Assembly (NCBI GenBank): GCA_027605045.1
Contig: JAQFWX010000005.1
Coordinates: 1,612,001 to 1,676,000, forward strand
Direction: 5' to 3'
Length of the DNA: 64,000 bases
Source of the DNA: Phallus indusiatus
Lineage: Eukaryota > Basidiomycota > Agaricomycetes > Phallales > Phallaceae
The notes below the pieces were generated by a model, which did not search any database, was not told the origin of the DNA, and saw only the letters and a list, made by a program, of their open reading frames with translations. Made by a program: the position numbers and the translations under genes. Below are positions 1 through 64,000 of this stretch, in pieces. Each line of letters begins with the position of its first letter. The first letter of the stretch is position 1.

Positions 1-241
1 CCAGAGCAGGGCCAGGGTTTACAGGAACACCTGGTAATTCAAAAGGAATTGGCCCTGCAATAGGATTTTGCCTGGTTAAAATTTGTCTTCTCTCTTCTTT
101 GAGTAGGAGAAGTCATTTGACGCTCCTCTCTTTCCCTCTGCCGTTCAATTATTCTATCCCTTTCCGGAGTTGTGGGTTGCCTAAAAAAATTAATTTAATT
201 AATTTTTATTTATTTTGATAATATATCCAACAACTCACATT
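1..241 (-). pseudogene. Second Helitron copy, 5' end of Rep-helicase gene (cut by window edge)
   Basis: Reading the minus strand, positions 180-1 encode a segment (QPTTPERDRIIERQREREER) that aligns with the N-terminus of the intact Helitron protein at 730-5884 (DPPATPERNRTQERAAERAD). It is preceded by a 58-nt intron (238-181, donor GTGAGT, acceptor TTTTTTTAG). The exon before the donor ends in AAT and the next exon begins with G, so splicing creates an ATG, as in the neighbouring copy. About 45 codons in, the reading frame hits a stop, while a frame shifted by one base continues as proline-rich sequence resembling the sister copy (ending VPVNPGPAL). This suggests a single-base indel and a dead copy, though the rest lies outside the window. 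The copies lie in the same orientation, so this is a tandem head-to-tail arrangement. Confidence 0.6.
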
Positions 242-681
242 GTAGAATAATAATAAATCCCAAAAGTGTTTGAGTTTAGAACTTGTTCCGAGGTGAGGGC
301 CGTTCCACTTCCCCCACAGTGGTGGTAGGTACCCCTAAAAGAGTGGGTTTTGGACCCCCCCGAGCAAGTTACCACGAAGAAGGCACCCACAGCTTATGTC
401 CACAATTAGCTTTTTGAGCCTGAAATCAAAAATCAAAAATTTTCCCTTTTTCTTCTGGGAAAAAAAGGTTGCAATATTTTATTCATACATTTTTTATAAT
501 ACAATTTTTTTTTTATATAAAAAACTCTTGAGTTTAGTGGAAACCGGGCCACAATTGTTGCAATTTGTTCACTACCTGGACCTCGCGCGCGCAGCTCTTT
601 TTTATTATGTAAGGGATTACGTAAATTATAAATTTAGACGCCGGACCATCGCGACTTCATATATGTAACAAGGGTGGAATA

Positions 682-697
682 GCGCGGCAAGCCGCGC
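682..697 (-). repeat. Perfect hairpin downstream of Helitron stop codon
   Basis: GCGCGGC-AA-GCCGCGC, a perfect inverted repeat about 35 nt beyond the stop of the Helitron ORF. Helitrons carry a short GC-rich hairpin close to their 3' terminus, so this is a candidate for it. No CTRR end was recognised within the usual dozen bases after it, so the 3' boundary stays unresolved. Confidence 0.4.
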
Positions 698-729
698 ACG
701 TGTTAAAGGTTGAATCCGAGTACTTGTAT

Positions 730-3700
730 TCAAAGCAAAACTTCATTATATACTACATTGGGTGTTTTTGTACTATTTTCATTCAATAAAACCTTGACTC
801 TCTCTGAATTTGTTGCCCTTGAAAAAGCAACATATAACTGTCCATGTGAAAATACCGAATATCTCAAATCAACTCCAACTGTTCCAAGAGACTGTCCTTG
901 AGACTTATTGATAGTCATTGCAAAGGCTAATCGCACTGGGAATTGTCGCCGACAAAGAACAAAAGGTAATTGAGTACCTGATGTCAGAGTGATTCGTGGG
1001 ATAAAAGCAAGATTCCCAGCTCCAGGCCCGGTTAAGATCCTGACTTGTAAAATCTTGTGACGCATCTGAAGTAAGCGCAATCTGGTACCATTGCACAAAC
1101 CCTGGCCAGGATCTAAATTTCGCAAGAGCATCAAAGGAACTCCAACCTTCAGCTCAAGCTTGCCTAAGGGTAAACCTCCAATGGAGATGGAAGTGAGATA
1201 GTCTGTGGGGTAGGGAATGTCTCCATCTTGGTTTCCAGAGTCATCACGTACGCTATCAGCACTGTTATACACCTTGGCCTCTCCTGGATAGTTTGTCAAA
1301 ATAGATGCATTGATATCATCTACTTCAGAGTTTCTGGGACAGAGAATAGCGCGCTCCAGATAAAATTGATCCTGACGATTGATAAAATCAGGATAAATTT
1401 CCGAAATCAAATTCTGAGTCTCAGGGCCAGTTCGCATACGTTCGGGAACAGTAAGCATACCATCTGGAGGTAAATCTCTAGCATGACCAACATCAAGGAG
1501 CCATTGAGCGAAATGGGCAGAATTTGGATCCTGTGCTTCAATACGCATATTCTCTCTAAGATGCAAGACAGTGGTACGCTGCCAGAGTACAGATTGTTGA
1601 ATGCAGGCATTAATGATCATGTGTTTGGAACCTTTTTCGACAACTGGGAGAGTCTGCTGGAAATCACCACCCCATGCAACAGTAATTCCTCCAAAAGGCT
1701 TATTAGGCTGATCACAAAAGTCGCGTAAAGTTCGATCAACACATTCCACCACATGACGATGCTGCATAGGAACTTCATCCCAGATAATGAGATCAGCTTT
1801 GGCTATCATCTTGGCCTTGTCATCTGATTTTCTTGGAGAACAAACAGAACCCTCAGAGATTTCGAGGGGAATTCCAAACATATTATGAGCTGTTCGACCA
1901 CCGGTGAGGATGAGGGATGCAATACCTGAAGAAGCAACACACAGGACAATAAGATTTCTGGCTCGTAAAGAAGCAGCAAGAGTATTCCAGACAAAGGACT
2001 TTCCAGTACCTCCTGGACCATTGAGGAAGAATAGCTTTCCCTGCTTTTGGATAACAGATTCCTCAATTGCATCAAAGGCAGCATGCTGCTCCAGGTTTAA
2101 AAGTGGAAGGTTCCGCTCAATGATCACAGTCTGCTCCTGGACATCATACATCTGTTCAGCAATAAAGCGATTTGGATGAAGAATGGGATCCCAATCCAAA
2201 GCAGGAAGCAGCATCGCTGGGAAATCATTCAAGCGCCGATTGGAGCGTGATAGGATTTGGTTGAGTTTGTAAAGTCCCAAGTCATAAATCTGATCCTCGG
2301 TAGGATCTGGCTGATGGTAGTGATGAACCAAGGCATACCGAAGATCATCGCAGATAAATGCTTTGAATTCGTTCCATAACTCATGCGGCATAGTAGGTTG
2401 ACAGAAGAGTAATATGGTTGCAAAGAGATAGCGAAGCTCTGCACCGGTACGAATATTTGAAGCCTCCCGGAGACATGCACGCCACTCGGAATCATCCTGA
2501 ATCAGACCACGGGCAAGGCAGGCAGCTTGAAAAGTAGGATGAACAACACCATCAAAAGTGCGAAGTGACTCATAGGAAGTCGCGCCACGAACAACCGTGA
2601 GGAGAAGTCGAAGATAATATCTCTCCCCAGCCATAGGACTGACCCAGTGAATACGTCCAATGCATTCATGTCTCTGTCTGATAGTCCATTTATGCTTATT
2701 TTCATTCCAGACATAAGATTCGGGAATCTGGATATAAAGATACTGGCGAGCATGTTCATCAACCTCATTGAGAGTGAAGTAACCCATAAGCATTGTCGTC
2801 TTAGTGATAGCTCTATCCCTGATATCGATAACATCATCATTTTCATCAAAGATTACTGTCTGTTCTTGATCCAAATGGACAGGCAGAGGGATGACAGCTG
2901 GATTCATCCCATGAACGTCAAATTCCATTATACGCCAAATGGCCTCGTGAGCGCTAACATAACGTGCATTTGAATATTGTTCAATCTCATCGATAGACCG
3001 ACCAAACTGCATGGTAATGCGATCATGACCCTTGTAAAAATACTTGTGCATATACTTGATGGATTTGACATTGAAAGTCAACTCCACATTGATATGACAC
3101 TCGAAAAGGAGCAATAGAAGCCAGCAATAGGGAACGACATAGCCATTATGGAGAACATGATTGCGATGTTGATGGGTACGACCATTGTCAGGACGCGCAT
3201 ACTGGGGATATCCCTCCTCATTCACACTCGTAGTATCACGAAATGGCTTAGGAAAGCGCTTGCTACATTTTCCGTTAACCATGCAAGGAGCGTTGGGATT
3301 AGCGGCACCGCAAGGACCATGCATCATATATTTGGTGACCAAAGCATGAAGTCTGGGATGGGTCTGAGGATCAGGAATTTGAGCAGAAATGAGAGAATCG
3401 ACATCTTGTGGAGTATGGAATTTATAATCTCTCTCTAACCATAACATCAAATGCATATGAGGGAGACCACGCTTTTGAAATTCAATGACGTAGACATAGG
3501 CAGCGACTTTTCCAAAAATATGCTGTTTAGTGATGAGATGGAGAAGGGCCTTCATCTTCATCAAGAAGACACGATTGACCAAATCAGGTCTATCAGCATA
3601 AGTCTGACCCGGCTCCAAATTATTGACAATCTCAGGCCATTGAGCGTTTGCTGTCATAGTGAGGAAAATATCACCCGGACCCCTTGTCCTGACAATTGCA

Positions 3701-5884
3701 AATGAATTCTGAAGTTTCATACGCATGTAACGTGAGCTACCGGTGTGCGATGCCGGAAGGACAAATTTTTTGCCAAGGTTAGCGGCCACTAAATTGCCAT
3801 CATCAGCAAAATAAGTCTCCTCAATTGTTTTATAGAGATCAGCACGAAGCTGTTTCTGATTTCTCCTGAGATACTCGAGACGTTGCTCCTCTGCAGCTGC
3901 CCATCCATCCACAATAAACTGCATGAACAGTTTACCTGCAAGAAATAATTTGCGAGTTGCGAGTGGACGGGGATGTAAATGATAAGCCAAGTATTTGACC
4001 ATTGTCGCAGTCTTTTCTCCATTCTCTGTTTGATATCTGATCCGAGGATGCCACCCAAGCTCACCGCCAGGGAAGAGAAGAACATAATGAAGAGGGAAAT
4101 AGAGAGCATTAAGAGACGTGATGGTAAAAGATTGTCCATTAGTTCTCTGAATGGTCACTTCGCGTGGTCGGGTCATGGCCACATTATCAGGAACTAAAGC
4201 TGCAATTTCATCCCCCGTAGGCAAATTATTTGTGCGTTGATCGGTAGTAGGATCATAGGATATGAAAATTTCGAACCTGTTGTTATTTTGGCCTGCATCA
4301 CGTAGACGTTGCATCGCATTCTTGTATTGTTGGACATAAGGATTGTGCTCCATCATATCCTGCAGAATATGTAGAGTAGCAGCATCAAGAACCACAGCAC
4401 CATTCCGATCACGATTACGGTCCATCCTGACTCGATGAGCATCCACAGAATCATAGATATAAAGTTGAGCATACACCGCCTGCTCAAGATTCTCCGCCAA
4501 TAAAGGGTGATGACGGTGATATAAACTCCCTTGTAAATTGAGTGCGTATGGACCACCACCCTGAAGAAGGGACTGATCCCAGGTAGCTTGTAAAGATGTA
4601 AATGCCAGAGCAGAGTTGTACCGGCGAATGTTTGTCCTGAATGAGACAGCCTGATGTGTTTGATCTGTAAGCAAAGACTGCAAAGGAGGTGGTGGTGGTA
4701 GAAAATCAGTAAGTTGAAGTTTGCCTTCCATACAGCACATGCCAAAAAGGAGATTATTTCGGGTTGATTTGCCCAGACACTCCATATACCAATGCAGCGC
4801 CTGACAGCCACCACATATAATATTCATAGGACCGCAATCGAACCTGGGAACATTATCCTGAACATTTCCACGTGCAGCCAAATTATGAAGTTTGAACTGA
4901 TCGCAAGTGAAATTTCCAGGTTGTGGTGGTGGAATAGGGCGAACAGGCAGGTGTAAAGGAGCATGTGGAGGTGGAGGTAGAAGTGGAGGTGGAGGAGCAG
5001 GAGGAAGTGGAGGAGCAGGAGGAAGTGGAGGAGCAGGAGGAAGTGGAGGAGCAGGAGGAAGTGGAGGAGCAGGAGGAAGTGGAGGAGCAGGAGGAAGTGG
5101 AGGAGCAGGAGGAAGTGGAGGAGCAGGGGGAGGTTCAAGAGCACGGATGGGAGCAGGGGCGCGAGCAGGAGCAGGAATAGGAGGGACAGGAGGAAGTTGG
5201 GGACGACCACGACCACGACCATGACTTGGTCCAGCTGGGATATCAGGAAAAGGTGTGAGCCATTCTCGCTGACCGCGACCACGACCACGGCCACGACTGG
5301 GTCCAGCCACAGAAGGAATCTCAGGAATATGTGGTATCGGTCTACCACGACCTCTTCCACGATTTGCATCAATAACTGACATTGCAGTATTAGCCGCTGC
5401 ACGCAATTCTGCTACCCCCATAGATCCAAGAACAGGTACAGGAGGGTGATTAGCTGCTACTGGTTGGAGTTGAGCACGTATTTGTGCAACCATCGTACGT
5501 GGAGTTGGTTGAGAAAAGGGGTCTGCATCAGGAAGAGGTGGTTGGGGAGCAGGTGGAAAATGAGGAAAGGGAGGTGGTAAAGGAAGCGGAGGATTCTGAG
5601 GATTCATAGCTCGCTCACGTCTCTCAGTAACAGGGGTCATAATTCGGTCTGCGCGCTCTGCAGCACGCTCTTGCGTTCGATTACGCTCAGGTGTAGCAGG
5701 TGGATCCCTAAAATAATATATATAAATTTTTTTATCAGAAAATAAATAGATAATGAACATACATTTTTCAGAAATGAAAGCTTCTGAGTGAAGAACTATT
5801 GGGACAGCAAAACAATGATAAGCTATCACAATGATAAAAAAGAGTAAGAAATTAAATTAAAAGATATTTTGAATTTACTTACAT
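730..5884 (-). CDS. Helitron Rep-PIF1 helicase, intact
   Basis: Encodes a Helitron replication initiator fused to a PIF1-type helicase, which drives rolling-circle transposition in the nucleus. The main exon is 5707-730; the preceding exon ends AAT at 5883, and the 175-nt intron 5882-5708 (GTAAGT...TTTTAG) joins it to G at 5707, making the start codon across the junction (protein about 1659 residues). Visible in order: an RGRGRGR- and PPAPPLP-rich N-terminal third; a Helitron-like domain; a HUH motif (GLPHMHLMLWL, about residue 750); a Rep tyrosine motif KYMHKYFYKGHD (about 885); Walker A GPGGTGKS (about 1231); Walker B-like IIWDEVPM; GGDFQQTLPVV; and a C-terminal helicase motif QLYVAFSRA. 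No internal stop or frameshift is seen, so the element may be autonomous. If the upstream intron is not used, an ORF from 5829 adds about 40 hydrophobic residues of low plausibility. Confidence 0.92.
4991..5134 (-). repeat. 18-bp tandem repeat coding a proline-rich tract
   Basis: Eight tandem 18-bp units (plus strand GGAGGAGCAGGAGGAAGT, the last one degenerate) lie inside the Helitron ORF and encode repeated PPAPPL on the minus strand. The unit length is a multiple of three, so copy-number change keeps the frame. The plus-strand glycine- and glutamate-rich ORFs over this stretch are antisense shadows. Confidence 0.85.
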
Positions 5885-7064
5885 TGAGGAACAGAGTAAC
5901 TTTCTGTAAAAAAAATCCAAAGGAAATCCAAAACCAAAGAGAACCAGAGAAAGGCCAAGACCAGGGGAAAATCCAGGGAGATGCTTAGATGGAGCCCAGC
6001 CGAGCTCCCACCGAGTACTATCGCAAGCAGCTCCACCAGGGAATTCGCCGCAGACAGTGCTGAGATATAAACACCTATATATGACCCAAGGCTGAATCTG
6101 ACAGTCAAGACTATCAAGAAACAGTCTGAGTTAGGCTACTCGCACCGCAGTGTGAGAGAGGTACTTGGCAGCAGCGAACTAAGGCCGCGCAGGCGCACTT
6201 CACACACTATAGGCTTGATCTACCTGGGTCACTCTTATCAAACACTCGGCAAGCGTCCAAAAGGCTAAGCAGAAAGACACAGAAAAAAAGTCAGGAAGGA
6301 AGAGGGGGGGATTAAAAAATAGAGAGGTCGAAAGCCAGGACGGAAAGAGAGAGCCAGAAAAGGGGAAAAAGTCAGGAAGGAGCTATGAAAATAAAGAGAA
6401 TTTGTTAAGGAATATATTATTTATTATGAAAAGGATAATTACACACTCTAAACAGAAAGATGTAGGTTGTAAATGGGAAGGAAAGCTAACAGATGGTGGG
6501 GGGGAGAAGGCAAGAGGATGGACTGAAAAACCTACATAGTCTGCCCAGTGCCAGCCCTCTGCCAGCCCTCTGCCAACTCACTACTTCGTGCTGAAGGCAT
6601 GTTGCTTACATCAGTGCTTCACACACCGGAGGCTCGGCTTCGCCTCGCAGGAGCACACAGCTCGGCTGCGCCTCGCGCCAAGAATTAGTCAGCATTACGT
6701 AATTAATTTGTCAGCCTTCTACTTAGTCATCGTTGCCTTTTCATTATTATTGATATGTAATATAATATTTAGGTTCCGTAAGCTGACCGGAACGACGTGA
6801 CGTTCACGTCTGTCACGCAACCGGCTAAATAGTGCACCAACTAGGAATCCAACGATGAACAAATGACAATTGCGTTTACCCGCCTTTGACTCCAATTTTC
6901 AAGGAACCGCGCTATTAATCGTGGAATGTGGTTCATACATACGATGCTTATTTCATTTGCCCTTTCTCCCATTTCGACATCCGTTCGCACATTTTCAAGT
7001 TGAAGATATCAGTACGGCCAATGATTCGGCACTGCAGCTGACCTACTATTCGAAAAACCATAAT

Positions 7065-7210
7065 CTATAAAGGACAAAGTCATGGAGTGGAGGACGAAGT
7101 GGTTCTGCTGCCGAGGTGTTTATCCTGGATCGTGACCCAGGGTTCGTCTGCAAACGTCATTTGGAGATCAGTTGCGGAGTAAAAATATTGAGGTGCAAAG
7201 GATATAAAAG
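7065..7210 (+). promoter_or_regulatory. Two TATA-like boxes upstream of aryl-alcohol dehydrogenase
   Basis: CTATAAAGG at 7065-7073 lies about 170 nt before the start codon at 7242, and GATATAAAAGAC begins at 7201, only about 30-40 nt before it. The distal one leaves room for a normal 5' UTR, so it is the more likely promoter element. If the proximal one were used the leader would be extremely short. Confidence 0.35.
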
Positions 7211-7241
7211 ACTTCATGCTGCCAGTGGAATCCTGAAGAAA

Positions 7242-8652
7242 ATGTCTAACGTGTTTGCTCCCGCACCTTTACCTTCAAGCCCCCTTGCTCGTTACAGGGT
7301 CCTTTCACCCAATGCTGGAGTTCATGTTTCTCCTTTGCAGGTAGGAGCTATGAGCATAGGCGACAAATGGGATCAATTCGGAATGGGATCAATGAACAAA
7401 GAAACTTCTTTCAAATTGCTCGATGCGTACTACGAAGCCGGAGGAAACTTCATCGACACTTCTAATAACTATCAAGATGAAACTTCCGAGGAATTCATTG
7501 GCGAATGGATGGAGAAGAAGGGCATTCGCGACCAGATCGTTTTGGCTACCAAGTATACTACCAATTTCAAACGTGGTGCGGATAACATCCCGGTCAAGAT
7601 CAATTATACCGGAAACAGTCACAAGTCATTGCACATTTCCGTCGAGGCCAGCTTGAAAAAGCTCCGGACAACGTATATCGATATATTATATGCTCATTGC
7701 AAGTGTTTTGGCTTAGATTTTTGCGCGATATCAATGACACTATACAGGGTGGGCTTTCGACACATCCATAGAAGAAGTCATGAATAATCTGCACAGTCTC
7801 GTGATAAAAGGAAAGGTTCTTTATTTGGTACTTATGAACCACGCTCTTTAAGGTTTTTTTTCACGTGCTTATGCTATTTTTGACAGGGAATCTCTGTTCG
7901 TTTCATCATCAGTGTTTTTGAAAGCTTTGGCTGAATAATCACATTATAGGACACACCTGCCTGGGTAGTCTCTAAAGCTAATCAATGGGCAAGGGACCAT
8001 GGCAAAACACCTTTTTGCATCTATCAGGGCCGTTGGAACATATTAGAACGAAGCTTCGAAAGAGACATCATTCCCATGGCTCGCGCAGAAGGCCTTGCCC
8101 TTGCGCCATGGGGCGTACTGGCTGAGGGCCGATTCCGCACCGACGAGGAAGAACGCCGGCGACAAGAAAGCGGTGAAAAGGGCCGTACCTTGTTTGGTGA
8201 CTGGAAGCGCAATGAAACCGAGGTCCAGGTTAGCAGGAAGTTGGAAGAAATCGCCAAGGCGGTCGGTGTCAAGAGCATTACCGCTGTTGCCATTGCGTAT
8301 CTGATGCATGTAGGTTCAGTCAATAATGAGTTATGCATAGCTGTTTTCTTAGTTTATATTTAGAAAACGCCTTATGTTTTTCCTCTGATTGGCGGTCGTA
8401 AGGTCGAGCACCTTCAAGCCAACATCGAAGCCCTCAATGTGCACCTATCTTCCGAGCAAATCAAAGAGATCGAATCGGTATCTCCATTTGATCCTGGTTT
8501 TCCAAATACAATGATTGTGAGCATTGACAAAACGATCCGCGATGTTCTTGGGCTGATAATAGTTGCAGGGAGACGGAACGGAGATCAACTACCTGCTGAA
8601 AAATGCAGGATGGATAGATCGCTGGCAACCGGTTCCGCCATCACCAGTTTAG
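7242..8652 (+). CDS. Aryl-alcohol dehydrogenase-type aldo/keto reductase (AKR9-like), intact
   Basis: NADPH-dependent cytosolic reductase of the fungal aryl-alcohol dehydrogenase / norsolorinic acid reductase family, which in wood- and litter-decay fungi interconverts aromatic aldehydes and alcohols. Exons: 7242-7698, 7748-7827, 7887-7895, 7950-8309, 8364-8516, 8569-8652; phases agree and give 380 residues, the family's usual length. The start is [11 protein letters not shown]. The AKR tetrad is D72 and Y77 (in [14 protein letters not shown]), K104 (LATKYTT) and H152 (DILYAHWW, rebuilt across intron 1). The cofactor-side motif [12 protein letters not shown] and the C-terminal [10 protein letters not shown] are present. 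Intron 1 is GC-AG (GCAAGT...ACAG, 49 nt) and exon 3 is only nine bases long (Gly-Ile-Ser). The upstream in-frame ATG at 7116 would add 42 unlikely residues. No truncation or frameshift seen. Confidence 0.93.
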
Positions 8653-10642
8653 AAGAACTAGAGTTTATGGTTATAATCTCATTGATAAAGCTAATTCGTA
8701 GTAATATAAAGCGCTTAGAACTGGAGTTCAGCATTCGAAGGTCCAACTCATTGCGATCTGAGTGAACAGTCCGACAGAAACGATCAAGTATAAAGTTGAG
8801 TAGGGCTGAAAAGATGCCACGACGACTAATCCGCAAACTTGACTGAAAGCCTGTTTTGTCACTGGCAGTCGGAGTGCGCCGTATGGTTGGTTTTCGTTGG
8901 AATCGTTCGCTATCCCAACGCTATCCACCACCAACTTGTACAAACTTTGTATCATCGTTACTCGATGAGTAGGTTAAGCGTACGGGAACTCATAAATATG
9001 CAGAATGGGCCGCTATATTGTTTATAGAGAAAGAACGTGCATGTAAGGGCTTTTCATTTTTTCAAACTAAAGTGTTCCATCTAAACATCAACGTAGCTGG
9101 CCAATGAATTCACTTTTCTTTAGCTGGATATTGCCATCAACTCCGTTAGTTACCGGTGGATGTTTAAATGAAGATAAACTTCCGAATATACTCTCGAGAT
9201 GCTTGTCCATTCAAATTTATGTTGTTGATGGTATCGTCATTTCAAAACGGTCTGACTATAATGATCGGTTTTTAAGCCTCATTGAAATTTTTCTTTTCCT
9301 TTGTTCTGTTTGCTGAATAATGTGCTTCAAGTTTTGATTTGTTTCGTGACCCAAGTTTAGTTCGCCGGTCTAATTTGCTTTCAGTGCAAGCATTGGTTTC
9401 TCTTCGTCCATTTCTTTCGTGCGCGCCGTTTCTGTTAGTAAAGCGGAGTAGAGCCTTGATTTGAATTTATTGTTTCGGTTCTTGAATTTGATTACATTTT
9501 AATCATTACAATGCCAAATCAGTTCTCATGCTTGTCAGAGTATAGTTTCTTTTTGCGTCAATTAATGTGAGTATCAAGTACTTGATCTTATATTCATGTG
9601 AAGATATAATAGTATTTCAGGTCGACTCAACATTTATTCCTCTATTTTCCAAATAAGTCAAGGGAAGGCCTCAAGATCCTTAGAGAATTAGATTTGCGCT
9701 TAAGAATATTATCAAGATTTTATGGTACAAACCAGGTGTTATGTGGATCCATCCAAAACAGCCTTAAAACGCCTAATGTCGTTTGTCCGTGATCTTTCGG
9801 ACTGATGCATCTCTCTTCAGTGCTGGGATGCATGGTTTCAGTGTGGACTAAAGAAGTATGGAGCGTCCCGCAGCTTCCGAAGTTCCATGGTTTTTCGGAA
9901 AAATTAAGATCAGACGTTGAGGGTTGTAGGCCTAAGAGGATCCTTTTGTCCCCCTAGGTCTAGCTAACATGGCGTATATTTTATACATACGCTGATCCTC
10001 CCGACGCACTTGTAAATCAACTCCCTCAATTTGAGGCTGCTTCTTCGGGCCCTTCGAATCAGCGACGATAAATATGGCACCCATACTTCCCCATCTTGCC
10101 AAATAAAATCATCGACATGAAGTATTACAGATTGGCTTTGGATGATTATAAAACTGAAAGTGTTCTGATTAAGATATCAAAATCGATCTCACGCCGAAGC
10201 TTAAACTATCCAAAACCCTTCTTTTGTACGTTTATCAAATTGCGGAATGATGGCATATATCTCAATGCATGTATTTATGTTGAGCACGTCCATATTATAA
10301 CTGCTTATTGACACCGGTGCTTCTCAGACCATTCCGTGAACTTTATAACATTAGGTTAAATAATTAAAATTTTACTAGGAGCCTTGGATATTATTGATTC
10401 TTATGACCTGTTGACATACACGATAAGGTTTGTTATTTAATGAAGGCTGCTGCAGCTCCGGAAGGCAAGTCAAATATCTGAAATCATTGACACGATCGTG
10501 ATCTCCATTTCACGGTGTAAACGTGACTGTTTTGAAAAGTATAAATGAATTTGATGTTGTATATACATATGTACCATATCTTGCGGATGTTGCAGCAAGA
10601 CCTTTGGGGAACATTGGCTGCACAATATCCCATCATTCTGAT
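8653..10642. other. Intergenic stretch, no gene recognised
   Basis: About 2 kb between the convergent aryl-alcohol dehydrogenase and the first secreted-protein gene. Short ORFs on either strand have no recognisable domain, signal peptide or splice pattern. No terminal repeats or RNA gene were found. Confidence 0.6.
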
Positions 10643-11655
10643 TTAGGAATGAGCGGCACTAAAGAGGATAAGGGTTAGAATCAACCATCAATCATCGAAG
10701 GGTTTAACACCTACCCAACAGACCAAGTACCGTCGTAAGCCGTACATAGACCTTCGGAGAACGGAGGATGAACAGGTGGGAAGCATGCAGCTCCTGCCAA
10801 GGCCGAATTGTTGCTCTGATAGATATTATTAAATAGTATATCACCGAACATGAAGTTTATTAAATGATACTTACAAGGCCGGTCCAACAATATTCTAATT
10901 CGGATTTACCCAAGTTCTCAAAGAAAATGGTGCAAGTTCCGAAAGAAAGAGTTTCTTGATGATCAGAATCCACTGAAAATGTTGGTGCCAGCTGAGCGGT
11001 GAGAATTTGAATTGAGTTTTGAATTGTTTGACAATCATCAGTGACTGGCGGGAGTTGGCCGACATTATCGTTGCAACTGGTAGCACCTACACGTGATATA
11101 CATGAGATTTGCAATAGACAGTAAAAAGAAGAGGGGATCGGGCTGCGTACAAGGTGCATCACATACGTCACGAGGAGGAGGGGGTGGTGGTGGCTGCTGA
11201 GGGTAGTAGGGCGGTGGGAAGAAGTATGGCCTGCAAGTATGGAAGAAGATGCAAAGTGGCCAGAGATCAAAGAACCCGCGGCGTTGAAGAGAAGAGGTGG
11301 AAGCTGTTGTGTCAGAGGTACTGTCGGTCGGACTCGGACTCGGTAGATCCGAGGTTGTGCCCGTAGCACTAAGGGCCAGAGAAGTTGTTGAATCCGTAGA
11401 GTTTGAAGGAACGGTCACATTAACCCATGATTGACACAATATCTTTTCATACAGGAACTGGTTGGGTCCTATTTGTAAAGTGGTGCTGTTCAGTAGTACC
11501 GGTCCAGCACAATGTCCGTAAGCTGTCAGGCAACGTGGTTCATGCCAATGTCAGCCAGACAGGCTGGTATAAAAAACCATCATGACAGACTCACTGGTGG
11601 CCTGAGCAAAAGCACTTGAGACAAATGAAATGAAAAAGAGCCCAAGAATGAACAT
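10643..11655 (-). CDS. Small secreted cysteine-rich protein A (orphan family)
   Basis: Function unknown. Exons 11655-11595, 11522-11151, 11086-10875, 10815-10715, 10658-10643; all phases agree, giving 253 residues. The N-terminus (MFILGLFFISFVSSAFAQAT) is a clear signal peptide, so the protein should be secreted. Exon 2 has a segment with C and N-glycosylation sequons followed by a Ser/Thr-rich stretch and an aromatic/proline tract (PPPYYPQQPPPPPPP). Exons 3-5 contain the pattern VCDAPC, TSC, DDC, GTC, EYC, AACFPP, GLC and end WSVG+AAHS. The gene shares ten cysteines, all four intron positions and the final tiny exon with the gene at 13304-14066, 1.65 kb away in the same orientation, so the pair arose by tandem duplication. 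It differs by a roughly 70-residue insert in exon 2. An effector or wall-associated role is possible but not shown. Confidence 0.75.
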
Positions 11656-13303
11656 CTTCCTAGGGAAAGTAAAATGGGTGATCTAATATCCAACGAAACA
11701 CGCGCAGTGAAAGCAGTTTATATGCACGATGCAGCCCTGTTCTCTGAAGATTGCCGAGGATTCACGTTGAGCCTGTGAAGCCTCTGGATGGACGTCGAAT
11801 GTCTTCTTAGGCACAATCATGTAGGGTACGCGTGCTGGTTAATGTTTTCCAAGAGAATTAAGTCCTGAAACCCTTCTCTGTCAAACTAGAAGCCTCAATG
11901 AACAGTTGGATATGAAACCGCAATTGACACCGAGTATGTGACAGTGGCCACTGACAAGATGCTGTTGGCGAGAGCAGTTACAAGGCCCACAGAACATGAG
12001 TAAGCTTCACGTTGAAGTGAGTTGATAACCATGCGAGACATCAGGAACAAAAGTGCCACGGTAGAGGCCGTTTTGACAGAATCAACAAGAGGTCCCGGAT
12101 GAAGACGAAGACGCCCCTTGATCAACGAGTCACGACTCGTCGGGTTCAAAAGATCTTTGACGTGCCTGTGCCAGTCTAGACGGTGCTAGAAGGTCCTGGG
12201 TGTCGTATGGGAATTGATGTTCCTCGCTCATTCTAGCATTAGCGCAAGTTCATTAAAATTGACAGTTTGGTTGTTGGAAGGTGAAGGCACAGTAGGGTTG
12301 AGGCTTTAGCTAAGCGGAGAATTTATGTAAGCTCAGTTTACCTAATCGAATGACTTGCACCCAATCACCACCGTCCACACCGCTCATGATCAGTGGGCTA
12401 TGACAGCTTGTTGAAGTTTGCCTCATTCTTCTGGTTTATCTCATTAATTTTTGTAAGGTTCCATTCAATGTTTACCTACTGCCGACATCGAGTATGGCTA
12501 TCACGACTCACACAGGGGTACCGCGTATCGTTTACTAAATGTCGAGCAGCGCAAGGGCAGCGTTTTTAGTGCAAAGATTGTTTTGATATGGGAATACCTC
12601 GGGCTTATGGAGCAACATTTCCCTTCCGGTTAATACCGTACATACTATTGCGCAGAGTGGCTCCGGTTTATGGCACAAAAAGGAGGATGATGAATTCGAA
12701 CAAGTACTCGACATTTTGAATTCTTGGTTTTACATGGATAAATTAGGTGAAAGCAAAAGTGGATAATGTTTTCCAATGTTTCGTACAAATCTATCCATCC
12801 TTTGCATGTAAAGCTGTAAAGCTTTGGATTAAAGTTCACAATCTATAAAGGGTGCGAGTTTACCTTGAGTAAGCCATCATATGAGAGTATACGTGTATAT
12901 ATGATTTTGTGAGATACTTGATGGTTATTGTTTAGACTGGGAAATAGTATATCACGATCATCGCGCGCGCGTGAGATTCCTATTAATATGTCGAAGGCTC
13001 TCAGGACTAAAATAAAGCAAGGTTTTAAACAATGATAGACTTATTGTAGTGTAATACCCGCATTTTCATAGATTAATCCGTTGAAAATGAACATGCAATT
13101 ATTCGCTGGCACGAATGAGTTGAGATAAAATTCTGATTATCATCAAAAAATTAATCGGTCAATCTGAATGGGGCACAAAAAAGATAGGGCCATGTGTGAT
13201 TTATTTCATTTTTGTACGATCCAAATAATTAAACATGAGAATCCGAAGAAGGGACATTAGAGTCAAATTAATTACGGACAGCCCCCTCGAGTAATGTCTA
13301 CCT
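11656..13303. other. Intergenic stretch between the two secreted-protein genes
   Basis: Contains the promoter of secreted protein A at its left edge. A minus-strand ORF at 12149-11895 (84 codons, with a hydrophobic segment VALLFLMSRMVI and another SILSVATVTYSVSIAV) is the only stretch with some protein-like character, possibly a remnant of a multi-pass membrane protein. No exon neighbours could be joined to it. Nothing else recognised. Confidence 0.45.
11718..11725 (-). promoter_or_regulatory. TATA box of secreted protein A
   Basis: CATATAAA on the minus strand, 63-70 nt upstream of the start codon at 11655. The paralogue at 14066 has a weaker AT-rich motif (GATAAAAAGG, near 14135) at a matching distance, which supports a short leader for both genes. 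Confidence 0.45.
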
Positions 13304-14066
13304 TTAAGAGTGGCTGGTACTATTGGCAATGGATTGAATTAGTGATAATACAATATTTCAAATTGTGGATGACATACCCAACGGCCCAGTTGAGGGTTGT
13401 GTCGGCGCTTTGGCAGATACCTTCGGGGAAGAAGGGTTGGTTTGGTGGGAAGCAAGCAGCGGCGGCAGCTTCACCGTTGGTTCCCTAATAAGAAAAATGT
13501 CAGTATCGGTGTTCGACGTAGAGTGGCAACGATATTTACGAGGTCAGTCCAGCATTCAGCGAGAGTTCCGGGAGATAAGTTTCGGAAGAACATTGAGCAA
13601 GTGTTGAAACTGAGAGTTTGCTGGGTGCCAGAAGCAACTTCAAAGAACGGAGAGTTCACTTCAGACTCGAGGATGGTGATCGCATTAGCGATGGTGTCGC
13701 AGTCAGCTTGGATGGGGGGAAGAATGCCAGTTTCAGTAGTGCAAGCAGTGTTGCCTATAATCGATAACTTCAATATGACAATAATTGAGAAATGCTAAAT
13801 CACTAACAAGCTGTCTCGCAAACATTGACAATGTCCGGTGTGGTGGTTGTTTGTCTCTTTGCAACACCAGGGCAGGAGTGGGTGGTTTGAGTAAGCTCAA
13901 TACCGTTGACTTGCAACTTCTGGGTTGAGACGAGAGTAGCACCAGGACAGAGGGATGCTGAAGTGTCAGAACAGTAAGCAAATCATGAACAGCCTATTAA
14001 AGATAGTGACAGACCTGCAGCACTGCCGGCAAGGAGGGCTACAAGACTGAACAATTTGAAAGACAT
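13304..14066 (-). CDS. Small secreted cysteine-rich protein B (orphan family)
   Basis: Function unknown; paralogue of the gene at 10643-11655. Exons 14066-14015, 13957-13808, 13754-13540, 13484-13378, 13319-13304 give 179 residues with consistent phases. The start MSFKLFSLVALLAGSAA is a signal peptide. The mature part has ten cysteines: SLCPG, HSCPG, NVCETACNTAC, QADC, FNTC, AEC, AACFPP, GIC. A possible dibasic cleavage site (AKRQ) follows the second cysteine. The last exon is 16 nt (THS plus stop after a split Gly); the matching exon in the paralogue (AAHS, also 16 nt) is strong evidence that it is real. Without that final intron the ORF would continue to a stop at 13320 with unconserved sequence. 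Introns are 53-58 nt. Confidence 0.77.
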
Positions 14067-16305
14067 AGTGTGTAGGAGATGAGTCTTAAGGTAAGAGGTG
14101 AATACCACGGCCTAGAGCTGACGAAAGTGACCTTTTTATCTGTACTCGGCAATTAGAATCCGCCCAATTCAATCAGGGCAATTTTACACGTGAACAGACA
14201 GATGTGAACTGATGATAGATGTCGAGAAAGGGTCAATGCAGTACTGGACCGTCCTGAGAGGTACAAGTGTGCTGATACATGACAGGTCGGACCCAGGCAT
14301 GAGCGATCCAGGTCGAAGATATGGATTAGGGTGTTACCATCATAGCAAAACGGCGACCAGTTAGATGTAAGGGCATAAACTTGAAACGTTTGAAATAATG
14401 ATATTCAATGTAAGTAAACGAATCATCTTTGTAGTTTTAAAGAAAGACCGACATACCCGCTGATTATATAGCAATAACGAACACTGCTATTCGCCGGTGA
14501 TGATAAAGATTATACTTCTAGAACATAGTGGCTACAAACCAGTCGTCGTTTATTTCCAACCTAGAATCTACAAATTATTTTTAATGAAAACAGGTTAGAA
14601 TTGGATAATCCAGGTACCAGTCATTTAACTATTATTTTTGAGTCCCATGTGTGGCAAATAGGTCCTCGTCCATTGCGTTGAATAGTTCGTGCCTGCCGAA
14701 AGATATAGTTGATAACCGGTGTTATCACAGCAAAGGAGATCGCTTAGGATATTAGCATAGCTGTAAAATAATGGCTGCAAAATAATGGGACAAAAATATT
14801 TGGTCTGGATAAAGCTCTTACATAACCTGAAACGACGGTCGTCTCTTTTTCCGAAGATAAACATCAGGTTTTCAGGTTGAAAATACAAATTTCCACGCGC
14901 GAACTTCAGATTTCCACGCATGAGTATATGAAAGACCAGACCCGTGATACGCCCAACTCATTTCGTGGATAAAATGTCCACTTGTCGGAATTTCCAATGC
15001 AGAAGTTGATGCTGCGCCAGTGAGCCCAGTCGGCGGATTGGGGGTACAGTGAAAGGCCGGAGCGATAATTAAGGTCAAAAACCCGTATGGCCCGTCTTCC
15101 CGCCATCAGTGATAATGCTGTAAGTCATCATCCATGTCAAGCTCAACGTGATGGATAAGAGTCACCGGCTCGCTGATGACAGTTCCCGTTTCAGCGGCAA
15201 GTAACAAACAGGCCAAACGGGGATCCAATCGTTGTGGGCCATGTGCATCGTTCAATCGTATTTCTCGCAAATGTCGATAGATCAGGCTCGAAAGTGTGGG
15301 TGTGAGCGAACTGAAAAGAACGTTTGAATGGGGATCAAAACTTTGTCTGGTTGTCACCGCGTCACGTGCATCGTGTCACTTGTCACAATGTACACATGGG
15401 GCTATTTTTAGGACATACGGAGAACAAAGAAAGTTCGATTTTCAGGCTTCCTGCGTCGTTTGGCTTTATCGTTGAGAAAGTGCATAAGTAACCTTGTTGG
15501 AAAAAGGGGGCCGCAGTCATGAGATAGTTAGGAAGCCCGAAAACCATCTTTCAGTCAAGGAAAACCGATCCAGTTAATTTGTCGGCCTTACGCATAAGAG
15601 TAGACTTTCAAAGTTCTGACATAGTATAATAATAAGTCCTTCTTTCTCGCCTGAACACTGACGTCAGGTCTCTTGTTGAACTGTCCGATGATGACGTAGG
15701 CAGAATGGGTCGCTGCACGAAGAGACTTCATGCTATTCTCTGCAACGTTCGAAAAATAACAGTTCGACGAATCAGGAACAAACGTCAAGGATCCCAAAGA
15801 AACAGATTATGTTGAAGAACCTTCTCAGCCAGTCAGAATTTAGACAATCCATGTGAATTTCCCTCATCATTGTTGGAGTAGGCACAGCATCCGAGGATCC
15901 AGCCATGTAGTACCGTACTAATCAGCAAAACCACACAATCCAGGAAACCTGTCAAAGTTACTGAGACCTAAACACATTCATTGAAGACAGTTTAATGGTG
16001 CTACACCACAAGCTGTCAGCGAGTGGCGCCGAGATGTATCCGCCAATGACAGGCATCCATCTCCTGCCAGGAGGGAGACCGACGTACGAAAGTGATCGAC
16101 TACAATGCCTTTCGTGCATTACAAAACGTGTACTCCACGAGGTTTATCGGGTTTCCCGATATCGCTACAATGGACATGGGTCCAGAACAGATAAAGAAGA
16201 AGAAAGCTCTGTTTGGTAATAAAAGAATATACTCATGGGTACAGGCAGAAGCTTCGTGTTAGATATGTCGTTCCTGAACGAACATCATGAAGTCCATAAC
16301 TTCGG
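14067..16305. other. Intergenic stretch, possible gene debris
   Basis: About 2.2 kb between secreted protein B and the XPG-like nuclease. On the minus strand 15357-14872 is a single frame with one internal stop at 15106-15108 (84 codons, stop, then 68 more). It looks more protein-like than the surroundings but matches no family I recognise, so it may be a decayed gene. Nothing else supported. Confidence 0.4.
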
Positions 16306-18420
16306 CTACATTGTGGGATTATCGTTGAAATAATTACCAGTGAGCGCAGTCGAATAGTCCCATTCCGCCATAGCAGCTCGAAAAACACGGTGCTTTTCTA
16401 GAAGGGAGATAACGGAATTGTTATCAACTTCCTTTTGTCGCAACGATTCCGGACTAGGCACAGGAGGAAGCGTTTCAAATACCGAACGTGCCATTGCCAC
16501 TTGTTGCAGATACTCATCACGGGGTTGTCGAGGAATGAATTTTGGTTCTTTAGCAATGATATTTTCAATGCGATGGTGGGTCTGAATAAGCTTAATAGCC
16601 CGGCTCGGGCCCAAATTTTTTATCCTTTGAGAGAAGTCCGTTCCTAAAAGTAGTGCAAAATCAACGAAGCTGGCGCGGTCCAACTTTAAAACCCGCCGAA
16701 TCTCGGCACCTGATACAAGTATAAGAGGAGCTTGCCGATTGGTTATATTGCGCAACAAAGGAACTTCAAAAATAAGCACATCCTGTGAAATACTCTAATA
16801 TGAGTCTCAACTTCAACACCCCAAAATGAGTTCGAAAGGTTTACCGTGTCTTCACTGGCGACATAATCGGCAAGTCCTTGATGAACCAAAGAAGCCGCTA
16901 AGGCTTCGGCTTCGTAAGGTCCAACAGCATCAATACACGGAATACCCATAGCCCGAAGTATTTCTTTGCTCTCTTCGTAGGTGTTAAATGTGGGTGGGTT
17001 ATTTCTCTTTTCATAGGATTTAGTCAGGCTTTCGCTACGCTCTGCCAGCGTAGTTAGGGTTTCTTCGGCGGATTGTAGAGACGAAGCGTCAGTAAGAGAG
17101 TCCCAGAGTTTGCCCTCCTCAGCAGTGAGTTGCATCTGATTTTTGGACATCGCGTATTGTTCTTCGGCACCTTCAATGGGCGTTTCTGCTGCCAGTACGG
17201 GTAATTCCACCATGGGTGTTTGTATAATGACCGGTACACTTGTTTCATATTTTCGGAATAATGACACTAAATTCCGAATAAATCGAGGGGATCTGGTTGT
17301 TTCTTATTAAAAGAAGTTGGGGAACAGAAAACCTCGGTCAGTTATTTGCATTTATGATGATTTGGATATATCTCACCTTGCATTTCGTGTTTTTGGGCGT
17401 TGATCGTAGCAAGTACGTCTTCGTAATCGCTTGGCAAAATATCGTGACTTCTAAGCATTCTCTCGTCGGAGGTTTCATGTAAGTATAAATATTCGTCTAA
17501 AGGTTCTGAAGGAGTTGATGCTTGGGCATCGTCCAAGATATTCTTCAAATTATCTTCCCAGTACGCATTTTGAGTAGAATCAGAACCAACTCGTGTCAAG
17601 GAAGATTCATCTGCTATATGAGTACTGTCAAATTCTTCAAGCTACAGTTGGTCAGCTGAGAAATATGCAAAAAAGGGAATATTTGCCTTAGCTCTTGATT
17701 TGTCCCATGAGGCTTTCGACGGAGAAGATGGAAGAAAGTCGTCATCATTCAGTCTGGGCATATCCGTATAGATTTCCCCAAGATGTAGTCTCAGATGAAC
17801 TGATGACGGGGAGGGAACTGTGATAGAACGTCTGAGGACTTTCGTCCACTTGATCTGTTCTTTCTCGGAGAGCTCTCGAAAGTCTTTTAGTAGACCCTCG
17901 AGCTGATGAAGTCGTTTTAGTCGATCAGCCTCCATTATGCCCCGAGCCAGAGTCATTTTCTGCATTCTTCTCCGACGTTCACGCTAAGGAATGTCTGAGA
18001 AGTACATATATATAACACAGTTTAGACACGATCAAACGCACCTCCACATCCTTTGCCATATTTCGTCCTTCTCCATCGAAAACGCAAATTACGCCCACCC
18101 CAGAGTCTTTTAACTCTCTAATGAGGCGATACCACCCGAGAATATGACGACCCGCGTACGGCATCGGCGAGAAGTGAAATCGTTGGGTGATTAGTGTCCC
18201 ATCTCTACAATCATTCGGCCTGTGAAACCTTGGAGAAAGGACGCGTAAAGATACTGATATTCACATTGCAATCGTCTTTCCGGATAGCGACTTTAGTCGA
18301 TGTGGCAATTCTTTGATAGCTTCGGCGCTGCAATAAGAGTAAGCCGGGAAGATTCCGTTCACATTGACATTTTATTTACCAGAACTTTTGAACAAACGGT
18401 GTTAATCCCAGCACACCCAT
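16306..18420 (-). CDS. XPG/Rad2-family nuclease-like protein (PIN-like fold), intact
   Basis: Structure-specific 5' nuclease family (FEN1/XPG/EXO1 relatives), in the basidiomycete subgroup. Exons 18420-18380, 18327-18265, 18204-18042, 17983-17687, 17641-17377, 17302-16845, 16782-16306; phases agree, 587 residues. The N-terminus MGVLGLTPFVQKF is the classic XPG start; then TIAIDGTLITQRFHF (first metal aspartate), CVFDGEGRN, GPYEAEALAASL (two acidic ligands), YVASEDTDVL and LLLGTDFSQRIKNLGP (helix-hairpin-helix region). All expected acidic residues are present, so it is probably active in DNA repair or flap processing in the nucleus. Between exons 4 and 5 an in-frame TAG at 17644-17642 is removed if a 45-nt GC-AG intron (17686-17642, branch-like CTGAC) is spliced; otherwise the gene carries a nonsense mutation. 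It is divergent from the ABC transporter. Confidence 0.87.
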
Positions 18421-18979
18421 AAGCAGGACAACATCCAACAAACATCCGACAAAAAAATGGGTAACAAACGCGTGACATGGTCAAACGCCCGCTTATGCAC
18501 GTTACTGATTCCGACAGCATATTTTGCCATTCGGCTTCTGTTCTATAAGTAGACTAAATCCGTACAAAATGACACATATTATTCGTCCTGTATTTTTACT
18601 CCACGACTTTACCCATTACGAGAGGGGCGCATGATGATTCAAATTCGAGCGCTAAAACAGCGTCACCTTGTGTCACACGTGAGAAGCGACTGTACTCACA
18701 ATGTTTTTTTATCCTCATTTTATTTCGAACAATTTGCGTTAAGCTGTACAGACTGAACCTTGCAATCTTTCTTTGATTTTACCAAAGATGACTATACATA
18801 TTCATGCTTTCACGAGGTAAGTTGTAATCGTCAAAAAATTTCCAATCTGATAGCCGATCCCGGCTTGTAGTTTCCGAGCAATGAGTCATTATCTCGAAAC
18901 TTTTGAATTTTTAATTCTTTCAGGTTCCGGACATCTCCTGCGTTATAACCCAGCACTCAAAGGACGATAGGACGCTGGA
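18421..18979. promoter_or_regulatory. Shared divergent promoter region (nuclease / ABC transporter)
   Basis: 559 bp separate the two start codons, so both promoters must lie here. The region is AT-rich with several TATA-like and CCAAT-poor segments and no ORF of interest. No specific factor site is claimed. Confidence 0.5.
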
Positions 18980-21900
18980 ATGACGCGGACTGTTGCTCAA
19001 GAACTGTTCAGCGCAACTTTTTTCATCGATGACTCCGGCGTCTCTTTAAACAATACTGGAAGTCAAGTATCAATTGAGTAAGTTTGCATCCGTCATCCCG
19101 GAGAGGTACAATTTGCAAAGCGCTCTTTAGTTCCTCTATTTTCAAAGAAAATTTGATATGGCCAGCATATGTCGTGTTAGGATGCATTGTACTGCGATTA
19201 TTCAACGTTGTCTCTCAAGCAAGGTGGCAAACGAGGTGGCTACAAAAGGAGGGCTACAACGGTCTTAAAAACTCGGATATCAGCGGATATGTAGTCTCAG
19301 GCTCTTATCTCGAAAAGTTCAAGAAGAATTTGAAGCGTCTTGGAATTCCCATTGTCGTCTCTCGTGCTCTGCGTTTGATCGGTATTGTCTTGTTGGTAGT
19401 TGTCAGCTTTCTGACACTTGGACAACATCCGAACTATCAGGATAAGCTGGTACAAATTGAACTCATTCATTTAGCACTTTACGTTGGTCATTGGTTTTTT
19501 GAACTGAAGCTATTGACCGAACCTTGCTTATAGGTGTTCCAGCTAGTCTTAGCCGTGCTTACGCTGTTGCCGGCTCGATTCGCGGAAGCAGCAAACGATG
19601 ATCTAACGATCGTCTTATTGAGCTTCTCCCTGGTTTACTTGTATCGGGACATTTACCCATTTTTTACCTATGCCTTGGCACCCGAAGACTCGGCTGCAGG
19701 GCAGCTTCTTTGGTTTCGAGTGGGATTAATTCTCATTACAGGAATACTAATACCTCTCTTCACGCCGCGCCAATATAAGCCTCTAGACCCTTTAGTATGT
19801 TCTTTCCTCCTTCAATGCAAACTATCTGAGACTCGAGGCCTTGTTTAGAATCCACAAAAAGATCTCAGTCCTGAGCAAACCGCTTCTTTGGCATCCTTTT
19901 TCACCTGGTCTTACATGGATCCATTAGTCTGGAAAGCTGCTCGATCTTCCAACTTAGAATACGAAGATCTTCCTCCAATAGCAGACTACGATAGAGCAGA
20001 ATACTTGGCAGCAAGGAGTCAAAAGGTCAGAAGCTTTGCTTAGTCTTGACGATTTCAGTTGAATATTTGCTTCAGATTTTTAAGCGTTATTTTGCTAAGA
20101 AAAGACATATTTTCTTGGCACTAATGAGGATATTCTGTATGTCCTACGGTTTATCTAATTTGTGCTTTTGGCGAGATTATTTTGTCCTTCAGCGAAAGAA
20201 GCTGTCATATTGTCGTTTGCGACCATTCTGAAGGTAAGTTGGACTGCTTGGAAAACAATGGAACTGTCAAGTCAAATTTAATGTATCTCAGTCAACGGCC
20301 AACTTTATATCACCGTTGGCCCTAAATCAACTATTGTTGTACATTCAAGATAGCTCTAATGCATATTATCGTCCATGGACATGGGTATTAATCATGTTCT
20401 TGGGGCCAATGGTGAGACCGACATCTATTCTTGCTGCTCGTCCTATTTAACTGCCTTCAGGCTAGTTGCATTGCGTTTGAGTACTACATTTATAAGATGG
20501 TACATAATTTCAATCAGATTGTTATGAATCAGAAACAAACTCAGTATTTCTTTATAGATGCACGTGACTGTCCAGCTTGAGGGTATCCTTACGCAGCTTG
20601 TCTTTGACCATTCTTTGCAAATTAGAGTCAAAGAAGAAAAAGACCCAAGTGCGATTTCTTCAGCCTTCAAACATATTTGATCCAACCTTGAATTCACGCG
20701 GATTGTATTTAGAACAGGATAAGGGCAAGGCTAAGGATTCTGCAGAATCCTCGCCGCGGACCAAAACGAGAGGAAGCAATCTGGTCGGAAAAATCAACAA
20801 TTTAATTACTACCGATTTGCTGAACATCACGTCTGGTCGTCATTTTATCTACGTCTGTACGTTATATGAGACATGTTCACTGACCTGTACTCATTTCATT
20901 TATTTGAAAGTCATCACCGTCCCGCTTCACCTCCTTTATAGTCTTTGGTTCTTATACAAGCTTATAGGCTGGAGGTGACTTGTCGTTTATCTATGAAAGT
21001 CCTTGATTGACACTGTTTCAGTGCGCTGGTCGGAATGAGTTTCACAGTGATTACCATGCCCTTGCCAGCATACTTTTCAAAATATCTCCTCATTTTCCAA
21101 AAACGAAGACTAGAGAAAGTATGTCACATTTGTTCCTTGTCTTCTCAACCTGTGTCTTAAATTTCGCTCCAGACGGATGCAAGGGTACAGACAATTACAG
21201 ATGGTAAGCCGTATAAGAATTTTCGGTTATGAATACGATGATAACGTCCTTTCCTATTCAAGTATTGTCTGTTGCTAGAATGATTAAGCTTTTTGGATGG
21301 GAGGATAGAGTCAGCAAGCAGATCGAAGAAAAAAGAGAAGCCGAGTTGTCAGTTTTGAAAAAACGGCAATTATTGAGCGTTGTGAATTCAAACTTGAAGT
21401 AGGTTCTCCTTCAATACTTTATCGCCACTTCCAATAATCCGTGTTATAGCTATTTTCTTCCTCTGATTACTATGATCGGAACATTTGGCTGCTATGTACG
21501 CGATATGACTGTCATCCAGTTTGTCAGCATAATGATTCCGTTCCTCAAACAGACAATTATTCAAAAACAAACTTTAACGGCTGCGACTGTATTCAGCAGT
21601 ATTGCCGTTTTCTCATCTTTTAGAGAGGTGTTGTGGATGACGTTTTATTTCCTTCCTGAAATCCTAAACGGTTTGTCTTGTGTTCGAATGATTGCTATAA
21701 TGGATTCAAACTGCCTTATAGGTCATGTCTCATTATCCCGCATCAACAATTTCATAAAAAATGTGAGATTCTCTGTATTAGTTACATTCTACACGCACTG
21801 AGATATTTCTGCTCAGACGGAACTCTTGGACCGTTTATCAGAAGACAAGACACTCAACCCTGAGGCTGCGCTACCCCAGGATACTATCGGTTTCCGAAAT

Positions 21901-24900
21901 GCCAAGTTCACGTGGAGTAAAGACGATCTCGACAATCAAAATTCTGGAGAAGAACGCAAGTTTCAGCTGACTATCGAAAATGACGTAATGTTCCGCCGCG
22001 GTCAACTCAATCTCATTATTGGTCCTACCGGTAGCGGCAAGACCAGCTTGCTTATGGCTTTATTGGGTGTGTGGTTATATTATTTTAGGGGGGTACATGT
22101 GCTCAGTAGTTGATTTAGGCGAAATGCACTACTCTCCTATCGCGGATGACTCTGGTTACCGGCTTCCTCGTGATGGAGGAGTCGCCTTTGTGGCTCAAGA
22201 AGGCTGGGTACAAAGTGGTACGATTAAGGTAAACGAGTGTTATCTATCCGTTGACTTTATTAATTCTGTATTTTTAAAGGATAATATTTTGTTTGGGTCA
22301 GAGTTAGACGAAGAACGCTACAAAAAGGGCAAGCATTCTCAATTACTAGTATTTTGTAAAGAATTGAACCAAGACTGAGTGTCCACAGTCATATTTCAAA
22401 GCGGACTTGAGCAAGATTTAGCACTTTTTGAGGCCGGAGACGAAACGGAAATTGGAGAGAGAGGCTTCACTCTAAGGTACGCATATATCCTTAAACGTTA
22501 TTGGGATTTCGCGCGAACAAGTGGAGATGTACTAATGCTACATGCTGGCAGTGGTGGTCAAAATGCACGCGTGACGTTGGCGAGAGCTATATATTCTAAG
22601 GCGGAGATTATCTTAATTGACGATATCCTGGCTTGTCTGGACGTTCATACCGGGAAATTCATCGTCGACAATTGTTTCAACGGAGATTTGTTGAAAGGTC
22701 GGACGGTTATTCTGGTTGTAAGTATTCATCATTGGTGTTAGTCTGAATCGACTCTTCTTTAACTTTAATGTTCTCAGACTCATAACGTTTCTTTGGTGGC
22801 ACCCGTGGCGGACTTCGTCGTGTCGTTGGACATGAGCGGCCAGATTGCCAGTCAAGGAAATCTGAATGACGCTTTGTCCAAGAACGAAAGACTACTGGAA
22901 GAAGTCATGCAAGAACAAGGAACTTTCGAGAACGAAGAAAAAGCGGTTGTTAACCCTGACGCTAAAACAGACGTGGCAGAGAAGAAGGGCGGTAAACTCG
23001 TTCTTGCGGAAGAAGTTGCCATTGGGCATGTATCATGGGATGCGATGAAACTTTATTACTCCAATGCGGGCGGTTTTCTATATTGGTTCACCGTTGTTTC
23101 GACCATTCTCTTTTCAAAAGCTTTGACTTGCGTTGGGTCGTGGCTTTTAGGAAGATGGGCTGCCGATTATGAGAATCATCCACCTGAAAGCGTTTCGCCA
23201 TTTTTTTATTTGTCAGTGTATGGTGTTATAATGATATTCGAGGGTGTGCTTTACGCCGTTGGTATGTCCGTAGCAATCTTTGGTTCGATCAGGGTAAGTT
23301 CCAAAAGTTGATTTTGGTGTATTCACATTCATGATTATTTAGGCTTCGAGAGCACTTCATAGAATGCTTTCTACCAGTGTGCTTAGAACGACGCTTAGGT
23401 GGGTACTGCTCATCTAAACCGCCTTGGACACATTGAATCATTCATAGATGGCTTGACACGGTACCAACTGCACGTGTGATTGCGAGATGCACACAGGACA
23501 TTGCTGCCGTAGATGGACCTATAGCCAATTATACACAAGGCTGGGTATGCTCTATGCCACTGCGTTTTTCGTCTACTAGAAAATTATCTTCAGATCCTTA
23601 CGACCAGCGTTTTAATCACGAGTTTTGGGACCATCATGATTACAGTACCTAGATTCGTCATTCCAGGTTTTTTCATCGCCGTCTTAGGTTTCCTTTGCGG
23701 TCAACTATATATGAAAGCTCAACTTCCCATTAAAAGGCAGATGTCTAATCACCGGTCGCCTATTATAGCGCAAATGAATGCTATGATAACTGGAATAGGT
23801 GAGAAGATATCCTATCTGAACACATATATGTCCGCTCTGATGTACGTCTTGTTTTCCAGTTTCTATCCGAGCGTATGGGGCTGAGACGCCCTTCCGCAAG
23901 GACAATCTCAGACATATTGAGGGATATATCCGCCCCGCACGCGCATATTACGATTGCAACAGGTATATTCTTGGAATAATTTTTGGTTGTGTATAACTTA
24001 GATCTGGTTCTATAGATGGGTAGCTGTAAGGACTGAAGCTTTAGGAGCGACATTGGCAGCAGCTCTTGCGTTTTATATTTTGAACGATCGGTCGCAAAGT
24101 GCTAGTAGTGGTGGACTTGCTCTAGGCATGGCGGTGACCTTTTCATCGTGTATTCTTGATTGGGGTAAGTTGACGGGATGATTTGTTTGAATAGTAAGGC
24201 ATCTGTTTTCTGATCATTCGGATATTTAGTCCGGATTACAAATGATCTTGAAGTGCAAGGGAATAGGTCAGCATTTAGGTTTAAGCTTGATACTTATGCT
24301 TACGCTATGTGTTTTCAATAGTATTGAACGAATCGAGTCGTACGTTAACATCGTCCAGGAACCGAAACCTTCTGCATCCGGCGCACCGCCTGCTTATTGG
24401 CCTGCGTCCGGAAGTGTAGTTGTGGAAAATCTCTGTGCACGTTACTCAGCAGATTCTCCAGAGGTGAGTAAAATTAATTGCAATATTAAATGTTTTTGTC
24501 ATTCAATATAAATCCAGGTCTTACACAAACTTAACTTTACCATAAAGTCCGGTGAAAAAATTGGCGTAGTAGGAAGGACAGGCAGTGGAAAGTCGACGCT
24601 CACACTATCGCTCTTACGCTGTATTCCGACCGAAGGGAAGGTTTTATATGATGGTCTGGACACAGGAAAGATCAATCTTGAGAGCTTAAGAAGAAACATA
24701 ACCATTATTCCGCAACGGCCGGAACTTCTGACTGGTACACTTCGAGACAATCTGGACCCGTTTTCGGAGCACTCCGATACGACTTTGAATGATGCGCTAA
24801 GATTGTCTGGTTTATTTGCACTACAAGAACAGAATGATCAAGTGGCAAAATTATCGTTGGATAGTACAATTTCTAGCGGAGGATCAAACCTTTCCGTTGG

Positions 24901-25371
24901 GCAACGTCAGATTTTGGCGTTGGCTCGAGCTATCTTGAGAGGGAGCAAACTTTTGATTTTGGACGAAGGTATTGATAATGCTTGTATTACTCTTTTGAAG
25001 GTGTCTCACGGTCTTTATTACTTTATTAGCAACGAGCGCCATTGATTACGCTACGGACGCCATTATTCAAAACTCGTTGCGTGAAGCCTCGCGAGACTCC
25101 ACCTTGCTCATTGTAGCCCACCGACTTAACACAGTACGTGTATAATTATATTCGTCTCTTACGTCCAGATATATTTAGCACACAATACCAGATCATGGAT
25201 GCAGACAAGATTATACTTCTTGACGCTGGAAATATGGTAGAATTCGATTCTCCTGCCAATCTTTTGAAGAAGCCAGATGGCTACTTCAAGTCGTTGGTCG
25301 ACGAAAGTGGCGATAGAGATATTCTGTATAAAATCGCAGAAGAAAAGGCCCATAAGTCCGGCAAAGTGTGA
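18980..25371 (+). CDS. ABC transporter, ABCC/MRP-type full-size exporter
   Basis: Membrane ATP-driven exporter with the order TMD1-NBD1-TMD2-NBD2, roughly 1,400 residues spread over more than 20 exons. Exon 1 18980-19077 joins 19131 onward. Hydrophobic segments at 19140-19800 and TMD1 to about 21800. NBD1: Walker [10 protein letters not shown] (about 22023), Q-loop [10 protein letters not shown], signature LSGGQNARV rebuilt by splicing near 22550, Walker B IILIDD, H-loop THN. TMD2 23030-24240. NBD2: GRTGSGKS (about 24576), [17 protein letters not shown], signature LSVGQRQ, LLILDEATSAID across the last introns, VAHRLNT. The signature of NBD1 is canonical while NBD2 has LSVGQ, as often in this family. 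One intron (22329-22388) is GC-AG. Likely plasma- or vacuolar-membrane drug/conjugate export; substrate unknown. The 3' end is partly duplicated at 51283-51515. Confidence 0.9.
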
Positions 25372-25799
25372 ATATACGAGGGTCCCTTTGTACCTAGTAT
25401 TAGATGTAATGCTCGAGGATTCGCTTTATGGGATGTTTCTGTTTTCTCAAACTTATGTATGTTCCTTGTATCACCATCATTGCGCTTCTAGTATTTGTGT
25501 AAATATAGATTTGTGATGTAAGTCGTGAATCTGACTTCAGGTCAGAAACCAAGTCTCTTAACATTGAACCGAGGTAAAGAATTTTTGAATGAATATATGG
25601 AAGTGTAGAGACATGTGCACATGTCAGTCAATTCAACTCTACTGATTTGATCTCCGCTGATATGATGAGATAGGGAAGTTCACTGCTGATTTGATCGGGG
25701 CTTGGCGGGTAACCGCGAGTCAATTTTCGTCAGCCGATCCGATAAGACATAAATTGCCAGTGGACCAATCTCAGAATTTTCCAGTGACGTTCTTCATGT
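25020..25799 (+). repeat. Segmental direct duplication S1, left copy (ABC 3' end plus downstream spacer)
   Basis: Covers the last exons of the ABC transporter and about 430 bp after its stop. The right copy is 51283-51727. Shared landmarks include the coding segment starting GCCATTGATTACGCTACGG, the intron GTACGTGTATAATTATA, and the spacer GATCTCCGCTGATATGATGA. The left copy stops exactly where a remnant LTR begins (25800), and the right copy continues into the aldo/keto reductase gene. The pre-insertion order was therefore ABC transporter, then aldo/keto reductase. Confidence 0.85.
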
Positions 25800-25862
25800 T
25801 GTAACGGATTCACCACATAGCGGTGGATTGAGTATATGCCACTTAGGCATATACAGAGGGCT
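25800..25862 (-). mobile_element. Remnant of the Gypsy LTR at the block boundary
   Basis: Begins TGTAACGGATTCACC and runs through the GGTGGATTGAGTATATGCC and CACTTAGGCATAT motifs, which match in reverse complement the end of the LTRs at 34495-34814 and 44865-45183. Only about 60 bp are left; the hairpin stems are degraded here. It sits precisely at the breakpoint of duplication S1. Confidence 0.7.
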
Positions 25863-26075
25863 AGTTTTCTTGGGTTTGATTTCTCGGCGAACCACGGTCT
25901 AACTGTTAGCTATAGGGTTACATTTTTTACATAATTTCATTAAATAGCATAATAATTATAAATAAATGGTTTCATATTTGTAATTAAATCAAATTTAGCT
26001 AATATATCATTTTTGGAACCAAAAAAAATCGAAATTCTGTGTACATGGATCGGTGCTGTAACTGGCTGTAATACA

Positions 26076-26600
26076 GCGACTAACTACTCACCTAGCACTG
26101 GAGACATAGGAAAGTTTGCTTGACATGCAAACCATCAAGCAAACTCCAAGCAGAGACCCAGTTTGCTTAAAGTTTTCTGGATAGATCAAACTTTGTGGAA
26201 ATCTTGGATTTGATAGAAGTTTGCTTGACTGAGCATCCTCTGAATAGATTTTGATGCAAATTGTGTGGAAACCTTGAGCAGATTGTTTGTTCAGCATCTG
26301 CATAACATCCACATGATATTTGATTAAAGTTTGTCAAAAAATTTGTATAAAATCTACTTACACAAGTAAACTCTAATCAAATTGAGAGTTTGTACAAAGT
26401 TTGAAATAGTGGGAAACTCCAAACAAACTTGGTCTCTGTTCAAAGTCTGCTTGATGATTTGCAGGTTGAGCAAACCTTCCTATGTCTCCAGTGTAGAGGA
26501 GGGAAAACCTAAGAGAACAAGCTTAGGTATCCCCCTCTAGGGAAAACACATATAAGTACAGGATATGAGGCGCCCGACTGATTGTTAGAAGTTAGCTTAT
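26076..26600 (-). mobile_element. LTR-E fragment interrupted by a CACTA-type MITE
   Basis: Segments 26076-26095 and 26494-about 26580 match the LTR at 43420-43771 in inverse orientation (CGACTAACTACTCACCTAG, then AGAGGAGGGAAAACCTAAG and CATATAAGTACAGGATATG). The break is the MITE 26096-26493. Confidence 0.65.
26096..26493. mobile_element. CACTA-1 MITE, copy a (398 bp, TSD TAG)
   Basis: Termini CACTGGAGACATAGGAA...CTATGTCTCCAGTG in inverted orientation, flanked by TAG on both sides inside an LTR whose other copy reads CACCTAGAGG without the insert. CACTG termini plus 3-bp target duplication are typical of the CACTA (EnSpm) superfamily. No transposase ORF, so non-autonomous. AAGTTTGCTTGA-like motifs recur inside the arms. 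Confidence 0.85.
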
Positions 26601-26626
26601 ACTTTGACGAGTCTACGAAGACTTAA

Positions 26627-27022
26627 TGTCAGGGTACGTGCTAGGACCATAAGGGCTAATCTAGTATACTGTGCGTATAGTATAGACGTATGTGCTGATC
26701 TACGCGTTATCACATCCATCGTACGGTACCCGGTATGCCGGTCCGTATCATCCTCCCGTATTCTCCCGTACTTTCACCGTTTCTCCGTACGCTTCCATTC
26801 TGTCACCATCTTCCTCTTTCTCATGTTCTCTCATTCGCCGTCGACTGCCTTCCTTCCTATTGGTAGATATAGCACCTGAGCGTTATTGGTAGAGATAACC
26901 CACTCATGTATATATATACAACTGTGCGCGCAAGAGTAGCTCCTTGCGTTATTATAGATTGGACTACTGGGTTATACTGTCCGATCCTTAAGTCTAAACC
27001 GCTGAACGATCGTATCCTTACA
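26627..27022 (+). mobile_element. Solo LTR-B (396 bp, TSD CTTAA)
   Basis: Starts TGTCAGGGTACGTG and ends CGTATCCTTACA, flanked by CTTAA at 26622-26626 and 27023-27027. Other members lie in the 28625-30080 cluster and at 45420-47854. The ORFs inside are not coding. Confidence 0.85.
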
Positions 27023-27069
27023 CTTAATGTCTGAGTAGTAGTAGTAGTGACTCAGAGATCTCTAGATAG

Positions 27070-27345
27070 GAGGCTGTTAGGGCTACTCAGCTCAAACTAG
27101 AGGGAGGGGATCCTAAGTAGTATATTGAGAGATAACTATACTACTCACCTAAAGGGAGGGGTGTCAAGATCGGTGTTCCGGACAAATCCCGGATATTTCC
27201 GGACTACTACGAAACACATAACTAGAATACGGAGGAGTATGGAGAGAGGGACTTGGCTTCAGCTTATATGCTGCGCCCACTCGCCCAGCTTACGATATCC
27301 CTCAATTTCAGAAAACGAGGAAGTACGTAGCTAGTACGTATCAGT
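27070..27345 (-). mobile_element. LTR-A fragment followed by LTR-D fragment
   Basis: 27070-27155 begins TGTTAGGGCTACTCAGCTCA and matches the start of inverse LTR-A copies. From about 27156 it switches to sequence (TGTCAAGATCGGTGTTCCGG, then GGGACTTGGCTTCAGCTTAT) that is the reverse complement of parts of the LTR at 33772-34387. Both are truncated. Confidence 0.6.
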
Positions 27346-28582
27346 CACTGGAGACATTGTAGGGTTTGACCAAAAAAAGGATCCTAAGAAAATTATAGTT
27401 CGAGGTATAGGCATATGACAATTCACTAACTTCTAATATCATACTATAACTAATACTCAGGTTAAAGGATTCTGACTTGAAAAATTGTGAGTATGTTGCT
27501 ATTTTTATCTTAGTTAAATTATATAAGAATTTTTACTTATATAACACTATGAATAACATTTTCTATTCAATTAGACAGTATACAAAGTAAAACATATATT
27601 ATTATTAACCATAGCAGAAAATTATATACACTGGAGACATAGGAAAGTTTGCTTGACATGCAAACCATTAAGCAAACTTCAAGCAGAGACCCAGTTTGCT
27701 TAGAGTTTCCCACTGTTTCAAACTTTGTACAAACTCTCAATTTGATCAGAGTTTACTTGTGTAAGTATATTTTATACAGATTTTCTGACAAACCTTAATT
27801 AAATGTTATATGGATGTTATGCAGATGCTGAACAAGCAATCTGCTCAAGGTTTCCATACAATTTGCATCAAAATCTATTTATAGGATGCTTATCCAAGCA
27901 AACTTCTATCAAACTCAAAATTTTCACAAAGTTTGATCCATCCAGAAAACTTTGGGAAAACTGGGTCTCTGCTTAGAGTTTGCTTAATGGTTTGCATGTC
28001 AAGCAAACTTTCCTATGTCTCCAGTGATAATGAAGTTAATATAATTATTCATCAATACAATTTTTTATCATAATTTTAAGAGAGTGGGAAATACTAAGTT
28101 TCTATGTAATTAAAACTTAAAGTCACAGTATGTGACATTAGAGTTTTCTCAACATTTTCTAGGAATCCCTGTATTATTAAAGTTTTCCCAGGAAAACTCT
28201 GATATTACATAGTGTAATCTCATGCTTAAAATTAATGTTTTTCCATGCATCTAAATCATAATAGAAATATATTTTCACAAAAAATATAAAAAACATTTTC
28301 AGAACATTCTTCAATATGGATGATGATAATATAAGTTTCATTCTGTTCATTATTTTACTGAACAGAGAACATTAATCATAGACTTATATGACAAAGAATT
28401 ATTACCTAATTTACCCAAGATAATCATAGCAGTATACTGACAATTTTTCAAGCCAGAATCCCTTGACCTGAGTATTAATTATAATATGAGTTTGTAATTT
28501 GGTAAATTGTCAATAGCCTATGCCTTGAACCATAATTTTCTTAGGATCCTTTTTTTGGCTAAACCCTACAATGTCTCCAGTG
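27346..28582. mobile_element. CACTA-2 element, copy a (TSD AGT), carrying a nested CACTA-1
   Basis: Ends CACTGGAGACATTGTAGGG and its complement, flanked by AGT. Total 1237 bp; removing the nested 398-bp element and its 3-bp duplication leaves 836 bp, the same length as the other full copies at 43814, 46134 and 48314. Confidence 0.85.
27629..28026. mobile_element. CACTA-1 MITE, copy b (398 bp, TSD ATA), nested in CACTA-2
   Basis: Same termini and exactly the same length as 26096-26493, flanked by ATA on both sides. It runs in the opposite orientation to copy a. Confidence 0.85.
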
Positions 28583-28624
28583 AGTACGACGTCAAGAACG
28601 TAACGTCGAACTATAAGTCTAAAC

Positions 28625-30080
28625 TGTCAGGGTACGTCTCAGGTTAACGGTCACTCTAGTATATTAGCATAGTATAGTATAACCTACTTAGATGCCTACG
28701 CGCTCTACGTCGGTCATACGGTACCCGGTATACCGGTCCGTACTTGTCCTCGCGTATTCTCCCAAACTCTCCCCGTTTCTCCGTTCACTTCATTCTGTCA
28801 CATCTCCCTCTTTCTCTATGTCATCCGTATGTCCTCGGCTACCGCTCTTCCTATTGGTAGATAATGCACCTGATAGCTATTGGTTAGAGATAGCGTAATC
28901 ATGTATATATACAACTGTGCGCGCATGTGTAGTTCCTTGCGCTATTATAGACTGGGTTACTGGGTTATAGTAGCAGTCTGATCCTTAAGTCTAAATCGCT
29001 GAACGATCGTGCCCTAACACTATCTCTACCAATAGCGCTCAGGTGCTTTATCTACCAATAGGAAGGGAGGCAGTCGATGACGAATGAGAAACAGGATGTC
29101 ACGCCCGCGTAACACCTCGCTTAAGTGGAGCTCCGCTCATTCCTTTTCTGTACCTCGCTTATATTCTTTTGTCTCCCCGTTCCGAACCACTTCCTTTTCC
29201 GTCCTTGTTATCTTGTTATAACCCGTTTCAGGTCTCTATTTAGTTTCATAGCTATTTAAAGATCGAGCTTCCTGTAACTACTTCTCCAGTTCTGATATAG
29301 ATCTTATTCCGCCCATTCTCCCACACGTTTCACATCTCAATCCAATCTCATCTAAGATCCCTTGTCGTCGTTGACGACGTCTTCGAGTGTCGTTGGCGAC
29401 GCTCTGTCTATCTTCTTCAACAACTACCCCTGACCAACCTCTCCGACCCTCAGTCCTACGTCGCAGCCGCGCTGCGCACTCCCAGACCTCATCCCCATCT
29501 CTCCGACCCTAGACCCAGCCTCGAGACGTCGCAGCTTCGCAGCTCAGTCTCAATCCTAGTAACTCCGACGTCACTTGTACATCGGAGACCCAGCCCGACC
29601 TGAAATTGTTGGTGACGCACCGTGAGGGCGCAACTCAAGAGTAAGTTGAAGCCGACCAACATCCGACCCCATTCCGATCCTGTCCCGAGCCTCGCTTAGT
29701 CATCCCGACCCCGGCGCGTAACACAGGAGTAGAAAGGAAGATGGTGACAGAATGAAGCATACGGAGAAACGGGGAATGTATGGGAGAATACGGGAGGATA
29801 ATACGGACCGGCATACCGGGTACCGTACGATGGATATGATAATGCGGAGGTCTGCATATACGTCTATACTATACGCACAGTATACTAGATTAGCCCTTAT
29901 GGTCCTAGCACGTACCCTGACAGGTCCGTACTTATCCCTCGCGTATTCTCCCGAACTCTCCCTGTTTCTCCGTTCGCTCCATTCTGCCCTATTTCCCTCT
30001 TTCTCTATGTCATCTGTATTGTCCTCGGCTACCGCTCTTCCTATTGGTAGATAATGCACCTGATAGCTATTGGTTAGAGA
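28625..30080. mobile_element. Cluster of LTR-B copies in both orientations
   Basis: 28625-29019 is a plus-oriented LTR-B (TGTCAGGGTACG to CGTGCCCTAACA). It is followed by an inverse LTR-B missing its first part and ending GTACCCTGACA at about 29922, then by another plus-oriented LTR-B fragment to 30080. The inverse copy is split by LTR-C. Flanks do not form clean target duplications, so recombination after insertion is likely. Confidence 0.6.
29097..29723 (+). mobile_element. Solo LTR-C (627 bp, TSD CAGGA)
   Basis: Starts TGTCACGCCCGCGTAACACC and ends GGCGCGTAACA, with CAGGA at 29092-29096 and 29724-29728. It has inserted into an inverse LTR-B. A second copy in inverse orientation follows at 30081. 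Confidence 0.85.
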
Positions 30081-30706
30081 TGTTACGTGCCGGGGTCGGG
30101 ATGACTAAGCGAGGCTCGAGACAGGATCGGATGTGGGTCGGATGTTGGTCGGCTTCAACTTACTCTTGAGTTGCGCCCTCACGGTGCGTCACCAACAATT
30201 TCGGGTCGGGGCAGGACTACGAGGCTTTCCTAGGTTAGTACTAGGTCGGACCACGTACAGGGGTCTAGGGTGAGTTCTCCGAGGCTTTAACAACATCGGA
30301 GGGTCTGGGTAGAGACTGAGTCGGGGGACGTCGGAGTTTTGGAGTTAGGACTAGGGTCGGAGAAGTTGGTCAGAGGTAGTTGTTGAAGAAGATAGACACA
30401 ACGTCGCCGACGATGTTCGAGGACGTCGTCAACGACGACAAAGGATCTAAGATGAGATTGGATCAAGATATGAAACATGTGAGAGAATGGGCGGAATAAG
30501 ATCTATATCAGAACTGGAGAAGTAGTTACAGGAAGCTCGATCTTTAAATAGCTATGAAACTAAATAGAGACCTGAAACAGGTTACAACAAGATAACAAGG
30601 ATGGAAAAGGAAATGGTTCGGAACGGGGAAACAAAAGAATATAAGCGAGGTACAGAAAAGGAATGAGCGGAGCTCCGCTTAAGCGAGGTGTTACGCGGGC
30701 GTGACA
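30081..30706 (-). mobile_element. LTR-C, inverse copy
   Basis: TGTTACGTGCCGGGG to GGGCGTGACA, the reverse complement of LTR-C. No matching 5-bp flanks: the right side abuts a truncated CACTA-2, so one edge has been lost. With 29097-29723 it forms a 0.6-kb inverted repeat separated by about 360 bp. Confidence 0.75.
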
Positions 30707-31082
30707 CCTTAAGATTTAATTATACAGAAACTCAATATTTTCCACTCCCTCAAAATTATGATAAAATTCTGTATTGACAAGTAATCATATCAACTTAAAT
30801 ATATAATTTTCCACCATGGTTAATAATAATATATGTTTTAGTTTTTATACTGTTTGACTAAATAGAGAAAGTTATTCATAGTGTGATATAAGTAAAAATT
30901 ATTACATAATTAAATTGAGATAAATATAGTGGTATACTGACAATTTTACAAGCCAGAATCCCTTAACTTGAGTATTAGTTATAATATAATTGTGCAATTT
31001 GGTAAATCATCAATAGTCTATGCCTCGAACTATAATTTTCTTAAGATCCTTTTTTTGGTTAAACCCTACAATGTCTCCAATG
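30707..31082. mobile_element. CACTA-2 fragment (right end only)
   Basis: Homologous to the right 375 bp of CACTA-2, ending ACAATGTCTCCAATG with one change in the terminal CAGTG. The left end is missing at the junction with LTR-C. Confidence 0.75.
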
Positions 31083-31095
31083 CTAATTTAGAGCC

Positions 31096-32933
31096 TTGAA
31101 GACCATTATAGAACAAGGCATTCCCCCAGCACCTCCTGGATTCGCCTTATCGGCTCAGATCAGTGTCGAGCCTCCTGTACTAGAGGCAACCAACCCCAAG
31201 GCAGCCACTCTGCCTCAGACACCTTCCCGAGGACCTCTTGCGCCATTGGCTGAGACTCCTGTTGTGAATAGGATTCCCGAAGCTAAGAGGACCGGTAAGT
31301 ACCCAATTTGTGCTTAAAACATACTCTAATGCTTCTATGAACTTCCTTAGTTAATTTCAAAATCACATCCGGATCATCCAGTGATTCTGAAGTTGTTTCA
31401 GTGCGCGTGCCAACTTATTTTAAAGAAATTACACAAACAAATGAAATTGGCACCCGTGAAGCTCTCAAGCTATTGGTCGAGGTGCACGAAACACTAAAAG
31501 GTTCAGAGTGTATCCACTCTCAAGTTCTTTAATGTCTAACTTGTATTAGAGTGGAAGGGCGTGATCTATTTAATTGAAAATGACAATCGCTTCTGGCTTG
31601 GTATTGGCTAGAAAATTATTGGTGACAAATACTACAAGCCATTGGATATACCGGCAACTGCATGGTTGACTCTTCGAATAATGGACAATGAGCTCTGGAT
31701 TCATTTGGAATGGGAAATTGAGGAAAGACAGGTATTAATTTTATTTCAAAAATGTGTAGATGGTAACTGGTTAATTATGATTTAATGAACAGGAATGTTT
31801 ACCTCCCAGGGAAGCAGTGCCAATCACTATCTCAGACGATGACACATCTGATCCCGGTGCTGTAATCATGAATCCCGGTTCATCTGCTGGACAAACATCG
31901 GAAATCCTTAATGAAGACATTTCTCAGTATATTGCTGATCGTTTCGAGATACCAGCTGTTCAAACACTTGCGGCACGGGATGTTGTTGCCAAATATGCAT
32001 GGGACCGCTGGAAAATACTCAACAATGCAAGGCATCAGATGGAGAAATTAGGGTGGCTGAAACCAGCCACCAAAAATTTGTATGTCATGGGATGCGGTGA
32101 GTACATTTTTAATTAATTAATTTTTACTGAATATTAATTGTTTAGACACTCCATGGCATGGCAGTATACTCGGCCCGAAACATTTGGGGGCGCTGATTGG
32201 AATTAGTAGTACAACATTCAGTACACACCAGACTTTATGGACCAATGTGCAACAAATTCCCAGACTATGGGAAAATAGGCAGGTTGTGGGAAACCTTATA
32301 CCAAAGTTGTCAGGGTACGCTACCGCCGTCTCTCATTTTCCTATTTATTATCATCGGCATCACTTCATTTCTATTCCATTTATCATTTCCGTATTTTACT
32401 TCCATCTTCCGTTTCCTTGCTCTGTCTCTATTTCACATTCTCTACTCGCGCGCGTCGCACGCTCGCACCCAGCGTGATGCCCATGACATCACATCGCTTA
32501 GGCTCGGTTCGGGCGCCTAGTACTTAGCTGTGTCAGGGCCGCATGCCGCATTGTCATTTTTATGTATATAGTAGCTGTACCTAGAGTGAGGGTCCCTAAG
32601 CTTGTTCTCTTAGGATCCCCTCCCTCTAGGTGAGTAGTTAGTACTTTTCCCAATATACTCTCTTAGGATCCCCTCCCTCTAGCTTGAGCTGAGTAGCCCT
32701 AACAAAAGTATGGTAATATGCTGGTTGGTTCTTTTTCTAAAGAGGTTAATCAGATGATTGGGGTATTGAAAAGGGGTGGTGATGCTATACCGGTGATGAA
32801 TTTGAGTCATCTAAAGCACAAGTCCAGTGAGAAAGGGAAAGGAAAGGAAAAAGGGAAAGGGAAAGAGAGAGAGCATAGCAGGAAAAGGAAGGAACCCGAA
32901 CCCAAATTAACTTCTGATGGATTAGACGATTGA
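31096..32933 (+). pseudogene. Unidentified gene disrupted by a solo LTR
   Basis: Not recognised. Exon-like segments: 31096 to a GTAAGT at about 31292 (Pro-rich, starts MKTIIEQGIPPAPPGFAL); about 31351-31500; 31551-31731, with an in-frame TAG at about 31610; 31793-32098; then from about 32145. At 32308-32704 a solo LTR-A has inserted with target duplication AAAGT. If the LTR and one copy of the duplication are set aside, the frame runs on without interruption into 32933, whose C-terminus is Lys/Glu-rich (KGKGKEKGKGKERE) and ends DGLDD. The region has acidic Ser-rich (TISDDDTSDPG) and helical segments but no domain I can name. It may be a host gene or a passenger gene of a larger transposon. 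Adjacent KDZ-like sequence at 33085 makes a transposon passenger plausible. Confidence 0.5.
32308..32704 (+). mobile_element. Solo LTR-A (397 bp, TSD AAAGT)
   Basis: TGTCAGGGTACGCTACCGCC to GTAGCCCTAACA with AAAGT on both sides (32303-32307, 32705-32709). Contains two copies of a CTTAGGATCCCCTCCCTCTAG-type motif. It interrupts the reading frame of the unidentified gene at 31096-32933. Confidence 0.9.
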
Positions 32934-33084
32934 ATAGTTAGTTTTTATTAGAAGTTTTGGCAATTTGTATGCCCAATTTATTCACAACTTGAATTATGCC
33001 AATTTTCTCATCATACACCTATTTTTAGATTTATTGAATATGACTGATTTGCAATAAGAAATCGATCAGCATTTCATCTTTCTC

Positions 33085-34494
33085 ATGTATCCGACACTCA
33101 ATGACTTCTGTTGGGTTGTGAGTGCTTATATGCTGCTTGATCTATCAATTCAGTGTGTGCTGTATGCACTTGGAACAATATTGATGGCACAGGTTTTGCT
33201 GCGATTCAAACAAAATCAGTTATCCCAGCCGTATCAACACAGAGAAACAGGCTGGGACCGGGCAATTCATACGTTGGTCGACATTGCTTTTGAACCTCCC
33301 AACCAACCACTTCCTCGCATAAATGGTGAGGATTTAGATGAAGAAAATGCTTGGGATGGAGAAAAACCAGACGATGAGGACTTTATCAAACGTCTGAAGC
33401 ATGGAATCACAAATTTCATCGAAAATTTTGGATGGCTGCCTTCTGAAATTATTTCCCGCCTGTCTACTTCCCTACCAGTGATGCTGCATACTCCACATTT
33501 AGATTGCGTTTCTTCAACTTGCAACAAGAAAGCTTTATCAAGAGACCAAGACTTAGCTGTTGTTTCTGTTCTTGGGTCAGACTTGTGATGGACAAAAGGA
33601 ATTTATGTCACAGCTCAGTGTCATAAATGCAGTGCGCGATACTATGTAGATCATTATACATACCGGGATCCCGAAGATCGTGACAAATGGCTGCAACGTT
33701 TGGAGTACAATACACAGTACCTCTGTGTATCTCAGAAAGAGATGTTATTTGTTCATATAAAGGTATTCTGGTGTCACGACCCTCGTGCCACCCGATCCTA
33801 ATCCGGACCTCTCCGAGGTCCGGCGCCCAAACCCCGTCCATATTTCGTATATCCGCCATGTCCGAGCGTCAGTACTTGCCCAACAGTGCGTAGTCCGTTA
33901 TTCTGTCCACGTCCGGTAAGTCCGAGGTCCGGACTTCGTCCGGACTAGGACATTTCCTTATGGGGACAATCTGTCCGGAGCATTAGAAAGCAAGTGCCAG
34001 ATATGTTTCTGGTGCTGTGCAACTAGTCTCCTTTTAGTTATATCTCCTTTAGTTCTAGTAGTCTAGCTTTTTGTATTTAAAGCCCCAGACTTCGTCTGGG
34101 GCTCCCAGTCTGAATATCAAGTCGTATTCAAGTCTATTTTAAGTCTAGCCCAGTTAAACTCTTTATAATCAAATCTTCTCTTATCTATCTCGTCTAAAGT
34201 CCGCTCCCAGTACTTGTCCGGACCTGCCGGACTACGTCCGGGCTGTCTTGGACTTCTAGTCCGAAATTAAGGGATATCCAGGGTCGATTGAGTCGGCGCA
34301 GCACATAAGCTGAAGCCAAGTCCCTTCTGTCCCGTAGTCCGGACTCCCCGGACTTCCGCCCAGACGCCCGGAACACGGCGCGTGACATCTGGTTCCGGAA
34401 ATATTTATTTATTTATTTATATTTATGTTAGGTTGCAAAACTTCAAGAAGCTGCAATTTTCCGGTTTAAAGCCTCCTGGAGCGGTGTAGCCGAT
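33085..34494 (+). pseudogene. KDZ-transposase-like cysteine-cluster protein (CxC5/6-type), broken
   Basis: 33085-33588 reads as an N-terminal hydrophobic/helical part (MYPTLNDFCWVV), then WDRAIHTLVDIAF and the pattern HLDCVSSTCNKKAL. After an in-frame TGA at 33586-33588 the same frame continues with AQCHKCSARYYVDHY and YLCVSQKEMLFVH. Paired CxnC motifs followed by a Y-rich HxxY segment resemble the cysteine-cluster domains that accompany fungal KDZ (Kyakuja-Dileera-Zisupton) transposases. A solo LTR-D (33772-34387) then splits it; beyond an intron-like stretch the frame resumes as VAKLQEAAIFRFKASWSGV up to the Gypsy element at 34495. Assignment rests on pattern resemblance only. The nonsense codon and two insertions make it non-functional. 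Confidence 0.45.
33772..34387 (+). mobile_element. Solo LTR-D (616 bp, TSD TCTGG)
   Basis: TGTCACGACCCTCGTGCC to ACGGCGCGTGACA, flanked by TCTGG at 33767-33771 and 34388-34392. It is rich in GTCCGGAC-type words and carries a perfect hairpin at 34081-34103 (AGCCCCAGAC/GTCTGGGGCT) and another near 33811 (CCGGACCT/AGGTCCGG). It shares this palindrome-rich style with the Gypsy element. Confidence 0.88.
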
Positions 34495-34814
34495 TGTAAC
34501 GTTTCGTTACTTTTTATAGTGTACCGCGTACGGTACACAAGTTTTATCACGCTGTAGTTTCACACCACGAATAACAGACCAAGGGTGCTGTATTTTTTAT
34601 GGTGTAAAACAAAATGCGCGTGCTGAATCAGCACGCGCGTAGCTACTACTAATGTATAGTTATTACATAATGGCTCGCCGCGACGCGGCGAGCCAGAGGC
34701 GTTAAGCGCCTCTGTTACTAGAGTAAGTAATAGTAACTACTGCAGAGGGCGAAGCCCTCTGCATATGCCTAAGTGGCATATACTCGGTCCACTGCATGCG
34801 GTGGATCCGTTACA
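34495..34814 (-). repeat. 3' LTR of the Gypsy element (320 bp)
   Basis: Starts TGTAACGTTTCG and ends CCGTTACA in plus-strand reading. It consists largely of consecutive perfect hairpins: 34519-34538, 34616-34638, 34672-34694, 34742-34762, followed by CATATGCC/GGCATATA and CCACTGCATGCGGTGG-type pairs. Confidence 0.9.
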
Positions 34815-34824
34815 TCCTCCCCTT
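34815..34824 (-). other. Polypurine tract of the Gypsy element
   Basis: Minus strand AAGGGGAGGA directly abuts the 3' LTR, as expected for the plus-strand primer of reverse transcription. Confidence 0.7.
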
Positions 34825-34875
34825 GTGACTTGGACTCCAAGTCATGGGATTGCGAAGAGAGGTGTCTGACTGTAA

Positions 34876-36633
34876 TCAGTCAGAGGGATTGCTGTAGTCA
34901 ATCTCCATGCTCTCCGAGGCACTCGGATGCGGTGCATCAAGGTCCTCAGGGGGCCTCAACAATTCCTCGTCCGTCATCTGAATTGGGACGGACGGGGAGT
35001 AGACCTTGTTAGGCGGGCCTGCCACGATACTGGCAGGTGATGCCGACGCATGAACGGCGGGGGCGGACGACTGAGTCGTACGCGCCTTTTTTGTTGGACG
35101 ATCCAGTCCACGGCGCACGCGATAGTCATGCGTGATGCGGTTGACATCTTCTCCATTGGCATAACGTTGGAGAAGGGGCGCGATCACTTCAGTGACGCGT
35201 CTTGTTGTCGCTCCATTGGCATGCATGGAGCGAATCACCTCCTCTATGGTAATGGAGGAGGGGGATTTACACTCGAAGGCACGAGTGTAGCCTTCCATAA
35301 GAGTGGAAGGCAGGTGGGTGGAGGAATTACCCCTACCACCGAGGATTTCTCCCCACACAGTAAGTGCGGGGTCGAGGAGGCATTCAGCCGCCTTCTCGAG
35401 AAACTTGGCACGTACTTCACGAGTACGTGTGACTCTCTTGAGCCAAGCAAACACCTCAATGTCCTGAGGGTTTAAAGATCCATCCGACATTAGTCGGATG
35501 TAGGGAGGGACCTGGTTAGGGTCCGCGTTCCAAGTATTGATTAGATACTTGATCTCGGGGTGAATTAATTCTCCCGAGATGAACACCACCGGTGGACGGT
35601 TGGCGGCAGCCTCCATAGCTTCAAGCTTGGCTGTTTTCCTCGCTAGGCGGCGCTCCTTCATGGATCTGCGCCAATGAGTCCATGCGTATGAAATACGCAT
35701 GTGAACCCCTCTGTCATCGGGGTATGTGAACACTGGGGGGTCGGTCCAAACCCGGGTTCCAATCTCGACGAACAATGGTTCGTCGAGGCTGCAGGTGTTA
35801 TACCATGCAGTAGGATTGGGGGTGCCAGGCACCAGAGAATGATCCCCACTAACAGTGGGGTCGAAGCCCTTGACGAAGAAGGGCCATGGGTCCCTGTTGG
35901 AGTCCCATCCTGGCTTGGTCCGTGGATACGGACCAGAGGGTTTCCTTGGAGAAACCGGGGCAGCATCGTGAGAGCCCGATGCCTTGGTTGCATTAGCGTA
36001 GGTACGCTGAGGCTTGCGTTTGGTGGACGACGCGATGGAGGCATCGTCATCATAGTCGTTATCATCGACTATGTCTTCCATGTCGTCGTCAGACGACATG
36101 TCGTTGAAGATATCAGGCAAAGGGGCTGCCTGGGATGGTTCAGGCGCTTTATCGGCCTGGTCTCTCGACCGCTTTTTGGAGGTCAATGGGGTGTTCGACG
36201 GGCCTGCCGTCGACGCTGAACGTTCAAGTTCAGCAATGCGAGCTTTCAGCTCGCAGATACGACGATTCGCATCGTCGAGGTGGTCTGTCAAGGACTTGAC
36301 GTCCTTTTCAGCTTCTTCTAGACGTTCGTCTAGATGATAGTACTCCCTCCTTATGAAGGGAAAGGCCTTGTAGACGGCCTGCTTGACCATATCATGGTCA
36401 AGGATGATTGCCCCGCTGCCAGCGGGGCCTGCCAGGTGATTGGCAAAGTCGTTGCACGCAGTGCAACTATCATTGTTATGATAGACGGATATGCATCCGT
36501 CCATCGCGTCTAAGGTCCATTCGGACCTTTGCAGGGCCAGTTGAGCCTCTGCTTTTTTGAACCTACTAACAGGTTGCGGCATAGGCGACCGCGAGCGTGA
36601 TCGTTCGCGTTGCTTTCCCTTGCTGTCAGGCAT
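34876..36633 (-). CDS. Additional ORF of the Gypsy element (585 residues, function unknown)
   Basis: Lies between pol and the 3' LTR, the position of env or accessory ORFs in other LTR elements, and is separated from pol by 134 bp. No signal peptide or membrane segment is visible, so it is not env-like. The N-terminus is Arg/Ser-rich (KGKQRERSRSRSP), followed by a CTACNDFANHL segment, a coiled coil at about residues 98-140 (ERLEEAEKDVKSLTDHL), an acidic stretch (SSDDDMEDIVDDND), a basic Lys/Arg-rich hinge, then a folded-looking part with YAWTHWRRSMKERRLARK, and an acidic tail. It may bind nucleic acid or chromatin, but this is inference. The ORF is uninterrupted, with at least ten perfect hairpins of stem 8 or more in its DNA. 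Confidence 0.8.
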   Translation of the reverse strand: MPDSKGKQRERSRSRSPMPQPVSRFKKAEAQLALQRSEWTLDAMDGCISVYHNNDSCTACNDFANHLAGPAGSGAIILDHDMVKQAVYKAFPFIRREYYHLDERLEEAEKDVKSLTDHLDDANRRICELKARIAELERSASTAGPSNTPLTSKKRSRDQADKAPEPSQAAPLPDIFNDMSSDDDMEDIVDDNDYDDDASIASSTKRKPQRTYANATKASGSHDAAPVSPRKPSGPYPRTKPGWDSNRDPWPFFVKGFDPTVSGDHSLVPGTPNPTAWYNTCSLDEPLFVEIGTRVWTDPPVFTYPDDRGVHMRISYAWTHWRRSMKERRLARKTAKLEAMEAAANRPPVVFISGELIHPEIKYLINTWNADPNQVPPYIRLMSDGSLNPQDIEVFAWLKRVTRTREVRAKFLEKAAECLLDPALTVWGEILGGRGNSSTHLPSTLMEGYTRAFECKSPSSITIEEVIRSMHANGATTRRVTEVIAPLLQRYANGEDVNRITHDYRVRRGLDRPTKKARTTQSSAPAVHASASPASIVAGPPNKVYSPSVPIQMTDEELLRPPEDLDAPHPSASESMEIDYSNPSD

Positions 36634-36767
36634 GGGGGGTGTTGAGGGAGAAAAGGCCGTGAACGGACTTTTGGGTTATATACTTGGGCGGCCTCATGGA
36701 GCGCCCAAGTGAAAATTACCTCACCGCGTAGCAGTGAAGTGCCAGTGGATCCCTGTGGGTGGGATCT

Positions 36768-39700
36768 TCAAGCAGATCCCCGAGTGGGATCTGGGCGCTT
36801 GTTGCTGGTCCGCGACTCTCCGTGATTGGATAGTCGTGGCAGCTGCCGAGGCTCGTTTACGCCTCGTAATTGCAAGTACTCGTCTAGAGCTTGCAAGTCC
36901 TTACAGTTACTGTAAGGTTCCCAAGTGGTATCCCCAAGGGTCCACTGGACTAGGAACTCGAGATCTTTCTCGCGAGTTCCACTCCAGCGATGAGCTAGAA
37001 GTTCCTCGACGTGCCATTCAGCGTCGTCTGGCTGTCCAAAATCATACGCCGTGAGTGTATCGCGGCGTGGAAATCTCTCATCGTCATTGGCGATGTGAGG
37101 TTTAATCAAATCCACGTGAAATACGGGATTTATGCGACGTTGCTTGAGCTCTTCAGAGAGCTCAAGTTTTACTGTAATGTTGTCCTTGACGGACAACACT
37201 TTGTATGGTCCCACATAACGCGGGATCAACTTCTTAACTCTCCCCTTGGGGAGGTTGAGATTCCTCGTTGACAGATAGACGAGGTCACCCTCTTTGTACT
37301 CCGGTGCATCGCGCCGTGAGTTGTTCGCATAGTGAGCCTGTTTAACGCGATTGGCTATGATAGCGTCATGCGCTATCATGAGATTCCACTTTGCCTGTTG
37401 AGCAAAGTGTTGAACACCTTTGAATTTGGTGTTCGTCTCAATTTTCCTTCCCAATCTGGGAAGATAGCCGTAATTGAGTTCAAACGGCGCGAAACCAGTG
37501 GTTTCGCTGGTGCTGCTATTAATAGCAAACTCCACCATTGGGATCCTTTCGGCCCAATCTTTTTGATCGTTCTGTATCACGGAACGAAGTATTTGGCCAA
37601 TCGAGTGATTGGCTCGCTCGGTAGATCCATCCGTTTGCGGATGGAACGCCGTGGACATGAGCAATCGTGTCCCCATTAGGCGTTGCAGTTCCTGCCAGAA
37701 CTTGGCAGTGAATCGTGCATCCCTGTCACTCACGATTGAGTCAGGGACACCGTGGAGTCTTACGACTTCACTGAGGTATAACCAGGCTGTGCCCTTGGCA
37801 GTCAGCTTGGTGGTGGTTGGCATCAGACGAACCATAGAGGTCAGTCTGTCAATCACGACGAATAGGAAGTCGTGGCCGTTTGAAACAGGTAATGGACCGA
37901 CGAAGTCCATTCCAATCGATTCCCAAGGTCTATTGGGAATCGGGAGTTGTTTTAACAGACCACTGGGGTGATTATTTTCCCCTTTATTGGTCTGGCACGT
38001 TCCGCAGGATCTGCAGAACGTATCGATGTCTTCAATCATCGATTTCCACCAGTACGCTTGTCTAACGTACTGAGACGTTTTGTAACGTCCAAAGTGCCCA
38101 ACAATTTGGTGGGCCTCACTGATTATAATCTCAGTGATCCTCCTCCCCTTGTAAAATGTGTTATGGGGGACGCATAATACATCGCGGAGGAACTGATTCT
38201 TGGTAAAGATCAGTTGGTTTTTAATTCCAAATGCCTTGTGAGCGTTTGGGTTGGCAAGGACCAGCTTAAATACTGGGTCCTTGTGATAACCTTGCTGTAT
38301 TAGCGAGGTAAATTCAGCAAAGCCCTCAATTTTGGCTTTGAGAAGCTTGCTGTCTTGCTCTGCACTTAGGGCAAGTATGTCCTCATCGGATTGCGCTTCT
38401 GTAATATCAGAAGGCATAGTATTTGAGGGACCTTCTATTCGAGGTTCCTCTCGTACTCGTGAACGTGTAATAACGTTCACTCTCACTTCATCCCTTCTTT
38501 CGATGGGAAGATGATCCCCTTCGGGATCAAGTCTAACGTCAGCATTGACGTATACCTCCGGAGGATGAACCTCATCCGGAGTGTCTTCTTCGTAGTAACG
38601 AGAGAGGCCATCGGCGACATTGTTAGTGACGCCCTTGACATGAATCGTCTCGTAATCAAAACGAGACAGGTATTCATACCACCGTGCTTGGCGCGGTGAC
38701 ATGCGAGGCTGGGTCTTGAAGTGGACCATGGCCTCATTGTCCGTTACTAGGGTGAATCTTCGCCCTAGTAGTTTGTCTTCCCACTTGAGGAAGGCTTCAA
38801 GTACCGCGATGAGCTCATGCTCATGGGTGCTGTAGTTGTACTGCGCAGGGGTGAATTTCTTCGAGAGAAACCCTGCTGGCCTACATGTCTGCCATGTAGG
38901 CCCTTGCCCATAATAGGCACCGACGCCACATTTAGAGCTGTCGGTTACGACCCAAATTGGATCTGGGTCGTCCACGTTAATAGGCTTCAAGATAGGAGCC
39001 TTTCGCGTGAGTGCTTTGATTGAATCAAAGCACTTGTTCAACAACGGCGTCCATACGAACGGTCTGTTGTTGTACGTACACCCTGATAGTGGTGTAGTGT
39101 ATGCGGCTACCCCTGGTAGGTATGCCGTGACGTATTGCACGAGGCCCAGAAATTTCTGGACATCGTTATACGTGCGTGGAGTTCTCCACTCACGTATTTT
39201 GTCCATCTTCTTGTGATCGGGATGGATGCCATCATCGTCGATGATGTGGCCTAAGCACTCCAGTCGCTTAGAGTACAAATCAACTTTACGACTACTTAGG
39301 TAAAGTTGTGCTTCTCGCAGACGCGAGAAGGCATTCTCTAGATGCTGCTGATGCAGATCTATTGTGTTTGAATAGACGAACACGTCGTCTATGTATGCAT
39401 CCGTCGAACGACCGATGCAGTCCCTAAATATGTGGGTCATCAGACGTTGAAACGTCGATGGGGCATTGCAGTCTCCTTGCTGCATGACATGGCTCTTGAA
39501 AGTGCCATAGATGGTGGCAAAGGTCGTCTTGTGGACGTCCTCTGGGACTATGCGTACTTGCTCGTACGCCTCAGTCAGATCAATTTTTGATCTGTATTTG
39601 TGTCTCGCCACGTTCTGGCGGATGGTTTCCTGGTCAGGGAAGGGCGTTACGTCCTTCTCTGTGTTTTCGTTCTGCAGACGCAGATCGAACACGGTCTGTA

Positions 39701-42437
39701 GTGCTAAGGCTACGGCTCGTTTCTGCAGGCAAAGCATAGGGATTGCCTGTGTAGCTACAGTTGGTTCCCACCAACCTGCAGCTACGTATCGCTGAATCTT
39801 TTCAGAGAGTAGCGCTTTGAGCGCATCCGGACACCTGGGAAGGTGGTACCGGATCTTCTTATTGGGCTCAATAAGAGGAATCTGGTGATTCACTTCCCGA
39901 AATGGGGGAAGTCGGGAAGGGACAGGACCAAACAGGTCACTGTACTTGTTCTTCCAGTACTCGATGAGTGCTGGGATGTTCTCTTCCGTCATCGCGGGGA
40001 CGGAGGAGCTGGGATGTTGGGTGCTGGCTAGCACCATCGCTCCTGTTTCAGGAGCGTGTCCAACCACATGGTGATTGGTGTCGATCACCTCGCCGTCGCG
40101 GGTGATTGTACCTCTGCTGAAATCCAGGCAGATGTTGTAGCGTCTCAGGAATGGGACGCCAATGATCACATCATAGTGATCGATGTTGACGATGTCGGAG
40201 TACTCTTGGACATCGATACCTCCGAATTGGATTCGGGTGTACGTTCCATACTGGATGGACGACTTGCTGCCCTTAACGGCCAGCTGTAGCACGACAGGTT
40301 TGTCGAGCTTGAAGGTTCTTGCTCCGGTGGCAAGAGAGAAATGAGGGGACATGATCATCCCCTGGCATCCACTGTCGACTAGGCAGTGGGCCAATTGGCC
40401 ATTGACTGGCCAGAAACCCTCAATGGGTTTCGATGCGTTTCTGTCTCGTGTTGGGGCACGAGAGCTCACTCTAGCCGTATGGTCATAGAGTGGTTCCTTG
40501 CTCGTAGCGAGCGAGGACTCATTGTCATCCAATGGCGATGACTTGTGGACTGCGAAATGCAGTCTGCGCTCCTCATACTCGTCACCAATTGTGAGGAGCA
40601 TGTATACACTGGGACCATTGTCATCATCGTCCCATTGGTATTGAATACCCTCGTCGTCCTCGACGGGGTCATTGGTGGGCTCATCTTGGGCCACCTCTTC
40701 CTCCACAACTTGTTCAGCTGTGGGGTCTTCCACGTTCTCCTGAGGGGCATCGTTCAATGTCTCGCCAGGGGTCTCTTCAATCTCTTCGATACGACCCACA
40801 TTGGCTCGTACCTGTCTCAGTCTGGGGCACGCATTTCTGTAGTGTCCCACCTGCCCACAGTTGAAACACGTGGGAGGGGTAGTGCTAGTACGATTGTTCG
40901 TACTAGTTGGGGCAGTCCTAGTGGTCTGCGAGCTATGGTTCCTCGAGTTTGACGAGCTCGAGGGGCGATTCCCCAATGGGGAATTGCCATTAGTTCGCGT
41001 CTCATGGGGACGCGCAGAGGGACCGTGGTTCCTCTGGTTTAAGCGCATATTGTTTGAATGCGCTTGTCTGGCCAAGTTGGTGTGGCTGCTGCTGCTGCCA
41101 CTACCACTACTGCCACTACTACCCGTTGGACGGGTAGTACTTCCTTGGGAGGCCGTTATCGATCTCCGCTTCTTGAACGCCTCCTCTACTTGGATGGCGA
41201 GTGCGAGCAGTTCCTTAGCAGACATCTGCTCAGGACTACCGCCTCTGAACGCTACTTCAGCGGCGAGGCTGTGGTTCAGCCCATCAAGGAACCTCCTCCT
41301 GAATGTATAATCATCAGGAGGGTGCGCTAGTCTGTTGGCTAGCGTGAGTAATGCACTCATGTATTCGTGTACAGAGTGCGATCCCTGTCGTTCGCGTTCA
41401 AACTGGATCGCCACCTCACTTCTCGAGTGGGGTGGGAGGAATCGTTCGTGTAGTCTCCGTAGAGCAGGGACTAGGGTCCACTCATGCATGGGACGAGTAC
41501 CTCGTTCCACATTCTGGGTGAACCACTCTTGTACCAACCCTTCTAGGCGCATGCCTAGAAAGGAGAGTTGCTCTGCTTGACTGACTTCTCCAAGCAGGTG
41601 GTTTACGCGTAGCCAGCGTAACAGACCCGACACAAAGTTGTCGAAGTCTTCGGCTCTGGATGAGCCGCTATATGTGGGCGGGAGCCCTATCTTCGCTCCT
41701 GCTTTCGCAAGAGGCGAGTTGCCTGGCATCATATCCCTGTTTGCAATCAGGGCTTCTTGAACCATGGCTATGACGCCCTCAAGTACTGGGGCGTCGTCGT
41801 TGAAAGGGTCAAACCTTTCAACACGTTCCTCATCGAACGGTGTGGCGCGGAGATCCTCGCCATACTGTGGTCGACGAGCGTATCCATCATATGGATCGAT
41901 ACGTGGTACTTCTGCTGGGTTAGCAGATGCTTGCCTCTGCCCATTGGGCTCGGCACTTTGCCTTGGCAGTTGTCTGCCAGGCGGTGGTGCTCTGTCGTCT
42001 GGACGACTAGAGCTTGTGGCTGGATCTGGCGATGGGACCCTATCGCCAGTGATGGCATTATAGCCACCTTCAAACACACGAGCATGGCAGACCGCGTTCA
42101 TACGCGCGTCCCTCGCGATGCGGATTCTATCTTGAATGATCCGCAGTTGCTGCTCGTTTGGGGTGTCAGTCTCGAGGGAGCCTGCTACAGCTTCCTCGAG
42201 TGCGTTAGTGGCCGCCTCCACAGCCCGTGCATGTGTACAGATTGCTCTGTCGGAGAGTAGCCCTGCTATCCTCTGGTATTCGAGGGCAGCTTGGGCGACC
42301 ACTTCAGCATCCTCTCGTGGGGGTGCTCCATTTCGCGACTGGTTCACCAGTCGCGTGGCTATCTCGGTATCGATATAGTCACCAACCGTGTCAGACTCGT
42401 GAGGCGGTCGTCTTGTGAAACGGTACATCCGTCTCAC
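36768..42437 (-). CDS. Gag-pol polyprotein, Ty3/Gypsy with chromodomain (1889 residues)
   Basis: Single uninterrupted ORF. Gag-like region about residues 250-430 (AEDFDNFVSGLLRWL, QEWF, HEYMSALLTLANRL); zinc knuckle CFNCGQVGHYRNACP at 524-538; protease DSG at 688-690; reverse transcriptase about 860-1070 with YIDD at 1015-1018; RNase H about 1155-1290 (WVVTDSSKCGVGAYYG, THEHELIAVLEA, TLVTDNEAM); integrase HHCC zinc finger 1442-1482 and catalytic D1511, D1571, E1607 with D,D(35)E spacing; C-terminal chromodomain about 1807-1858 (WHVEELLAHRW, EFLVQW, TTWEPYSNC). This places it among chromoviruses, whose chromodomain steers integration to particular chromatin. All catalytic residues are present, so the protein could be functional although the leader is interrupted. 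Gag and pol are fused in one frame. Confidence 0.95.
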   Translation of the reverse strand: MRRMYRFTRRPPHESDTVGDYIDTEIATRLVNQSRNGAPPREDAEVVAQAALEYQRIAGLLSDRAICTHARAVEAATNALEEAVAGSLETDTPNEQQLRIIQDRIRIARDARMNAVCHARVFEGGYNAITGDRVPSPDPATSSSRPDDRAPPPGRQLPRQSAEPNGQRQASANPAEVPRIDPYDGYARRPQYGEDLRATPFDEERVERFDPFNDDAPVLEGVIAMVQEALIANRDMMPGNSPLAKAGAKIGLPPTYSGSSRAEDFDNFVSGLLRWLRVNHLLGEVSQAEQLSFLGMRLEGLVQEWFTQNVERGTRPMHEWTLVPALRRLHERFLPPHSRSEVAIQFERERQGSHSVHEYMSALLTLANRLAHPPDDYTFRRRFLDGLNHSLAAEVAFRGGSPEQMSAKELLALAIQVEEAFKKRRSITASQGSTTRPTGSSGSSGSGSSSSHTNLARQAHSNNMRLNQRNHGPSARPHETRTNGNSPLGNRPSSSSNSRNHSSQTTRTAPTSTNNRTSTTPPTCFNCGQVGHYRNACPRLRQVRANVGRIEEIEETPGETLNDAPQENVEDPTAEQVVEEEVAQDEPTNDPVEDDEGIQYQWDDDDNGPSVYMLLTIGDEYEERRLHFAVHKSSPLDDNESSLATSKEPLYDHTARVSSRAPTRDRNASKPIEGFWPVNGQLAHCLVDSGCQGMIMSPHFSLATGARTFKLDKPVVLQLAVKGSKSSIQYGTYTRIQFGGIDVQEYSDIVNIDHYDVIIGVPFLRRYNICLDFSRGTITRDGEVIDTNHHVVGHAPETGAMVLASTQHPSSSVPAMTEENIPALIEYWKNKYSDLFGPVPSRLPPFREVNHQIPLIEPNKKIRYHLPRCPDALKALLSEKIQRYVAAGWWEPTVATQAIPMLCLQKRAVALALQTVFDLRLQNENTEKDVTPFPDQETIRQNVARHKYRSKIDLTEAYEQVRIVPEDVHKTTFATIYGTFKSHVMQQGDCNAPSTFQRLMTHIFRDCIGRSTDAYIDDVFVYSNTIDLHQQHLENAFSRLREAQLYLSSRKVDLYSKRLECLGHIIDDDGIHPDHKKMDKIREWRTPRTYNDVQKFLGLVQYVTAYLPGVAAYTTPLSGCTYNNRPFVWTPLLNKCFDSIKALTRKAPILKPINVDDPDPIWVVTDSSKCGVGAYYGQGPTWQTCRPAGFLSKKFTPAQYNYSTHEHELIAVLEAFLKWEDKLLGRRFTLVTDNEAMVHFKTQPRMSPRQARWYEYLSRFDYETIHVKGVTNNVADGLSRYYEEDTPDEVHPPEVYVNADVRLDPEGDHLPIERRDEVRVNVITRSRVREEPRIEGPSNTMPSDITEAQSDEDILALSAEQDSKLLKAKIEGFAEFTSLIQQGYHKDPVFKLVLANPNAHKAFGIKNQLIFTKNQFLRDVLCVPHNTFYKGRRITEIIISEAHQIVGHFGRYKTSQYVRQAYWWKSMIEDIDTFCRSCGTCQTNKGENNHPSGLLKQLPIPNRPWESIGMDFVGPLPVSNGHDFLFVVIDRLTSMVRLMPTTTKLTAKGTAWLYLSEVVRLHGVPDSIVSDRDARFTAKFWQELQRLMGTRLLMSTAFHPQTDGSTERANHSIGQILRSVIQNDQKDWAERIPMVEFAINSSTSETTGFAPFELNYGYLPRLGRKIETNTKFKGVQHFAQQAKWNLMIAHDAIIANRVKQAHYANNSRRDAPEYKEGDLVYLSTRNLNLPKGRVKKLIPRYVGPYKVLSVKDNITVKLELSEELKQRRINPVFHVDLIKPHIANDDERFPRRDTLTAYDFGQPDDAEWHVEELLAHRWSGTREKDLEFLVQWTLGDTTWEPYSNCKDLQALDEYLQLRGVNEPRQLPRLSNHGESRTSNKRPDPTRGSA

Positions 42438-43055
42438 TGTTTCTCTGCCAGCCTCTATCTCGGGGCCGGGGTTCCTAGGAGCTGTATATGCTGTAGCTCC
42501 TTGGGTAGGAGGTCTAACAGGACGCGTACTCGGTCCTGGGGTAGCGTTCTGGGAATGTTGCCTGGTGCCTGTTGGTGCAGGCTCAGGGGATTGGGAATTG
42601 CCAGCTGTCGCTGGTGACGGACTGGCGTATGTCGGTCCCGTCGGTGTAACAAACCTAGCTTGTGGGGCTGAGTTTGTGAATTGATATGCAAGGCGACTCG
42701 TCGGCCCTGCTGGTCTAGGACGAGTAGATCCCGTACCTGGTGCAGGCGGATCTACCGCTCTGCTTTTTCCTTTGTCAGAGCGTGTAACGGTTGGGAAAGG
42801 GGTTAATAAGAGTCTATAGTCACCCAGACTCTAGGGTTTAATTCCCCATTACTGGGGAATTGTAGTGTAGCTTTGTGCGGCGTCACAGCGTGACATTAAG
42901 CGCCCGTCACACTTGTAGAGCGGTGTGACATAGTAGTTAGTTAACTTTTTACTACCCACTACACTGCATTGTATTCCCTATTAGCCTAGATTGAGCAATA
43001 GACAGGAATTCTGTGCATTTGTGGGATTTTATTTATAGCAGGTATTATTAGCCTG

Positions 43056-43403
43056 CTATAAAACTGTTACAGAGCGTGCTCGTGCAGGCTCTGCTTCAGG
43101 AGACAAGTCTGTCGTCCTGACCTGGTCCCTGTCAGTGCCCATGGTAACAGGCTCTGGCTCGGGGTTTTCAACTCCTGCGTTGACGTTCTCGATTAATCGA
43201 GCTAGTCTCTGCAGTTCTGACGGGGACATATTCCCGTTCCTCACGCCATCGAGCAACGATGTGTGAACAGCGTTCATGGCCTCATCCCTTCGGATGGACC
43301 TATCGCTCCTAACGCTAAGTCTGGAGCGACCAGATGCTACGGACTTTACGTCCTCATCTTCTTCATCAGCAAGTTGGGGCTGATGTTCCATCGTCTGCGA
43401 CAC
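43056..43403 (-). CDS. Short leader ORF of the Gypsy element
   Basis: 115 codons upstream of gag-pol, acidic and Ser/Arg-rich (SVASGRSRLSVRSDRSIRR). A second segment beyond the two nested insertions (44765 down to about 44653, starting MAPTTRSQSAPDRG) may be the original start of the same small protein, now separated by LTR-E and CACTA-2. The frames do not join cleanly by eye. Function unknown; it may be coding or merely structured leader RNA. Confidence 0.35.
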   Translation of the reverse strand: MSQTMEHQPQLADEEDEDVKSVASGRSRLSVRSDRSIRRDEAMNAVHTSLLDGVRNGNMSPSELQRLARLIENVNAGVENPEPEPVTMGTDRDQVRTTDLSPEAEPARARSVTVL

Positions 43404-43419
43404 AGGACGAGTGGGATTT

Positions 43420-43771
43420 TGTTACGGTACGCTAGCGCCTTGCCCTATTATTCGATTTCTTCGATTTCTTTCGATTTCATTTCGCACTTCGATTTCCATC
43501 ATTTCCCGTATTTTGTCGTTTCCACTATTTTCATCGTTTTCTCGATCTCTCGATCTTTTCGATTTATTTCGATTTCTGTTTGTATCTCCTTGGATCCCAT
43601 GGGGATCAGTCGGGCGCCTCATATCCTGTACTTATATGCGACTTCCCTAGAGGGGGATACCTAAGCTTGTTCTCTTAGGTTTTCCCTCCTCTAGGTGAGT
43701 AGTTAGTCGTTGTCCCCCAATAGATCTTAGGTTTTCCCTCCTCTAGGTGTGTGCCCTGAGTTGCCCTAACA
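43420..43771 (+). mobile_element. Solo LTR-E (352 bp, TSD GATTT)
   Basis: TGTTACGGTACGCTAGCGCC to GTTGCCCTAACA, flanked by GATTT at 43415-43419 and 43772-43776. Related to LTR-A by its termini and the duplicated TTAGG...CCTCCTCTAGG motif. It interrupts the Gypsy leader. A run of CGATTTC words fills its middle. Confidence 0.88.
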
Positions 43772-43813
43772 GATTTTGGGTTGATGCATCCACTCTCTCC
43801 CATGTGGATGACT

Positions 43814-44649
43814 CACTGGAGACATTGTAGGGTTTAGCCAAAAAAAGGATCTTAAGAAAATTATAGTTCAAGGTATAGACTATTGATGATTTACCAAATT
43901 GCATAATTATATTATAACTAATACTCAGATTAAAGAATTCTGGCTTGGAAAATTGTCAGTATACTGCTATAATTATCTTGGTTGAATTATGTAATGATTC
44001 TTTGTCATACAAGCCCATGATCAATGTTATCCATTCAGTAAAATAATAAACAGAATGAAACTTACATTATCATCATCCATATTGAAGAATGTTCTAAAAA
44101 TATTGTTTATATTTATTATGAGAATATATTTCTATTATAATTTGGATGCATGGGAAAAGCTTAATTTCAAGCATGAGAATACTCTTTGTAATATTAGAGT
44201 TTTCCTGGGAAAACCTTAATAATACATGGATTCCTGGAAAATCTTGAGAAAACTCTAATGTCACATATTGTGACCTTAAGTTTTAATTACACAGAAGCTC
44301 AATATTTCCCACTCCCTTAAAATTATGATAAAATACTTTATTGACAAGTAATCATATCAACTTGAATATATAATTTTCCGCTATGGTTAATAATAATATA
44401 TGTTTTAGTTTGTATACTGTTTGACTGGATAGAGAAAGTTATTCACAGTGTTATATAAGTAAAAATAATTATAGAATTTAACTAAGATAATAATAGCAGC
44501 ATACTGACAATTTTGGAAGCCAGAATCTTTTAATCTGAGTATTAGTTATAATATAATTATGCAATTTGGTAAATCATCAATAGTCTATACCTCGAACTAT
44601 AATTTTCTTAGGATCCTTTTTTTGGCCAAACCCTACAATGCCTCCAGTG
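43814..44649. mobile_element. CACTA-2 element, copy b (836 bp, TSD ACT)
   Basis: CACTGGAGACATTGTAGGG at the left, its inverted complement at the right (one change, GCCTCCAGTG), ACT on both sides. It is inserted in the Gypsy leader 42 bp from LTR-E. Confidence 0.9.
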
Positions 44650-44864
44650 ACTCTCCTTCGAGGGTTCCTTCCCTAGATGGGTCGGGATTTTCGGTTTGCA
44701 CTGGCCCAGGTGGGTCAGGCTGATTGGAATCAGGTGTACCACGATCTGGTGCACTCTGACTCCTGGTAGTAGGAGCCATTGAATCCTCCTGCAATAGGAA
44801 GGGTTAATTTCGCTTGCTTAATACAGCGGCGGGTTGTTTTTAACGCCTTTGGTGTTAAAAAAGA

Positions 44865-45183
44865 TGTAACGTTTCGCTACTTTTTATAGTGTACCGCTTG
44901 CGGTACACAGTTTATATCACGCTATAGTTTCACACCACAAGTAACAGACCAAGGTGCTGTATTTTTTGTGGAGTAAAACAAGTTGTGCGTGCTGAATCAG
45001 CACGCGCGTAGCTACTACTAATGTATAGTTATTACATAATGGCTCACCGCGTCGCGGCGAGCCAGAGGTGTTAAGCGCCTCTGTTATTAGAGTAAGTAAT
45101 AGTAACTACTGCAGAGGGCGAAGCCCTCTGCATATGCCTAAGCGGCATATACTCAGTCCACCGCATGCGGTGGATCCGTTACA
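44865..45183 (-). repeat. 5' LTR of the Gypsy element (319 bp)
   Basis: Same layout as 34495-34814. At 44889-44908 the hairpin reads GTGTACCGC-TT-GCGGTACAC, where the 3' LTR has GTGTACCG-CGTA-CGGTACAC: the loop has changed and the stem is kept. Confidence 0.9.
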
Positions 45184-45414
45184 AAAATAGAGCATTGTGA
45201 GTGTATTCATTGTGGATCAGTGGTTTATTTCTCAGTGACGTTGCTCATACATGTCTTGTGTTCTGGGTTTGATTCTTGTTGATGGTGTTTTTTTTTTCAG
45301 TGTCGCACACCGAGTACTATCAGTGTGCACTGTTTTTTTCATTGTTTTGTGTTGACTTCTTCATTAGTTTACATCGATTTATTTACAAGGTTATATTGGT
45401 TTATTCATTGTGTT
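45184..45414 (+). other. Sequence between Gypsy and LTR-B, possible continuation of KDZ-like gene
   Basis: Starts with a frame reading IEHCECIHCGSVVYFSV, another CxxC-type pair, then turns into low-complexity T-rich sequence. It may be the other side of the gene split by the Gypsy insertion at 34494, but no target duplication confirms that the flanks belong together. Confidence 0.3.
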
Positions 45415-45422
45415 ACTCTTGT

Positions 45423-45818
45423 TGTTAGGGCTACTCAGCTCAGGCTAGAGGGAGGGGATCCTAAGAGATATATATTGGGAAAATACTAACTACTCACCTA
45501 GAGGGAGGGGATCCTAAGAGAACAAGCTTAGGGACCCTCACTCTAGGTACAGCTACTATATACATAAAACGACGACGCGGCGTGCGGCCCTGACACAGCT
45601 AAGTGCTAGGCGCCCAAACCGAGCCTAAGCGACGTGATGTCACGGGCATCACGCCGGGTACGAGCGCGCGACGCGCGCGAGTAGAGAAAGTGAAATAGAA
45701 ACAGAACAAGGAAACGGAAAACGAAAGTAAAATACGGAAATGATAGATAGAATAGAAACAGAGTGATGCCGATGATAACAATTAGAAAAATGAGAGACGG
45801 CGGTAGTGTACCCTGACA
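45423..45818 (-). mobile_element. Solo LTR-A, inverse (396 bp, TSD CTTGT)
   Basis: TGTTAGGGCTACTCAGCTCA to GTACCCTGACA with CTTGT at 45418-45422 and 45819-45823. The target duplication overlaps the first three bases of LTR-B, so it inserted across the LTR-B boundary after LTR-B was in place. Confidence 0.88.
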
Positions 45819-46133
45819 CTTGTCAGGGTACGTCCCAGGCTCACGGTCATTCTAGTATATTAGCGTAGTATAGTATAACCTACTTAGATGCCTACGTGCT
45901 CTATGTCGGTCATACGGTACCCGGTATACCGGTCCGTACTTGTCCTCGCGTATTCTCCCGAACTCTCCCCGTTTCTCTGTTCGCTTCATTCTGTCATATC
46001 TCCCTCTTTCTCTATGTCATCCGTATGTCCTCGACTACCGCTCTTCCTATTGGTAGATAATGCACCTGATAGCTATTGGTTAGAGATAGCGTAATCATGT
46101 ATATATACAACTGTGCGCGCATGTGTAGTTCCT

Positions 46134-46969
46134 CACTGGAGACATTGTAGGGTTTAGCCAAAAAAAGGATCCTAACAAAATTATGGTTTGAGGCATAGGC
46201 TATTGACAATTTACCAAATTGCAAAATCATATTATAACTAATACTCAGGTCAAGGGATTCTGGCTTGCAAAATTGTCAGTATACTGCTATAATTATCTTA
46301 ACCAAATTATGTAATAATTCTTTATCATATAAGCCTATGATTAATGTTATCCATCTGGTAAAATAATGAATAAAATGAAACTTACATTATCATCATTCAT
46401 ATTGAAGAATGTTCTAAAAATCTTTTTTATATTTATTGTGAAAATATATTTCTATTATAATTTAGATGCATGGATAAACCTTAATTTTAAGCATGAGATT
46501 ACATTGTATAATATCAGAGTTTTCCTGGGAAAACCTTAATAATACAGGGATTCCTGGAAAATCTTGAGAAAACTCTAATGTCACATATTGTGACCTCAAG
46601 TTTTAATTACACAGAAACTCAATATTTCTCACTCCCTCAAAATTATGATGAAAAATTGTACTGATAAGTAATTATATTAACTTCATTATATAATTTTCTC
46701 CTATGGTTAATAATAATATATGTTTTACTTTGTATACTGTTTGATTGAAAAGAAAAAGTTATTGATAGTGTTATATAAGTAAAAATTCTTACATAATTTA
46801 ACTAAGATAAAAATAGCAACATACTGACAATTTTTCAAGTCAGAATCCCTTGATCTGAGTATTAGTTATAATATGATATTACAAGTTAGTGAATTGTCAT
46901 ATGCCTATACCTCAAACTATAATTTTTTTAGGATCCTTTTTTTGGTCAAACCCTACAATGTCTCCAGTG
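46134..46969. mobile_element. CACTA-2 element, copy c (836 bp, TSD CCT)
   Basis: Typical termini, CCT at 46131-46133 and 46970-46972, inserted in LTR-B where the copy at 28625 reads straight through (GTAGTTCCTTGCGC). Confidence 0.9.
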
Positions 46970-46995
46970 CCTTGTGCTATTATAGACTGGGTTAC

Positions 46996-47390
46996 TGTCA
47001 GGGTACGCTACCGCCGTCTCTCATTTTCCTATTTATTATCATCGGCATCATTTTGTTTCTATTTTATTTATCATTTCCGTATTTTACTTTTACTTTCCGT
47101 TTCCTTGTTCTGTCTCTATTCCACTTTCTCTACTCGCGCGCGTCGTGCGCTCGTACCCGGCGTGATGCCCGTGACATCACATCGCTTAGGTTCGGCTTGG
47201 GTGTCTGGCACTTAGCTGTGCCAGGGCCGCACGCCGCATCGTCGTTTTATGTATATAGTAGCTGTACCTAGAGTGAGGGTCCCTAAGCTTGTTCTCTTAG
47301 GATCCCCTCCCTCTAGGTGAGTAGTTAGTTTCCCTTCCAATATATTGTCTTAGGATCCCCTCCCTCTAGTTGAGCTGAGTAGCCCTAACA
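46996..47390 (+). mobile_element. Solo LTR-A (395 bp, TSD GTTAC)
   Basis: TGTCAGGGTACGCTACCGCC to GTAGCCCTAACA with GTTAC on both sides, inserted in LTR-B. Confidence 0.9.
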
Positions 47391-47403
47391 GTTACTGGGT
47401 TAT

Positions 47404-47799
47404 TGTTAGGGCTACTCAGCTCAGGCTAGAGGGAGGGGATCCTAAGTAATATATTGGAAGATAACTATACTACTCACCTAGAGGGAGGGGATCCTAAGAG
47501 AACAAGCTTAGGGACCCTCACTCTAGGTACAGCTACTATATACATAAAACGACGACGTGGCGTGCGGCCCTGACACAGCTAAGTGCCAGGCGCCCAAGCC
47601 GAGCCTAAGTGGCGTGATGTCACGGGCATCACGCCAGGTAGGAGCGCGCAACGCGCGCGAGTAGAGAAAGTGAAATATGGACGGAGAGAATAAACGGGAG
47701 GTAGAAATAACGCACGGGAAATATAAATAAGATAGAAATGGATATATACCGATGATAATAATGAGGAAAAATGAGGGTGCGCGATAGCGTACCCTGACA
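47404..47799 (-). mobile_element. Solo LTR-A, inverse (396 bp, TSD GTTAT)
   Basis: TGTTAGGGCTACTCAGCTCA to GTACCCTGACA with GTTAT on both sides (47399-47403, 47800-47804), inserted in LTR-B 13 bp from the previous copy. The two neighbours form a 0.39-kb inverted repeat. Confidence 0.9.
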
Positions 47800-47859
47800 G
47801 TTATAGTAGCAGTCCAATCCTTAAGTCTTATCGCTGAACGGTCGTGCCCTAACAACTCT

Positions 47860-48313
47860 GAGTGAGCGTGTTCTGGTGTTTTTGTTTGAACAACTTAGCA
47901 GGTTTCCACATGCCCCTCAAGGAGTTATATTGATTTGTTTAGCATGCGTTGTTGAGGACAACATGGCAAAACCTTGTGTGTCATTGTGGCGTAGCTTCAT
48001 CTTCACTAGAAATTTTTGATGTTCAGCGTCAACCAATGAACAAGCCAATGATGTTTACAGTGCATATAGGTGTGCAGACTGATGAACAATTATGTTTCTC
48101 ATTGTGTGGTAGTTTCCCATTGGGAACCTTTGATGTTTGCCATGTAGAATTATAAACACTGATGAGGACCTCTGACAATATCAACACATATTGATGAACG
48201 AGGTGATGAATGAGCGTGTTCTACATTGAGTACATTATCATTTCTCTCATGGGGTGATAATGGGTTTCGCTGAGTAATGACGGTGTACTCTGATGGGTTC
48301 AGTGTGGACTATT
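47860..48313. other. Spacer between LTR-B and CACTA-2, unassigned
   Basis: Contains recurrent phrases such as GAGTGAGCGTGTTCT and GAATGAGCGTGTTCT and a plus-strand ORF 47949-48155 with cysteine-poor sequence of no known family. Probably debris of the same old element or gene as 45184-45414. Confidence 0.35.
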
Positions 48314-49149
48314 CACTGGAGACATTGTAGGGTTTGACCAAAAAAAGGATCCTAAGAAAATTATAGTTCGAGGTATAGGCATATGACAATTCACTAACTT
48401 GTAATATCATATTATAACTAATACTCAGATTAAGGGATTCTGACTTGAATAATCGTCAGTATGTCACTATTTTTATCTTAGTGATATTATATAAGAATTT
48501 TTACTTATATAATACTATCAATCACTTTTTCTATTCAATCAAACAATATACAAAGTAAAACATATATTATTATTAACCATAGCAGAAAATTATATAATGA
48601 AATTGATATAATTACTTATCAATACAATTTTTTATCATAATTATGAGGGAATGAGAAACACTGAGTTTCTGTGTCATTAAAACTTGAAGTCACAATATGT
48701 GACATCAGAGTTTTCTTAAGATTTTCTAGGAATCCCTGTATTATTAAGGTTTTCCTAGGAAAACTCTGATATTACACAGTGTAATCTCATGCTTAAAATT
48801 AATGTTTTTCCATGCATCTAAATTATAATAGAAATATATTTTCACAATAAATATAAAAAACATTTTTAGAACATTCTTCAATATAGATGATGATAATGTA
48901 AGTTTGATTCTATTCATTATTTTACTAAATGGATAATATTAAATATACGCTTATATGATGAATGATTATTACATAATTTAACCTAGATAATTATAACAGT
49001 ATACTGACAATTTTTCAAGTCAGAATTCCTTGACCTGAGTATTAGTTATAATATGATTTTATAATTTGGTAAATTGTCAATTGCCTATGCCTCGAACCAT
49101 AATTTTCTTAGGATCCTTTTTTTGGCTAAACCCTACAATGTCTCCAGTG
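48314..49149. mobile_element. CACTA-2 element, copy d (836 bp, TSD ATT)
   Basis: Typical termini, ATT at 48311-48313 and 49150-49152. By eye the arms are inverted repeats over at least the outer 150 bp. No transposase ORF. Confidence 0.9.
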
Positions 49150-50252
49150 ATTGAAACATTTGGTTTTGGCAACAATACAGTTCATTGGCTTTCATTGACA
49201 TTGTCATTGTTAATTGCGGGTATGTTCGATGTATACTACTACGGACATTACCGAGGAGCAACGATATACACTACTAAACTACGAACTTCAAAAATAAATT
49301 CTGCGGTCAAATATGACCGTGGCTGTCTCATTGGATGACGGCGTTTTTCACTGGCCAATCTGCTGGAATACGATGACGGTCAGGGAAGACCGGTGGCAGC
49401 GCCGGTAGATGCGCACGTACTGCCCTTCCCAGGAAACGCCGGCTTAGTTGATCAAATCTATTTTTATTTATTTTGTATTTACATTGTTCGGGGAACTCCG
49501 GTGGTCACAGGGGTCTCCAGCTCCAATCAGGGCTATTTTTCGATTGAAACCGTGCCGGAGTGCCGAGTCGGACTGGTTCACTGTTCACCGCACTCCACAC
49601 ACCAAATCTTTCTAACCAACGTCTGTCCTTTGCATATATTCCATTTCAACTCAGCTCCGTTCAAACACAACTGACGCATAAAAAATTCCATAGTACAGCT
49701 TTCTACTTAATTGCATTGAAGGGTCTTCACAGTGGTCGTATATGTACCCAAAAATCCACATAAAATAGTAGCGGTCCAAAAAAAAATTCCATTGCACAGA
49801 AATCATACGACTTTGCATCTAAATAAATGCGGTACGAAGCAAGCGAGAAAGGATAGAAAAATGAGACACTATCTAAGAGAATCCCGAGAATAGTCTGAAG
49901 CAAAATTTGTATTCATGGGAATATGAAACAGAGGGATGCGTTGAAAAATGAATGTGACCGTGAGAAATGTAATCCCCTTCTCCCGCTTGAGCTTTTGTCT
50001 AGGTAGTGTAGATTGAACGGTTCTCAGTTCGTATCTCACTTTTTGAACCGCAACGCTCATCGCGTCATCTTTCCATTCTTTCCTATATTGAACAGTATCA
50101 GGGAGAACTTGAAACCTTCCTGATTGTCTCGACTTCCTAAACACTGTATGATATTATACACTCGATAACCGACAATAATCCCATAGCGCAGAAAAGTGAC
50201 AACAAATCAGAAAATATCAAAAACAAAGTACAATATATTTTGAACCATTGCA
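49150..50252. other. Non-coding stretch, no gene recognised
   Basis: Short ORFs (for example 49393-49674) lack domain features or plausible splice partners. AT-rich towards the right, where it precedes the 3' end of the minus-strand gene at 50253. Confidence 0.5.
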
Positions 50253-50846
50253 CTAAGCTTCAAGTGCTCGTGCCATGTCTTTCACTTCCGCGGTCAGCTG
50301 GACCAGTTGTTTGTACCCTTCCTCCGACAACAAATCTACACTCCAACGCGCTGTTGGCGCAGTATCATTTACGCGAATGGGGTCACGAGGGATGGCTGGA
50401 GGTTCGAGAATTTGCGTCGCAGCATCGTAATGGTAAAACGCAAGCCGCGCCCCCATTGCGCTGACGCCGTGTAGCTTAGGGATCCGTAGTTCAGTTATGA
50501 GTTCTCGAACGCGATCCCGCATCTGAGTGTCCGCTTGCTCACGTTTGCTCAGCTCGTTGAGATGACCCGGCGGTTTGATCTCGACATAGAATATGGGGGT
50601 TTGGGTGTTGGTCGATTCGACAATGAAAATTGTGGTAAAGTCAATTGATTGACCAACTGTTGGTCGTTGATACTGTGGCACGACCATGAAATCCTCGTTG
50701 GGTGGAAAAAGATAGTGCAGTATTGTGTTATAAGGACCATAGAGCAAGGATTCTTGGGTAACGTTGTTCACGCCGGAAGGAATGGTGGCGAACTGTTTCA
50801 AAACCCATTTTGGCCAAGGCATGTTAAATTGTAGTGCTCTGTACAT
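50253..50846 (-). CDS. Uncharacterised agaricomycete protein, possible PD-(D/E)XK-like fold
   Basis: Single-exon ORF of 197 residues. The pattern WPKWVLKQFATI, LYGPYNTILHYLFPP, DFMVVPQY, FIVES, PIFYVEIKPPGHL, SKREQADTQMRDRVREL, LHGVSAMGARLAFYHYD and NDTAPTARWSVDLLSEEGY is that of a family often found in mushroom genomes without a known function. The hydrophobic strand ending E-x-K (FYVEIKPP) after an acidic segment recalls the core of restriction-like nucleases; this is a weak inference. No frameshift is seen. The first methionine is at 50846; an internal one at MPWPKWVL is an alternative start. The gene lies inside the 25-kb block flanked by duplication S1, so it came with the block or was trapped by rearrangement. 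Confidence 0.7.
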   Translation of the reverse strand: MYRALQFNMPWPKWVLKQFATIPSGVNNVTQESLLYGPYNTILHYLFPPNEDFMVVPQYQRPTVGQSIDFTTIFIVESTNTQTPIFYVEIKPPGHLNELSKREQADTQMRDRVRELITELRIPKLHGVSAMGARLAFYHYDAATQILEPPAIPRDPIRVNDTAPTARWSVDLLSEEGYKQLVQLTAEVKDMARALEA

Positions 50847-51282
50847 ATAAGCAGGTGGAACTATACTTTCTTTGGGTGATACATACCGCAGGAATGACTG
50901 TCAATAAGATGACAGTGTTGACGTATCATCCAAACGCATTTCAAACTCCGCTGTGGCTGCCGCTCAATTTACTGTTACATAGTGTTGCTCATGGCTTAGC
51001 AGCAACCCTAGGAAGGAAGTTGTTGAATTACTGGATACAGAGTCTGCGAATGCGATGGATATAATAGCGACTGAGGTCGTCTCTGAGAATGTGAAATAGG
51101 CATATGTGCATGCCAGATATGAGCCTGAGAAGGTTGGAAAATTGGATGAGGGGTTGGATGACTCGGAGGAAGGGCAGGGTATGGCAGGGAGCAGGTGGGC
51201 AGAATGCTTGGTGCGTAACCCATGGCTGGCGTCATGATCTCCTGTTGTTTAACACCGGATATTGGATTTCTTGTTTTGGAAG

Positions 51283-51727
51283 TTTTCTCACAGCCTTTAT
51301 TAGCAACAAGCGCCATTGATTACGCTACGGACGCCATTATTCAAATTTCAAAACTCCTTGCGTGAAGCCTTGCGAGACTCCACCTTGCTCATTGTAGCCC
51401 ACGGACTTAACACAGTACGTGTATAATTATACTCGTCTCTTACGTTCAGATATATTTAGTACACATTCCCCAGATCATGGATGCAGACAAGATTATACTT
51501 CTTGTCTTAAGGTAAAGAATTTCAATTTTTGAATGAATGGACATCACAATTAATTTAACTCTACTAATTTGATCTCCGCTGATATGATGAGATTGGGAAG
51601 TTTACTGCTGATTTGATGGGGCTTGGCGGGTAACCGGCCCGCGAGTCAATTTTCGTCAGCCGATCCGATAAGACATAAATTGCCAGGGGACCAGTCTCAG
51701 AATTTTCCAGTGACGTTCTTCACGTTC
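51283..51727 (+). repeat. Segmental direct duplication S1, right copy
   Basis: Matches 25020-25799 with point changes, small insertions (for example TTCAAATTTCAAAACTCC) and a deletion of about 340 bp corresponding to 25227-25556. It ends next to the start codon of the aldo/keto reductase. Confidence 0.85.
51303..51515 (+). pseudogene. ABC transporter 3'-end fragment
   Basis: Carries the NBD2 segment after Walker B ([12 protein letters not shown]), an insertion that shifts the frame, the H-loop region with CACGGA in place of CACCGA (VAHGL instead of VAHRL), the last intron, and the beginning of the last exon (MDADKIILL) before the deletion. It is not expressed as a transporter part. Confidence 0.85.
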
Positions 51728-51733
51728 AATACC

Positions 51734-53071
51734 ATGTCGACCCCCACGCTCAAGCTCAACAACGGATCAGAAATTGAGGTAGTCGGTTTTGGAACTTGGA
51801 AATCTTCCAATGAAGAAGCGGCCAAGGCCGTTGAATGTGCTCTGAGGGCTGGTTATAGAGTCATCGATTGCGCATGGTAACCCGGCCTTTTCTTTTTTCT
51901 TTAGATGATATTCGCTGAAAGTATGCGTAAGGGGATACGATAATGAAGAAGGAGTCGGTCAAGGTATCAAGGCATCAGGAGTTCCCAGAGAAGAAATCTG
52001 TATCATCAGGTTTGCTTCTGAATCCCTTTGTCGGGTATTCGTTACCCGTCTACGCGTCCTACTAATGCTTTTCCTTAGCAAGCTTTGGTCCACGTATCAT
52101 CGTAAAGTAGAGGAAAACCTGGATGAATCTCTTAAGAGATTAGGGACCGATTATCTGGACTGTATGTGTGATTTTGTTGGGGTCCATGGAATTGCGTCTG
52201 AACAAACACTGAATACTTTAGTATACCTTATGCATTGGCCGTGCCCTGTGTGTGCAATCTTTCATTTAATTCGTTTATTTAATCGCATTCTTCAGATGAA
52301 TCCGAATGGAACACCCAAGAAAATGCCCCTCCGTCCGAATGGGATGCGAGACGTCGACGATGAATGGCCCATCACCCAAACTTGGAAACAAATGGAAGAA
52401 ATGTACAAGAAGGGAAAAGTGAAAGCAATCGGTGTTTCAAACTTTTCACGAATGAAACTCGAGGAGATTTTGCCTACTGCCGAGATCAAGCCTGTTGTGG
52501 ACCAACTCGAGCTTCATTTATATAACCCTCAGCACAAGTTGCTCGAGTATTTGAAGAGTCTGGATATTGTTCCTCAGGCATATTCGCCTTTGGGGTCTGT
52601 GTGGTTGAATGAGTTAATAATGCGTTTGTGCTGATTTATTCTCAAATAGATCAACAGGAGCTCCTCTTTTGCAAGACGAGACTGCTAACCAAATAGCAAA
52701 GAAGTACAACGTCACCGTGACCGCTGTATTATTGGGTTACCTTAGTGCGTAATACTTAAATTTATAAGCTTCAGGTCTCATTAAAGCGAAAACAGTCAAG
52801 AGAGACATCGTAATCCTTCCTAAGTCTACCACGCCGCACAGAATTCAAGAGAATTTCACCGCCTCACAGGACTTCGCTAGACGTGTTTCACAAGAAGATT
52901 TCGAAATACTGGACAAAGTTGCCATCAATGGCAAGCAGAAACGGTTTATAATGCCGCCATGGGTGAGTACTACTTGCAACACGCCCGAAAAAAAATGACA
53001 ATGTGCTTTAATAATTTCATATTTCGCAGCCTATTCCTTTGGGTTTCGACGACTGGCCACAGAACCTTTAA
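51734..53071 (+). CDS. Aldo/keto reductase (classical AKR, glycerol/aldose reductase-like), intact
   Basis: Cytosolic NAD(P)H-dependent carbonyl reductase. Exons 51734-51876, 51932-52009, 52079-52161, 52222-52247, 52296-52594, 52650-52744, 52775-52962, 53030-53071; phases agree, 317 residues, the normal family length. The start MSTPTLKLNNGSEIEVVGFG is typical. Catalytic tetrad D45 and Y50 (RVIDCAWGYDNE), K75 (ISKLW) and H106 (YLMHWP); further family motifs are KAIGVSNFS, QLELHLYNPQ, YSPLGS and VILPKSTTPHRI. Exon 4 is only 26 nt. It is distinct from the aryl-alcohol dehydrogenase at 7242. Substrate not predictable; close fungal relatives reduce sugars, glyceraldehyde or aliphatic aldehydes. 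Its upstream region is the right copy of duplication S1, so its native promoter is still adjacent to it while the ABC gene is 25 kb away. Confidence 0.92.
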
Positions 53072-53169
53072 AGAGACATTAGACTTGATGACGAACTAGT
53101 CTTACAATGTTACAGAGAACACCAAAGTTTGAATAATAATATATAATAGCACCCGCCCTGAGACTACTG

Positions 53170-55395
53170 CTAGATGAGAATCCCAAACTTCGCGGCTGTT
53201 CCGAATAAATTAGCTATAGACGTGCTTAGCCACCGGAAATTCTCTGTCATGAACTTTGCATTGCTATTACGTCCAAATCCAAATTTGCGAGCATTGGGAT
53301 GTTGTAGTCCATACATTGCTACGGCAACGCTTATGAGAAGTACGGTCCCAGCTACGACCATCTGTCTGCGTGATAAGGGTCGTCGCCGAACCGGGAATTT
53401 TTTTCGTTCTTTTTCTTTCGCTAGTTTTTCTTTCCTCTCCTCCCTCATTTTCTCCTTTTCTTGAGTTACGCCTAATTCTTCGTCCTGTTCTTCTTGACTG
53501 AGCGGTAGCATAACCTCTTCACTGCCTACATATGCTTCAGCCTGATCATCGTCCAATGTGGGAAGTATTGATGATGCTGGATCAAAATCCGCTGAAGTGT
53601 TAGAGCTCATGTGTAAAATACTGGCTGAACCAAACGTTTGAGATATTTGAAGGTCAGGTAATGAAGGAGGATATTCGACGAAAAGATCTGCCGCCCGACG
53701 AAGCAAATCTGAGAGTGGGGTTGAGTTGGCTTTATCCAGGTTGTCTGCGTACGCTCCGGGAAATATAGGCGGTATTGACTCGGATAGGGATGATGTTTCT
53801 TTCATTTCGTCTTCCGAAAGCTCTTCCTTCAGTGAGCTTTTATCGGGTTGCACGTCCTCTTTACTTTCTTGAACACCTTTGAGGTCGGCAGATTCGGACA
53901 ATAGCGTCTTGTCGCCCATTTCAGAAAGAGGGTTAAAGTCCGCCGCAGACGGTCTAAAGGTAGATCGTAAGAATGATATGACTAGCCTAAGGAGTTAAGT
54001 TATCACCAACTCAGTATTTAGAACTTCATCCGTTAAAGGAGGAAGTGCTGTAAGAGAAGCATGTATCAAGCCCATAGCGTCATCCTCCTCTTGCGCCAAC
54101 TTGAGGATCTCGTCCTTTTTGGTGAGAATTATCTTTGAAATTGGAAGGGTAAGCTGGGGTATAAGAAAGGGAGATAAACAATTATTTCGGGACTTACTAC
54201 TGTCTCTAGCCAGATCGATGCAGCGGGGTCGCGGCAAAGTAACCAGTCAAAGACGTGCTGAATTAAAGGTAATGTCGGCATATCATGCGAGAAGAGAGTT
54301 AAGAGGTTGGAAAGAGCGTAATATGGCAAGTGTCCCATCCTGTGAACAAGATTTCAGTAAATAAAATTGCCTAAATTAGGAAAACTCAACACACTTTGTG
54401 AGAACGGCGCTATAAGTTGGATCAACTATTCTCACGAGACGTTTTAAAACTCTTGTATCAGAATAAAATTAAATAAGCAGGGATGAAAGCACATCTCATT
54501 AGAATACAGACTTACCTCAGCTGTCCTACTAATGGCTCTAGTCCATTGCCCATGGCATCTCTCAATCTATGTAAACTCATCTTCTCGGCACAGGGCAAAA
54601 CATATTCAGGTGGGAGGGTGAGAAACAAAACTGTTATGATATCATGGTATCCCTACAAAAGTAAACGATTGATATTACGAATGTGTATAATTCGGTGAAC
54701 GAGATATACCTGAAAATAGCGCAGTTTTGGTCGCTTCCGGAGCACACCGAGGATGATGTCATGGAGATCAAGTTGTAATAACTTGCGATGTTTTAGCGAA
54801 GAGCTAACTAAAGAGAAGAAAAAGAAATTTCATAAGAGATATTATTCGGCAAGAATAGGAGACACGGATTACCGACGGGGTATAAAACGAAACTGCGGTT
54901 GGTGTCTAGCTCTACTTGGTGTTCGTCCGGATGGGGAGGTAAGTCCGCAGAGGAATTCAAAGAAGGTGAATTAGCTTCTATCGGGTTTAGATGAGATTCA
55001 ACATTTCCAGGTTGTTCGGTGGAGTCTTCGTGTTTCAAATTGAGCGATGACGTTTCGAGGCGCCACGGCGGAATGACTCGGATGTCTGGTCTAGTTAGAC
55101 TTTCTAGGCTTGACGCTAAGGACGGTAATTCCGTGAAGTCCGATGGTGAACATCCCAAAAGGTATGGCCTTTTACCAAGACAAGCAAAAATTATGAATGA
55201 TGATGACCATGAAAGATGGAAAACTTACCAAGCATATTTACGTCCATTTCCAAATCCGCCAGGTAGCAAACTCAGCTCTTGTAGACGGATAATGTCGCGA
55301 TTCAGGACAGCATCTCGCACTTGGAACTCCCTAGACTGTACTTCAGAATCCGTTGAACTGGTTGACGTTCGGGAATGTGATGACTCCAATGTCAT
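53170..55395 (-). CDS. TBC-domain Rab GTPase-activating protein (TBC1D20/Gyp10-like), membrane-anchored
   Basis: GTPase-activating protein for Rab GTPases in early secretory traffic, judging by its family. Exons include 55395-55229, 55168 to about 54888, one ending YFQ at about 54710, one starting GYHDIITVLF, one with LPYYALSNLLTLFSHDMPTL (about 54330), one with LPPLTDEVLN (about 54010) and a last large exon to 53170. The start MTLESSHSRTSTSST is followed by NRDIIRLQELSLLPGGFGNG and RKYAWPYLLG, the beginning of the TBC fold. Both catalytic fingers are present: VELDTNRSF (arginine) and YFQGYHD (glutamine). The last exon has an acidic linker, a charged coiled coil (EKMREERKEKLAKEKERKK) and one membrane segment (MVVAGTVLLISVAVAMYGL), matching the C-terminal anchor of TBC1D20. 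The junction around 53930-53990 is not settled. Exon 1 and its upstream region are duplicated at 60869-61612. Confidence 0.85.
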
Positions 55396-55737
55396 TGAAG
55401 TCACTTTGCTGCATCCGATGTCGTATCGAGTTCAGGGGAAGGGTTGATGACGATGACTAATGTGGATTTACGTAATTCACGTGATTACTTTGCTTCCACC
55501 TAGTTACGCGCAAGTTCCGCAAGCTACGCGACAACATGACTAAATTGAACAAGACAAGTTCTTATGTTTGCCATATGACTATCGTCAGTTTGTGGAGAAG
55601 AGTCCCAGATGTGTTTCAAAGAAGGATGGCTACGGCATAGTATCCCATAACCGGATTCTCCATGGGCATGAAATTTTAATAACTCCGTTAAATTCCTTCT
55701 AATCTCGTTTTTAGTGCAGCTTATTCCAAATGTCTAT
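55212..55737. repeat. Segmental direct duplication S2, left copy
   Basis: Contains exon 1 and the 5' region of the TBC gene. Its copy at 60869-61612 shares TGGAAAACTTACCAAGCATA, ACGGATAATGTCGCGATTC, GTGGATTTACGTAATTCACG and CAGTTTGTGGAGAAGAGTCC. It ends at GCAGCTTATTCCAAATGTCT. Confidence 0.85.
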
Positions 55738-56098
55738 CTCTCTTAGCTCCGCGACACCTATGCCTGGAACAGTATCTGCCGTGGTTGCGATCCGACGGAG
55801 GCTAAGATTAGCTTGTTGGGACGAAGGGACCGACATTTCCGAATTCATAAATATCCCTCCCACTTCTTTAGTTCATCCGTTATCGACGGGACTGCCTATA
55901 CTGGGCATAGGAGCGAGATCATATTCTCCCGTTCCTTCACCTTCACCTTCACCTGTACCAACCATTACCTCCACTCCCGGAGACGTCGTTAGAAGGAAAA
56001 CTTGGACTGACAGCTGTAATTGGGGTATTAGTTTTGCCACACCTGTCACGTCAACGGTCAAAGTCCTCGTCCGTGCCCAGTTTTGGCTCGAGCTATGA
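55730..56098 (+). CDS. Hypothetical ORF beginning at the duplication boundary
   Basis: 122 codons (MSISLSSATPMPGTV, then LRLACWDEGTDISEFINIPP, a PSPSPSPVPT stretch and RRKTWTDSCNWG). Composition is protein-like in the first half. Ser-rich continuations exist in other frames at 56034-56374 (SSSVPSFGSSYDN and TTSSSSSQLSPLPPLSHF), which could be further exons or frameshifted debris. No known family. Its start codon lies at the very edge of duplication S2. Confidence 0.3.
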   Translation: MSISLSSATPMPGTVSAVVAIRRRLRLACWDEGTDISEFINIPPTSLVHPLSTGLPILGIGARSYSPVPSPSPSPVPTITSTPGDVVRRKTWTDSCNWGISFATPVTSTVKVLVRAQFWLEL

Positions 56099-56374
56099 TA
56101 ATCTGATTCAGAGACCATCCCAGCTACGACATCATCGTCATCATCGCAACTGTCACCATTGCCACCGCTTTCACACTTTCAAAAGACTTTCGGTAATATA
56201 TCGTCGTCGTCTTTATCACCTCCAGCCGGAACCATGACATCTTTGACTACTCCTGCAAGATCCACGTATCCGACGCTTTCATTTTTGATGCCAACCGGGG
56301 TAGTCGTACCATTCATCTGCCGTATTCGCGCCCTGCCAGTCGGTCATGTCTTCGTCAAGAGGATCAAGCTTTAG

Positions 56375-59211
56375 TATGCCTACCAATGTGAAAAGAAAAC
56401 CAAGTGAAGGGAGTATCATAGGTTCAAAATGAGTTCTTTATTCGCTGAAGAATATTAATAAGATCCTGGATTTGTGCAAAAAGACTCTCATTCTCATTGA
56501 ATATTAGTAATATAATTGATACTTTGTTCGAACGAAAATTTCCTCCAGTTTCCATCCACTCGCATTGACCATTGGACAGGACATTTACATTTGATATGCC
56601 ATGGACAGAAGGGAAACACTGGTGCATTCTAATTACGTATATGCTATGTAAGGATTGTAATCACACCTCGCAGTTGATTTATCACATAAGTAGGATAGAT
56701 AAAGATACCTCAATGACAAAAAAAAGGCACTGGGAGAGTTCGAGAATCTGTCCGAAAATCTAGAGATCGTTGGGAATCTTTATAAAAAGTGACATCTTTC
56801 AGTATCTTACACTGCATCATGTTTGGGAACAGCATATTCTTGAAGATTATGAGTAACAAGCTCGTACACTATATCATAATGCTGAAAGAATCGGATATAA
56901 TGGTCCCGTATTTAATAAACTAATTGAGAGGTTGAAGGAATACATTGAAGTATTTTTTTCATGCTCCTTGATTGTACTGCTAGTACTTAGGCTGATTAAC
57001 TCTGGTGATAAAGCTGAAAGATGTCCAACCTGTAAGAAAGTGATTACTACCTCATTTTCTGTTGGAGTTCGTAGGGTCAAATTCTATATATTAATAGTAC
57101 ACTAACTATAACGTAATAGACTTGAGCTACTTGTCCCTACTCCTGGTTCCTACTCCCCACCAGACTGGTCACTGGTCACGGAGAGTTACTCTAGAAATAT
57201 GACGCTCCCCAAGTATATTACTCCCTATTTGTCTCCACCATCATGTGCCCCATCCTGTGCCCCATCTTATGTCCATCTCACGTCTCTACTAATACATCTC
57301 CCCATATTTCTAACACTTTCATCTCCCATAAAGTTTGCTTTTTGTGATGACTCCTTGACTTTAAAAGAGGTTTGTCATGGATCCGGAAGGAATCTGTCAA
57401 TGACACCGGGTTGTTATACAAATGTATGTATCCCCTCGACCTCTTTATTGAAGTTCATCCTAATTGACTGCTGAATCAGTTCTAGAAAATGAAATTATCG
57501 TTACAAGTGCGGAGTAATTTCATCCAAGTTCGACGTACAGGGCTTTGATGAAGTCATACATCGTACTCGAAAGAATTATTCGGCGATTTGACGGAGAACC
57601 TTGATGGTGAAAATATCGGTCTTGGGATCACTAAACACTGAACACCCGAATGGCTCCGGTTTGTATATCTCCGCGTCTGAGTGGATAATACAAGCAAAAA
57701 ATCAATATCAACGGCGTCGAAGGACTTTGGCCGATTAGCCTGCAGTGGGTTCATTCAATCATTTTTCGTTCGACAGTCTAATAGGGTACAGACCCTTTAA
57801 CGGACATACGACATGCATCAGAGATCGAAATCCCTGACATAATTTGCGATCTACACAAGATCCACTTGTGAAATCCGCGTGGATTCACACGGCGTTTATG
57901 GGCATCCACCCGTTCGAAGTACGTGAATTATGATGTTGGTTTATTAAACTCCTTGCTGATAACTAAGAAGCACAAGAACGGATTAATGGCGCGGATTTTG
58001 GCATCGGTCCCTCTTTTCACGGTAGGATATTTCTTCGTAATCGTCAAGCACGAGCACAGATTAGAATATATAAACACTGCCTTCACGGTCTGAGTTAATA
58101 ATTTATTGCATGTTGTTCTTTTCTGACTCATCATCAGGCGCATAGACAAAAAAATTTAACGCCTTTGGTAAACATGTTTATTAAAGCGATGTTAGACTTC
58201 GCCCAATCCGTAACTGCGTTGAATATGTGAAAACGCTATAGAATTTTTTGCAGTAGAAAAGGCCGGTGAAGAGTCGTGGCCTGTGTGAGGAATGTTGTAA
58301 AATGTGGTTGAATTGAAATTTTGCTGGAAAGATGGTGTTGAATGAAGTTCTGAGGAGCTTCGGTCAAAAGACGAAGTCTTTTGGCCGGCGCCTCAGGTCA
58401 CTATGTATAGTACGTTATGTAATGTAGTATTCTAATTTATCGTGACCGCGTCGTAACCTTGCATGTAGCAAGGGCTCTGGATGCCCGTAGAATTTGCTTC
58501 CATGTAGCACTTGTTTGTATATATTTGTGGTTCATCACGTGACTTCACCCAACTCTTGTTGTCTATAAATTGTCAATAGGCGCAATGCATATGCTTTGTC
58601 CTTTCCGCTAATCGCTTGCGAATTAAGACTACCGTTATGAGCAAAGGCTTTTCTGATGCGACATATTGCAGCGTCTTAATATTGTTATAGAGTCAGTTTG
58701 GTTATTCTAATATCGAAATATACTACTTCTTATCTACACACTGAATGATGAACCCATCCTGCAAACTGAAGCCACTCTAAGCCACTTGTCGAAGTTCCGT
58801 AGATCTTGATCCATTCGTCAGGTGAGAGGATAATTTAAAGTCATCTTAACATACACACATTCCCCTCTTCGGCCTCAACACGAAATTTGAGATTTTCTTT
58901 AATAGTACCTAGAGTCTAGACTGTCATTTGCAAGGTATGCTTTCACAGAGATATTCGTCATCATATAAATACTCATCCCTTGAAACAGGCTGCAGAGCTT
59001 TTGGTAAACTCATCATTAAACACAGCCGGTGTCATGCCTGCGCTCTGGGGTGCGACCATGATGGTACATTTCAAGTTCTCCCTTGTAATTCATGTGCCCT
59101 AACGGAGAATGTACTCGAAAATTTCGAGACTGGCCCCCTACTCCTACTAAGAGGAAAGCTCTGACAGGACTGTGTTGAAAAAGAAGGGCCGGTCCGGCGG
59201 TCACCAAAAGG
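56375..59211. other. Gene-poor stretch, no gene recognised
   Basis: AT-rich sequence with scattered short ORFs on both strands, none with a recognisable motif, signal peptide or consistent splice structure. Contains one copy of a 34-bp repeat (58424-58457). Confidence 0.5.
58424..58457 (+). repeat. 34-bp direct repeat, left copy
   Basis: Identical to 59938-59971 (begins GTAGTATTCTAATTTATCG, ends CGCGTCGTAAC). The copies enclose 1.5 kb that includes the hAT-type MITE. Confidence 0.8.
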
Positions 59212-59219
59212 GCTGAGGG

Positions 59220-59765
59220 TAGTGATGGGTTGGGTTTGGTCTGGTCTGGTCTGGTTTGAAACTGGTTTGGACTTTGGAGCTCATCGTGGTTTCGGTTCAG
59301 TTTGATCCCAGTTCAGTCCGAAACCAGTTCCAAACCGGTTCGAAACCGGTTTGACGGTGGTTTAGAAAGAGGAAGGAAATGTAGCACTTGTTGGGCGCTA
59401 ACGCTTAGTAATCGCGATGAGTAATGTCCGGCACAAGTCCGGCATGCTCCTCCGTCGACCATATGGGGCCGTAGACAAATTCCCAGTCACTGAAAAGCCT
59501 GGAAACGACAACATGAAAGGAAATGTGAGCAAAACAATCCTCAAGGCATAGCTTTGGGACTGATTTTTACTTCATAAATAGTGAATAATCCTTGGCTTTA
59601 GTGACCTAGTCAGACCGGTTTGAAACCGGTTTGGAACCGGTTCCAGACTGGTCTGTGATTCTCGAGGATCGCAGTTTGGGTTCGGTTCCCAAACCGGTTT
59701 CAAACCGGACCAAACCCAGACCAAACCGGTTTTCGCGGTTTCAAACCGAACCCAACCCATCACTA
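59220..59765. mobile_element. hAT-type MITE (546 bp, TSD GCTGAGGG)
   Basis: Terminal inverted repeats TAGTGATGGGTTGGGTT at both ends, flanked by a perfect 8-bp duplication GCTGAGGG (59212-59219 and 59766-59773). The 8-bp duplication and TAGTG terminus are typical of the hAT superfamily. Subterminal regions are filled with AAACCGGTTT-type palindromic words. No transposase ORF, so non-autonomous. The minus-strand ORF at 59763-59572 lies inside the arm and is not a gene. Confidence 0.93.
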
Positions 59766-59937
59766 GCTGAGGGCCTGAGGTATCCGAGGTATATACCGTT
59801 CTAGAGATGTATATGGTGAAAGAACATTACATCTATTCTATATGATTCTCTGGTATACAATAGGCATCTCAGCTACAAGAAACTGTGAACGCTGCACCCT
59901 ACATGCAAGGGAGTTGGCGACCTCGGACGCCTCTAGT

Positions 59938-59971
59938 GTAGTATTCTAATTTATCGTGACCGCGTCGTAAC
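59938..59971 (+). repeat. 34-bp direct repeat, right copy
   Basis: Identical to 58424-58457; see there. Confidence 0.8.
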
Positions 59972-60341
59972 TCCAACAGATGGCAGTGTAATATGTAATG
60001 TTGCTGTTAACGCACAGTCGTGGGACACTATTATGGCATGCGTTAGCGTTCATAGGGTGTCGTAACTGACGTTCCGTAACGGGCCGCTGTGTGAATGATA
60101 CGGCGGATGAAGTCATATTCCATGACGTCGCACTGCTCAGAGGCCTTGACTACAACCTGACTGTCCTTTAGGCTTTCACTGCGCTTTTAAACACTGCCAT
60201 GAACCGTATAGACCACACTCTTGGGTATCGAAGTGAAAAAAAAATTGCGTGAGTTATATAGTCTAATATTAATGCATATAGCTTATAAAGCCTCCTCACC
60301 TTGTCTTGACTAGGAGCGCCTAAGGACAAAACTCCAAGCTT

Positions 60342-60875
60342 GTGGTGAATAGAGTGATCCCAGATATACTCTACAGTATCTTCGTGTTAGTCGTCCGCGA
60401 CTCAACTTCTCCTGTAAACACTATACTTGCGCTCTCACATACTTGTCATCATTGGAGGAACTCTATGCTAGCATGGCCGGCTTTATGGGCTTTTGTAGAT
60501 CTCAGCAGCCCAAACCCAATTCTCGATTTGTTTATGAGTCGGTCCGGGAATGCTCCCCTTAATTTGATTCGGAATAACCCGCGAGGATGCTTTTTCATTG
60601 ATTATCTCGAATCTGAAGCAAACATCATTTTTCCCCGCCTATGTTCAACTCTACATGTTTCGGACCGCGAGCTCATTCGAGTTCAACATGCATTCCGAGA
60701 ATTAAACCAACTTTCGCTTCAAATAAGGCACCTGGATATTCACATATCCCACTTGCTCCTCCAATTGCCTTGCCACCATTGGAAAAAGTCTTTTGGTTGA
60801 ACATTCCCCGTCTTCAAGTGCTCCGGCTTCAAGCAATAAATTTACCAGCGCCATTGCTCGATCTTCCGCCCATGA
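60342..60875 (+). pseudogene. F-box protein gene, truncated
   Basis: Starts near 60342 with an F-box-like segment (RVIPDILYSIFVLVV, LALSHTCHHWRNSMLAWPALWAFVDLS), as in the many agaricomycete F-box proteins that present substrates to SCF ubiquitin ligases. The first frame ends at 60800; a second frame continues with leucine-rich sequence (IPRLQVLRLQAINLPAPLLDLPPM), so there is either an intron or a frameshift at about 60730-60790. The gene is cut at about 60870, where the duplicated TBC exon begins, and lacks the usual long C-terminal part. Confidence 0.6.
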
Positions 60876-61612
60876 AATATGGAAAACTTACCAAGCATAT
60901 TTACGCCCATTTCCAAATCCGCAGGTAGCAAACTCAGCTCTTGTAGACGGATAATGTCGCGATTCAGGACTACATCTCTCACTTGAAGCTCTCTAGACGG
61001 TATTCCAGAATCGGTTGAGATGGTTGACGCTCGGAAATGTGATGACTCCAATGTCATCGAAGTCACTTTGCTGCATCCGATGTCGTGTCGAGTTTAGGAG
61101 AAGGGTTGATGATGATGCATTGATGACTAATGTGGATTTACGTAATTCACGTGATTACTTTGCTTCCATCTAGTTATGCGACATGCTCACTAAATTTTTC
61201 TCTCCTTCTTGAACCTCAAGTAGCAACTATATTTCATTAACATTGATTAGCGGACCTCAGGATGATGTTTATTCAATCATGTGAATATGTTGTCATTGAT
61301 TGACGTGCGTTTTTTTGAGATTGTCGATCGGTTTAGTTCGCTCCACCACATGGCTAAATTGAACAAAGTTTCGAATCCAAGTCAAGTTCTCGGATACTTG
61401 GGTCATATGTTTGCCATATGACTATCGTCAGTTTGTGGAGAAGAGTCCCAGATGTGTTGCAAGTTTGCTTGATGAATTCAAAGAACGATGGCGACAATGA
61501 CGGCATAGTATCCCATGATCGGATTCTCCATAGGCATGGAATTTTCTAATAATAACTCCGTTAGATTCCTTCTGATCCTGTCTTTAGTGCAGCTTATTCC
61601 AAATGTCTTCCG
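60869..61612. repeat. Segmental direct duplication S2, right copy
   Basis: Homologous to 55212-55737 with point changes and an extra roughly 170 bp in the middle (61190-61350) plus smaller insertions. The left junction has microhomology (CCATGAAA in both contexts). Confidence 0.83.
60892..61057 (-). pseudogene. Copy of TBC-gene exon 1, frameshifted
   Basis: Reads MTLESSHFRASTISTDSG and NRDIIRLQELSLLP like the TBC exon 1, but GGCGG has become GCG, shifting the frame just before the conserved GGFGNGRKYAW. The donor site is kept but no further TBC exons follow. Confidence 0.8.
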
Positions 61613-61690
61613 ATACTATAAACTCTGGCCGTTCGCGGTATATAGCTAAGCCAATTTGGTCCGGGTCAATCTGACATTTACATTACGACT

Positions 61691-64000
61691 ATGCCCCACT
61701 GGCTTTATCCATGCCTGACTATATCGTCCCTCTTTCTCTCCGTTTTATCTCAAAGTCCTGCCAGCTCGAATTCAGACCTGAATCTTCATATTTCCACCGG
61801 AGGATTCGATAACTATTTCTGGCGGTCCAACACCACCGCGGCCCAAGTTTTGTTGACCAGTCCGAATGCTTCCGATAGCTTGCAGCGTTTCGTGGTGGCC
61901 ATGCCGGCTGGGAATAGCGGAACGTTGGCGTACTTCCTTCCCTCGGATCCTGTTCAAAATCTTTCTGTCCAGCTCGTCGACGGCGCACTTCAAGACGCTA
62001 ACGGTAACTTCAATAACGTCGGCGTACAAGGTCAACTCTCTTTCAATGCTGATGCGAGCCTTGGGGTGACGATTATTGGGGCCGTCAGGGCTATGCGTGA
62101 CTAGTAATGTTGTCTTGGATCGTATATTTATGTCGTACTTAACCAGCCACACAGCGTTGAAGGAGATGGGACCATGCACGAGGTATTGATTATATCTTTC
62201 CATATTCGGCAGATTGTTGACCAGAAATTTCTAGATATTCAACTACACGATCTCGTCCTCAAACAGCAGCTTCCTACACTTACACAGAAAATGGATCAAC
62301 TCATCTCTTGGAATGGACTTCATTATGTCAGCCGAAGATAACATGGTTTTCAATATTACCCCTCCAGTAGATGAAATCGCGGGACCGACAGTCCTTTTCC
62401 AGCTACCTGATTCAACCAAAATGGGCACGCTAAGATGGTCCGTAGTTTGTAATGAAACATCGTTTGTGGGATTGGGTCCGTCCGGGTTCTTCTTGCAGGA
62501 CTCTCAAGCGGACAACGCCGCGGGAGCTAAAGCGCTACAGGGCTTAGCAGATGGCGTCAATGTCGATGGACAACAGGCTAGTGAAATATACTTGTAATAC
62601 TTTTGGGTCAAGCTAAAGTGCATGCAGATTAGTTTCTTAACATATCAAACTAAAAGTCTTGCCGGAGGATGGCGTTTCCTTACCTACTTTGGCCGAGTAA
62701 GTGTATTCTGAATAGCTTGATTTTCACTACGAGAGAGACATCTTATTAGGACACTATGATTGCACTTCGATTATTGATGCCAATTATAACGTCTGAAGCT
62801 TCCGAATCTATCCTTGGTGCTGTCTTTGAGAGGTTGAACTCGACGGGCGCAGCATGTCATGAAGAGACTATCGGAGATTATGCTTCGTTCATCAACATTG
62901 AAAATGGGATGCCACAATTGGGAGATACCCCATTTTATGATTACAAGTATGCGCTTACTCTACGTACACTCAAAATTGCTCGTTCCAACCTAATTTTGCT
63001 CTCCAGAATGATAGATACAGACCTATATGTCCTTCCAGTTGTGGCCCACTATCTTCTTGATATTCCTCAAGGCAAAGGACGAGCCCAACCTTTTTTATCA
63101 ACTGCGGCAGCCCTAAACAACTCGAATACCGGTGTCTCATATCACGACCTACTGGCCAGAAACGCAATATACAACCTTAACAGAGCGGAACCCTTTGCTT
63201 TTGATCCAAGTGTTCAGAATCTGCTTCACCTTCGTCCCGGCCAACCAGTCGGAAATTGGCGCGACTCCAATGAAGGTTTAGGATACGGCACAATTCCGTT
63301 TGATGTCAACGTAGCGCTGGTGCCTTCTTCCCTCCGAGCTCTTGCTCGGTTGGTCAATGCCGGCATGCTAGTTTTAGATGGAATACCAGGTGCAGCATCA
63401 AAAGCAGAACAATACGCACAAATCTGGGAACAACACGCCGCTGAATTTTTCAGTGTTGAAGTCAAAGGAGATGTTGTTCAAGCTCGCTGGAAAGATTATA
63501 TTGTTCGCTCTGGTTTGGATGATGCGTTGCTTAACCTGAAAGACACGTCGGATCCCGAAGATGTGACATTCTACGCTTTATCACTACATGATGATGGATC
63601 AAAGGTTGATGTAAGCATTTCTTTTTCTTGCAAGCTTCTGTCGATGATTAGATTTTCATTATATGCCATCTAGGTCATGCATAGCGACTTGGGTTTCAGT
63701 TTACTTTTCGCTTCCAACGTACCGACCTCTCTTCTACAGCGCGTTGTGGAATTGCTCCAGCCATACCCTAAAGGTACGGGAAAACCATTTCTTTCACTTT
63801 GCTTGTAGTTGATGCAAATTTCCGCCAGGTCTTTTAACGAACATCGGCATGTTTGTTGCCAATCCGGCATTGTCAAGTAACCGCACACAGATTGGCGTGC
63901 TGAATCGTGAATCATAGTAAGTCGTGTCAAATCATCCAAGTATCAATATCCGCTAATTTCCGCAAAAGTCACGGCACAGTCGTATGGTCCTTTCAACAAG
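61691..64000 (+). CDS. Secreted six-hairpin glycosidase-like protein (partial, runs off window)
   Basis: Extracellular protein of a fungal family with an (alpha/alpha)6 barrel; exact reaction unknown. Exons 61691-62103, 62155-62182, 62235-62593, 62633-62696, 62750-62946, 63007-63610, 63674-63773, 63829-63916 and 63969 onward; phases agree. The start MPHWLYPCLTISSLFLSVLS is a signal peptide. The N-terminal beta-sandwich part has GGFDNYFWRSNTTAAQ and LGVTIIGAVRAMRDYVEG, with several N-glycosylation sites. The catalytic-type barrel has YFGRDTMIALRLLMP, EETIGDYASF, DTDLYVLPVVAHYLLDIPQG, PGQPVGNWRDSNEGLG, IPFDVN, VTFYALSLHD, VMHSDLGF and YHGTVVWSFQQ. The GRDT, acidic NWRDSNEGLG and HGTVVW motifs suggest a carbohydrate substrate. 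All introns are 43-64 nt. No defect seen; the C-terminus is outside the window. Its upstream region is the right copy of duplication S2. Confidence 0.75.

Follow-up and report, generated by a model that had tools for sequence, protein, structure and literature searches.

Short perfect hairpins pave the LTRs and large reading frames of a Ty3/Gypsy retrotransposon family in Phallus indusiatus

The 64,000-nucleotide stretch of Phallus indusiatus DNA analysed here (the window) contains a Ty3/Gypsy LTR retrotransposon at 34495-45183. The element lies on the minus strand together with all of its genes and, except where stated, the features described below. It is bounded by paired LTRs with TG...CA ends, and its Pfam domains follow the Ty3/Gypsy order of protease, RT, RNase H and integrase. 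The 5' LTR (44865..45183, 319 bp) is 93% identical to the 3' LTR (34495..34814, 320 bp), which is adjoined by a purine-rich candidate polypurine tract, assigned from its position (34815..34824). A gag-pol ORF of 2020 aa (36768..42830) encodes gag, CCHC, protease, RT, RNase H, integrase, SH3 and a weak C-terminal match to Chromo, the domain characteristic of the chromovirus clade of Gypsy (21.7 bits, curated cut-off 25.1). Downstream of it lies an extra ORF of 599 aa (34876..36675), for which we found no Pfam family and no relative among 7996 candidates scored, and whose single-sequence structure model is poor (mean pLDDT 42). The leader holds a 121-aa ORF (43056..43421) and a hairpin-poor block of other repeats, made up of a fold-back element and fragments (43605..44652, no strand assigned). 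Among copies, pN/pS is 0.12 for gag-pol, 0.16 for the extra ORF and 0.17 for the 121-aa ORF (29 unmerged loci).

The position expected for the primer-binding site is occupied by a hairpin with an 8-bp stem and a 9-nt loop (44837..44861), which begins three bases past the end of the 5' LTR; inspection by eye of the sequence following this LTR recognised no tRNA complement. No target-site duplication flanks the window copy (CCGAT versus AAAAT), which looks recombinant, as its two LTRs sit in different identity bands. The window copy measures 10.7 kb from LTR to LTR, longer than the 9.2-9.6 kb of five further LTR pairs of element size. Known structured RNA families were absent from 34400-45300 at Rfam gathering scores.

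All 16 hairpins listed in an earlier, sequence-only reading of this DNA are present, although four have stems 1-2 bp longer than it gave (35208-35233, 35764-35787, 36382-36402 and 41799-41822). The second of these, in the extra ORF, has a 10-bp stem, as do two hairpins named in the same reading at 37143..37166 and 38878..38902. Across 34495-45183, we counted 146, 93, 53, 21 and 11 hairpins with stems of at least 6, 7, 8, 9 and 10 bp (loops 3-10 nt), against 16.2, 3.8, 1.3, 0.25 and 0.1 in dinucleotide shuffles (n=20). The same stem classes in the segment 10001-20000 gave 17, 4, 0, 0 and 0, against 18.9, 4.9, 0.95, 0.25 and 0.05 after shuffling. Perfect hairpins with stems of at least 6 bp and loops of up to 12 nt cover 33% of the element, compared with 6.8% of 1-30000 and 4.8% of 49500-64000.

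The hairpins are distributed unequally over the element. Stems of at least 8 bp (loops 0-12) reach 15.6 and 12.5 per kb in the two LTRs, 8.9 in the extra ORF (16 stems), 5.3 in gag-pol (32 stems) and 1.5 in the leader with its block of other repeats; outside the element, the window has 0.5-0.7. The 3' LTR carries hairpins almost end to end, with seven stems of at least 7 bp and a longest stem of 12 bp, and the 5' LTR has five stems of at least 7 bp. The loop-length distribution has its maximum at 3-5 nt, which fits hairpins of single strands better than binding sites in a duplex. The hairpins do not follow one another at even distances, their spacing being random or slightly clustered. The earlier reading took host genes, the Helitron and the CACTA elements of the window to lack the pattern. 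Counted by segment of the window, 10001-20000 shows no excess, and stems of at least 6 bp are raised 3.6-fold in 32001-34494 and 2.5-fold in 45184-55000, and 1.5- to 1.6-fold in 1-10000 and 20001-32000. The raised flank counts are partly due to a second hairpin-bearing LTR at 33772-34387.

Synonymous-codon shuffles (n=200) reproduced only a small part of the hairpins in the two large frames. In gag-pol, we found 82 stems of at least 6 bp versus 11.7 in the shuffles and 27 of at least 8 bp versus 1.1 (highest shuffle 4); the extra ORF gave 32 versus 5.1 and 13 versus 0.6 (highest shuffle 3), respectively. The 121-aa ORF showed no excess, with a single stem of at least 6 bp versus 0.6. Hairpin density thus lies far above both dinucleotide and codon-preserving shuffles, the comparison that the sequence-only reading had proposed, and its claim that palindromy and protein coding are satisfied together holds, by way of synonymous codon choice. 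That chance, base composition or codon usage made the hairpins can be given practically no credence: dinucleotide, synonymous-codon and codon-order shuffles all fail to produce them, and we found nothing in favour of this explanation.

Some hairpins fall on highly conserved motifs, indicating that they are built by codon choice. An 8-bp hairpin at 37626..37645 lies on the integrase codons FHPQTDG, whose arm residues share 0.96 and 0.99 identity with relatives, and another at 39372..39392 on the RT codons IDDVFVY (0.67 and 0.65). A hairpin with a 12-bp stem and a 1-nt loop (39010..39034) is identical in all 27 unmerged loci that cover it. Residue conservation in gag-pol was assessed for the 1049 of 2020 residues comparable with 115 relatives (120 listed minus five Lolium records). 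For stems of at least 7 bp, it is 0.56-0.57 in stems, 0.53 outside and 0.47 for residues partly inside hairpins, and stem residues in this comparable half show a gap fraction of 0.2-1.0% against the relatives. The 103 hairpins listed differ from each other in sequence, LTR repeats excepted. Insertion of small palindromic modules is unsupported, since stem residues in the comparable half of gag-pol align to relatives and the hairpins outside the LTR repeats differ in sequence.

The property was further examined among other elements of the same genome. All 23 merged copies, the window copy included, carry 5.7-7.8 stems of at least 8 bp per kb of covered coding sequence, compared with 0-0.6 at 30 loci of other RT elements (L031-L060, RT elements by Pfam match, the Gypsy and LINE names of some being interpretation). 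This supports the hairpins as a trait of the family that the rest of the genome, as far as sampled, does not share. Early counts used 29 loci and overstate independence, because seven of these are pieces of elements already counted. The main tests were repeated on the 23 merged elements, while the figures for pN/pS, mismatch bias, the split-sample test, wobble polymorphism and minority hairpins refer to unmerged loci. Some copies may be alleles, since two haplotypes may be present in the assembly. The viral contigs and prokaryote genome contigs searched yielded no DNA of relatives.

Predicted folding exceeds that of shuffled sequence on both strands. The ratio of folding energy to that of shuffled sequence is 1.42 for sense gag-pol (z -25.8) and 1.36 for antisense (z -23.9), and 1.36 and 1.27 for the extra ORF. 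On the sense strand of gag-pol, predicted pairs spanning up to 35 nt are enriched 1.54-fold, whereas longer pairs are reduced to 0.45-fold and G-U pairs to 0.58-fold.

Substitutions among copies give partial evidence for a constraint on pairing. In the merged set, 95% of stem cells are still Watson-Crick, and stem pairs show 10 same-branch double changes, where 12 slid controls give 0-7 with a mean of 2.5; in unmerged loci with stems of at least 7 bp there are nine, against 1-9 in eight slid controls. Single changes are hardly fewer than in the controls (220 versus 220-268). Among third-position sites of the merged copies, transversions occur at 35 of 668 unpaired and 21 of 1392 paired sites (P 3.5e-6), a contrast that is not consistent in three other RT families. 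In control family F2, transversions were also halved at paired sites, on few events. Slower transitions at paired sites are generic, as three families that have no excess of hairpins show them too. Hairpins ascertained in a reference copy lower the apparent divergence of that copy. Sums over all reference copies recount columns; the split-sample test, which takes each column once, gives a weaker result, third-position sites in stems being not significantly slower than those outside. The merged doubles hint at the compensatory substitutions called for earlier, less clearly so the unmerged set and the rate of stem sites.

Taken together, we moderately favour selection for local folding of a single strand as what shapes the LTRs and the two large frames of this family. 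The sequence-only reading had put selection and copying side by side; the former is moderately supported, and template-driven palindrome formation during copying is less supported. Under the latter, the element's own RT would make and perfect inverted repeats by snap-back or template switching at hairpins, with protein selection filtering them and no benefit required. Quasipalindrome template-switch mutation (PMC7202029) could make inverted repeats perfect and reverse the orientation of loops. The hairpins are family-specific, alike on both strands, poor in G-U and densest in the LTRs, the least constrained parts, all of which suits such an origin. Loop inversions as expected from that process occur a few times among copies (TTC/GAA, GA/TC, GAT/ATC, T/A), and in two of the 16 minority hairpins one arm departs from the majority sequence at two bases; both are traces that strand switching could leave. 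However, 12 of the 16 differ by one stem base, which sets them apart from that process, and two by several bases across both arms. Furthermore, stem residues in the comparable part of pol are not less conserved, and doubles are few against singles (10 versus 220) where arm-to-arm correction should give many. Mismatches also show no preference for a place within the stem, and a model of RT snap-back seeds drawn from A.C mismatches was rejected on this ground. Altogether, we consider a copying origin unlikely.

Selection could also act on one strand only. If only the sense genomic RNA were selected to fold, as in the genome-scale ordered RNA structure (GORS) of plus-strand RNA viruses, the purpose could be packaging, dimerisation, stability or control of translation. 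In six of six reference copies, transversion sites are better predicted by sense than by antisense pairing, and in four of six so are changes of any kind; transitions relative to the unpaired rate are 0.60 for sense-wobble and 0.41 for antisense-wobble with six references pooled, and 0.52 and 0.44 for the window copy alone. Against this, the folding gain is alike on both strands, and among single mismatches in gag-pol sense G.T (3.4-fold) is no commoner than arbitrary mismatches (3.3-fold), whereas A.C is (9.0-fold), leaving sense-only selection rather improbable. Single mismatches in gag-pol that are Watson-Crick in no copy comprise 37 A.C versus 6 G.T in the sense (P 0.0013 against the shuffle ratio). 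Since a sense A.C reads as G.T or G.U in the minus strand, this bias favours folding of first-strand cDNA in reverse transcription or of antisense RNA. We regard minus-strand folding as slightly more doubtful still, as the extra ORF lacks the bias (3 versus 2 and 3 versus 3 in two counts), polymorphism leans the opposite way, and Q-beta likewise has A.C above G.T (5.3-fold versus 3.5-fold). The wobble evidence thus conflicts, fixed mismatches favouring antisense G.U and polymorphic changes slightly favouring sense wobble.

Selection on a folded single strand would have acted mostly through synonymous codon choice, such that either strand, when single, would fold locally into short Watson-Crick hairpins, one after another. 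The benefit may be that sense and antisense strands are kept from annealing, and so from feeding host RNA silencing, or alternatively that the RNA is compacted for packaging; the observations suit packaging, translation and evasion of silencing, the uses named in the earlier reading, alike. Genes with RdRP and Piwi domains are found in the same genome, which makes avoidance of silencing plausible. Folding as a means of strand separation is a strategy ascribed to RNA phages. Only tentatively do we suggest that the element rewrote its coding sequence in such a way that the RNA, and likewise any antisense copy, would collapse into local hairpins without delay, denying a silencing-competent host the long sense-antisense duplex, a phage-like separation that would have evolved in a DNA-integrated element. 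The structured and unstructured families share one cell and face the same silencing machinery, providing paired material to ask whether structure shields transposon RNA or whether RT can drive palindrome growth.

We found no description of such a hairpin-paved family in the literature searched, most subscription journals being outside its scope. Basidiomycete Ty3/Gypsy elements (Metaviridae), such as a Phanerochaete sordida polyprotein and Trametes relatives, share the order gag-PR-RT-RNaseH-IN and 49-57% pol identity among the 120 matches listed, five Lolium records excepted. From these relatives, compared by protein only, the present element differs in its extra 599-aa ORF, for which no relative emerged among the candidates scored. 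The RNA of LTR retrotransposons is likewise structured in the accessible part of a SHAPE study, where parts of Ty3 genomic RNA are structured, the RT domain densely so, and stable, highly structured regions make up as much as 30% of Ty1 and Ty3 RNA; genome-wide perfect hairpins are not reported in that part (PMC11381356). As in GORS genomes, folding energy along the coding regions exceeds that of order-shuffled sequence, but the present element is an LTR retrotransposon with short local Watson-Crick hairpins, depleted long-range pairs and similar strands. MS2 and Q-beta are likewise coding genomes predicted to fold on both strands beyond synonymous shuffles, with sense and antisense ratios of 1.34 and 1.26 for MS2 (two genes) and 1.26 and 1.32 for Q-beta. 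The predicted folding of gag-pol is stronger than in either phage, confined to short Watson-Crick hairpins and similar on both strands, whereas the phages retain the long-range pairs in which gag-pol is depleted. The excess of 8-bp perfect stems is about 24-fold in gag-pol, about 2-fold in MS2 (1 versus 0.5) and 9- to 10-fold in Q-beta (6 versus 0.6-0.7), making this element a natural protein-coding genome with perfect local hairpins denser than in both phages.

The hairpin-paved Ty3/Gypsy element, which lies within a 67.2-Mb assembly of 206 contigs, spans 34495-45183 and is made up of two LTRs, gag-pol, an extra frame and a leader frame, all in minus-strand orientation. The 3' LTR (34495-34814, 320 bp) and the 5' LTR (44865-45183, 319 bp) share 93% identity. 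The gag-pol frame (36768-42830, 2020 aa) contains gag, CCHC, protease, RT, RNase H, integrase and SH3 matches, with a chromo match below threshold in the Pfam profile comparison. Its named pol relatives are chiefly basidiomycete (Phanerochaete, Trametes, Phlebia, Mycena, Lyophyllum), plus distant Lolium records, which makes a basidiomycete host probable. Downstream of gag-pol, the extra frame (34876-36675, 599 aa) matched no Pfam family, and no relative of it was found; the leader holds an open frame of 121 aa (43056-43421). Because pN/pS against the window copy is 0.12 for gag-pol, 0.16 for the extra ORF and 0.17 for the 121-aa frame (loci unmerged), all three are maintained proteins of a family that has been replicating.

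Judged from its sequence, the window copy is probably a recombinant, since no target-site duplication was found at its insertion and its LTRs diverge by 7%. About 1 kb of other repeats lies inside its leader. In five other element-sized LTR pairs, both ends fall within one identity band. The window further holds copies or pieces of fold-back elements, which measure about 840 bp and end in long terminal inverted repeats (46133-46969, 48313-49150, 43813-44650 and 27345-28583), a roughly 397-bp repeat present four times and in both orientations (32308-32705, 45422-45818, 46996-47390, 47403-47799) and a minus-strand open frame of 1708 aa at 730-5856.

All 16 hairpins named in the sequence-only reading are present, and the excess it described stands out against both kinds of shuffled sequence. 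The element carries 53 stems of at least 8 bp (loops 3-10), compared with 1.3 after dinucleotide shuffling, and hairpin counts at 10001-20000 are in line with that region's own dinucleotide shuffles. When synonymous codons were permuted with protein and codon usage held constant, such stems fell from 27 to 1.1 in gag-pol and from 13 to 0.6 in the extra ORF, the highest counts in any of 200 shuffles being 4 and 3, respectively. Hairpin density within the element is highest in the LTRs; the 3' LTR has seven stems of at least 7 bp and a folding z of -10.7 against mononucleotide shuffles.

Among the RT elements sampled from this genome, hairpin paving is specific to this family. Stems of at least 8 bp number 3.1-7.6 per kb across 30 family loci (window copy counted) and 0-0.6 per kb at 30 loci of other RT elements. 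Once pieces of the same element were merged, 23 of 23 elements showed 5.7-7.8 per kb (loops 0-12; covered coding part). An LTR of a separate family at 33772-34387 (ends TGTCAC...GTGACA) occurs in at least 40 places, several paired about 3-4 kb apart. It has 5 stems of at least 7 bp versus 0.3 when shuffled (folding z -5.4), mostly from one recurrent palindromic motif, GTCCGGAC; the 1 kb between two such LTRs is unremarkable, with 4 stems of at least 6 bp.

Protein coding and palindromy coexist, as had been proposed: synonymous permutation removes the excess in both ORFs, and stem residues are conserved like others. More specifically, in the half of gag-pol alignable to 115 relatives, conservation is 0.56-0.57 for stem residues versus 0.53 outside, and slightly lower (0.47) for residues partly inside hairpins. 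Hairpins also lie on the highly conserved integrase motif FHPQTDG and the moderately conserved RT motif IDDVFVY. The pattern is therefore made mainly by codon choice. Folding models show the element's sequence collapsing into predicted local hairpins on both strands. Predicted folding energy exceeds that of synonymous shuffles by 42% sense (z -25.8) and 36% antisense (z -23.9) in gag-pol, and by 36% and 27% in the extra ORF; the excess in control RT families is 4-13% (L031, L036) and 0-1% (L049). On the gag-pol sense strand, predicted pairs spanning up to 35 nt rise to 1.54 times the shuffled level, longer spans fall to 0.45 times and G-U pairs to 0.58 times. L031, which lacks a strong hairpin excess, is still somewhat overfolded on its sense strand (z -6.5).

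Evidence for selection on hairpin pairing is moderate. Among 23 elements, 10 same-branch double changes were found at stem pairs versus 0-7 (mean 2.5) in 12 controls with hairpin positions slid, and both columns varied in 22 stem pairs versus 9-16, but single stem changes showed no clear deficit relative to those controls. With unmerged loci and stems of 7, doubles numbered 9 versus 1-9 in slid controls, with 4 expected from non-hairpin pairs. Third-position transversions occurred at 21/1392 paired versus 35/668 unpaired sites under sense pairing (P 3.5e-6) and at 23/1414 versus 22/479 under antisense pairing (P 0.0007). No consistent contrast of this kind appeared in three control families (few events; halved in one). 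Two further results weigh against selection: transitions are slowed at paired sites in control families too, and a split-sample test found fast loops without significant slowing of stems.

Reverse-complemented loops, which hairpin inversion or strand switching may have left, occur at 45110-45132 (TTC/GAA, 1/10 loci), 42334-42355 (GA/TC, 1/15), 37447-37463 (GAT/ATC, 1/21) and 34671-34695 (T/A, 5/10). In a subfamily, clustered changes at element sense positions 3977-4034 (window ~41150-41207) create new hairpins in 7/24 and 6/24 loci.

A lone mismatch within an otherwise perfect stem shows which bases count as paired. In gag-pol, sense A.C mismatches (antisense G.U) are enriched 9.0-fold over shuffles, sense G.T 3.4-fold and others 3.3-fold; among family-fixed mismatches, A.C outnumber G.T by 37 to 6 (P 0.0013), which would favour the minus strand. 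No such bias was found in the extra ORF. Polymorphic transitions lean the other way: with six references pooled, they fall to 0.60 of the unpaired rate when keeping a sense wobble and to 0.41, more suppressed, when keeping an antisense wobble (0.52 and 0.44 if the window copy is the sole reference). At transversion sites, sense pairing predicts slightly better than antisense pairing. Folding on both strands is the simplest summary of these data.

We infer that selection favours local folding of the single strand. Such folding separates the strands of RNA phages. More tentatively, locally collapsed strands would anneal poorly to each other, and host RdRP and Piwi-domain machinery would convert a sense-antisense duplex to silencing signals. 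The genome has several RdRP loci and encodes Piwi-domain genes; several of the RdRP loci form near-identical pairs on separate contigs, as if the assembly included both dikaryon nuclei.

Structured genomes are already known from RNA viruses (PMC3950689), and the RNAs of Ty1 and Ty3 contain structured regions (PMC11381356). The literature searches brought up no LTR retrotransposon with perfect-hairpin paving. By folding excess, gag-pol (42% sense, 36% antisense) compares with 34% and 26% for two genes of MS2 and with 26% and 32% for Q-beta. Unlike these phages, the retrotransposon loses G-U pairs and gains short-range pairs only.
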